DNA of 35,893 bases, taken from the IMG/VR virus record IMGVR_UViG_3300025168_000271, positions 1-35,893 of that record, one strand, 5' to 3'. How positions within the stretch are numbered: position 1 is the first letter of the stretch; each line of letters starts with the position of its first letter. A program made the translations under genes and the position numbers. Below are positions 1 through 35,893 of the stretch, piece after piece. The notes beneath the pieces were generated by a model. The model made no database searches. It was given only the letters and a program-made list of their open reading frames with translations, and was not told where the DNA came from. The stretch is from a virus.

Positions 1-113
1 GTTCCATAGTTGGAAGCAATAGGTATCTTGCGAGTAGAACCCGCGTAAGACCTGCCGCCAACCAAGCCAACAGGCTTTAGCCCATACGGGGCCGAGATAG
101 TAGGATAAGCCAT
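1..113 (-). CDS. Major capsid protein, N-terminal part (runs off left edge)
   Basis: The reverse strand opens with ATG at 111-113 and stays open to the window edge. It reads MAYPTISAPYGLKPVGLVGG followed by an arginine/serine/glycine stretch and IPIASNYG. This proline/glycine-rich opening (PYGLKPV...G) is what I recognise as the start of major capsid proteins in many marine phages; that is family knowledge, and only about 37 residues are visible. A good Shine-Dalgarno sequence (TTAGGAG) lies about 6 bases upstream on the same strand. Position supports the call: it follows terminase, portal and scaffold in the usual head-gene order. The protein would form the icosahedral shell on the scaffold encoded just upstream. 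The rest of the gene is outside the window. Confidence 0.7.
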   Translation of the reverse strand, partial: MAYPTISAPYGLKPVGLVGGRSYAGSTRKIPIASNYG

Positions 114-129
114 TTTAAGCTCCTAAGTG

Positions 130-579
130 TTAAGTTCCTTTACCGAATGTTACTTTGGTCTTGCGATCATTGAACAGCGGCATGCGAGGGTCATTTTCAC
201 GCATCAGGTTGTTGTCAACGGAACTCATTTGACTGTCCGTCTGGTTCTGAAAGTATTCGTTACGTTCGTCAACCATTTCAAATGGAGCTTTACAAAGCAA
301 CAATCCACCAATCACTACGTTATCTCTAAAACGCTCTTGTTCTATAGTAACCATAGAAATCTCTGGATGATCTGCTGCCTTTACAGGCTCCCAACCTTCA
401 CGTAATTTCGAGGAGACATTGGTAGCATCTACTTGGCCTTGGTTAGAAACTCGAATCCATCGGAAACTGTAACCTGCTTGGGGATTTGGAGAGGGTAAAG
501 TCTCCGGGCGCGTCCAAGCCTTTTTACGGACAGTTTTCTCACGTTTTTCTAATTCGCGGTCTATGCGGTTCTCAGCCAT
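130..579 (-). CDS. Conserved phage head-module protein, unknown function (149 aa)
   Basis: The 149-residue product starts MAENRIDRELEKREKTVRKK, with a very basic N-terminal helix followed by a tryptophan/proline-rich middle (KAWTRPETLPSPNP, GYSFRWIRVSN). No catalytic motif or membrane segment is visible. The ATG at 577-579 lies inside the end of the scaffold gene (8-base overlap) and is preceded by GAGGAAAGCAA, a fair ribosome-binding site, so the two are translationally coupled. The next gene downstream is the capsid protein. Being wedged between scaffold and capsid suggests a minor head component or assembly factor, but this is inference from position only. Confidence 0.75.
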   Translation of the reverse strand: MAENRIDRELEKREKTVRKKAWTRPETLPSPNPQAGYSFRWIRVSNQGQVDATNVSSKLREGWEPVKAADHPEISMVTIEQERFRDNVVIGGLLLCKAPFEMVDERNEYFQNQTDSQMSSVDNNLMRENDPRMPLFNDRKTKVTFGKGT

Positions 580-1597
580 TTGCTTTCCTCATGTCTATTG
601 CAACCTGTTTGGCGTATTGTTCGGGTGTCAAACCTAACTTCCTAGCGATTTGGACCTGAGTGCGTGTCAACGTCACTTTCTTTGGTGATGTACTCCGCGT
701 TGCGGGAGCGACCACCTGTGTCTTTCGCTTCGGTTTTTCAGCATCCTCGAAATTATCGGGGAATACTTGACGCATACGAGTGTCAATCGACTCGTAGTAT
801 TCATCGCTTTGCGGACTTACGCCCTGTTTGACAAGTTTATTGTGCAACCCCAGCGCTAAACTTGTCATCTCATCGTCAGGACCGAACCACGAGTTAGCTT
901 TCTGCCAGTCTGCGGCCCGTGTATCAACTTGAGCTGGGGCGATCTGTTCTACCTCTGCTTGTACAGGTTTTTCTTCTTCCTGTAAAGTAGGTAATTTGAA
1001 GTTTGCTAGTCTTTCGGACTTTAACTTAGCATTGGTTAAGTTATCTTGTGCTTCTAACACTGCATCGGAGTCACCAGACTCGTATGCTTCCTTATACGCA
1101 CGTTTAGCATTCTCAGATTCAATCGAAGCGTTTTTCTTCGCCTGCTCTAACAAAGCAGTCTGATTCTTGTTTACGTTACCTTTTAGCTTTTTATTTTCCT
1201 CCATAAGCTGTTGAGTAACGCGCTCAAGCTCCTGACTTTGCCTGTGAGCTTCCTCTTTAGCCCTACGCTCATCATGGTAACCCTTGCTGAAATGCTGAAT
1301 ACGCTTACGAACCTTGTCAGAGTAATCCTCAAGTTCTTCATCAGTAACATCGGTAGGCGGCTCTGACGCTTTACGATTGCGATCAGCTTTCGGAGTATCA
1401 TCAACAACTTCAACTTCAAAGTCGTCATCAGGAGTATCCTCTTTACCCGCAACTTCAACTTCTGGTTCTTTAGTTTCTGCGAAATCCTCTTTAGTTTTCT
1501 TGCCTGAAACATCTATTTCCACCGCGCTAGTGTCTTCTATATCGAGTGTCTTATCTTCTGGTTCGGGGAACTCAAATTCTACTTTTTGAAATGCCAT
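572..1597 (-). CDS. Scaffold protein for capsid assembly (putative)
   Basis: The 341-aa protein has the layout of a phage scaffold. Residues 1-90 are a strongly acidic, low-complexity arm (EFEFPEPEDK, DDDFEVEVVDD). Residues about 95-200 are a long charged coiled coil (KEEAHRQSQELERVTQQLMEE). The last 40 residues are basic and end in a helix-turn-helix-like tail (LTRTQVQIARKLGLTPEQYAKQ), the kind of C-terminal basic tail that scaffolds use to grip coat protein in P22-like phages. No enzyme motif is seen. It lies two genes upstream of the capsid gene. The start ATG is preceded by AGAGGGC. Acidic, helical and positioned as expected, but the assignment is by architecture rather than by clear family match. 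Confidence 0.7.
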   Translation of the reverse strand: MAFQKVEFEFPEPEDKTLDIEDTSAVEIDVSGKKTKEDFAETKEPEVEVAGKEDTPDDDFEVEVVDDTPKADRNRKASEPPTDVTDEELEDYSDKVRKRIQHFSKGYHDERRAKEEAHRQSQELERVTQQLMEENKKLKGNVNKNQTALLEQAKKNASIESENAKRAYKEAYESGDSDAVLEAQDNLTNAKLKSERLANFKLPTLQEEEKPVQAEVEQIAPAQVDTRAADWQKANSWFGPDDEMTSLALGLHNKLVKQGVSPQSDEYYESIDTRMRQVFPDNFEDAEKPKRKTQVVAPATRSTSPKKVTLTRTQVQIARKLGLTPEQYAKQVAIDMRKANG

Positions 1598-1599
1598 GT

Positions 1600-1977
1600 C
1601 TATGCCCTCTGAATGCCTGTTGGATCGGTCACGACAGCCTCAATAGAGTCATCGTTCATAAGCCGATATTCAATACCGCCAATGGTAAAACGTGTTCCTG
1701 AGTTCATACGAAACATCACGTAATCGCCTTCCTTGCACCATGCTCCGGTGGGGAAACGCTCTTCGTCAGAATACGCTTGGTCACCCATGTCCACAACAAG
1801 TCCTATGATAGACATGATATGATCTTGGGTCTTGGCTGTTTCCGTCTTCAGGATTGATGTCCCTGAGACGGTTTCTTCAGGTTGAGGGAGGGCTACCAAC
1901 ACGCGGTAACCCACGGGTTTAGGTAGTTGTAGTTCTAATTCAGCATCGCTGATTTTAACTGCTTGTTCAGTCATCAT
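1600..1977 (-). CDS. GroES-like (Cpn10) co-chaperonin
   Basis: The product (about 125 aa from the ATG at 1977) aligns by eye with Cpn10 along its whole core. An opening GYRVLVALPQPEETVSGTSI corresponds to the conserved DRVLVKP...E..T.GGI strand. A mobile-loop region follows, then IIGLVVDMGDQAY (the GxVvavGpG strand), KEGDYVMFRMNSGTRFTIGG (VkvGDrVlf...Gtevki) and a closing YRLMNDDSIEAVV (ylvlkedDIlavi). Cpn10 proteins cap GroEL; phage versions such as T4 gp31 replace GroES to fold large capsid proteins. No GroEL is encoded here, so a host GroEL would be the partner. I chose the ATG at 1977 because it overlaps the 65-aa gene as ATGATGACTGA; an upstream in-frame ATG at 2001 would add eight residues inside that gene. 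Position in the head module fits capsid folding. Confidence 0.8.
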   Translation of the reverse strand: MMTEQAVKISDAELELQLPKPVGYRVLVALPQPEETVSGTSILKTETAKTQDHIMSIIGLVVDMGDQAYSDEERFPTGAWCKEGDYVMFRMNSGTRFTIGGIEYRLMNDDSIEAVVTDPTGIQRA

Positions 1978-2164
1978 CGTTTTCCATATAGTTCTTCGCA
2001 AGGTCTTCCACGTAGTTAATGCCAGCTTCGAGACCCCGAATTAAGCCGACAACCTCCTTGTATTGAGAGAAGTCTTTTGCTCCTCCTGTTCCAAGAAATT
2101 CCTGTGCAGAGGATTTATCACCCTCGAGTTTAGTTTTAAGCACGTCAAAGACGGTTTTTGCCAT
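1967..2164 (-). CDS. Small conserved phage head-module protein (65 aa)
   Basis: This 65-residue, mostly helical protein (MAKTVFDVLKTKLEGDK, VVGLIRGLEAGINYVEDLAKNY, acidic ENDDD end) is of a type I recall repeatedly directly after the portal gene in marine phages. I do not know a function. Its ATG sits 3 bases after the portal stop, and the strong GGAGGT ribosome-binding site is encoded inside the last codons of the portal gene, so translation is coupled to it. The final GAC GAT GAT GAC TGA also provides the overlapping start of the GroES-like gene. It could be a head-completion or assembly factor; that is inference from location only. Confidence 0.75.
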   Translation of the reverse strand: MAKTVFDVLKTKLEGDKSSAQEFLGTGGAKDFSQYKEVVGLIRGLEAGINYVEDLAKNYMENDDD

Positions 2165-2166
2165 AT

Positions 2167-4635
2167 TTACTGATTACCTCCAGAGTTACGGTCAGGCTTT
2201 GCCCGATCCGCTTCTAATTCAAGTTTAGCGTTAGACACGCGCCTGTCCGAGGCCATCTTAACGCCGTCCTTCTGTGCGTTTAGCATAACTTCTTTCTCGT
2301 CCAGCTTCAGGCGTTCAGCGGCAACATTGCCGTCCAGCAGAATCTTCTGCTCTTTTAGCTGCATCTCAAACTGCTTGATCTTCTGATCTGCTTGGTCATT
2401 AGCGGCCTTGCGTTGCTCTTCAGCTTGCTTGATCTGCAATTCAGCCTGTTTCATCTGAATGATCGGGTCTTTCTGCTTTTGCTGCGCTTCTTGTTGTGCT
2501 GCCTGCTGTTTGTTAGCCTGCGTGAGTTGCTTGCCTGCGTCTGCAACCAGACGTGACAGTTGTACTTCCATGTCCTCAGTCATCTGCTCATTTGGAGCAG
2601 GGAGTGGTGCGCCCAGTTTCTCTTCTATCTTCTTGCGATAAGAGAACCCAAGGTGTTCTGCTATATGTGCCTGTAGTGAAGCCATGATCTGTTTGGCCTG
2701 CGGATTTTGCCCGATCATCTGCGCTACCATCGGGTCTTGCATGAACGACATGTGTGTAGCTATGTGCGCATCGTGGTCCTGATAGATGAACGCTTTCATC
2801 GGCTTACCTACCAAGGCATCCATATTCTCGCTTATCGGATCGGCTGGCTGGGCATCATCTTTAGTTGGCACAAGTTTATCTGCGTTCTTCACACCTAGCA
2901 CTTCTATCATCTGACGATGCAACTGAGGCAGGTCGTATATCTGTGGAGCCTGTGATGACATCTGTAACACTGTCTGATACTGCACAACGCGCTGGGCCAT
3001 AGTAGAGTTGTTAGGATCACTGACAGGGATCACGTCCACCATCATATAGTCTGACCGCTTGGCTCCCACCTCACCTCTGGACGGTATGTATGCGTACTCT
3101 GTAGGAGCATACTCAGCCATGATAGCCTTGAGCAGTTTAAACTCCTGTTTCATCGCGTAATGTACACGTGCCTGCACAGCAGCCATAGGCTTGAGTGTGC
3201 GCTCTAGGAGAGCCAGTGTAGTGCCCACAGGAGCGTTGGCTGACATGTCTGATATGTCCATGTCACTGATAGCGCCTAGCCTACGTCCTTCAGTCGTAAT
3301 TTGATTTAAGAGAGCAAGAAGAGTCTGGCTAGGTTCTTTGTAAGGAAGAGGCATAATGTTGTCACGGATAGACCCTGACGGTACATCTACATCTTTAAAT
3401 TCACCGGGATTAATAGGAGAGTCGTCTCCCTTGATACGAAGCCCACGCGACTTCAAACCGCCGGGGAGGTTCGACAGTGTGCCTGCGTCAACCAGTTGCC
3501 GTATCAAGGAAGTTCCAGCACGGGCGTATCCACCAATGATGTGGATCAATCCAAGGCCATAAAAGCCAAATCCCGGTACGTAATTGTAGTGGACGAAGTG
3601 TTGTCGCTTGAGGGTTAGTGAGTCGCCCTCCTCGTAGTTTCTACGGATAGACAACACCTCGCCACTTCCACGCTCAATAGTGACAACGTAAGGACGAGCA
3701 ATCTCATCGTCGTCATCAATACCTTCAATAAGAAGGTCGGCATGTATCTCGTAAACAGCATAGCGGTCATCATCAGTGAGCGAGTAGCCCCCGTCTTCCG
3801 CTTTCTTTTCTTCTATGTCTGTATGGTAGGGTTCTGGGTCTCCGAGGTCTACGTCACGGTAGAACCCTCCAGCCTGCAGCTTCTTCAACTCGTTCTTTGT
3901 CTTACGCATTACGTGCGTTACACGCTCTGCAGCCTCGATGTTAGACGCACCATAAGGTACAATGACATCCTCTGCAGAAATATAGATAGCAGCCTGACGT
4001 CCTAGATTGGGGTCGTAGTATACCTTCTTAAACGCGGAACCTGCCAAACCAAGGCTGTACAGCATGCGTTCATGCTCTGGGCGATACTCTACCATATTCT
4101 CGGTAAGCTCGTAGTTCATGTCAGCCTTAACGCGTTCAGCGGCTTCTGTCTTCTCTTGAGTCTCTTGCCCAAGCACCTTGGTCTTTACAGGGCCAGCAGC
4201 AGGCATAGTTTCACTCATAGTCTCGGCTTGGAACCGAATAGCTGCTTCGGCTAGTACAGTTGAATTAACACCGCAAGCACCATCCCACGGGTCTGTACGT
4301 TCCTCATATTTGAAACCCAGAACGTCCAGACCTTTTACAAACGTGTCCGCCCAGTCTTTACGTCCTTCTATGTCGGTGTTTACCTGCCCAACAAGATCAC
4401 TTGATAAAGTCTCAAGATCGTCGTCCTCCATCAACTCGGCAAGGTTTGCACCAAACTCGGAAAAGTCTACCTCATTACCGGGTATTATAGTAATCTCCAT
4501 ACTGCCATCTGATAAAGTAACAGACTCAGGATCAACAATCTCAATCTCCATATCGGGGACTTCCATCTCCTCCATGTCGGTGATGCTGTCCTCTAACCCC
4601 TGCGGAGCTGCATATACACTTTTTTCAATAGCCAT
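2167..4635 (-). CDS. Portal protein, large podovirus type
   Basis: An 822-aa portal, the dodecameric ring through which DNA is packaged and ejected. Evidence is its place directly after the large terminase, its length (the P22 portal is 725 aa) and its architecture. There is an acidic N-terminal segment (residues 20-90), then a mixed core with DPWDGACGVNSTVLAEAAIRFQ at about 117-138, and VHYNYVPGFGFYGLGLIHIIGG in the middle, a stretch typical of marine podovirus portals. The C-terminal 130 residues form a long glutamine-rich alpha-helical barrel (QANKQQAAQQEAQQKQKD... KQFEMQLKEQKILL), comparable to the P22 barrel helix. The start follows AAGGTGA on the reverse strand, 9 bases after the terminase stop. 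The exact family was not verified by search. Confidence 0.88.
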   Translation of the reverse strand: MAIEKSVYAAPQGLEDSITDMEEMEVPDMEIEIVDPESVTLSDGSMEITIIPGNEVDFSEFGANLAELMEDDDLETLSSDLVGQVNTDIEGRKDWADTFVKGLDVLGFKYEERTDPWDGACGVNSTVLAEAAIRFQAETMSETMPAAGPVKTKVLGQETQEKTEAAERVKADMNYELTENMVEYRPEHERMLYSLGLAGSAFKKVYYDPNLGRQAAIYISAEDVIVPYGASNIEAAERVTHVMRKTKNELKKLQAGGFYRDVDLGDPEPYHTDIEEKKAEDGGYSLTDDDRYAVYEIHADLLIEGIDDDDEIARPYVVTIERGSGEVLSIRRNYEEGDSLTLKRQHFVHYNYVPGFGFYGLGLIHIIGGYARAGTSLIRQLVDAGTLSNLPGGLKSRGLRIKGDDSPINPGEFKDVDVPSGSIRDNIMPLPYKEPSQTLLALLNQITTEGRRLGAISDMDISDMSANAPVGTTLALLERTLKPMAAVQARVHYAMKQEFKLLKAIMAEYAPTEYAYIPSRGEVGAKRSDYMMVDVIPVSDPNNSTMAQRVVQYQTVLQMSSQAPQIYDLPQLHRQMIEVLGVKNADKLVPTKDDAQPADPISENMDALVGKPMKAFIYQDHDAHIATHMSFMQDPMVAQMIGQNPQAKQIMASLQAHIAEHLGFSYRKKIEEKLGAPLPAPNEQMTEDMEVQLSRLVADAGKQLTQANKQQAAQQEAQQKQKDPIIQMKQAELQIKQAEEQRKAANDQADQKIKQFEMQLKEQKILLDGNVAAERLKLDEKEVMLNAQKDGVKMASDRRVSNAKLELEADRAKPDRNSGGNQ

Positions 4636-4644
4636 GTGTCACCT

Positions 4645-6198
4645 TCAATAATACCCGCCTCGGCGCTGTTTAAAATACTGTTGTTCTTCTGGTTCATCGC
4701 TAGGTAGCCGTATAAAGCCACCCTGTCTAAAGCGCATCAAAGCCATTACCGTTGAGTCTACAAGGTCATCATTACTCATAAATGGAAATCCTGCAATCTC
4801 TTCAACCACTTCTTCTGCCCACCTTGTCTGTGGAACCCAGCAAAGCCCAGATGCCACAATGTCTGCAACGGAATTGAGTCTGGCTAACTTATCACCTGAC
4901 CCTCTATGTGGTGTGTACTCAGACACTGGTAGACCCATACGCCGCATCTCTTGATACAAGGCTACACCAGAGCTTTTCTTCTCCACAATGAACGAGTCCG
5001 GTTCCCAGTCTTGATACTCTTCCATCGCAAGTTGTTTAAGTTCTGGGAACTCCATACGCTGTTTTATGCTATTTAACAATATAATATTGTACGCGCTAGT
5101 CTCTTCGTTCAAGAATACACCCCATGTGGTAAGTGCTGTAAAGTCTGCACGGTTGTGTTTCTCGGCTGCGGCATCAAGTGACATGATAACATATTCACAG
5201 GACGGGGGTGTTTCTGGGGTCCACTCGTTCCACCACTCACGCTTAACTAACGCGGCCTCTTCTGTGGTTGGTTGCTGCTGATACTGCGAGTTCCACTGAA
5301 ACACAGGCATAGAGGCTTTGGTACGCAGTAGTGCTTCTAGGTCAAAGAACTCAGGCCATAACGGCTTTTGAGTTGTCTTTTTTGTTTTCTTGTTAACCAC
5401 GTCTAGTATAGCAGGGAACTCAACCACCTCATACTGGTCTGCACGTTCGTTCTTGCCCATGTCACGTACCACACGGCCTGTGAGGTCATCCAGATGCCAA
5501 CGTGTCTGTATGATAGCCACACGTCCTCCGGGCATAAGACGGGTCCGAGCGCCGAAGGTAAACCACTCATACGCCTTCTCAAAGACACCAAAGTTGCCGT
5601 TAATCACATCTTGTTCAGAATGAGGATCATCAACAAGCAACAAATCAGCGCCACGCCCAGCAAGAGCAGAACCAATTCCACAAGCATAATACTCTCCCCC
5701 TACATGTGTGTTCCACCGACCTGCTGATTTGCTGTCTTGTGCGAGCTTAACTGTGGGAAATATAGCACTATAGGCTTCTAATGCGATAAGATTACGTACT
5801 TTACGTCCAAAATCTACCGCTAGATCAGTGGTGTGAGACACCATCATAACCTTTTTGTCTGGGTTTCTGCCTAAGAACCATGCTGGAAAGAAGATAGACA
5901 CAAGCTGTGACTTACCATGACGTGGAGGTATATTGACGCAAATACGATCTTTATCCCCCTTTTCAATGCCCATGAGCAGGTCTGCAAGGATGCGGTGGTG
6001 CTTGCCTACGATAAACTCGGGCATCATAAGTTTGCAAAACTCAATCAAATCATCATATGCACGCTTGTTTGTGGACCTTGTGGAGAGTTCATCAACCATA
6101 CGGTCAATCTCTCCCACTTCTTCGGCACTAAAAGAGTCAAGATTAGCGAGCATGACCTCAATATCGTCTTCGCTAAAGTCAAATCCTTCAGTCATCAT
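4645..6198 (-). CDS. terL: Terminase large subunit (packaging ATPase and nuclease)
   Basis: A 517-aa DNA-packaging motor. The N-terminal ATPase shows a Walker A-like PPRHGKSQ (about residues 91-98), a hydrophobic Walker B strand LLLVDDPHSE (186-195) and a coupling-like QTRWHLDDL. The C-terminal RNase H-fold nuclease shows SLDAAAEKHNRADFTAL (Asp of motif I), FIVEKKSSGVALYQ (motif II Glu) and SNDDLVDSTVMALM (motif III Asp pair), as in the family with the TIGR01630-type nuclease end. I chose the ATG at 6198 rather than a TTG at 6204, because ATGATGACTGA overlaps the small-subunit stop. The motor would bind the small subunit encoded upstream and dock on the portal encoded downstream. All expected acidic residues are present. 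Confidence 0.95.
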   Translation of the reverse strand: MMTEGFDFSEDDIEVMLANLDSFSAEEVGEIDRMVDELSTRSTNKRAYDDLIEFCKLMMPEFIVGKHHRILADLLMGIEKGDKDRICVNIPPRHGKSQLVSIFFPAWFLGRNPDKKVMMVSHTTDLAVDFGRKVRNLIALEAYSAIFPTVKLAQDSKSAGRWNTHVGGEYYACGIGSALAGRGADLLLVDDPHSEQDVINGNFGVFEKAYEWFTFGARTRLMPGGRVAIIQTRWHLDDLTGRVVRDMGKNERADQYEVVEFPAILDVVNKKTKKTTQKPLWPEFFDLEALLRTKASMPVFQWNSQYQQQPTTEEAALVKREWWNEWTPETPPSCEYVIMSLDAAAEKHNRADFTALTTWGVFLNEETSAYNIILLNSIKQRMEFPELKQLAMEEYQDWEPDSFIVEKKSSGVALYQEMRRMGLPVSEYTPHRGSGDKLARLNSVADIVASGLCWVPQTRWAEEVVEEIAGFPFMSNDDLVDSTVMALMRFRQGGFIRLPSDEPEEQQYFKQRRGGYY

Positions 6199-6784
6199 CG
6201 TCAAACCCGAACTCTTCGTCTGTATTTATCGTTTGTGCCTCTAAAATCGTAGCATCTTCTACTTCTGGCTCTGGATTTACCAGTTTTGCGAGCTTGCTGC
6301 GGAGTTTTTCTTTGAGATCATCAGTAGTTTGGTGCGTAATTGTCACTTCTGACTTCTCAGTGAACAGTCCTACGTCTGAAATCTTACCCATAAGCTCTAT
6401 AGCACGCATTCTTACACGTGGATCAGGGTTCTCAGACTCTATGATGAGTTTGTTTGTTACCAAATTGCGCAGTTGTTTGGAAGATTCTACCACAGAGTGG
6501 TTAAATTCCTCTATTATAGCCCCTGCCATCTTAACAGATGGAGGTGTGAGCTTCGCTGCGCGTTTGTTTGTGACCTTTCGAGACGTTTTATCGGGTGCCT
6601 GTGCGTATGAAGTAGCCAAAATAGCTGCAACTTCCTTGTCATCCTCGTCTGGAGTGGTGTCTAACCCGTGTTTTTCTAATTCTTCTACTGTGTTAGCCAG
6701 TGCAGAGGTGCGTTCGGGCAAAGGAATCTGCTTCGCCTCGTCCTCTAAAGGTACACCTAGTTCGGGTATTAGATTCAATGTCAT
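6188..6784 (-). CDS. terS: Terminase small subunit (putative DNA-recognition subunit)
   Basis: About 198 aa from the ATG at 6784; reading upstream of it crosses the promoter and a T-rich leader and is not coding. It opens MTLNLIPELGVPLEDEAK, continues with a charged linker and a basic patch (TSRKVTNKRAAKLTPPSVKMAG), then a long helical segment (IIEEFNHSVVESSKQLRNLV, RVRMRAIELMGKISDVGLF) suited to oligomerisation. The tail is acidic (EEFGFDDDD). Its last codons overlap the large-terminase start. First gene of the late minus-strand operon, immediately behind a 17-bp-spaced promoter. Assignment rests on position before terL, size and helical oligomer-like architecture. No strong helix-turn-helix is obvious, so DNA binding is inferred. 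Confidence 0.65.
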   Translation of the reverse strand: MTLNLIPELGVPLEDEAKQIPLPERTSALANTVEELEKHGLDTTPDEDDKEVAAILATSYAQAPDKTSRKVTNKRAAKLTPPSVKMAGAIIEEFNHSVVESSKQLRNLVTNKLIIESENPDPRVRMRAIELMGKISDVGLFTEKSEVTITHQTTDDLKEKLRSKLAKLVNPEPEVEDATILEAQTINTDEEFGFDDDD

Positions 6785-6816
6785 ATCTTTTCGCAGGTTA
6801 TTAACCGTGTAACGTA

Positions 6817-6845
6817 ATAATAGGTTACAAAAAATTTTTTGGCAA
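6817..6845 (-). promoter_or_regulatory. Sigma70-type promoter for the late minus-strand operon
   Basis: On the reverse strand TTGCCA (6845-6840) is followed by a 17-base spacer and TATTAT (6822-6817). Both boxes match consensus at 5 of 6 positions with ideal spacing. The spacer contains an A6T6 tract, which bends DNA. The predicted transcript starts near 6810, giving a leader of about 25 bases before the small-terminase ATG at 6784. Confidence 0.65.
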
Positions 6846-6959
6846 GGGTTTCTAAAAAGGGGTGGGGGGTTTTCAAAAAATAGCAATTTATTTGGCTGGA
6901 TTAGTAATAATAGTATATATACGGAGTCACAAATGACAGCGCGGGGGGTCGGGGTGGGG
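6846..6959 (+). other. G-rich tracts in the divergent control region
   Basis: The plus strand carries runs of G at 6846-6848, 6859-6862, 6864-6869, 6943-6948, 6951-6954 and 6956-6959. GGGGTGGGG-like blocks lie on both sides of an AT-rich stretch (TAGTAATAATAGTATATATA). Nothing here is coding. The tracts flank the upstream side of the late promoter and could form non-B structure or bind a regulator. No function is established. Confidence 0.4.
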
Positions 6960-6981
6960 TATGGTTAGGCCATATCAGTTT

Positions 6982-6999
6982 TTCGGGCACCTGCCCGAA
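6982..6999. repeat. Dispersed palindrome copy 1 (centre CC)
   Basis: TTCGGGCACCTGCCCGAA, perfect 8-bp arms around a CC centre. It lies in the divergent control region 137 bases upstream of the 192-aa gene, and GTAAAC follows at 7002. Confidence 0.95.
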
Positions 7000-7019
7000 T
7001 TGTAAACTATGCCATATGG

Positions 7020-7080
7020 TAACATCTAATTACTTTTAGTGGGTAAACCCATTGCATAACACGTTATGACATGGCATAAA
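7020..7080 (+). promoter_or_regulatory. Candidate early promoters upstream of the 192-aa gene
   Basis: TTGCAT (7052-7057), a 17-base spacer and CATAAA (7075-7080) form a moderate sigma70 promoter. Just upstream, ATATGGTAACAT (box at 7020-7025) is an extended -10 resembling ATATGGTAAGAT at the 8387 promoter. Between them lies GTGGGTAAACCC (near 7039-7050), a motif that recurs after the other early promoters. Either or both could drive the plus-strand module; the sequence does not decide which. Confidence 0.4.
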
Positions 7081-7136
7081 TAGTTATCGGGACAGCAAGG
7101 CATTGGGTCGAGCGCCGATTATATGGAGTAAATACT

Positions 7137-7715
7137 ATGACTACTATGACAAAATTGACTGAGAGACTAGCGACTATTGGCGCGAAGCATGGCGTTGAAG
7201 GCCTTGACCTAACCGAGGTGGGAGCAATGGATACTATCCATAAGGCCGAGGGTACGCTGGGTTCAACATATGCTTACATGGTGTCTACTGGCATACTGCC
7301 AACGGATTACTTATCCGCCAAGAATAAAGAAAGTACAGCGTCGGTTGAGCAATACACTGCACGCGGCGAAGCGGCAGGCATGATATGTTACACCAAGGCC
7401 GAACGTGCGGAACTGGCAACCAAATTGCCAAAGGACGCGCCGCAAGGGGAGAAGGACGCGCGTAAGGTGTTACAAGATCGACGCACCGAGTTACTTAAAA
7501 CTATTCGACGCGGGTTGACTACAGCTCACAAGAACAAGTTTCCAGATGAATACAAATCTGGTGGCGCGAATGAGCCTAAGACTGCCATTGAAGATCTTGG
7601 CGCGTTAATGGAAAAGGCAATCAAGTTACTGCAAGGTGACAAGCCGTTTCCTGATACGTTCGCACATGACGACGCGGTAGCGGTTATCAAGGGTTTCCAG
7701 AAAACATTCTGCTAA
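7137..7715 (+). CDS. First early-module protein, unknown function (192 aa)
   Basis: A 192-aa soluble protein, moderately charged, opening MTTMTKLTERLATIGAKHGVEG. The middle is basic and helical (KDARKVLQDRRTELLKTIRRGL, then TTAHKNKFPDEYKSGG) and it ends AVAVIKGFQKTFC. No membrane segment, signal peptide or catalytic motif is visible and I do not recognise the family. GGAG lies 10 bases before the ATG. It is monocistronic: promoter candidates and palindrome copy 1 lie upstream and a strong terminator follows at once. A single gene with its own terminator, next to the divergent control region, is a typical place for an early regulator or host-takeover protein, but that is inference. Confidence 0.85.
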   Translation: MTTMTKLTERLATIGAKHGVEGLDLTEVGAMDTIHKAEGTLGSTYAYMVSTGILPTDYLSAKNKESTASVEQYTARGEAAGMICYTKAERAELATKLPKDAPQGEKDARKVLQDRRTELLKTIRRGLTTAHKNKFPDEYKSGGANEPKTAIEDLGALMEKAIKLLQGDKPFPDTFAHDDAVAVIKGFQKTFC

Positions 7716-7729
7716 CACCTTACCACATG

Positions 7730-7758
7730 GGGCCAGCCTTCGGGTTGGCCCTTTTTTT
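7730..7758 (+). terminator. Rho-independent terminator after the 192-aa gene
   Basis: GGGCCAGCC (7730-7738), TTCG loop, GGTTGGCCC (7743-7751; one G-T pair) followed by seven T. A strong intrinsic terminator 15 bases after the stop codon. Confidence 0.9.
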
Positions 7759-7767
7759 GTGCCTTTT

Positions 7768-7785
7768 TTCGGGCACCTGCCCGAA
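7768..7785. repeat. Dispersed palindrome copy 2 (centre CC)
   Basis: TTCGGGCACCTGCCCGAA, directly downstream of the first terminator's T-run. GATACCAGTA follows at 7794-7803, as it does after copies 3 and 4. Confidence 0.95.
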
Positions 7786-7886
7786 AGTATTTCGATACCA
7801 GTAAGATATTAGCGGTACGCATTGCGTGTTGCGTTACACCACGGATCATGTTAGTTAGATATTACATTGCACCACAATGCCCTACT

Positions 7887-7912
7887 AGGCCCACTTCGGT
7901 GGGTCTTTTTTT
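7887..7912 (+). terminator. Second rho-independent terminator, no gene upstream
   Basis: GGCCCAC (7888-7894), TTCG loop (7895-7898), GTGGGTC (7899-7905), then seven T (7906-7912). The stem has one G-T pair. No protein gene lies between the first terminator (ends 7758) and this one, so it may end a short RNA or serve as back-up. Confidence 0.85.
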
Positions 7913-7913
7913 A

Positions 7914-7931
7914 TTCGGGCATCTGCCCGAA
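7914..7931. repeat. Dispersed palindrome copy 3 (centre TC)
   Basis: TTCGGGCATCTGCCCGAA, 1 base after the second terminator's T-run. Confidence 0.95.
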
Positions 7932-7937
7932 AGTTCT

Positions 7938-7965
7938 GATACCAGTAGATGGAGTAGCTCCACGC
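7938..7965. repeat. 28-bp direct repeat, copy A (with inner palindrome)
   Basis: Begins GATACCAGTAGATGGAG and ends TAGCTCCACGC. TGGAG-TAG-CTCCA inside it is itself an inverted repeat. An identical 28-bp copy lies at 8048-8075, each 6 bases after a TTCGGGCA palindrome, so the true unit is palindrome plus tail, with a 110-bp period. Confidence 0.9.
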
Positions 7966-8023
7966 ATAACACGGGTTGGTACGTTACACACAGTGTAGCC
8001 CATAAGATGTCACCAGATTGTAC

Positions 8024-8041
8024 TTCGGGCAACTGCCCGAA
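8024..8041. repeat. Dispersed palindrome copy 4 (centre AC)
   Basis: TTCGGGCAACTGCCCGAA, the only copy with an AC centre. Exactly 110 bp after copy 3. Confidence 0.95.
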
Positions 8042-8047
8042 AGATGC

Positions 8048-8075
8048 GATACCAGTAGATGGAGTAGCTCCACGC
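8048..8075. repeat. 28-bp direct repeat, copy B
   Basis: Identical to 7938-7965. Follows palindrome copy 4 with the same 6-base gap. Confidence 0.9.
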
Positions 8076-8084
8076 GTCTAAGGC

Positions 8085-8115
8085 ATTGAAAACAAAAGAA
8101 AGTACCGTTTGTACC
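8085..8115. repeat. 31-bp direct repeat, copy A (iteron-like)
   Basis: ATTGAAA, two variable bases, then AAAAGAAAGTACCGTTTGTACC. It matches 8148-8178 at 29 of 31 positions. A degenerate partial copy (GTACCGTTCGTGTACCG) follows at 8112-8128. Confidence 0.85.
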
Positions 8116-8147
8116 GTTCGTGTACCGTCTAAAAAGCGGCATAAGTT

Positions 8148-8178
8148 ATTGAAAGTAAAAGAAAGTACCGTTTGTACC
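8148..8178. repeat. 31-bp direct repeat, copy B (iteron-like)
   Basis: Second copy, 63 bp downstream of copy A. Its end also forms the left arm of the 13-bp inverted repeat with 8271-8283. Confidence 0.85.
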
Positions 8179-8283
8179 ACTTTTTTAAGTATATATATCT
8201 TTCTTTTATTGAAGGGTCTAAGAGAGGGTCTTCGGGCTAAAATCCCTTTTATAAATCTATATGTATCATAGTGGTACAAACGG
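8168..8283. repeat. 13-bp inverted repeat flanking a 90-bp AT-rich core
   Basis: CCGTTTGTACCAC at 8168-8180 is the exact reverse complement of GTGGTACAAACGG at 8271-8283. The 90 bases between are AT-rich, including TTTTTTAAGTATATATATC and TTTTATAAATCTATATG. Inverted repeat, direct repeats and an easily melted core together are what many phage origins look like; origin function is inferred. Confidence 0.6.
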
Positions 8284-8328
8284 GACTTAGCTACTTGGCT
8301 TTATTATCAAGCACTTACAGACCCCCAC

Positions 8329-8348
8329 AACGTCACAGAACGTCACAA
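8329..8348. repeat. Tandem 10-bp repeat AACGTCACA upstream of promoter
   Basis: AACGTCACAG is followed directly by AACGTCACAA, one helical turn apart, about 40-58 bp upstream of the -35 box at 8387. This is a plausible position for an activator site. A looser AAGTCACAA follows at about 8357-8365. Confidence 0.5.
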
Positions 8349-8386
8349 AGCATTACAAGTCACAATACACCACTATACCCCAAAAC

Positions 8387-8415
8387 TTGACATCCCCTTA
8401 CCTATATGGTAAGAT
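8387..8415 (+). promoter_or_regulatory. Strong sigma70-type early promoter
   Basis: TTGACA (8387-8392), a 17-base spacer, TAAGAT (8410-8415), with TGG giving an extended -10. The best consensus match in the window. Transcription would begin near 8422, pass a GTAAAC motif at 8428 and palindrome copy 5, then reach the 70-aa gene. Confidence 0.75.
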
Positions 8416-8473
8416 GTTATATGGTTGGTAAACAAAGGTACGTCTACTACCCAACCATAACCTTAACTTAACT

Positions 8474-8491
8474 TTCGGGCATCTGCCCGAA
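8474..8491. repeat. Dispersed palindrome copy 5 (centre TC)
   Basis: TTCGGGCATCTGCCCGAA in the mRNA leader, 16 bases before the ATG of the 70-aa gene, just upstream of its GGAG. Confidence 0.95.
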
Positions 8492-8507
8492 TAACTGGAG
8501 AGACACT

Positions 8508-8720
8508 ATGTATTATTTGTTACAACACAACGGTAATAAAATACCATGTAAGACTTGGAAGGACATACGAGAGAACCTGACAGGGTATGTAAGCCCCAAA
8601 GAGTTTGCAAGTGCGCAAGACACAATGAGTGACGCCTCGAGTGGTGTGTGGTGTTTTGTTTATGGGTTCCATGTTGATCGTCTTTATAAGGAATATCACA
8701 AGTGTGGAGCAGTGGCATGA
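8508..8720 (+). CDS. Small early protein, unknown function (70 aa)
   Basis: A 70-aa protein, MYYLLQHNGNKIPCKTWKDI..., with aromatic residues (VWCFVYGFHVDRLYKEYH) near its end. No motif is recognised. The start is well supported: GGAGAG lies 7-12 bases before the ATG, behind a strong promoter and palindrome copy 5. First gene of a three-gene operon whose members overlap by ATGA junctions. Confidence 0.7.
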   Translation: MYYLLQHNGNKIPCKTWKDIRENLTGYVSPKEFASAQDTMSDASSGVWCFVYGFHVDRLYKEYHKCGAVA

Positions 8721-8923
8721 ACGAGACAGTAACAGTCCAAGGGTTCGCTTGGAACTCAAATACACGTACGTATTCCGACAAGATTACATACGAGGCACGT
8801 AACTGTGTTGACGCTCAGAACTGGATAGACCGCAAGTCAATGCAACTCGACAATCTGATGATACTACAAGACAACACCAAATTCCTTATGCAACAGATGA
8901 TAGCCGCAGGGTCTACTCAATGA
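8717..8923 (+). CDS. Small early protein, unknown function (68 aa)
   Basis: 68 aa from the ATG at 8717 (MNETVTVQGFAWNSNTRTYS). I prefer this start because it overlaps the previous stop as ATGA and has GGAG nine bases upstream; an in-frame ATG at 8702 would add five residues. The C-terminal half is helical (CVDAQNWIDRKSMQLDNLMI). No family recognised. Translationally coupled to both neighbours. Confidence 0.65.
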   Translation: MNETVTVQGFAWNSNTRTYSDKITYEARNCVDAQNWIDRKSMQLDNLMILQDNTKFLMQQMIAAGSTQ

Positions 8924-9129
8924 GTGGCGGCACGTGTGAATGTGTTGGTTGCGGCGAGGATTATAGTATCCGTCGTAGGCAGCTTGGGTACAACTTCTGC
9001 CTAGATTGTGGTGACTACAATGCCAAGGAGGAAAGACTTGGGTGGTGCATAGCTCCACTGCCCAAACAAGGGTACACATTAATATCGCGCAAGGAAGACT
9101 TGCTACAACTAAACCAGAAAACACGTTAA
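8920..9129 (+). CDS. Small zinc-ribbon-like protein (69 aa)
   Basis: 69 aa with two CxxC knuckles, C8-x2-C11 (CVGC) and C27-x2-C30 (CLDC), separated by 15 residues containing YSIRRRQLGY. This is a classic four-cysteine zinc ribbon. Such small phage zinc proteins bind nucleic acid or proteins such as RNA polymerase, but no specific target is indicated. The start overlaps the preceding stop (ATGA). The next feature is a new promoter, so this is the last gene of its operon. Confidence 0.65.
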   Translation: MSGGTCECVGCGEDYSIRRRQLGYNFCLDCGDYNAKEERLGWCIAPLPKQGYTLISRKEDLLQLNQKTR

Positions 9130-9157
9130 CACACAGGAGGACACAAAAACTCACAAC

Positions 9158-9186
9158 TTGACATTACTCGCTACTTGTGATACATT
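9158..9186 (+). promoter_or_regulatory. Sigma70-type promoter for the 299-aa gene and MoxR/VWA set
   Basis: TTGACA (9158-9163), a 17-base spacer, TACATT (9181-9186). A GTGAGTAAACC motif (near 9194-9204) lies at the expected transcript start, resembling GTGGGTAAACCC near 7039. The leader then holds palindrome copy 6. Confidence 0.65.
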
Positions 9187-9225
9187 ATAGGTAGTGAGTA
9201 AACCTATTTTAAAATTAACTTACCT

Positions 9226-9243
9226 TTCGGGCAGATGCCCGAA
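9226..9243. repeat. Dispersed palindrome copy 6 (centre GA)
   Basis: TTCGGGCAGATGCCCGAA in the leader, 21 bases before the ATG of the 299-aa gene. GA is the reverse complement of TC, so this copy is in the opposite direction to copies 3, 5 and 7. Confidence 0.95.
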
Positions 9244-9264
9244 TATCAAACGGAGGACTAAACT

Positions 9265-10164
9265 ATGAATGATCTATTTACAGCCCCAAGCGTCGATACT
9301 GCACCAAGTATCTCTTCGTCAGCTATGATCGTTGACTTCAACGCAAGCGTGTACACTGCACGTAAGAAAGACCACAAAGCATCCGAGGAAGTGAACCACG
9401 CAAACAGCGCTGACAAGGGTATCGCCAATGTGTCTAAGAACTTACTAGGTAACTGTGCCGAGCTACAAGCAATACAGAAGTTTGTTGGTAATCTGCGCAA
9501 CCTACACTACAGCATGACTTTGCCGTGGTCAGACAACGGGTCACGCCTGATAACCACAGCGGCATTCTTCAAATACAATGACGATATGACAAGGCTCATC
9601 GACGAGGGTTGGGACTTGGTGAGAGCGTTTGGTGACGTGTACGAGTGGAAGATCATGGACGCGCAAGCCACCAATGGCAGTCTTTGGAACCGCGACGAGT
9701 ACCTAACAAAAGATGCAGTGATGCAGAAGTTTTCGTTCCGTCTGAACTACACACCTCTCCCTGAAGCAGGTGACTTCCGTATCGACATTGGCAACGAGGC
9801 TATGACACAGATTAAGTCTAAGTATGCCGCCCACTACACAACCCAGATCGAGGGCGCGATGAATGACCTGTGGCACAGGTTACATGACAACCTGACTACG
9901 CTTGCTCGACAGCTTGACGTCAATGAAGAGGGTAAGGGCAATCGTCTGTATGACAGTGTGTTTGAACAGGCACTGAACCTGACCGAGATGTTGGGTACGT
10001 GTAACGTGACACAGGATACCCAGATGGAAGCGATGCGCCGTCGGTTGGAAGATGTGTTGCATGGGACAAACCTTGAGCAGATCAAGAACTCACCCACGTT
10101 CCGCGAAGAGACGCGCACCAAACTCACAGCGGCAATCGCCGCACTACCAAGTCTGGATATGTAA
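9265..10164 (+). CDS. Partner protein of the MoxR/VWA module (299 aa, unknown)
   Basis: A 299-aa soluble protein beginning MNDLFTAPSVDTAPSISSSA. The middle has aromatic strands (FSFRLNYTPLPEAGDFRIDIG) and the last 100 residues are helical (LWHRLHDNLTTLARQLDVNE, RLEDVLHGTNLEQI). No catalytic motif is visible. Proteins of this size and style (DUF3150-like in my recollection, not verified) sit beside CobS-like ATPases and CobT-like VWA proteins in phages, so it is likely an adaptor or substrate of the ATPase encoded downstream. GGAGG precedes the ATG by about 9 bases. The stop overlaps the ATG of a 30-aa membrane peptide (TAATG). Confidence 0.75.
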   Translation: MNDLFTAPSVDTAPSISSSAMIVDFNASVYTARKKDHKASEEVNHANSADKGIANVSKNLLGNCAELQAIQKFVGNLRNLHYSMTLPWSDNGSRLITTAAFFKYNDDMTRLIDEGWDLVRAFGDVYEWKIMDAQATNGSLWNRDEYLTKDAVMQKFSFRLNYTPLPEAGDFRIDIGNEAMTQIKSKYAAHYTTQIEGAMNDLWHRLHDNLTTLARQLDVNEEGKGNRLYDSVFEQALNLTEMLGTCNVTQDTQMEAMRRRLEDVLHGTNLEQIKNSPTFREETRTKLTAAIAALPSLDM

Positions 10165-10256
10165 TGAAGGGTACTATCCGAGATTTCATCGGGGCCGTGT
10201 GTATCATGGCCCTACCTTTTCTAATACTATATATCGTCCACGGTTTTGGATATTAA
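10164..10256 (+). CDS. Tiny single-span membrane peptide (30 aa)
   Basis: Thirty codons starting with the A of the previous stop codon (TAATG). The peptide has a short charged head (MKGTIRD), then one hydrophobic helix of about 20 residues rich in A, I, L, F, V (IGAVCIMALPFLILYIVHGF) and ends at TAA 10254-10256. It fills the gap exactly: palindrome copy 7 begins two bases after the stop. Translation would be by coupling, since no strong ribosome-binding site is seen. A membrane peptide of this kind could affect host membrane function; function unknown. Confidence 0.55.
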   Translation: MKGTIRDFIGAVCIMALPFLILYIVHGFGY

Positions 10257-10258
10257 CT

Positions 10259-10276
10259 TTCGGGCATCTGCCCGAA
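10259..10276. repeat. Dispersed palindrome copy 7 (centre TC)
   Basis: TTCGGGCATCTGCCCGAA, two bases after the stop of the 30-aa peptide and 17 bases before the ATPase ATG (AGGAG between). Confidence 0.95.
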
Positions 10277-10293
10277 CAACAGGAGTATAGACT

Positions 10294-11388
10294 ATGAACC
10301 AAGCACAACAAATGTACGCACTAGGTCTTGACCAATGTGTGACGCTGATCGGAGCTATCGGGAAAGACCGCACTGTTCTGATCCAAGGTGATCTAGGCAA
10401 TGGCAAATCATCAACACTGCCCGAGTTGGGCAAGCTCAAGCCAACACATAGGACGTTCTATGTAGACTGCACGAGCCTTGACCTCGGTGACATTATGATC
10501 CCCATGATCATGGAGATTGACGAGAACAGCAAGTTCGTTCGCTATGTCACCAACGAGGAACTGGGTCTGCACATCAATGGGCCTGTTATCATTATGATTG
10601 ACGAGTTCGGTAAAGCCAATCCATCTGTCAAGCTAGCGTTGTTGCGTCTCATACTAGAGCGTAAGATCGGTAGTTACACACTGCACCCCGACAGCATTGT
10701 GTATGCAACAACCAACAAAGGGTCAGAGGGTGTGGGTGACATGTTACCACCACACGCACGTAATCGCATGACTGTTGTGCAGGTGCGTAAGTCTACCAAC
10801 ATGGAGTGGATCGAATGGGGTATCAACAATGGTATCGACGCTAGTCTACTTGGTTGGTGCAAGGACAACCCTCACTTGTTCGCATCGTTCGAGGACGTGA
10901 AAGACCCTGATGAGAACGCATACATCTTCCACCCCAAGCAACAGAGGGCGGCGTTTGTTACACCCCGTTCGCTTCACGCGGCATCTGACATCCTACATCA
11001 ACGGCACTTGTTTGACGATCAGACACTGACTTCCGCGCTGATGGGTACTATCGGTGATCGTGGTGCAATGGACTTGATGGCGTTTGTGAAACTGTCTGAC
11101 CAACTACCTAGTCTACAGTCTATCAAGGACGAGCCAAAGACCGCCAAGGTTCCTGACAGTGCCGCCGCTGTATGTATGGTGGTGTATCGTACGCTTGCGT
11201 CAATCGAGTCCGAGTGGCTTAATGCGTGGATGGACTACATGCCACGTCTGGATAACGAAGCACAGGGTATGTTCGCCAATGGCGTTCGTGCGCCCAAGTA
11301 TTCAAAGCAATCTATGGTGATGCAGAACAAGAAGTTCACCAAGTGGGCTATGGATAACAACTATCTGTTCACAGCAGATAAAACATAG
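10294..11388 (+). CDS. MoxR/CobS-like AAA+ ATPase
   Basis: A 364-aa AAA+ ATPase. Walker A GDLGNGKSS (residues 32-40), Walker B VIIMIDEFGKA (98-108), sensor 1 ATTN (138-141) and an arginine-finger-like PPHARNRM (152-159) are all present and intact. The compact N-terminal ATPase followed by a helical lid region fits the MoxR family. Members work as ring-forming remodelling chaperones with a VWA-domain partner; that partner is encoded two genes downstream (11706-12962). The substrate is unknown. AGGAG lies 11-15 bases before the ATG, just after palindrome copy 7. Family call is firm; the cellular role is not. Confidence 0.85.
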   Translation: MNQAQQMYALGLDQCVTLIGAIGKDRTVLIQGDLGNGKSSTLPELGKLKPTHRTFYVDCTSLDLGDIMIPMIMEIDENSKFVRYVTNEELGLHINGPVIIMIDEFGKANPSVKLALLRLILERKIGSYTLHPDSIVYATTNKGSEGVGDMLPPHARNRMTVVQVRKSTNMEWIEWGINNGIDASLLGWCKDNPHLFASFEDVKDPDENAYIFHPKQQRAAFVTPRSLHAASDILHQRHLFDDQTLTSALMGTIGDRGAMDLMAFVKLSDQLPSLQSIKDEPKTAKVPDSAAAVCMVVYRTLASIESEWLNAWMDYMPRLDNEAQGMFANGVRAPKYSKQSMVMQNKKFTKWAMDNNYLFTADKT

Positions 11389-11398
11389 GAGAGAGTAA

Positions 11399-11704
11399 AT
11401 GAGTAAGCCTAAATACAAGAAATGGTCACAGGCAGATGATGCCGAACTGACCTTGATGCGCGAGGCGCGTACGTCAACCAAGGAGATAGCGAAAGCTCTC
11501 AAGCGTACACCTACGTCTGTAACTAATCGTATTGCTACGTTGGGTATACCTAAAGGTAGACATATTTCTAAAGAGACGTTGGATTTTCTTGCAAGAGAAC
11601 GTGCGCGTGAGTTCGGGCAGATGCCCGAAAGTAAAATTGAAACAGTGCAAGGTTCACAACCCAAACCAGCGTGGTGGACGAGCATGATGTGGTGGAGGAA
11701 ATAA
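11399..11704 (+). CDS. Myb/SANT- or GcrA-like DNA-binding protein with palindrome in frame
   Basis: A 101-aa basic protein. Residues 7-53 (KKWSQADDAELTLMREARTS, then EIAKALKRTPTSVTNRIATL) have the tryptophan-spaced three-helix pattern of Myb/SANT or GcrA-type helix-turn-helix domains. The linker is basic and the tail is tryptophan-rich (PAWWTSMMWWRK). Palindrome copy 8 (11612-11629) is embedded in the reading frame and encodes FGQMPE between the DNA-binding domain and the tail. AGGAGAG precedes the ATG. It lies between the AAA+ ATPase and the VWA gene. A natural guess is that it regulates the operon, possibly through the palindrome itself; inference. Confidence 0.75.
   Translation: MSKPKYKKWSQADDAELTLMREARTSTKEIAKALKRTPTSVTNRIATLGIPKGRHISKETLDFLARERAREFGQMPESKIETVQGSQPKPAWWTSMMWWRK
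11612..11629. repeat. Dispersed palindrome copy 8 (centre GA), inside a gene
   Basis: TTCGGGCAGATGCCCGAA, the only copy within a protein gene. Read in frame as FGQMPE with flanking E and S. Confidence 0.95.
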
Positions 11705-11705
11705 A

Positions 11706-12962
11706 ATGTTCGCATTAGGTAAACAACTTACAGAGGAGCAACGGCTGTCTAAAGCGGTCGTTGATATTATGCCTCGCATCCCAGAGATCGCAGGTATGCT
11801 GATGATCGGTGAACGTGTGATTGATGATACTGTGCAAACTGCTTGCACCAATGGGCGTGACGAGTGGTATGGTCGAGAGTTTGTGGCAGAAATATCTGAC
11901 GCAGAGTTGCGGTTTGTCATAATACACGAGGTGTTCCACAAGATATATCGGCACTTGGTAACGTGGCAACACTTGTCCAAGCTGTGTCACCGCACAGCCA
12001 ACATCTCAATGGACTATGACATCAACGGCAAGATCATCAAAGAGTATGGCAAGGACGGTTGGGTCAAGATGCCCGAAGGTGGTTGTCATAGTATCAAGTA
12101 TGATGGTTGGGGTACGGCTAAGATATTCTGGGACATCTACGATCCCGAAGCCGCAAACGATCAACCACAAGATGGACGTGGTAAACCACAAGAAGGAGGT
12201 CAGGGCCAAGGTCAAGGTACACAGGGTAACAGCTTACCAGATGATGGTCACCCGACAGGCTTTGACGAACACGACTGGGAAGGTGCGCAAGATATGACCG
12301 CTGAAGAGAAGCGTGAGATCGAACGTGAGGTGGACGAGGCACTACGCCAAGGTTCATTGGTTGCAGGTAAGATGGGTAGCGGTGGTAATCGTGACCTTGA
12401 TGAACTGCTACAGCCCAAGGTGGATTGGCGTGAAGTGTTGCGCGAGTTTGTGCAGACTACATGTGCAGGGTCTGACTACTCTACGTGGAAGCGTCCTAAC
12501 AGACGATACATAGGTGCAGGTATTTACATGCCATCTGGTATCAGTGAGCAGGTCGATTGCATCGCGGAACACAATGACATGTCTGGTTCGATTGGCAAGC
12601 GTGAGCAACAGATAATGATCAGCGAGTTGGTGGGTATCTGTGAACAAGTCAAGCCTGACGAGTTACACGTAAGCTATTGGGACACTAAGGTGTGTGGGTA
12701 TGAGAAGTATATCAACGACGAGTTGGACACAGTGGCAAAGCGTACCAAGCCCGTAGGTGGTGGTGGAACCGATGTGCGTTGTGTCCCTGAGTATCTGCGT
12801 ACACATAACATAAAACCACAAGCGTCTATCGTGTTTACAGATGGCTATCTCTATGGCGGTTGGGGCGAGTGGGATCATCCTGTGTTGTGGGTGATTGTCG
12901 ATAACAAGGAAGCAAAGCCTGATCATGGCGTTGTTGTTCACATTAAATCGGAGGATTTGTAA
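11706..12962 (+). CDS. VWA-domain metallopeptidase-like protein (CobT/DUF2201-like)
   Basis: 418 aa. The N-terminal domain carries HEVFH (residues 74-78), the zinc-binding HExxH motif, followed by YRHL. A glycine/glutamine-rich linker occupies about 155-180. The C-terminal domain has DMSGS (291-295), the metal-ion-dependent adhesion site of VWA domains (usual DxSxS), then GGGGTD (after KRTKPV) and FTDGYL, the later VWA strands. This two-part layout is that of DUF2201-type putative metallopeptidases with a VWA-like end. In family terms it partners the MoxR/CobS ATPase upstream. Nothing shows that the peptidase is active. The ATG follows the previous stop by one base; the gene ends in GGAGGATTTG, the next gene's ribosome-binding site. 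Confidence 0.82.
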   Translation: MFALGKQLTEEQRLSKAVVDIMPRIPEIAGMLMIGERVIDDTVQTACTNGRDEWYGREFVAEISDAELRFVIIHEVFHKIYRHLVTWQHLSKLCHRTANISMDYDINGKIIKEYGKDGWVKMPEGGCHSIKYDGWGTAKIFWDIYDPEAANDQPQDGRGKPQEGGQGQGQGTQGNSLPDDGHPTGFDEHDWEGAQDMTAEEKREIEREVDEALRQGSLVAGKMGSGGNRDLDELLQPKVDWREVLREFVQTTCAGSDYSTWKRPNRRYIGAGIYMPSGISEQVDCIAEHNDMSGSIGKREQQIMISELVGICEQVKPDELHVSYWDTKVCGYEKYINDELDTVAKRTKPVGGGGTDVRCVPEYLRTHNIKPQASIVFTDGYLYGGWGEWDHPVLWVIVDNKEAKPDHGVVVHIKSEDL

Positions 12963-13187
12963 ATGTCATCAGCACTAAGTAAGCGAAAGTTTACGCCACG
13001 CGCACGTTGGAGCCGAACCAATCCGTTTCAAGAAGACATTCGTGGGTTTGGAAAAGGCACTACTAAAAGGGGGGAAATTGATCCAGACAAAATCCCTGTA
13101 AATCGGAGAGAGCGCAGAGCTTTGGCCGCAGTAAAAAGGAGTAAAGACAATGGCAAAATGGAAGGAGATACCGTTGGGAAAAGTTAA
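12963..13187 (+). CDS. Small basic protein, unknown function (74 aa)
   Basis: 74 aa, rich in Arg/Lys (SKRKFTPRARWSRTNPFQED, VNRRERRALAAVKRSK). No fold is recognised; nucleic-acid binding is possible from the charge. GGAGG lies 10 bases before the ATG, which directly follows the stop of the VWA gene. Its last 38 bases overlap the start of the next gene in another frame. Confidence 0.65.
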   Translation: MSSALSKRKFTPRARWSRTNPFQEDIRGFGKGTTKRGEIDPDKIPVNRRERRALAAVKRSKDNGKMEGDTVGKS

Positions 13188-13341
13188 GAACCTCTTCATG
13201 GATGAACAGGAGAAACTCGAGGATGAGAAAATGCGTTGGGGGTGTAACCCCACTGCCGAGGAAATGGACGCACTGTTGGACGATGTGTTCTACAAAGTGT
13301 GTGGCTTTGTTCCTGTGGCTAAATATGAGGAGGACGAGTAG
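13150..13341 (+). CDS. Small acidic protein, unknown function (63 aa)
   Basis: 63 aa, MAKWKEIPLGKVKNLFMDEQEK..., acidic helical tail ending KYEEDE. AGGAG sits 10 bases upstream of the ATG at 13150, which lies inside the previous gene (38-base overlap). The stop TAG overlaps the GTG of the next gene by one base (TAGTG). No domain recognised. Confidence 0.65.
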   Translation: MAKWKEIPLGKVKNLFMDEQEKLEDEKMRWGCNPTAEEMDALLDDVFYKVCGFVPVAKYEEDE

Positions 13342-13520
13342 TGTATAAAATTTCAATCCTATGGGGACAAAGCCCCGAAGATGGTCAAGAAGCGATCACC
13401 TACAAATTTAACACTCAAGCGGAGTTAGACGCATTTGAGCTTGGAATTGATGAAATGGATGGATGGCTTGGGTACGACGACGATGTGCCAGAGGGTCACG
13501 TTCATAGGGAGAACGAGTAG
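13341..13520 (+). CDS. Small protein, unknown function (59 aa, GTG start)
   Basis: 59 codons from GTG 13341-13343 (MYKISILWGQSPEDGQEAIT...) to TAG 13518-13520. GAGGAGGA directly upstream is a very strong ribosome-binding site and decides the GTG start, which overlaps the previous stop (TAGTG). Acidic, one short beta-rich half and an acidic tail (GYDDDVPEGHVHRENE). Unknown family. Confidence 0.65.
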   Translation: MYKISILWGQSPEDGQEAITYKFNTQAELDAFELGIDEMDGWLGYDDDVPEGHVHRENE

Positions 13521-13750
13521 TGTTCTTATATGTCCTTGTGCTAACTTACGCACTGAATGAGGACACCCCATACTCTGAATGGGAAGAGAGTATCATATGG
13601 CTTCCCAACTACCAAGCCTGTGCAGATGCAATGGACGTAATGTATGACGTTGTGTATGCACACTACCCTAACAGCATTGGAAGGTGCATTGAAACGGACG
13701 TCCCTCGCGGGGGAGTCCTACGACCCAAGATAAGACCTAACAACTTATGA
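13520..13750 (+). CDS. Small protein with hydrophobic N-terminus (76 aa, GTG start)
   Basis: 76 aa from GTG 13520, again overlapping the preceding TAG as TAGTG, with GGGAGAACG upstream. The first 12 residues (MFLYVLVLTYAL) are hydrophobic but without a basic leader, so a weak signal or anchor is possible. Two cysteines (C33, C56) could pair. The tail is basic and proline-rich (GGVLRPKIRPNNL). Last gene before palindrome copy 9. Function unknown. Confidence 0.6.
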   Translation: MFLYVLVLTYALNEDTPYSEWEESIIWLPNYQACADAMDVMYDVVYAHYPNSIGRCIETDVPRGGVLRPKIRPNNL

Positions 13751-13757
13751 CTTAACT

Positions 13758-13775
13758 TTCGGGCAGGTGCCCGAA
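13758..13775. repeat. Dispersed palindrome copy 9 (centre GG)
   Basis: TTCGGGCAGGTGCCCGAA, 7 bases after one stop codon and 21 bases before the next ATG (GGAG between). Preceded by CTTAACT, as at copies 5 and 7. Confidence 0.95.
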
Positions 13776-13796
13776 TAACAAATGGAGTAACATACT

Positions 13797-14858
13797 ATGG
13801 CTATACAATGGCTACAATACGAAGGCTTTGATCACATTGCCAATCAGTACGCAAATACCAAACCACTGATATCGAAATGTCACACGCGTGAAGAGGACAT
13901 ACGTCCCCTCGGTGACCGCAACCGCAAACAAGAGCGCATCAAGAAGATCAGTGACAACTGCTACGTCCTACAAGATGGGTATCACAGTGGTGATGAGGTG
14001 TTCGGTGGCTATCACCGATACAACAGGGATGATCCCTACGCGCCAACCAAACCAACCGAAGCAGAGATAGTCAAACTCGCACCTATCGTATGGCGTAAGC
14101 ACAGAGATGGTTCGGAGACTATTACAATACGTAATGGCACAGGCTACGGTGCGCACAATGGTAGGTATAGCTTCTTAGACAGACACCTGCCAATGGGGCT
14201 TCAGTTTATCATACGTAATGGCAAACATTTTATCCTATGTCAAAATAACGGGGTAGAATACTATCTCGCCAAGAGTTTGACGATGGCAGAACATGCCATA
14301 CCCAAGAAACATATTAAAGGTAGTAGGATCAAAACGGCTGAAGGACGCATGGGTGGCTACACCACACGTGACGATGGTGTGTCATTGACGTTCAAGCGTA
14401 TCACCAAATACCAAAGGTGTTTTGAGTTTGTCAGTGGTGGTAAACCGATACCCAAACCACCAAGGAAGGTCGTGGACAAGGAAGCCAAGGCTAAGATGAA
14501 AGATGCTATCATTGCGTTCCGTAATTGGTCGTCGATTATGTTTCCTATGCTACCTAAAGATGATCGTGAGTACAGAAGTCGTTTGATGCAGGAGTTGTCA
14601 GAACAAACAAACGGAGCTTTTAGTCCGTACATGTGGAACGTGATAGACAGCTTCGGAGATAAGTTCGAGCTATCTCGTGACATCATATCAGATGAGGATC
14701 ACCCACTGCGGTTGCATCTGGCGTACTTCTTGTTCAGTTCTATCGAAGACATATACGACGAGGATATGGATGCCGTTGCGAGTAGAGCGTATGTGATGTC
14801 GGTGTTCAACAGAAGAATAAACAAAGTGTGTAATTTTACAAAAACAGTGAAAGGGTGA
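13797..14858 (+). CDS. Unknown early protein (353 aa)
   Basis: 353 aa, basic and soluble, MAIQWLQYEGFDHIANQYAN.... The N-terminal half has short beta-like segments around GSETITIRNGTGYGAHNGRY and GLQFIIRNGKHFILCQNNGVEYYLAKS. A lysine/proline linker (KPIPKPPRKVVDKEAKAK) follows, then a helical C-terminal domain (AFRNWSSIMFPMLPKDDREY, YFLFSSIEDIYDEDMDAVAS). No motif I can name. GGAG precedes the ATG. It heads a three-gene operon with two other unknowns, after palindrome copy 9. Confidence 0.75.
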   Translation: MAIQWLQYEGFDHIANQYANTKPLISKCHTREEDIRPLGDRNRKQERIKKISDNCYVLQDGYHSGDEVFGGYHRYNRDDPYAPTKPTEAEIVKLAPIVWRKHRDGSETITIRNGTGYGAHNGRYSFLDRHLPMGLQFIIRNGKHFILCQNNGVEYYLAKSLTMAEHAIPKKHIKGSRIKTAEGRMGGYTTRDDGVSLTFKRITKYQRCFEFVSGGKPIPKPPRKVVDKEAKAKMKDAIIAFRNWSSIMFPMLPKDDREYRSRLMQELSEQTNGAFSPYMWNVIDSFGDKFELSRDIISDEDHPLRLHLAYFLFSSIEDIYDEDMDAVASRAYVMSVFNRRINKVCNFTKTVKG

Positions 14859-14862
14859 AACT

Positions 14863-15759
14863 ATGTCTTACAAACATAAATTGGTGAGTGACGCACGTGA
14901 GCATGCCGAGGCTCATTCGGGTGATCTAATTCACTCGCAAGAACTTAGAAACTTCCGCATACGGGTGCATAAAGACTTGCGTGGCGTCGAGACGTTTCCA
15001 CGTTGCCGCAACTCTGCGTGGGTGTGTATAAAGGGTGAGCCTATGGCTCTGGGTTGGATAGGTTATGGTGACTACCAAACCAGCAAAAGCGGTGACCCTA
15101 AGTATGTTGTGTACGCACGTGATGTGGCGAACATGAAGTACAGCGATTACACAGAGCAATACTACATGCGCATGGCGGTCAACATAGATACGGCTGTGAA
15201 ACATGCTAAGAGGTTCATGCGTAAGTACACCACAGATGAGATCGCTAAAGTGTTTGCAGGGGACATCAAGAGAGCAGTGCGTCAGGTAAAAGGCGCGGCA
15301 GATGATGCGTACGAAATTGCTCGAGCCGACGTTGGTATCAAGAACTCTAGCTACAGCGGTGATGCGGATAAAAGGCTTATGTCTGAACTGTTCAATATGA
15401 TTCATGCAGGGCATAAGTTCGTGGACGCTGAACTGGATACAAACATACGCACACTCATGGCAAAGAAGAAGGAGAGCGATAGGTTCGGCGATGCAGACAT
15501 ACCTGTGGACTTCTTACGTACATACGAACACTACGATGGTATGCGTGTGGATACTACGAGGATAGCAGACGTTATGTCTTACAAAACAGAGCCTATGTAC
15601 GACCACAAACATACGTATCTTGCTCAAGACTTGCCCGAAGAACTTGCAGGTAAGGTGGCAGTTATGTCTATGTGTGAGAATGGTCACTTCGTCGAAGGCG
15701 TTGGCTACAAAGTGAATGACGCCATGTTCTACTTCTATGTAGAAGACGTTACCACGTGA
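14863..15759 (+). CDS. Unknown early protein (298 aa)
   Basis: 298 aa, soluble, MSYKHKLVSDAREHAEAHSG.... It has a beta-rich N-terminal part (NSAWVCIKGEPMALGWIGYG, PKYVVYARDVANMKYS), a basic helical middle (KHAKRFMRKYTTDEIAKVFA) and a C-terminal VAVMSMCENGHFVEGVGYKV. No recognisable domain. It follows the 353-aa gene by four bases and overlaps the 83-aa gene by GTGA. The style (separate beta head, helical middle) resembles its upstream neighbour, so the two may act together; inference. Confidence 0.75.
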   Translation: MSYKHKLVSDAREHAEAHSGDLIHSQELRNFRIRVHKDLRGVETFPRCRNSAWVCIKGEPMALGWIGYGDYQTSKSGDPKYVVYARDVANMKYSDYTEQYYMRMAVNIDTAVKHAKRFMRKYTTDEIAKVFAGDIKRAVRQVKGAADDAYEIARADVGIKNSSYSGDADKRLMSELFNMIHAGHKFVDAELDTNIRTLMAKKKESDRFGDADIPVDFLRTYEHYDGMRVDTTRIADVMSYKTEPMYDHKHTYLAQDLPEELAGKVAVMSMCENGHFVEGVGYKVNDAMFYFYVEDVTT

Positions 15760-16007
15760 GTAGGTTCCCAGACATCACATACCACGTACAGATACACCAC
15801 GACACTAAAATAGTCTCAGTAACAACATTAGGTATTAACAGTGTTGACTCAGAGACTATAGGTGCGTATGCTTCTGTGAACAAACTCCCTGCGTGGATGC
15901 AAGATAAGCTAGCAACACTTATGATGTTGGATATACCACCACCACTAAACGATGTAGATGGTGTTGGCAGTAGGCTTGGTCCGTATCTATACTGGGTATA
16001 CAAATAA
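15756..16007 (+). CDS. Small protein, unknown function (83 aa, GTG start)
   Basis: 83 aa from GTG 15756, overlapping the preceding TGA as GTGA. It opens MSRFPDITYHVQIHHDTKIV, has an acidic/proline turn (LDIPPPLNDVDGVGS) and ends LGPYLYWVYK. No family recognised. Its stop is one base before palindrome copy 10. Confidence 0.65.
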   Translation: MSRFPDITYHVQIHHDTKIVSVTTLGINSVDSETIGAYASVNKLPAWMQDKLATLMMLDIPPPLNDVDGVGSRLGPYLYWVYK

Positions 16008-16008
16008 A

Positions 16009-16026
16009 TTCGGGCAGGTGCCCGAA
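16009..16026. repeat. Dispersed palindrome copy 10 (centre GG)
   Basis: TTCGGGCAGGTGCCCGAA, one base after the TAA ending the 83-aa gene; a 53-base leader separates it from the VRR-NUC gene. Confidence 0.95.
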
Positions 16027-16079
16027 ACTCAACGGGGTGGTGTAGTGCCACCCCCACAACTGGTATCGATGGAGAGACT

Positions 16080-16382
16080 ATGACCCCCGAAGCAAAAGTT
16101 AAAAAAGTTGTCACTAAACAACTAAAAGAATTAGGCGCGTATTATTTTTACCCTGTTACTGGCGGCTACGGCAAAAGCGGTGTGCCTGACATAGTAGGGT
16201 GTTACAAAGGGTTCTTCTTTGGGTTCGAGTGCAAGGCAGGTAAGAACACAGCCACACCTCTGCAAGAGAAGAACTTGAAAGAAATCAACCATGCAGGTGG
16301 GCTTGACCTAATAGTGAACGAAGAAAATATGAACTCCATTACGAGAGTTCTATCACGCTGGTCTGTATCCAAACATCACTAA
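16080..16382 (+). CDS. VRR-NUC family nuclease
   Basis: 100 aa, full length for this stand-alone PD-(D/E)xK nuclease family. The catalytic core is visible: GVPDIVGC (P36-D37), FGFECKAGK (E50-x-K52) and a following PLQEKNL with the expected Gln. The fold cuts or trims DNA junctions; phage copies sit in replication modules, as here, upstream of the polymerase. GGAG lies 7-10 bases before the ATG. Confidence 0.9.
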   Translation: MTPEAKVKKVVTKQLKELGAYYFYPVTGGYGKSGVPDIVGCYKGFFFGFECKAGKNTATPLQEKNLKEINHAGGLDLIVNEENMNSITRVLSRWSVSKHH

Positions 16383-16553
16383 CACTAAGGCCAAGCTGTG
16401 AGAGGCCTTGCGACATAGTCTAAATATCCACAGCAACATGGGCAAAGATAACTCCACCCGAGACACTCTTCTTTGTGACCATGTCGGAGAAACTACGAGA
16501 CAGTTAGTCCCTGCGTTTACGCGTGGGGCACCTAACAACTGAGGAGGAGTAAG
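16383..16553. other. 171-bp gap with a small inverted repeat and a doubtful 34-codon frame
   Basis: AAGGCC (16387-16392), an 11-base loop and GGCCTT (16404-16409) form a short hairpin without a T-run. A 34-codon frame follows (16438-16542), without ribosome-binding site. The gap ends in AACTGAGGAGGAGTAAGATGG, which closely repeats the junction before 16903 (ATGAGGAGGAGTAAATGG). No promoter with good spacing was found. Confidence 0.4.
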
Positions 16554-16892
16554 ATGGATAAGTTTGATCGTTTAGAGAGTCTTTTAAGAAAAGCTAAAGA
16601 CCCTGCTTGTTCTTTTGAAGAGGCATCATCCGCTAGAGATATGGCTGAAAAGCTAATGAAGCAAATTGGCGAAACTCGTAACACAAAAGAAAAAATATTT
16701 GTTAAAGGTTTTTACGCCAAGGAGCCGATTGATAAACCCCCGTGGGTCTTATTTGATTTGCATATTAGGCGTGAAGAGTTGATTAATTGGCTTCAACAAG
16801 AAGAAGGCCCGTGGATTAACGCGCAAGTTTGCAGAAGTAAAACCACGGATAAGTGGTACGCAGAAGTAAATCAATGGGCATCTAAAAAATGA
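16554..16892 (+). CDS. Unknown replication-module protein (112 aa)
   Basis: 112 aa in two parts. Residues 1-40 (LESLLRKAKDPACSFEEASS, ARDMAEKLMKQIG) resemble the helical start of DUF2786-like proteins. Residues 48-112 form a compact domain with several Trp (PPWVLFDLHIRREELINWLQ, KWYAEVNQW). The meaning of either is not known to me. AGGAGGAG lies 6-13 bases before the ATG, one of the strongest ribosome-binding sites in the window. Confidence 0.7.
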   Translation: MDKFDRLESLLRKAKDPACSFEEASSARDMAEKLMKQIGETRNTKEKIFVKGFYAKEPIDKPPWVLFDLHIRREELINWLQQEEGPWINAQVCRSKTTDKWYAEVNQWASKK

Positions 16893-16902
16893 GGAGGAGT
16901 AA

Positions 16903-17091
16903 ATGGAAGACGAAAAACTAACCCCGTTCCAAGAGAGCGAACTAAAATACCTGAGACAACAGGTGGATAACCTACAAGATAAGGAAAACAGCAGAGAAAA
17001 ATACTTCAACGTACAACAAGACTTATGGGTAGCACGTGAGGAGTTAGATATGTTTGTGAAGAGCCTACGAGCAGAAGGGAAGAACATATGA
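16903..17091 (+). CDS. Small coiled-coil protein (62 aa)
   Basis: 62 aa, one long charged helix (SELKYLRQQVDNLQDKENSR, REELDMFVKSLRAEGK) with heptad spacing over most of its length; probably a dimer. GAGGAGGAG precedes the ATG. The stop overlaps the next ATG (ATGA). Function unknown. Confidence 0.7.
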   Translation: MEDEKLTPFQESELKYLRQQVDNLQDKENSREKYFNVQQDLWVAREELDMFVKSLRAEGKNI

Positions 17092-17324
17092 ATAAAGTAG
17101 ACCTTATGGGTGTGAAGGATAAGAACGCGTTCAGCGATGCCCTTAAAACAACCAAGCAAGGTGACACTATAAGGTATCACACTGGGTACTACGCAGGGGG
17201 ATTGTTTAAACACGATGCTCTCATGGCGGCAGAAGCACGGCTGGTGAACCTTGTGCAGAAGAAGTTAGGTGCAGGGCTGTTCCAATACATAGCGCAACGC
17301 ACCAAGAAGAAATTCAAAAAGTAA
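17088..17324 (+). CDS. Small conserved phage protein (78 aa)
   Basis: 78 aa starting by ATGA overlap with the coiled-coil gene. The core QGDTIRYHTGYYAGGLFKHD is a segment I have seen in small marine-phage proteins of unknown role. The tail is basic (QRTKKKFKK). Followed by TAGGAGAAC, the ribosome-binding site of the next gene. Confidence 0.7.
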   Translation: MNKVDLMGVKDKNAFSDALKTTKQGDTIRYHTGYYAGGLFKHDALMAAEARLVNLVQKKLGAGLFQYIAQRTKKKFKK

Positions 17325-17341
17325 TCGTTTAGGAGAACGAC

Positions 17342-17845
17342 ATGGCTAAGAAATTAAAGCGCGGTAATAAACAAGTGAAGATATGGTCTTATAAAGTTGA
17401 CCACCCATTGGCTACGGCAAGCGAAGTTGCCAAGGCTACCAACACGTCCTACGGGTACGTGTACAAACTGTTTCAAAGTATCGGCACACCGAAGGAAGTA
17501 TTTGAAGCGGAAGCAAAAGCAAAACCTACTGCTGTATTATCTGACCCAGTGGTTACAGAACACTCACGTTGGAGGTCACGAGGTAATATCTTAGACACAG
17601 CCAAGCAATATGTGGACACAGATCGTGCGGAAGAACATGGTGACATGGAAGATAACTTTCAGCGTATCGCCGCCTATTGGAACGCGCATCTTGGGTTAGT
17701 AAGTTACATCAAGGACACTGATGTTGCGGTTATGATGACCCTGCTAAAGGTAGCACGTATCCATTCAAACACCGAGAATGTTGACAACTGGATTGACGCA
17801 TGTGGTTACATGGCATGTGGTGGTGAGTTAGCTGGTAAAGACTAA
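17342..17845 (+). CDS. HTH plus DUF6378-like protein (167 aa)
   Basis: 167 aa in two modules. Residues 10-55 look like a helix-turn-helix (ATASEVAKATNTSYGYVYKL, FQSIGTPKE). Residues 80-167 match the phage DUF6378 pattern as I know it: ILDTAKQYVDTDRAEEHGDM, NFQRIAAYWNAHLG, DVAVMMTLLKVARI, DNWIDACGYMACGGELA. That helical fold with acidic residues recalls MazG-like nucleotide hydrolases, but no activity is shown. The fusion to a DNA-binding module is unusual. AGGAG precedes the ATG; the stop overlaps the polymerase start (TAATG). Confidence 0.75.
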   Translation: MAKKLKRGNKQVKIWSYKVDHPLATASEVAKATNTSYGYVYKLFQSIGTPKEVFEAEAKAKPTAVLSDPVVTEHSRWRSRGNILDTAKQYVDTDRAEEHGDMEDNFQRIAAYWNAHLGLVSYIKDTDVAVMMTLLKVARIHSNTENVDNWIDACGYMACGGELAGKD

Positions 17846-19674
17846 TGGACCTCATAACCCTAGACTTTGAAACATTTTACGACAAAGACTATTCTCTGCG
17901 TAAGATGACAACAGAAGCCTACGTCCGTGATCCTCGTTTTGAGGTGATCGGCGTGGCTATAAAAGTTAACAATGAGGAAACGGAGTGGGCTAGTGGCACG
18001 AAGGAACAGGTTAAAAAGTATCTCGACACCTTCAACTGGGGCGAAGCTATGTTACTTTGTCATAATACTATGTTTGATGGTGCCATTCTTAATTGGTGTT
18101 TTGATATTCGTCCTCGGATGTATACCGATACTCTGTGTATTGCCCGTGCCCTACATGGGACTGAAGCTCGCGCAAGTCTCGCTGCGTTATCTGAAAGGTA
18201 CAATCTCGGCGTTAAGGGGACAGAGGTCTTGGACGCACTTGGAAAAGGGCGTAGAGATTTTGAACCCGAAGAACTAGGTGCGTACGGGGACTATTGTATC
18301 AATGACGTAAACCTAACGTATAAGTTGTTTAGTGTTATGGCACGTAAGTTTCCTAAGTCGGAGCTACGTTTGATTGACCTTACCCTGCGTATGTACACTG
18401 AGCCTACCCTAGACTTAGACGGGGACTTGCTGGCCTCACATCTTATCGACATCAAAGAGCGTAAGGATAAGTTGTTAGTAGATGCAGGTGTACCTGACAA
18501 GAAGGAGCTGATGTCTAACCCCAAGTTTGCCGAGTTGCTAAAAGGGTTTGGGGTAGAACCTCCTATGAAGATCAGCCCGACCACAGACAAAGAGACGTTT
18601 GCGTTTGCTAAATCAGACGAAGGGTTCAAAGCACTGCTCGACCATGAGAACGAGAATGTGCAGTCTCTAGTAGCGGCACGGCTCGGCACCAAGTCTACCT
18701 TGGAAGAGACACGTACACAGCGTTTTATAGACATCGCAAGGCGTGGGCTTCTACCCGTACCTGTAAGATATTATGCGGCACACACAGGACGTTGGGGTGG
18801 CGACGACAAGATAAACCTGCAGAACCTACCTAGCCGTGGTCCGAACGGCAAGAAATTAAAGAGTAGCATTGTGGCCCCCGAGGGGTATTCCCTCATAGAT
18901 TGTGATAGTTCGCAGATCGAAGCACGGGTGTTGGCATGGTTAGCAGGTCAAGATGATCTCACCACTGCGTTTGCCAATGGGGATGATGTGTATAAGCACA
19001 TGGCGTCCAGTATATATAACGTGCCATCAGACGGGGTGAACAAGGATCAGAGGTTCGTGGGTAAGACTACAATCCTCGGTGCAGGGTACGGCATGGGTGC
19101 AGTCAAGTTTCAAGCACAGTTGCAGACGTTTGGTTTTGACATGGAGCTTGATGAAGCACGTCGCATCATTGACATATACCGAAATACCAACGGGGCTATC
19201 AGTCAGCTATGGCGTGATGCCAACAACATGGTGCAGTGTATGGCGCGTGGCGATAGCGTACAGTTTGGTAAGTCAGGTGTCTTGCAAGTAGACGCACGGA
19301 AGAACGCCATCATGTTACCCTCTGGACTGCCTATGTTTTATCATGGCTTGGCGGCAGAGAAATCCGAACGTGGCTACGAGTATACCTACCGAACAAGAAA
19401 AGGTCCGAATCGGATCTATGGCGGTAAGGTGGTGGAGAACGTGTGTCAAGCTGTTGCACGTTGTATCATAGGGCACCAAATGATACTACTTGCCAAGAAG
19501 TACAAGGCTGTGCTAACTGTACATGACTCAATAATCACATGTGTACGTGACGAAGAACTAGATGAAGCGCAAGCGTACATGGAAGAGTGCATGAGCCAGA
19601 CGCCTGATTGGGCCGAAGGATTACCTATCACCTGTGAAAGTGGCACGGGTAAATCATATGGAGAATGTGAGTGA
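17845..19674 (+). CDS. polA: Family A DNA polymerase with proofreading domain
   Basis: 609 aa. 3'-5' exonuclease: LDFETF (D7, E9), CHNTMFDG (N74, D78) and YCIND (Y150, D154). Polymerase: RYYAAHTGRWGG (309-319) and INLQNLPSRG (323-332), motif A IDCDSSQIEAR (D352), motif B with R403, K407, L411, Y415 (GKTTILGAGYGMG), motif C VHDS (D561). Both catalytic aspartates are present, so it should be active. Leucine stands where E. coli Pol I has Phe762, and motif C is HDS rather than HDE. No 5'-3' exonuclease domain. It replicates the phage genome with the SSB-like protein, primase-helicase and helicase encoded downstream. Overlaps the upstream gene by TAATG and the downstream nuclease by GTGA. Confidence 0.96.
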   Translation: MDLITLDFETFYDKDYSLRKMTTEAYVRDPRFEVIGVAIKVNNEETEWASGTKEQVKKYLDTFNWGEAMLLCHNTMFDGAILNWCFDIRPRMYTDTLCIARALHGTEARASLAALSERYNLGVKGTEVLDALGKGRRDFEPEELGAYGDYCINDVNLTYKLFSVMARKFPKSELRLIDLTLRMYTEPTLDLDGDLLASHLIDIKERKDKLLVDAGVPDKKELMSNPKFAELLKGFGVEPPMKISPTTDKETFAFAKSDEGFKALLDHENENVQSLVAARLGTKSTLEETRTQRFIDIARRGLLPVPVRYYAAHTGRWGGDDKINLQNLPSRGPNGKKLKSSIVAPEGYSLIDCDSSQIEARVLAWLAGQDDLTTAFANGDDVYKHMASSIYNVPSDGVNKDQRFVGKTTILGAGYGMGAVKFQAQLQTFGFDMELDEARRIIDIYRNTNGAISQLWRDANNMVQCMARGDSVQFGKSGVLQVDARKNAIMLPSGLPMFYHGLAAEKSERGYEYTYRTRKGPNRIYGGKVVENVCQAVARCIIGHQMILLAKKYKAVLTVHDSIITCVRDEELDEAQAYMEECMSQTPDWAEGLPITCESGTGKSYGECE

Positions 19675-20342
19675 CGAAGGTAGCCCCGTGGTCGTTTAGT
19701 AGAATTAAAGCGTTTGAGCAGTGCCCTAAACAGTTTTACCACGAGAAGATACTCAAGGAGTTTCCGTTCAAGGAGACTGAGGCTATACTGTATGGCTCCG
19801 CATTTCATAAGATGGCAGAGGACTTTGTTGGTAAGGACGTACCTGTCCCCGCTAAGTTTGGCTTTGCAGAGGAAGCCCTAACATCTTTGAGGGATCGCAA
19901 GGGCGATAAGCTATGTGAGATAAAGCTAGGTATAACAGAGAACCTAGAAGCCTGTGACTTCTACGCCAAGGACGTTTGGTTCCGTGGTATTGCTGATCTG
20001 GTAATACTCGACGATGATCTTGCGTGGGTGGTAGACTACAAGACAGGCAAGTCAGCAAAGTACGCAGACAAGGGTCAGCTAGAATTAATGGCCTTGGGCG
20101 TGTTTGCAAAGTACCCCCAAATCAAAACTGTACGTGCAGGGTTACTCTTTGTTGTGTGTAATGCCTTGGTAAAAGATACTTACATGGAGTATGATAGCGG
20201 CAAGCTGTGGGAAAAGTGGTTGGGTAAGTACGCTCAAATGAAGACTGCGGCAGATGAAGATATGTGGAACGCACGACCTAACGGGTTATGCAGACGCCAC
20301 TGCCCTGTAATTGAATGTGTTCACAATGGAGCAAACGGATGA
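19671..20342 (+). CDS. Cas4/RecB-like PD-(D/E)xK exonuclease, Fe-S type
   Basis: 223 aa. RecB-type core: H46 in GSAFHKMAEDF, D109 in RGIADLVI, D122 and K124 in VVDYKTGK, Q136 in KGQLELM. Four cysteines, C18 near the N-terminus (FEQCPKQF) and C207, C211, C216 at the C-terminus (GLCRRHCPVIEC), match the split iron-sulphur clamp of Cas4/AddB-type nucleases. Likely a DNA end-processing exonuclease for replication or recombination. GTG start at 19671 chosen for the GTGA overlap with the polymerase and GGAG 8 bases upstream. No Cas1/Cas2 or CRISPR nearby, so this is a replication enzyme rather than a CRISPR adaptation factor. Confidence 0.85.
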   Translation: MTKVAPWSFSRIKAFEQCPKQFYHEKILKEFPFKETEAILYGSAFHKMAEDFVGKDVPVPAKFGFAEEALTSLRDRKGDKLCEIKLGITENLEACDFYAKDVWFRGIADLVILDDDLAWVVDYKTGKSAKYADKGQLELMALGVFAKYPQIKTVRAGLLFVVCNALVKDTYMEYDSGKLWEKWLGKYAQMKTAADEDMWNARPNGLCRRHCPVIECVHNGANG

Positions 20343-20593
20343 GAAAACGTAAGAAACAAGTCAACGCCCCCGTAGGTAGTGCTACGTTTGAGAGACGTAT
20401 GGAACGTCAGCGTGCGCGGCGCAAGGTTGATAAAGAAGGCGTAGACCGCAACGGTAACGGTAAGGCCGACAAACGTGAAGGTAAAGATGTCAGCCACAAG
20501 AAGGCTTTGGTCAAAGGTGGCAAGAATAGAGACGGAATACGTATAGAGAGTTCGAGTAAGAACCGCGCCCGTAACTATAAGAAGAAAAAATAA
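20339..20593 (+). CDS. Very basic 84-aa protein, degenerate HNH-like tail
   Basis: 84 aa from the ATG at 20339 (ATGA overlap with the nuclease; GGAG 8 bases upstream). About a third Lys/Arg. Contains DRNGNGKADKREGK, then DVSHKKALVKGGKNRDGIRI and ESSSKNRARNYKKKK. The SHKK-L-KGG-N spacing and the closing N-R recall the second half of HNH nucleases (DHxxPLSKGGxN...N), but the first His/Cys half is missing, so nuclease activity is doubtful. Strongly basic, likely nucleic-acid binding. Palindrome copy 11 follows directly after its stop. Confidence 0.65.
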   Translation: MRKRKKQVNAPVGSATFERRMERQRARRKVDKEGVDRNGNGKADKREGKDVSHKKALVKGGKNRDGIRIESSSKNRARNYKKKK

Positions 20594-20611
20594 TTCGGGC
20601 AGGTGCCCGAA
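20594..20611. repeat. Dispersed palindrome copy 11 (centre GG)
   Basis: TTCGGGCAGGTGCCCGAA starting the base after the TAA of the basic protein; its last A runs straight into AGGAG of the helicase gene. The rightmost copy. Confidence 0.95.
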
Positions 20612-20622
20612 AGGAGAACTAA

Positions 20623-22158
20623 ATGCAGATTATTGAGGGTAAGGCGTTGCTACTAAAGCTACGCAATCCAAAACGTGTCACTGAAACAGTACCAAAGAGT
20701 ACCGAAGTGCGCGATAACGAGGTGTTGGTGAACTGGGGCATTGATGAGATGCACACACTAAAACGCCTTAATATCAACGTGCCATCACCTATACAGAGCC
20801 AGTATACGTGGACGGGTAAACACGTACCCTTTGACCACCAGAAGAAGACATCAGCTTTCTTTACTATGAACCGCAAGTCCTTTTGCTTCAACGAGCAGGG
20901 TACGGGCAAGACCGCAAGTGCAATATGGGCGGCTGACTACTTGATGAAACAAGGCAAGATCAATCGCGTGTTGGTTATCTGCCCTCTATCTATTATGGAT
21001 TCAGCATGGCGCGAAGACCTGTTTACCTTTGCTCCACATCGCAGTGTAGACATAGCTCATGGTGCATCTAAAAAACGTAAGGCAATCATAGAACAAGGCG
21101 CAGAGTTTGTCATAATAAATTATGATGGTGTAGAAATCGTGTCCAAAGAGATAGCGGAAGGCGGCTTTGACCTTATCGTTGTAGACGAGGCGACACACTA
21201 CAAGAACACACAGTCTCAACGGTGGAAGACATTAAAGCGTTTGATAAAAGATGATACATGGCTGTGGATGATGACGGGCACACCTGCCGCACAGTCTCCG
21301 CTTGATGCCTATGGCTTGGCTAAAATGGTCAACCCCGACTCAGTGCCACGGTTCTTTGGTTCTTTCAGAGACATGGTGATGCGCAAGATCACACAGTTTA
21401 GGTGGATAGTTAAACCCGAAGCAACTGACCTTGTGTTTAACGTATTGCAACCTGCCATACGGTTTACCAAAGAAGAATGTCTTGACTTGCCTGACATGAC
21501 GTATGTGAAACGCAAAGTAGAGTTAACGAGGCAACAAAAGAAATACTACGACCTGTTAAAGAAGAAACTTGTTATGACGGTGGGTGGTGACGAGGTAACT
21601 GCAATCAACGCCGCTGTTGTTATGAACAAGCTATTACAAATATCAGCAGGGGCAGTTTACACAGATGAGGGTGACACCTTAGAGTTTGACATCAAACACA
21701 GATACAAAGTGTTGCGAGAGGTGATCGACGAGAGTAGCCAGAAAGTTCTCATATTCGTGCCGTTCAGACACACCATTGACATACTCACAGATAAATTGCG
21801 TAATGACAAAATTACCACTGAAGTCATACGTGGTGACGTACCTGTGAATAGACGCACGGATATATTTAAACGGTTTCAAACAACTAATGAACCACGTGTG
21901 TTAGTTATCCAACCGCAATCAGCGGCACATGGTGTTACGTTAACAGCAGCTAATACAGTTGTGTGGTGGGGGCCAACGCCTTCATTGGAAACCTATGCGC
22001 AAGCAAACGCACGGGTGCATCGGTCAGGTCAGAAGCATCCATGTACTGTCGTACAGCTTCAAGGCTCTGCTGTGGAAAAGCGTGTTTACTCACTGCTTGA
22101 TAATAGAATTGACGTCCACACAAAAATGATTGATTTATACAAAGAAATACTTGACTAG
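20623..22158 (+). CDS. SNF2-family DNA helicase/translocase
   Basis: 511 aa superfamily 2 ATPase. Motif I NEQGTGKTASA (90-100), Ia VLVICPLSI, II VVDEATHYKN (186-195), III MMTGTPA (216-222), then the second RecA domain with VLIFVPFRHT, motif V QSAAHGVTLTAANTVVWWG and motif VI QANARVHRSGQ. The last two are characteristic of Snf2-like proteins (the RxHRxGQ signature). Likely double-stranded DNA translocation or branch processing during replication. AGGAG abuts palindrome copy 11 just before the ATG. The end of the gene carries a promoter for the next operon. Confidence 0.94.
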   Translation: MQIIEGKALLLKLRNPKRVTETVPKSTEVRDNEVLVNWGIDEMHTLKRLNINVPSPIQSQYTWTGKHVPFDHQKKTSAFFTMNRKSFCFNEQGTGKTASAIWAADYLMKQGKINRVLVICPLSIMDSAWREDLFTFAPHRSVDIAHGASKKRKAIIEQGAEFVIINYDGVEIVSKEIAEGGFDLIVVDEATHYKNTQSQRWKTLKRLIKDDTWLWMMTGTPAAQSPLDAYGLAKMVNPDSVPRFFGSFRDMVMRKITQFRWIVKPEATDLVFNVLQPAIRFTKEECLDLPDMTYVKRKVELTRQQKKYYDLLKKKLVMTVGGDEVTAINAAVVMNKLLQISAGAVYTDEGDTLEFDIKHRYKVLREVIDESSQKVLIFVPFRHTIDILTDKLRNDKITTEVIRGDVPVNRRTDIFKRFQTTNEPRVLVIQPQSAAHGVTLTAANTVVWWGPTPSLETYAQANARVHRSGQKHPCTVVQLQGSAVEKRVYSLLDNRIDVHTKMIDLYKEILD

Positions 22159-22179
22159 CATATTGTTCAATACTACAGT
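22151..22179 (+). promoter_or_regulatory. Candidate promoter for the SSB-like/primase operon
   Basis: TTGACT (22151-22156) overlapping the helicase stop codon, a 17-base spacer and TACAGT (22174-22179). The -35 box is good, the -10 box moderate (4 of 6). The leader to the ATG at 22209 would be about 24 bases and includes AGGAGG. Confidence 0.45.
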
Positions 22180-22208
22180 GTAATTCTCGCTAGTGTAGGA
22201 GGATTAAG

Positions 22209-22610
22209 ATGAGCGATAATTCTGATATACCTGCGGACAAACTTACTAAGGCTTACATTAAGATAAGGTCAGAAAGGTCACTACTGTCTGCGGAGTTTAA
22301 GGAAAAAGACGGAGCGTTGGTTCGCCAACTGGATGTCTTGAAGAAAGCGTTGTTAGACTATTGTGATGTACACAATGTCGAGAGCGTACGAACCTCCGAG
22401 GGTTTGTTTTTTAGGTCTAGTAAAACAAAATACTGGACGGGAGATTGGGAGTCCATGTACGAATTTATAAAAGAACATGACATGCCCGAGTTCTTGGACC
22501 GCCGTTTGAACCAGACCAATGTCAAACAATTCCTAGAGGAAAACCCAGATGTTATGCCGAAAGGTCTTAACATTGATGTTGAGCATGTAATCTCAGTTAG
22601 GAAGAAGTAA
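22209..22610 (+). CDS. Conserved phage replication-module protein (133 aa)
   Basis: 133 aa. A helical coiled-coil front (DKLTKAYIKIRSERSLLSAE, REQ-like helix to LLDYCDVHN) and a compact back (TKYWTGDWESMYEFIKEHDM, VKQFLEENPDVMPKGLNIDV, VISVRKK). I recall close relatives beside SSB-like and helicase genes in many phages, always unnamed. The shape loosely recalls Gam-type nuclease inhibitors (long helix pair plus small domain), which is a guess. AGGAGG precedes the ATG. Overlaps the next gene by TAATG. Confidence 0.75.
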   Translation: MSDNSDIPADKLTKAYIKIRSERSLLSAEFKEKDGALVRQLDVLKKALLDYCDVHNVESVRTSEGLFFRSSKTKYWTGDWESMYEFIKEHDMPEFLDRRLNQTNVKQFLEENPDVMPKGLNIDVEHVISVRKK

Positions 22611-22852
22611 TGGCAGAACCCTTTGTGCAAATAGAGGAGTTGGCAAAGCACTTTGCAGTGTCGATTTCTACAATAAGAGCGTGGGTACGGCAGGGGCACA
22701 TCCCTAAAACCACGTACATCAAGATCGGGAATACATACCGATTTAATAAAACCTCAGTGACTGAAGCACTTACAAAGAGTGCGCAGGACGTGGACGAGAC
22801 TTTAATTGAAGAGCAATTAGAGTTCGATTTTAACCCAGACCAAGACGTATAA
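22610..22852 (+). CDS. Helix-turn-helix DNA-binding protein (excisionase/MerR-like)
   Basis: 80 aa. Residues 6-52 (VQIEELAKHFAVSISTIRAW, VRQGHIPKTTYIKIGNTYRF) fit the HTH_17/excisionase-like winged helix fold: helix, turn, recognition helix STIRAWV, and the R.G..P wing. The rest is an acidic tail (EEQLEFDFNPDQDV). Could be a transcription regulator, or a recombination directionality factor if an integrase exists outside this window. Start overlaps the preceding stop (TAATG). One of the three candidates to bind the dispersed palindromes. Confidence 0.75.
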   Translation: MAEPFVQIEELAKHFAVSISTIRAWVRQGHIPKTTYIKIGNTYRFNKTSVTEALTKSAQDVDETLIEEQLEFDFNPDQDV

Positions 22853-22871
22853 CGCCAGATAGGAGAACGAT

Positions 22872-23591
22872 ATGGCAGAGATTTATATTATTGAAAACGT
22901 GGAAGCACTATGGCCCAAACTTAATCAGACATACGCGTTTGATAAAAAAGCCAACAAGCACATGCCTTGTGGTCCACGAGATACTAACGCTGCATTTTCT
23001 GTAGACTTTCGTGCAGATAGTGGCACTGCGAAAGCATTGTTCGCACAAATGAGTGGCGCGTATAATGCCAACAGAGAGAAATCTTGGCCCGAAAAGCTAA
23101 CGATGGAAGCGTCACCGTTGGTTAAAGACGACGATGGTACGTTTAAAGGTACGTCTAACATAAAAGGTGCTTACAGCGGTAGGATCACAGACAAGCCTGT
23201 GGAGTTAGACAGCCAAGGTAATTCGTTACCCGACGATTTTGAATTGACCACAGGTAGCACAATAAACATTGCGGTGACCTTTGTTCCTTATCACATGTCA
23301 AAAGACAACTGGGGTGTGAGCCTACGATTGCAAGCTGTTCAAGTAATTAAATACGTTACTAGACCCGTGCGTAATCCGTTTGGTAACGTAGCAGGTGGCT
23401 ATGTTGTTGAAGTTAATGAAGCTGAAGAAACTGCTAAGAAAGCATTTCAGTCAAACAACGTGTTAGAAGAAACAGACGTAGACGATATGTTTGAAGATGA
23501 GCCAGTAAAAAAGACTGCAAAGAAAGCAGAGACTGCATCATCGGAAGAAAAACTCGACTTAACCAATATAGTTGAAGGTTGGGACGACTAA
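22872..23591 (+). CDS. Single-stranded DNA-binding protein (DUF2815-like)
   Basis: 239 aa. Beta-rich core (NAAFSVDFRADSGTAKALFA, TINIAVTFVPYHMSKDNWGV, SLRLQAVQVIKYV) of the DUF2815 type, an OB-fold-like family. This is followed by a charged, flexible tail ending LTNIVEGWDD; acidic aromatic ends like this are the protein-docking tails of T7 gp2.5-type and bacterial SSBs. Expected to coat single-stranded DNA for the polymerase and helicases encoded around it. AGGAGAAC precedes the ATG by a good distance. A hairpin follows the gene. Confidence 0.82.
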   Translation: MAEIYIIENVEALWPKLNQTYAFDKKANKHMPCGPRDTNAAFSVDFRADSGTAKALFAQMSGAYNANREKSWPEKLTMEASPLVKDDDGTFKGTSNIKGAYSGRITDKPVELDSQGNSLPDDFELTTGSTINIAVTFVPYHMSKDNWGVSLRLQAVQVIKYVTRPVRNPFGNVAGGYVVEVNEAEETAKKAFQSNNVLEETDVDDMFEDEPVKKTAKKAETASSEEKLDLTNIVEGWDD

Positions 23592-23602
23592 ACGATCCTA
23601 TG

Positions 23603-23626
23603 CCACGGCTATTAATTTAGCCGTGG
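23603..23626 (+). terminator. Hairpin after the SSB-like gene (weak or partial terminator)
   Basis: CCACGGCT, 8-base loop, AGCCGTGG: a perfect 8-bp stem 12 bases after the stop. No T-run follows, so full termination is unlikely. It may lower expression of the downstream primase-helicase relative to the abundant SSB, or protect the SSB message. Confidence 0.45.
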
Positions 23627-23653
23627 TTAACCTTACAATGGCGAGTGGTGGCT

Positions 23654-26446
23654 ATGGAAACGAAAAGATTTTTAGACTTAGTATTAGAGGACGATGGTCA
23701 TTACTGCGTATTTGCGGCAAGAGATGGCACCGTCAAGCAGAAGTTCTATACCTCTGTAGAAGATGTTATAAGCGCGGCTACGGATTTTGATGCGAATGGG
23801 TATGACGCCTACTTTGCACTAGCCACGTTAGAAGAAGCAGGTTCACGCAAGGCAGATAACGTCAGGTCGTTGAAATCATTCTTCCTAGATTTAGACTGTG
23901 GTCCAGACAAAGAGTTTGTTGACCAGAAGACCGCAATTACAGAACTAAAACATTTCTGTAAGAGTAACAATTTACCCACACCAACTCTTATTAACTCAGG
24001 GCGTGGTGTGCATGTATACTGGATTTTGTCGGAGGCAGTCACACGTGATGATTGGTGGCCTGTTGCTGAACGTCTCAAACAACTGTGCGATACTGATGGG
24101 TTTAAGGCTGACCCTGCCGTGACGTCTGATGTAGCGCGTGTGTTACGTATACCGTTCACGCATAATCACAAGAGTGACCCCCCTGCCCCTGTTACGTTTT
24201 TTGGTGTGGAAGCTATCAGTACCGTGGACTTTGATACGTTTGCGGAATTGATAGGGGGTGACCCGATACCAGTACCACACAGATACGCTTCTGACAGCAC
24301 AAGCGCGTTCTTGGACGCACTCAACGAAAACCGAAAAGGTAGCTTCAAGCGTCTCTTAATTAAGACTGCTAACGGCAATGGCTGTGCGCAGATAGAACAC
24401 ATCATTAATAATCAGCAGACAATATCACATGATATGTGGCGTTCGGGGTTATCTATAGCAAAGGTATGTAAGGACGGGGACAGAGCCGCAGAGCTTATGT
24501 CTAGTCAGCACGACGATTACAGTTTAGAAGCCACACTCCGCAAGATGCAAGACACAGGGGGTCCACACTTCTGCAAGACGTTCGAGATGTACAACGACAT
24601 ATGTGACGAGTGCCCTAATAAAGGCAAGATAACTACACCTGCTATGTTGACCAAAGAGATAGCCGAAGCCACACCCGAAGATAACATATTAGAGGAAGAG
24701 GTGGGCGGTACGACCAAGACAGTATCAATACCTACGTTTCCCAAGCCATACTTTCGAGGGCAGAACGGTGGGGTATACGTACGTGGTACAGATGCAGAAG
24801 GTGACCCAGAAGAAGTATGTATATACCACAACGACTTTTACGTTACTCGCCGTTTACATGATGTAGAGTTGGGCGAGGTTATATCATTTGCACTGCACCT
24901 GCCGAGAGATGGCATGCGTGAATTTGTTGTGCCATTGTCCTCTATCACGTCACGTGAAGAATTTCGTAAACACATGTCTATGCAGGGCATAACAACTTTT
25001 GGGAAGGATGTAGATAAACTCATGTTATACACAGCCGCATGGATAAACGAGTTACAACAGACAACAGCAGCTAGCCAAGCACACCAGCAATTTGGTTGGG
25101 TTGATGATACTAAGGTAGATGAGTTTGTGTTTGGTGACCAATTAATTACTGCTCAAGGTGTTGAGTACAACCCACCCTCTGCAAAAACTTCGGGGTACAT
25201 AGAGAAGTTTAAACCTAAAGGTACGCAAGAGCGTAGTAGAGAGATACTTGATTGGTACAACCGTGATGGCATGGAATTACATCAATTTACCGTATGTGGT
25301 GGTTTTGGCACCATACTCATGCCACTTACGGGTCTGTACAGTCTAGGCGTACATCTGTTCGGTGAAACAGGTGGTGGTAAAACAACTGCTATGTACGCAG
25401 CGTCGTCTATATGGGGTGACCCTCGTGGGCTAATAGCCACTGGAGGAGATACGGTTAACTCTAAAATGAACCAAGCGGAACTTATGCACAACCTGATGTT
25501 AAACACAGATGAGTTGACAAACTTTACTCCTAAAGAGGCATCAAAGTACGCATACCAACTGTCTGAAGGGGTACAGAAAAATCGTATGGCAGGTGGGGGT
25601 AATCACGAACGTGTTAGGGGTAAGCCTTGGCGGCTACTGGCATTCTCTACAGGTAACGTGAGTATATATGCGCAAATGGCTATGTATAAAAGTAACACTA
25701 AAGCCGAGATGCAACGACTACTAGAGCTTAGAGTAGATGAGATGCCTCGTGTTGACGTTAACCAGCAGGAAGCAGATGCACAACTTAGGGACGTACAGCT
25801 TAATTATGGTCACTTTGGACCAGAGTTTGTGCAGTATGTCATAAACAACAAAGCTACTATTGCCGCAGATTACGCACAGATAAAGGCCAAGCTAGACAAA
25901 GCGGCAGGGCTTAATAACGTCAACCGCTTCTGGTCTGGTGGGTGTGCGTCTATCTTGACCGGAGCCTTGGCAGCTAAACGTCTAGGTATAATATCTTATG
26001 ACTTAAAGAAATTGTTTGTATGGGTTGTTGGTATGTTGATCACGGTGAAATCATTTGTAGACGATAGCACCGCGTCTGTTCAGACATTGGTCACAGAGTT
26101 TGCCACAGAAAATTGGGGTAGCATACTCAAGATCAAGAGTACGGAAACTTCACATGCTACGGAGGGTATAGTCCCTATGGTTATCCCCGAACAGAATCCA
26201 CGAGGGACGTTTGTTGCAAGGTTTGAGACAGACACAAATATGTTCTATATCGTACCCAAGGCTTTCAAGACATGGCTTGGTGAGCAGAAGCTCGACTACA
26301 CTAGCACTGTAGACGGGATGAAAAATCAAATGGGGGCGAAGCGCGTACAGATAAGACTTGCAAAAGGCACTAGCTTCAACCTACCTCCTATACGCACTAT
26401 AGCAGTGAAGTTGGAAGGGTTTAGTGGTGTACCAGAAACCTCTTAA
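23654..26446 (+). CDS. Primase-helicase: AEP-like primase fused to DUF927 helicase
   Basis: About 930 aa. The N-terminal part has archaeo-eukaryotic primase features: FFLDLDCG (acid pair at residues 79 and 81), SGRGVHVYWILSE (His at 120) and a third-motif region DVARVLRIPFTHNHK. The C-terminal part is a DUF927-type ATPase: LFGETGGGKTT (Walker A at about 570), LNTDELTNF (Walker B-like) and FSTGN (sensor). It would prime and unwind for the polymerase. Start choice is uncertain: ATG 23654 is used; in-frame GTGs at 23645 and 23648 would add two or three residues; ribosome-binding sites are poor for all. Confidence 0.85.
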   Translation: METKRFLDLVLEDDGHYCVFAARDGTVKQKFYTSVEDVISAATDFDANGYDAYFALATLEEAGSRKADNVRSLKSFFLDLDCGPDKEFVDQKTAITELKHFCKSNNLPTPTLINSGRGVHVYWILSEAVTRDDWWPVAERLKQLCDTDGFKADPAVTSDVARVLRIPFTHNHKSDPPAPVTFFGVEAISTVDFDTFAELIGGDPIPVPHRYASDSTSAFLDALNENRKGSFKRLLIKTANGNGCAQIEHIINNQQTISHDMWRSGLSIAKVCKDGDRAAELMSSQHDDYSLEATLRKMQDTGGPHFCKTFEMYNDICDECPNKGKITTPAMLTKEIAEATPEDNILEEEVGGTTKTVSIPTFPKPYFRGQNGGVYVRGTDAEGDPEEVCIYHNDFYVTRRLHDVELGEVISFALHLPRDGMREFVVPLSSITSREEFRKHMSMQGITTFGKDVDKLMLYTAAWINELQQTTAASQAHQQFGWVDDTKVDEFVFGDQLITAQGVEYNPPSAKTSGYIEKFKPKGTQERSREILDWYNRDGMELHQFTVCGGFGTILMPLTGLYSLGVHLFGETGGGKTTAMYAASSIWGDPRGLIATGGDTVNSKMNQAELMHNLMLNTDELTNFTPKEASKYAYQLSEGVQKNRMAGGGNHERVRGKPWRLLAFSTGNVSIYAQMAMYKSNTKAEMQRLLELRVDEMPRVDVNQQEADAQLRDVQLNYGHFGPEFVQYVINNKATIAADYAQIKAKLDKAAGLNNVNRFWSGGCASILTGALAAKRLGIISYDLKKLFVWVVGMLITVKSFVDDSTASVQTLVTEFATENWGSILKIKSTETSHATEGIVPMVIPEQNPRGTFVARFETDTNMFYIVPKAFKTWLGEQKLDYTSTVDGMKNQMGAKRVQIRLAKGTSFNLPPIRTIAVKLEGFSGVPETS

Positions 26447-26654
26447 AGTTGACGATCTGAATCCTGATACTGTTAAGATTATAGTACAATGGGACGATAT
26501 GGTTGTCGGTGCGTCTGTGTTTATACCTTGCATAGATACAGAAAAAGCCAAACAACAGGTAGAAAAAGTTGTAACTGCAAAATCATGGCAAGTAGAAACA
26601 CGGGTTAGAATAGAAGATAAAATGTTTGGGCTTCGCATTTGGAGAATTGTGTGA
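26424..26654 (+). CDS. Small conserved phage protein (76 aa, GTG start)
   Basis: 76 aa overlapping the primase-helicase end by 23 bases. GGAAGGG lies five bases before the first GTG (26424). Two-layer alpha/beta look (TVKIIVQWDDMVVGASVFIP, KAKQQVEKVVTAKSW) ending KMFGLRIWRIV, an ending I recall from small phage proteins at the end of replication operons. Last gene of the plus-strand module. Function unknown. Confidence 0.65.
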   Translation: MVYQKPLKVDDLNPDTVKIIVQWDDMVVGASVFIPCIDTEKAKQQVEKVVTAKSWQVETRVRIEDKMFGLRIWRIV

Positions 26655-26664
26655 TACCCTACAC

Positions 26665-26690
26665 ATGACAAGTTTAGACATGCTTGTCGT
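26665..26690. other. Hairpin preceding the module terminator
   Basis: GACAAG (26667-26672), 10-base loop, CTTGTC (26683-26688), extended by a wobble pair and an A-T. No T-run. Lies between the last early gene and the terminator. Confidence 0.4.
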
Positions 26691-26701
26691 TCTCCTACTA
26701 C

Positions 26702-26747
26702 CCCCTCGTCGGGTCAGGTTTCGCACTGCAAAGATGAGGGGTTTTTT
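26702..26747 (+). terminator. Rho-independent terminator of the plus-strand module
   Basis: CCCCTCGTC (26702-26710) pairs with GATGAGGGG (26733-26741; one G-T), followed by six T. The T-run overlaps the 3' end of the convergent 2245-aa gene. It works in the plus direction only: read the other way no T-run follows. Confidence 0.85.
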
Positions 26748-29700
26748 AGTTAAAGATTTGTAACCCCTGATCGTACTCTTCTAAACTACGGCGCATCAAG
26801 GGTGTATACTCAATTCCACCAATCATCTTGCTTGTACGAGTACCGAACGCTTTACGAGACCTTTTAATTGTGTCTGCCAAGATAATATTTTTTCCGCGAG
26901 CCGCACGAGGTAGACTACGATTGTACTCACGTATCTCTTTTATCGCTTGTTTGTAAGCGTCACTATCTCCATTTGCGGCTGCAATGTTAGCCTTACGCAA
27001 TAAAGTGGTGCGTTGTTTACCAAGGTAACCTACCTTTCGCCGTTCGTTCTTATTGATGTCATATTGTCTTATGAGGTCTTCGTTAGCAAACCCAGCAAAC
27101 TGACCCAGTATCTGTCCAACACCTATATCCTCTACCACAGCATCGCCCCTGCGTGTCGCAACTTCTCCTGTTGTTATCTGTTTACCGCCTTTTACCACAT
27201 TACGAAGCGCAGCAGGTAGAATAGCTTCTACACCTTTTAAGTTTTCGCCTTCAGCAAACAAATCGTAACCACGATCAAAACTCATATAAATGCCCACTAG
27301 AGGGCCACCAAGTTGTTCTACAAGCGTTACCAACCCTGCTTGGTCTTTGTCTATAATTGGTGGTCGATACAGCAAACTATTCATGCCGATACGGCTAGCA
27401 ACGTCTACTCCTAGGGCCGCGTTTACAATACCTTTGTAGAACCCTTCGCCAACAGTTTTACGAAGCATAGCATCAAAATCGTCTTCTGAATCGTCATGCA
27501 CTGCATCGTATAGTTGACCCAACGCACCCATGAGAGGCATCCCTGCAACTCCTGCAAATAGTCCTGTGGATATAAGGAAACGTCCTAGCTGATGTTGAGC
27601 GATCCTACGGTTTTCTTTTGTATTGGCGTCCCCCCCTGCTTGAAACGCATCGTTCGTCATAGTTGCCATCATATGGTACTTACTAATAGCAAACCGTTTA
27701 AACAACATGGCTACGTTACCGATTGGCCCCTGTGCCAAAACAGGCCGACCTGCTGATGCTGTAGCACCAAGGGTAAACTGTGTTTCATCAATAGCAACCA
27801 TAGCCGCCTTTTGTTTTTCAGCAAGAGTTAACGCGCTACCCTTCTTTGTTTTCATACGGTTTAATTCTAATAAGTAGTTAGCAGTCATAGCAATTTCACG
27901 GTTGTAACGCTCTGAGTGGTGGAACAGAAAACTCGTCCATGAGTTTATTTTTTCTATACGGTCTTTTGCGTTACCCATGTCCAGTTCTTCTTGGTTTAAA
28001 GACTGGTTTATTTGTGCGTTTTCTGTAGCAATGTCTGCCAACACTTCTATGTCTTTTAGTTCTGATGATAAGTTAGGATCAGTGTAATCATAGTTACCTA
28101 TGGAAAACCCAGCTATTCCCACATTTACTTTACGTTTTATCATTTTGCCTTCTGGTCCCATGACTTCAATCATTTTGGTTTTAGGACTTTTAGCAAGAAT
28201 TGCTGCTGCACTACCCATCGCTTTAAAAGTAGCTTTATCTCCGTACTTGCCCATGAGACGTGGGGTGGTACTCATAAAGACATCGAACGTGGTGATAGCA
28301 GCGGAAGAAAGATTCCAACCCATTGTCCACGCATACCCTGCGGCAGTAAGTGATTGAGACCATCGTGGTATATTAGGGTTTTTAGCAAAATTAGCGATTT
28401 GATTTACTCTGCTCTTATACAGCGCTGTAGTAGTGTCGGTGCTATCAGGGTCTATTTTTTCTAAAACTTCTCGTTGGAAAGTTTGTATTTTAGCACCAAA
28501 CTCCATTTGAACAAGTTGACGATTGTAGTCTCTACCTTTGTTCTGCACCATATCTACAAGGTTAAACGCCTCTGCTGCCATACCCGTAGGTGTAACATCT
28601 CCTAAGAAACCACGAACATCTTTACGTTGTCTAAATGATTGCATAAACGAGCGTTCTGGCATGGAGTCAATGGCAAGGTCTAAAATTCTATTAACTGTCT
28701 CAGGGTCTGCTTTTTCTGCTTCTAGTACCTTTAATACGTTGTAAACAAACGATCCGTCAGGTGCTTTGCTGAAATCTCTTTTGCCTTCTTTAGTGCCCGA
28801 TATAGGTTCTACATTTACCTGCGCACGTCGAGGGTCATTGGCAGGTAGTTTTGCCAAAGAGGTTTTGTTGTACTCTTGAAGATTTACTTTAGCCTTTTCG
28901 CGTTGCCTCATTGTTTTAAAATATTCTACAAATGTTTCAACTATACCTGTCTTAGGATCAATGGCGTTATACTGTAGGCGATGTATGCCTTCGCGTGTTA
29001 AAGGAGCAAAAGGTTTAATAGTTCCGCGTTCTTGATTTAACAACTCAACCAGTTTATCTTTAACTCTTTTTTGACCTTTAGGATCAGCTATAGTAGCCGC
29101 AAGGTTTGCGTTAACTGCATCCATGACATCAAGCAAAGATTTTTCAAAAGTAAAAGTTACTACTTTATATAGGTCTTGGCCTTCTGTACCTAAACTGTTG
29201 TATTGCGCACGTAGTTTTTTATGAATTTCACGAGCAATTTTTACGTTATCAGGGTCAACATCAGCTTGTTTAAACCCGTATGCTTTATCAAAATCTGCTT
29301 CTCGTGGATCAATACGTTCATAAGTTGCATTGGGGACTAACGACTGCAGAGTGTTAAACTTCTGCAAATTTTTCTTTTTAAATCTTCTTAGGTCTGCAAC
29401 GATAGGGTCTAAGGATGCGTTACGTACGCGCAAAGAAGCACTCATGTTGTTTATTATGTTGTTAAGTTGTTTGGCCCCGGGGATACGTGACTCCGACAGT
29501 TCTGTTAAGATGTTAACAGGTTGCAAGTCTAACCATAATTTTTTTGCTGGCAGTGGGATTTTGCTACCCATAAAGTTCCTAGATAGCTGAATATAGTCGT
29601 ATAGGTTTTTACCTTTTGCATTGATTGCAATTTTAGACGCTAAATTGTTTATGGCTTCTCCTGCATCTTTAGGAATTTTAAGTTGCATATACATTTTAGT

Positions 29701-32700
29701 AGCTGCACGCCCATCGTACGTTGGTGCAATTATCTCCTGTACCAGCTTGTCCACTGCATCGAATGTAGATGTCTCAGGCACTGTGGGACGGCCTATTAAG
29801 GTACGTACAAAGTTAGCTATAGCTCGGACCAACTGTTGAAACGGGTTACGTCCGTTTACTGTGGTGGTTTTTAATTGAGTTGAGAAATCAGGGTTAGCTT
29901 GGTACTCTGCAACGAACTCATCTAAGTTATTTAGACCATACTCCCCAGCCAACTGCTCTTTGACACCCTCAAATATTTTGTTTAGTTTTTTGGTCAGTGG
30001 GTGTGACTTGTTAGCTATTGTAGCAGACGTAACCGCGTGGAACATCTCGTGGAGTAATGCGTGTGCATTGATACCAGTTTCTTCGTCTAACGCTATCGTG
30101 TTAGTCTCGGGATCGAAATAACCTGCAACAGGTGTGCCATCGTCTGCTTTTAGTTTTTTCTTAATTATAAGTTTTGTGTTACCTATATTTTCTGCAAGCG
30201 TTTTGGCTAGTTTAGATATGTCACGAGAGCCTGCGGTGAATTGTAAAGCCACTAGCGCATCTTGCAAACGTCCATCTAACAACGCTTTACGCACTGGAGG
30301 GCGCACGGGTATATCAACAGCTAGTTCTGCAGGTAGTTTAAACACCCTGTTGACTTCATTGTCTCGCGCAACTTCTTCGTCAAGTTTATCTGCAGCTAGG
30401 TTTCTGCGCTGTTGTTCTTGTAGTTTAATGCTAGATTTCTGTCGGTTGTTTATGTCAGCGTAAGCAGTTATCTCGGTACGCAATTCTGTAGCTATATACT
30501 CTCTAAGCGCTTTAGACCCGTTACCTTCATCTAAGACTTTAACTGCGCCTTTTTTGACGTCTACACCTAACCACTTTAACACTCTAGCTCCAGACACGTT
30601 ACCCATTGACGGCAAGTTGTTTGCTGCGTCAGCTACATAAAACTCACGTTCTCTAACCTGTTGAGGTAAGTTGCCTGAGAAATCATTACTGTCAGCTTTA
30701 CGAGTTTGACCACTAGCTACATCGTCAATGGCTTGAGTAATGGCAGCGTCAAAAGAAGGAAACTGCCCAAAATACCTTTGAATTGCGTTTCTGACAGGCG
30801 TGGCTTTGGTACGATCCTTACTCATCTCTGCGAGAATTGCCTTCTTCGTGCTATTAGATACTCCTTCAACAGTGGCACCAGCGTCTAACTCAGCTCCTAT
30901 TGTTCTTATGTTTTCAGACTTGTTCTTGTATATAACAGCTTGTTTGGCATCAGATGTTCTAGCCTCAATTTTTTGTCTTTCAACAGCTCTTTTAGAAATG
31001 CGGTCAGCTTCTTCTTTTGAAACTTTTGAAACTACAGCTTTTTTAGGTTTAGTTTTTAGTGCAGCCTGCTTTCCGACTTCTGATCCATCAGTTGATCTAG
31101 GCTCCACGACAGAGCTTCCCACTCTGCTAGCTCTAAATGCTCCAGTGACTTTGGAATCTGTTTTGGAATCGGTAACGCTAGAAACTCCTCCTTTGGGTTT
31201 CTTTGCCACATCTTGTTTAACAAGAGGAACGCTAACTCCACTTGCGTCTGATTTAATTTCTTTAGGCGTGACATCGGTTTGCTCCTTTGCCTTTGTTTTT
31301 GTTTTAATAAACGGTAAATCAAGTTGTGCTTCAGGAGTATCTGCCAACATACGATTGATGTTTGTTTTTACTTTGCCAGAAGTGTTTTTATTCCCTGCTA
31401 GTGTAGCAAACTCTTGACGTACACCTGTGTCGTTTAAATCCTTGTTTATAACACGTTTGCGAATAGGAGCAGACGGTGGCACACCTAAGTCATCAAATAA
31501 CGCGGTATCCACAATTTTAGGTTGTACTGTTGGTTTTGCCGTAGCAAGCGTATCTTGACCGGAGCGTTGCGGTGGAGTTCCAAGATCACGTTTACGCCCT
31601 AATGTTGGAAGTGATGCTTGTATTTCTTCTACAGGTTTAGGGGCTACCTTGTCTTCCATAGCTTGTTGACGAGGGTCTTTTAGTGCTTCTACTTCTGTAG
31701 TTACTGCAGGTTCAACAAGCGGCGTAATGCCTTCAGGAGTCTTAGCTTTTAATACGTTAGATGCCCTTGTTAGGCTAGCAACCTCTGCAGGAGTAGCTTC
31801 TGGTTTACTTACGTTTTTTGCAACTAATTCGGATTCAAACGCACGCTGTAACGCTGCAGGGTTTCTAATTTCTTTAGCGTTTGCTACTGTGTCTTGCAGT
31901 ATTTTCGTACGTGTAGTTTGAACTTTTTTAGCTCGTTCTGTATCTAGTTTTCCCGTAGCTGTCTCTTCAGTAGACGCTCGTACTATTGCATCTAAATCAA
32001 ACTCTGGTTCAACTACAGTACCAAGGGCTTCTGTTTCTTCTTCTATTTTCTTTGCTCGGGCCTTACGGACAGCGACATTAGCGTCATCCTCAGTAACCCT
32101 TATCATCTCGTCAAGCTCTTGTTCTACTTTAGCAGCTTCAGCTTCTTTTTTAACAGCTTCAGCTTTTTTCTTTGCAATTTTTTTACGGTCTTTTTTGGTG
32201 TATTGAAATGTTTTAAGAGCTTCAATGCGGTCTGTTTCTAACAGTGCTTCAATATCTCTTGTTTCTGTCTGATCTTCTCGCCGTTTCTCCCCCTCTTCGA
32301 TTCTTTGTTCTCTAGTAGTAGCCTCCCCAGTACCTTCGTCTAGTTGTACGCCAAGGTCTTCTGGCCCTGTAAGAGTTTTTGGAGGTGCAGGCATAGGAAT
32401 TGCTTCACCAGATGTAGAATCTTGAAGCTGTCGTGTGGAAGCTATACGTAGTTCATCTTCTGTTGGTGCAGGTAACAACCCTGCGATACCTTCGGGCAGT
32501 GCATTGGGGTCTACTTCTGGAGCGCCACGAGGGCCAACTGCACCACCAATACCACCAATACCACCACCTAATATACCAGCGGCTAGACCAGCTTCACCAT
32601 ACTCTCGCATGGCTTCTGCGCTTGTCAGAGAAAGACCTGCCTGCCCACGTTCAAGAACCGCCTGCCCAATCTCGGTGGGCACTTCAACAAGCACACCTGC

Positions 32701-33483
32701 AGTAGCTCCCCTTCGGGCACGTGTAAGCAACCCCCCAGCAGCTTCACCTGCGGGTCTTAAAAAGAACTTTGCGCCCACTACGGTTAGAATAGAGTCCAAT
32801 GCCGCCTGTGGGATTGCAGCAAGTGCTGCTGCGCCTTCGCTTACTTCGGTTTTAAGTCCTTGGTCGATAGCATCTTTTTGACGTTCGCGGTTTGAACCAA
32901 AGAACAAAGGGAATCCAGCAGCAAAACCACCTATTGCGCTACCGATAATAGCGCCGGGAACGGCTCCAACACCAAAGAAAGCTGAACCAGCAACAGCTCC
33001 AGCAGCGGCACCAGCGGCTACAGCGCCCATCTGTGGGGCAGACTCACCTGCTAACTCACCAACGTAGCTTGCGCCTGTGCCAACACCTCCAATATCATCT
33101 AATCTTGTAGCAAACCGTTCAGAGCGTTGTAATGCGGCTTCGTTCTCAAGAGCAACATTGGCTCCGTAGTTTTCAACACCCTCAAGCCCTAAAAGGCCAC
33201 CTACACCCTCTATCGCAGAGCCAAGGTTCTGTTGCAGTGAGTCAATACCACGACCAACTCCACGACCCAGAGCAGTTCTAGCGTCTTTGGGGATGATAAC
33301 TGGACCCGCAGCGGCTTCTTCCAACCGTGTTTGTCTAGCACGCCGCGCAGCTAAACGTTCTTCTTTGCCCACGTCTAAACGCTGCTGCTGTGCAAGCATT
33401 AACAGTTCTTGTAAAGGAGTATCACGGGGAGCCTCTACTTCAACTTGAGAACCATCGTCTAAGGCTAACGTGTATATACTCAT
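26746..33483 (-). CDS. Giant internal virion (polyvalent) protein with HExxH peptidase site
   Basis: 2245 aa, the largest gene. N-terminus MSIYTLALDDGSQVEVEAPR, then a glycine/alanine-zipper hydrophobic stretch (about 152-195: AVAAGAAAGAVAGSAFFGVG) fit for membrane insertion. A long low-complexity, KEA-rich linker follows (about 350-700). A zinc-metallopeptidase core lies near 1145-1149 (LLHEMFHAVTS) with a downstream Glu candidate in NNLDEFVAEY. The C-terminal half is long and mostly helical. Giant multi-domain phage proteins of this kind (polyvalent, T7 gp16-like in role) travel inside the capsid and are ejected to breach the cell envelope; here a peptidase replaces the more usual muramidase. 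That role is inferred. Starts right after the 608-aa gene stop. Confidence 0.8.
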   Translation of the reverse strand: MSIYTLALDDGSQVEVEAPRDTPLQELLMLAQQQRLDVGKEERLAARRARQTRLEEAAAGPVIIPKDARTALGRGVGRGIDSLQQNLGSAIEGVGGLLGLEGVENYGANVALENEAALQRSERFATRLDDIGGVGTGASYVGELAGESAPQMGAVAAGAAAGAVAGSAFFGVGAVPGAIIGSAIGGFAAGFPLFFGSNRERQKDAIDQGLKTEVSEGAAALAAIPQAALDSILTVVGAKFFLRPAGEAAGGLLTRARRGATAGVLVEVPTEIGQAVLERGQAGLSLTSAEAMREYGEAGLAAGILGGGIGGIGGAVGPRGAPEVDPNALPEGIAGLLPAPTEDELRIASTRQLQDSTSGEAIPMPAPPKTLTGPEDLGVQLDEGTGEATTREQRIEEGEKRREDQTETRDIEALLETDRIEALKTFQYTKKDRKKIAKKKAEAVKKEAEAAKVEQELDEMIRVTEDDANVAVRKARAKKIEEETEALGTVVEPEFDLDAIVRASTEETATGKLDTERAKKVQTTRTKILQDTVANAKEIRNPAALQRAFESELVAKNVSKPEATPAEVASLTRASNVLKAKTPEGITPLVEPAVTTEVEALKDPRQQAMEDKVAPKPVEEIQASLPTLGRKRDLGTPPQRSGQDTLATAKPTVQPKIVDTALFDDLGVPPSAPIRKRVINKDLNDTGVRQEFATLAGNKNTSGKVKTNINRMLADTPEAQLDLPFIKTKTKAKEQTDVTPKEIKSDASGVSVPLVKQDVAKKPKGGVSSVTDSKTDSKVTGAFRASRVGSSVVEPRSTDGSEVGKQAALKTKPKKAVVSKVSKEEADRISKRAVERQKIEARTSDAKQAVIYKNKSENIRTIGAELDAGATVEGVSNSTKKAILAEMSKDRTKATPVRNAIQRYFGQFPSFDAAITQAIDDVASGQTRKADSNDFSGNLPQQVREREFYVADAANNLPSMGNVSGARVLKWLGVDVKKGAVKVLDEGNGSKALREYIATELRTEITAYADINNRQKSSIKLQEQQRRNLAADKLDEEVARDNEVNRVFKLPAELAVDIPVRPPVRKALLDGRLQDALVALQFTAGSRDISKLAKTLAENIGNTKLIIKKKLKADDGTPVAGYFDPETNTIALDEETGINAHALLHEMFHAVTSATIANKSHPLTKKLNKIFEGVKEQLAGEYGLNNLDEFVAEYQANPDFSTQLKTTTVNGRNPFQQLVRAIANFVRTLIGRPTVPETSTFDAVDKLVQEIIAPTYDGRAATKMYMQLKIPKDAGEAINNLASKIAINAKGKNLYDYIQLSRNFMGSKIPLPAKKLWLDLQPVNILTELSESRIPGAKQLNNIINNMSASLRVRNASLDPIVADLRRFKKKNLQKFNTLQSLVPNATYERIDPREADFDKAYGFKQADVDPDNVKIAREIHKKLRAQYNSLGTEGQDLYKVVTFTFEKSLLDVMDAVNANLAATIADPKGQKRVKDKLVELLNQERGTIKPFAPLTREGIHRLQYNAIDPKTGIVETFVEYFKTMRQREKAKVNLQEYNKTSLAKLPANDPRRAQVNVEPISGTKEGKRDFSKAPDGSFVYNVLKVLEAEKADPETVNRILDLAIDSMPERSFMQSFRQRKDVRGFLGDVTPTGMAAEAFNLVDMVQNKGRDYNRQLVQMEFGAKIQTFQREVLEKIDPDSTDTTTALYKSRVNQIANFAKNPNIPRWSQSLTAAGYAWTMGWNLSSAAITTFDVFMSTTPRLMGKYGDKATFKAMGSAAAILAKSPKTKMIEVMGPEGKMIKRKVNVGIAGFSIGNYDYTDPNLSSELKDIEVLADIATENAQINQSLNQEELDMGNAKDRIEKINSWTSFLFHHSERYNREIAMTANYLLELNRMKTKKGSALTLAEKQKAAMVAIDETQFTLGATASAGRPVLAQGPIGNVAMLFKRFAISKYHMMATMTNDAFQAGGDANTKENRRIAQHQLGRFLISTGLFAGVAGMPLMGALGQLYDAVHDDSEDDFDAMLRKTVGEGFYKGIVNAALGVDVASRIGMNSLLYRPPIIDKDQAGLVTLVEQLGGPLVGIYMSFDRGYDLFAEGENLKGVEAILPAALRNVVKGGKQITTGEVATRRGDAVVEDIGVGQILGQFAGFANEDLIRQYDINKNERRKVGYLGKQRTTLLRKANIAAANGDSDAYKQAIKEIREYNRSLPRAARGKNIILADTIKRSRKAFGTRTSKMIGGIEYTPLMRRSLEEYDQGLQIFN

Positions 33484-33488
33484 TTTAA

Positions 33489-35315
33489 TTACCTAACGCC
33501 TATTACTCTACCGCCCGTTGGCTTCCTCAAGGTTCTCACAAATACTTCTTTTGCTTCACTTTCTATTTCAAGCATGTTGTAGTCGCTACCCTCTGCTCCT
33601 CTATTCATCGCAGTGTTGACGGCAAGAGAAATTTTAGCTCTTATTTTAGCAAGGTCAGCGTCAGCAGCTTTTTTCTCGTTAATAGTATCAGCATCCTCAT
33701 ACGCCTCAATGGCATCCGCAAGGTTTTTTGATTCTGGACCATTTGTTTCTTCTTTTAAAGTCAATGCGTCACGTGTTGCAGAAACAATATTCATAATGTC
33801 TAATGCTGCTGCCTGTTGTAACTGCATAGTCTGGTTATCAACCTGCATTACGGCTACTTCTCTATCTAACGCCTTGTCTGCAGAAGTTAATCTTGCTTGG
33901 TTCTCTTCGGAAACTCTGTTAGCGTTTTGAACTGCTGTTCGCTGGTCTTGAATAGACATGTTGGTTGAATTAGTAATTAAATTTCGTTCGGTTGCCGCAG
34001 CCTCTTGCGCTAACACCATACCCAACTGTTGACCAGCAAGCCCTATCTCTCTATCTGCGCCCATCTTTTCTTTCGTCAACGAAAACTTTTCTTGTAAACG
34101 ATTGCGCCTATTCCTAATACTGCGATCCATAGCTTGCTTGCCGCCTCTAGCAGCCGCGCCAATAGAACCTGTACCCCCTGTGCCAATCAAGAACGAGTTA
34201 ATATCTTCGTATTCGCCGTAGTTTTCTGCATCAAACGCTGCTAACTCTGCTTGCATATCTTCAAAAGACCTGTTTGTTTCGTCACGTTTTAAATTAGCAT
34301 CTGAACGAGCTAAACCTTTATCAAATGCAACGTCTGAGGATATGTCATTTACTGTACCCATAATGTCTGTAGACTCAAGAAAATCTCCTGATAAGGCTGT
34401 CTCAGGGAGCTTAGATGTTGGTTTCTTCTCTATTACTTGTGTTATTCCTCCTGCTTTTGGATCAGCGACTGAATTTCCTGCGTAAGGATCGCTAAAGGAA
34501 GTGTCTGTAGGCACTGGTGTATCTTTGTCTAGTTGTGCAGCTATACCCGTCTTATCTTTAGATTCTGGAACAACCTTGACAGGAGTTTCATCTTTAAGTT
34601 GGTTTTTAGGCATCATTAAACCTAAAGGGTCTGGGCTTGCAGGTGCAGGTTTTCCCGCAAGTATTGTTCTAATTGCATCGTCAGAAAAACCACCAAGCCC
34701 AATACCTTTATTCTTTTCTCTGAACGCGTCAATTTGCTCTTGTGTTACACCTTGTAACCCCGTCTGCCCACTAACACCTTCACCTTCAGCAAACCCTACA
34801 ATACCGCCACCAGCCATACGACGAACGGGGCCACCTTGAGCAGCCTGCATCATACGTGCATTAGGAAGTCCCGCAGCTTGAGGTCCACCCCGTGGTGGCA
34901 TAGGAGGTCGTCTACCGCCGCCCATTAAACTTGCAAGACCTGCACCGCCGCCCATTTTAGGTCTACCTGCGTTCTGTGCCATTCTATTCATATTTTTCTT
35001 TTGCATGGCAGCTTTATTGTTTAACGTGCCAGCCGTTTGTTGTGTTAAGTCTCCAAGAGTACGCGATTGTTCTTGTTGTATTTGCGCTATAGCTTCTTCT
35101 TGTCGTTGTTCAGCAATGGTTTTTGGGTTCTGCTCTGCTTCAGCCATTAATGCTTTAGCTTTTTCGTTTTTCTCAGAAATTAACTTCTGCAACGCCATAA
35201 TATCGACGGTCTGTTTTGTTACACCAACAGCTTTTTGCAACGCCTGTGGATTACTCCGGTAGGTGTCCATCTTATCTTGAATTTGTGAATCTATTCCGCT
35301 AGTTGCTATAGACAT
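33489..35315 (-). CDS. Structural/internal virion protein (608 aa)
   Basis: 608 aa. Helical coiled-coil N-terminus (residues 30-110: QAVGV-like start through AIAQIQQEQSRTLGDL), a Gly/Met/Pro-rich low-complexity stretch (120-165), then RRMAGGGIVGFAEGEG, a signature I know from marine phage virion proteins. A Ser/Thr/Asp-rich linker follows, then a long helical end (KEKMGADREIGLAGQQLGMV). No catalytic motif. Encoded directly before the giant protein with AGGAG overlapping the preceding stop, as internal core proteins are in T7-like phages. Probably part of the ejection apparatus; exact role not shown. Confidence 0.75.
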   Translation of the reverse strand: MSIATSGIDSQIQDKMDTYRSNPQALQKAVGVTKQTVDIMALQKLISEKNEKAKALMAEAEQNPKTIAEQRQEEAIAQIQQEQSRTLGDLTQQTAGTLNNKAAMQKKNMNRMAQNAGRPKMGGGAGLASLMGGGRRPPMPPRGGPQAAGLPNARMMQAAQGGPVRRMAGGGIVGFAEGEGVSGQTGLQGVTQEQIDAFREKNKGIGLGGFSDDAIRTILAGKPAPASPDPLGLMMPKNQLKDETPVKVVPESKDKTGIAAQLDKDTPVPTDTSFSDPYAGNSVADPKAGGITQVIEKKPTSKLPETALSGDFLESTDIMGTVNDISSDVAFDKGLARSDANLKRDETNRSFEDMQAELAAFDAENYGEYEDINSFLIGTGGTGSIGAAARGGKQAMDRSIRNRRNRLQEKFSLTKEKMGADREIGLAGQQLGMVLAQEAAATERNLITNSTNMSIQDQRTAVQNANRVSEENQARLTSADKALDREVAVMQVDNQTMQLQQAAALDIMNIVSATRDALTLKEETNGPESKNLADAIEAYEDADTINEKKAADADLAKIRAKISLAVNTAMNRGAEGSDYNMLEIESEAKEVFVRTLRKPTGGRVIGVR

Positions 35316-35325
35316 TACTGCGCTC

Positions 35326-35893
35326 CTAAATATCAGCTATCGAACCAGCGTCTGTTTGCACGCCAGCGTTTGTGGTGCTACCACCACCAAATATTTTATC
35401 GTACAGCGTCCCAATGCCACCAGCACCTGAGAGGATTTCAGAGAGTGCGCTAGGCTGTGCGTAAGAGTAAGACTGTGCTTCGATTGGAAGCCCTTGTAGC
35501 AACGACTGCATGTACTGCACCTGCTTGTACGGGTAATCACGCTCTTCTTCAAACTGCAGGCGGTCTGCTGTCACACCTTCGGACTCAATACCACGCTGCA
35601 CCGCACCCATATCTGCAAGCCCTTGAATACCTGTGCTGCCGTATAGGTTGATTTTGTCTTGTGCAGTCATGCCACGATCTTGTTCTGTGTTAAACTGATT
35701 CATAGCTTGCGTATATGCGTCGGCGTACCCTTGGCCTGTAATCCCAGCTAAGTTTCTTTGTAAAGCAGCTTGGTTCTCTGCGTCTAACACAGCCTGACGT
35801 GACCCCCCAAACGACCCAGCTCTTGTCATACGTGACGCATTAGCAACACGATCAATCTCAGACTGCCTTCTTGCTGCTTCAATCTGTGGGTCC
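35326..35893 (-). CDS. Structural protein, C-terminal part (runs off right edge)
   Basis: Open reading frame continues to the window edge (visible upstream residues DPQIEAARRQSEIDRVANAS before the first internal Met at 35829), so the true start is outside. It contains SFGGSRQAVLDAENQAALQR, GITGQGYADAYTQAMNQFNT and a C-terminal SALSEILSGAGGIGTLYDKI, a repetitive alanine/glutamine/glycine style typical of marine phage virion proteins next to internal core genes. No enzyme motif. Perhaps a smaller internal or tail-adaptor protein. Confidence 0.7.
   Translation of the reverse strand, partial: DPQIEAARRQSEIDRVANASRMTRAGSFGGSRQAVLDAENQAALQRNLAGITGQGYADAYTQAMNQFNTEQDRGMTAQDKINLYGSTGIQGLADMGAVQRGIESEGVTADRLQFEEERDYPYKQVQYMQSLLQGLPIEAQSYSYAQPSALSEILSGAGGIGTLYDKIFGGGSTTNAGVQTDAGSIADI

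Follow-up and report, generated by a model that had tools for sequence, protein, structure and literature searches.

A DUF3150-like protein, a MoxR-type ATPase and a putative metallopeptidase–VWA protein are encoded together in the early/replication module of a marine phage

Pairs of a MoxR ATPase and a VWA protein are carried by hundreds of sequenced phages, including the model phage N4, under conflicting names. What such proteins do in a phage, and whether they act early or late, is asked here for a stretch of 35,893 nucleotides (hereafter the window), a 35.9-kb tailed-phage fragment of a marine virus of bacteria that encodes such a pair together with a DUF3150-like protein. The first-pass annotation considered no phage function of this set to be settled, and the assignments in circulation do conflict: virion-assembly chaperone, CobST and, in PHROG, 'HNH endonuclease'.

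Genes for portal, terminase and a GroES-like co-chaperonin lie on the minus strand of the window, and those for DNA polymerase A, exonuclease, helicase, primase and a Gp2.5-like SSB on its plus strand. The closest sequenced terminases (41–47% identity) are those of Pelagibacter phages HTVC027P and HTVC023P, 023Pt_psg01, DSL-LC04 and Synechococcus phage MinM2. At the DNA level, positions 9265–12962, which hold the set, matched none of the phages searched, and Rfam gave no match in the window. The promoter reported for the set is a plausible sigma-70-like match at 9158–9186, but 16 such matches were found against 11.4 ± 3.2 expected, a frequency not above chance.

A conserved core of three genes

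The five open reading frames reported at 9265–12962 were all found there, on the plus strand. Their conservation was determined in the best 80 of 268 viral relatives, recruited via the ATPase. In every locus of this sample whose contig extends far enough, the gene order is DUF3150–ATPase–VWA, with DUF3150 just upstream of the ATPase and VWA just downstream. This synteny across the 80 viral loci bears out the claim of a phage MoxR/VWA-metallopeptidase set to which a third conserved protein belongs, and neither decay of the motifs nor lack of co-occurrence was found in the relatives. Purifying selection was seen in the pairs tested, with pairwise dN/dS of at most 0.16 for the ATPase and 0.07–0.26 for the VWA protein.

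The other two genes are sporadic and not core members, contrary to the first-pass annotation, which had counted both a regulator and a membrane peptide in the set. The 101-aa protein (11399–11704) was detected in about 20 of the same 80 loci; its match to phrog_323 (D5-like; 2e-8) supports an HTH-like protein, whereas the Myb identity first suggested is not proven. The 30-aa putative membrane peptide (10164–10256) was found, besides the window, in only two of those 80 (L006 and L023), at low sensitivity for so short a sequence.

The ATPase (364 aa; 10294–11388) is MoxR-like and intact, as had been reported: it matched phrog_1297 at 4e-44, and Walker A and Walker B are preserved in 79 of 79 full-length ATPases of the viral relatives. 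Residues G32, G35, G37, K38, S39, D103, E104, N141, R158 and R225 are invariant, among them the sensor 1 Asn and conserved arginines. Searched against PDB, the family profile matched midasin best (4.5e-41), followed by ClpA, NorQ (2.5e-8) and others; Pfam AAA_5 matched the window ATPase at 7.8e-4, just under the Pfam cut-off. Both midasin and NorQ are partnered with a VWA/MIDAS module.

The gene at 11706–12962 encodes a 418-aa DUF2201 protein, with an N-terminal HExxH putative metallopeptidase domain and a C-terminal VWA domain bearing a MIDAS. It matched PF13203 (putative metallopeptidase) at 3e-26 (93 bits; cut-off 23.2) and PF09967 (VWA-like) at 6e-12 (46.3 bits; cut-off 26.4). The HEVFH and DMSGS motifs noted earlier are present, and their classes, HExxHx4H and DxSxS, are both kept in 65 of 65 full-length VWA proteins of the viral relatives; also invariant are T355 and D379 of the MIDAS and, around HExxH, H83, N99, D103 and N107. 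The predicted VWA domain (residues 280–418) resembled VWA folds with Z of ~13–14 and rmsd of 2.2–3.1 Å over ~135–160 residues. The model of the whole protein was moderate (mean pLDDT 71.7; pTM 0.49), and its fold-match lists were filled by the VWA domain. The N-terminal profile around HExxH gave weak matches to MJ1213 (presumably selecase) and to M48 peptidase, in line with a zincin-like N-terminal part.

This domain structure bears on two of the existing assignments. The PHROG label would make the DUF2201 protein an HNH endonuclease: phrog_1314, which it matched at 5e-78, is so named, and the name has been copied onto many phage records. However, Pfam shows metallopeptidase and VWA over nearly the whole protein, no HNH was found in the window or N4 protein, and in the model the C-terminal third folds as a VWA domain; the label is almost certainly wrong. 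Metal insertion of the CobST type, raised by the first-pass annotation and proposed for the phage pair (PMC8651126), would make the two proteins cobaltochelatase subunits that borrow the host CobN and raise cobalamin supply. The general motor-plus-VWA architecture is the same, but with E values up to 0.1 allowed, no NCBIfam CobS or CobT model matched the pair from the window, from N4 or from plasmids; in Pfam the match is to DUF2201 and not to CobT, and the DUF3150 partner is left unexplained. We regard this proposal as very improbable and do not take the trio for a metal chelatase.

The third core member, the 299-aa protein (9265–10164), belongs with DUF3150 as judged by its relatives: a protein of MinM2 annotated as DUF3150 matched it at 5e-20, and PF11348 was matched by 45 of 53 close homologues (best 1e-6), though not by the window protein itself. 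Its predicted structure (pLDDT 80.6; pTM 0.70) has long helices and matched no PDB entry significantly (best Foldseek E 0.93); Z of up to 9.9 was reached only to small helical bundles, a level that common arrangements also reach. Of the trio, this protein is conserved least, with a mean column identity of 55%, as against 63% and 82% for the other two.

Palindromes, the first early gene and the exchange of DUF3150

The palindromes reported at this locus proved strongly over-represented, with TTCGGGCANNTGCCCGAA occurring 11 times in the window against 0.03 expected. All 11 lie in the early/replication module, which also holds the trio (6982–20611; none outside), and the structural half of the window holds no copy. 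A palindrome TTCGGGCAGATGCCCGAA at 9226–9243 is 21 nt before the DUF3150 start, TTCGGGCATCTGCCCGAA at 10259–10276 is 17 nt before the ATPase start, and TTCGGGCAGATGCCCGAA recurs at 11612–11629, within the HTH gene and 76 nt before the VWA start; others precede 8508, 13797 and the helicase. With palindromes at its genes that are confined to this span, the trio is part of the early/replication module, and the gene content of the module suggests that it is expressed early.

Similar arrangements were found in the relatives. In related contigs of 53–64 kb, the palindromes are again restricted to ~12–15 kb, and each genome carries some 10 copies of a palindrome of its own, placed before early genes. 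They are near-perfect, 15–18 bp long, with arms that are fixed and a centre that varies within a type. At least two copies of one of seven types, including TTCGGGCA, TTTAGGGA, TGTTAGTG, GTAGTG and TTTACGGA, were present in 74 of the 80 viral loci sampled as the best of 268 (75 with the window), and only two viral loci were of mixed type.

The HTH gene was considered as the reader of these palindromes and rejected, as it is missing from many palindrome-bearing genomes and does not track the palindromes. A better candidate is the first early gene (192 aa; 7137–7715, plus strand). Among loci of five types, the nearest neighbour by this gene had the same palindrome type in 44 of 44 cases, compared with 25 of 35 for portal and 34 of 44 for TerL. 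Between the sister types TTCGGGCA and TTTAGGGA, its identity is 58% within type and 23% between, while identities of portal, terminase and ATPase are independent of type. None of 1,000 label shuffles gave so large a contrast, a significance that is overstated as the shuffles ignore relatedness; the contrast with the neighbouring genes is independent of the shuffles. Two loci (L063 and L064) with ~95% DNA identity around the ATPase and terminase genes have different palindrome types and different first genes. These sequence comparisons are most simply read as a first gene that encodes the palindrome reader and is replaced together with the palindromes.

The palindromes may work as operators in DNA, as hairpins in RNA or as boundaries for recombination. 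A role as hairpin promoters for a polymerase of the N4 type was also considered: no conserved motif extends beyond the palindrome, and T7-type RNA polymerase (PF00940) was absent from nine related contigs of 53–65 kb, in a search that a divergent one could escape. The 2245-aa virion protein matched LPD39 only, with no PDB match. The nearest precedent is provided by the SAS/ESAS repeats of Cluster K mycobacteriophages, which precede start codons, are limited to the non-structural half and have an inverted-repeat consensus that varies by subcluster (PMC3203893). The palindromes of the window group share the position before starts, the non-structural half and the group-specific consensus; unlike SAS/ESAS, they are near-perfect, come in several types and are tracked in type by the first gene.

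The DUF3150 gene is exchanged as well. Between otherwise near-identical phages it is replaced, while ATPase and VWA stay put: for example, between the window and one close relative (L002), the DUF3150 gene shows ~62–73% DNA identity and its flanks ~90% and ~98%. Nearest neighbours by DUF3150 share the palindrome type in 43 of 44 cases. As the gene sits in a recombining region, its swapping may in part be hitch-hiking.

Occurrence in other phages and on plasmids

The ATPase–VWA pair is already known in phages; what is new is the three-part form with DUF3150 in phages and plasmids. The literature search found no paper on DUF3150 and no description of it as a third subunit. Across phage records, the VWA protein had 553 matches and DUF3150 only 3. 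In N4, the adjacent gp24 and gp25 encode, like the window, an AAA+ ATPase and a DUF2201 metallopeptidase–VWA protein in the non-structural region, although at only ~25% identity. Both genes belong to the core set of N4-like phages (Schitoviridae), where they carry the descriptions 'unknown' and 'vWFA domain'; their transcripts are reported to be of the middle class (PMC4193335). DUF3150 was not detected in N4, S-TIM5 or CRP-7, all of which carry the pair.

A further pair with the same build, a MoxR motor plus a VWA protein whose N-terminal domain is a metallopeptidase, is described in group 2.2 jumbo phages by Iyer et al. 2021 (PMC7824862), in excerpts that propose a role in virion assembly and, unlike the situation in the window, make no mention of DUF3150. 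According to the same excerpts, tail assembly of Acidianus two-tailed virus needs a MoxR–vWA system (cited in PMC7824862). Both serve as precedents for a virion-assembly chaperone with a processing protease, whose plasmid version would help build the conjugation apparatus.

Three phages with related terminases, HTVC027P, HTVC023P and DSL-LC04, gave no match to any member of the trio, and these sister phages have annotated GroES and capsid genes. This absence argues against an assembly chaperone, as does the location of the trio in the plus-strand early/replication module with its confined palindromes, and not among structural genes.

All three families occur contiguously on plasmids. Genome contigs gave no match in a profile search with the viral DUF3150 alignment, and a plasmid-based alignment retrieved bacterial loci. 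The order MoxR–DUF3150–VWA recurs on plasmids of Burkholderia, Cupriavidus and Rhodovastum, with a looser version in Simplicispira, and 58 of 79 bacterial loci found via DUF3150 carry all three genes in that order. Another 18 of the 79 are divergent, with DUF3150 alone at first look; in five of these, all from planctomycetes, a weak AAA+ match lies upstream. The Burkholderiaceae operon differs from the window in that DUF3150 stands second, identities are 19–28%, and the neighbours are conjugation or PRTRC genes. The conjugation gene VirB4 is within reach in 32 of 41 long plasmid or chromosomal loci, as would fit an assembly chaperone, but some plasmid copies are far from any conjugation gene. 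On balance, the assembly reading appears rather unlikely, and the trio is probably not a dedicated virion-assembly chaperone. A general chaperone for DNA-transfer machines is a further possible reading.

A putative remodelling machine

NorQD, RavA–ViaA, CbbQO and midasin each combine a MoxR motor with a VWA/MIDAS partner, and the two act on a target by pulling and remodelling it. On the pattern of these systems, the phage ATPase would be a MoxR/midasin-type AAA+ motor and the DUF2201 protein a co-chaperone, whose MIDAS-bearing VWA domain may dock on the motor or grip the substrate. The likeness extends to sequence for NorQ and midasin, which are among the matches of the ATPase family profile. 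For NorQ–NorD, RavA–ViaA and midasin, in which a MoxR/AAA_5 motor works with a VWA/MIDAS module, the targets are known, and to our knowledge their VWA parts have no HExxH domain, unlike the window. This domain could add cutting of the substrate. DUF3150, we infer, would be the third subunit that selects the target, given that it is the least conserved member, is swapped between close phages and accompanies the pair in phages and plasmids alike.

Produced with the early/replication genes, such a machine would remodel a protein complex of the host or the phage while takeover or replication is under way. We consider it an even call that the trio forms one ATP-driven protein-remodelling machine of this timing. 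The pair without detectable DUF3150 in N4, S-TIM5 and CRP-7 counts against it and indicates that DUF3150 is not always needed; the plasmid sets often adjoining conjugation genes fits an assembly chaperone as well. An early takeover or replication role is nevertheless favoured over virion assembly, based on the location, the shared palindromes, the absence of the trio from sister phages and its presence on plasmids.

A narrower version, and a special case of the early remodeller, is a machine for anti-defence or host takeover, a possible role that the first-pass annotation had suggested. Its target, to be dismantled or degraded, would be a defence or polymerase complex of the host, and its plasmid version would shield entering plasmids. 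The early-module position, a machine common to phages and conjugative plasmids, and a variable, swapped DUF3150, which is what a changing target would lead one to expect, are consistent with this role, but PADLOC gave no significant match and no defence or anti-defence match was found. In this specific form the proposal seems quite unlikely.

More broadly, and with considerable doubt, the early remodeller can be extended to the following scheme. Lytic phages and conjugative plasmids would share a three-part AAA+ machine for remodelling and proteolysis, with DUF3150 as an exchangeable target receptor deployed early against host complexes. In this phage group the machine would be driven by a palindrome code private to each genome, and this code would be exchanged jointly with the first-gene regulator that belongs to it.

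The DUF3150 partner, the plasmid operon and the trio-less sister phages make both the target and the early-versus-late question testable. The coupled replacement of palindromes and first gene represents a natural experiment, in which a regulator and all of its sites switch specificity together; this system, a by-product of the study of the trio, may be more novel than the trio itself.

Palindrome types and the first early gene

Each genome places its own palindrome type ahead of its early genes, in up to 13 copies per genome (window 6982-20611 and the related viral loci L002-L081); the type is nearly always uniform inside a single genome and varies from lineage to lineage. In the leader region of the window (7768-8100), where the palindromes are spaced ~110-146 bp apart, GATACCAGTAGATGGAGTAGCTCCACGC follows two of them, identical in both, and a shortened form of it follows a third. 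Terminator-like hairpins immediately precede two palindromes.

Comparison of the viral loci revealed that palindrome type and the first early gene (window 7137-7715; L010, 7372-7926; L063, 6584-7216; L064, 5100-5654) are exchanged jointly. Across five types, the nearest neighbours of this gene carried the same palindrome type in all cases (44 of 44), and for two sister types its identity was 58% within a type versus 23% between them. A family match for the gene was not found; judged from these sequence comparisons, its product is probably the reader of the palindrome.

Divergent loci and database labels

Divergent DUF3150 genes were found in planctomycetes (L154 and L157-L160) and deltaproteobacteria (L152 and L153). 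At these seven bacterial loci another AAA+-like or Walker A-bearing ORF lies upstream of DUF3150, and a DUF2201 partner was not detectable.

The DUF2201 metallopeptidase-VWA family is named 'HNH endonuclease' in PHROG phrog_1314 and in many phage records, which looks like a propagated misannotation. NZ_CP110465.1 (75,126 bp), entered as an Acinetobacter baumannii plasmid, has a VWA match; its size and this match hint that an N4-like phage genome was filed there as a plasmid. Elsewhere in the window, the minus strand encodes a virion protein of 2245 aa with an LPD39 polyvalent-protein domain (26746-33483).

Exchange around DUF3150

Upstream of DUF3150, and just upstream of it in most relatives, lies a gene (window 8920-9129) for a 69-aa protein with two CxxC pairs; this protein is probably a small zinc-binding one. 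When window 9226-10276 is compared with the viral locus L002, the DUF3150 segment stands out as exchanged. Because this segment is almost exactly bracketed by two palindromes, a further role of the repeats might be to delimit the stretches that are swapped between genomes.
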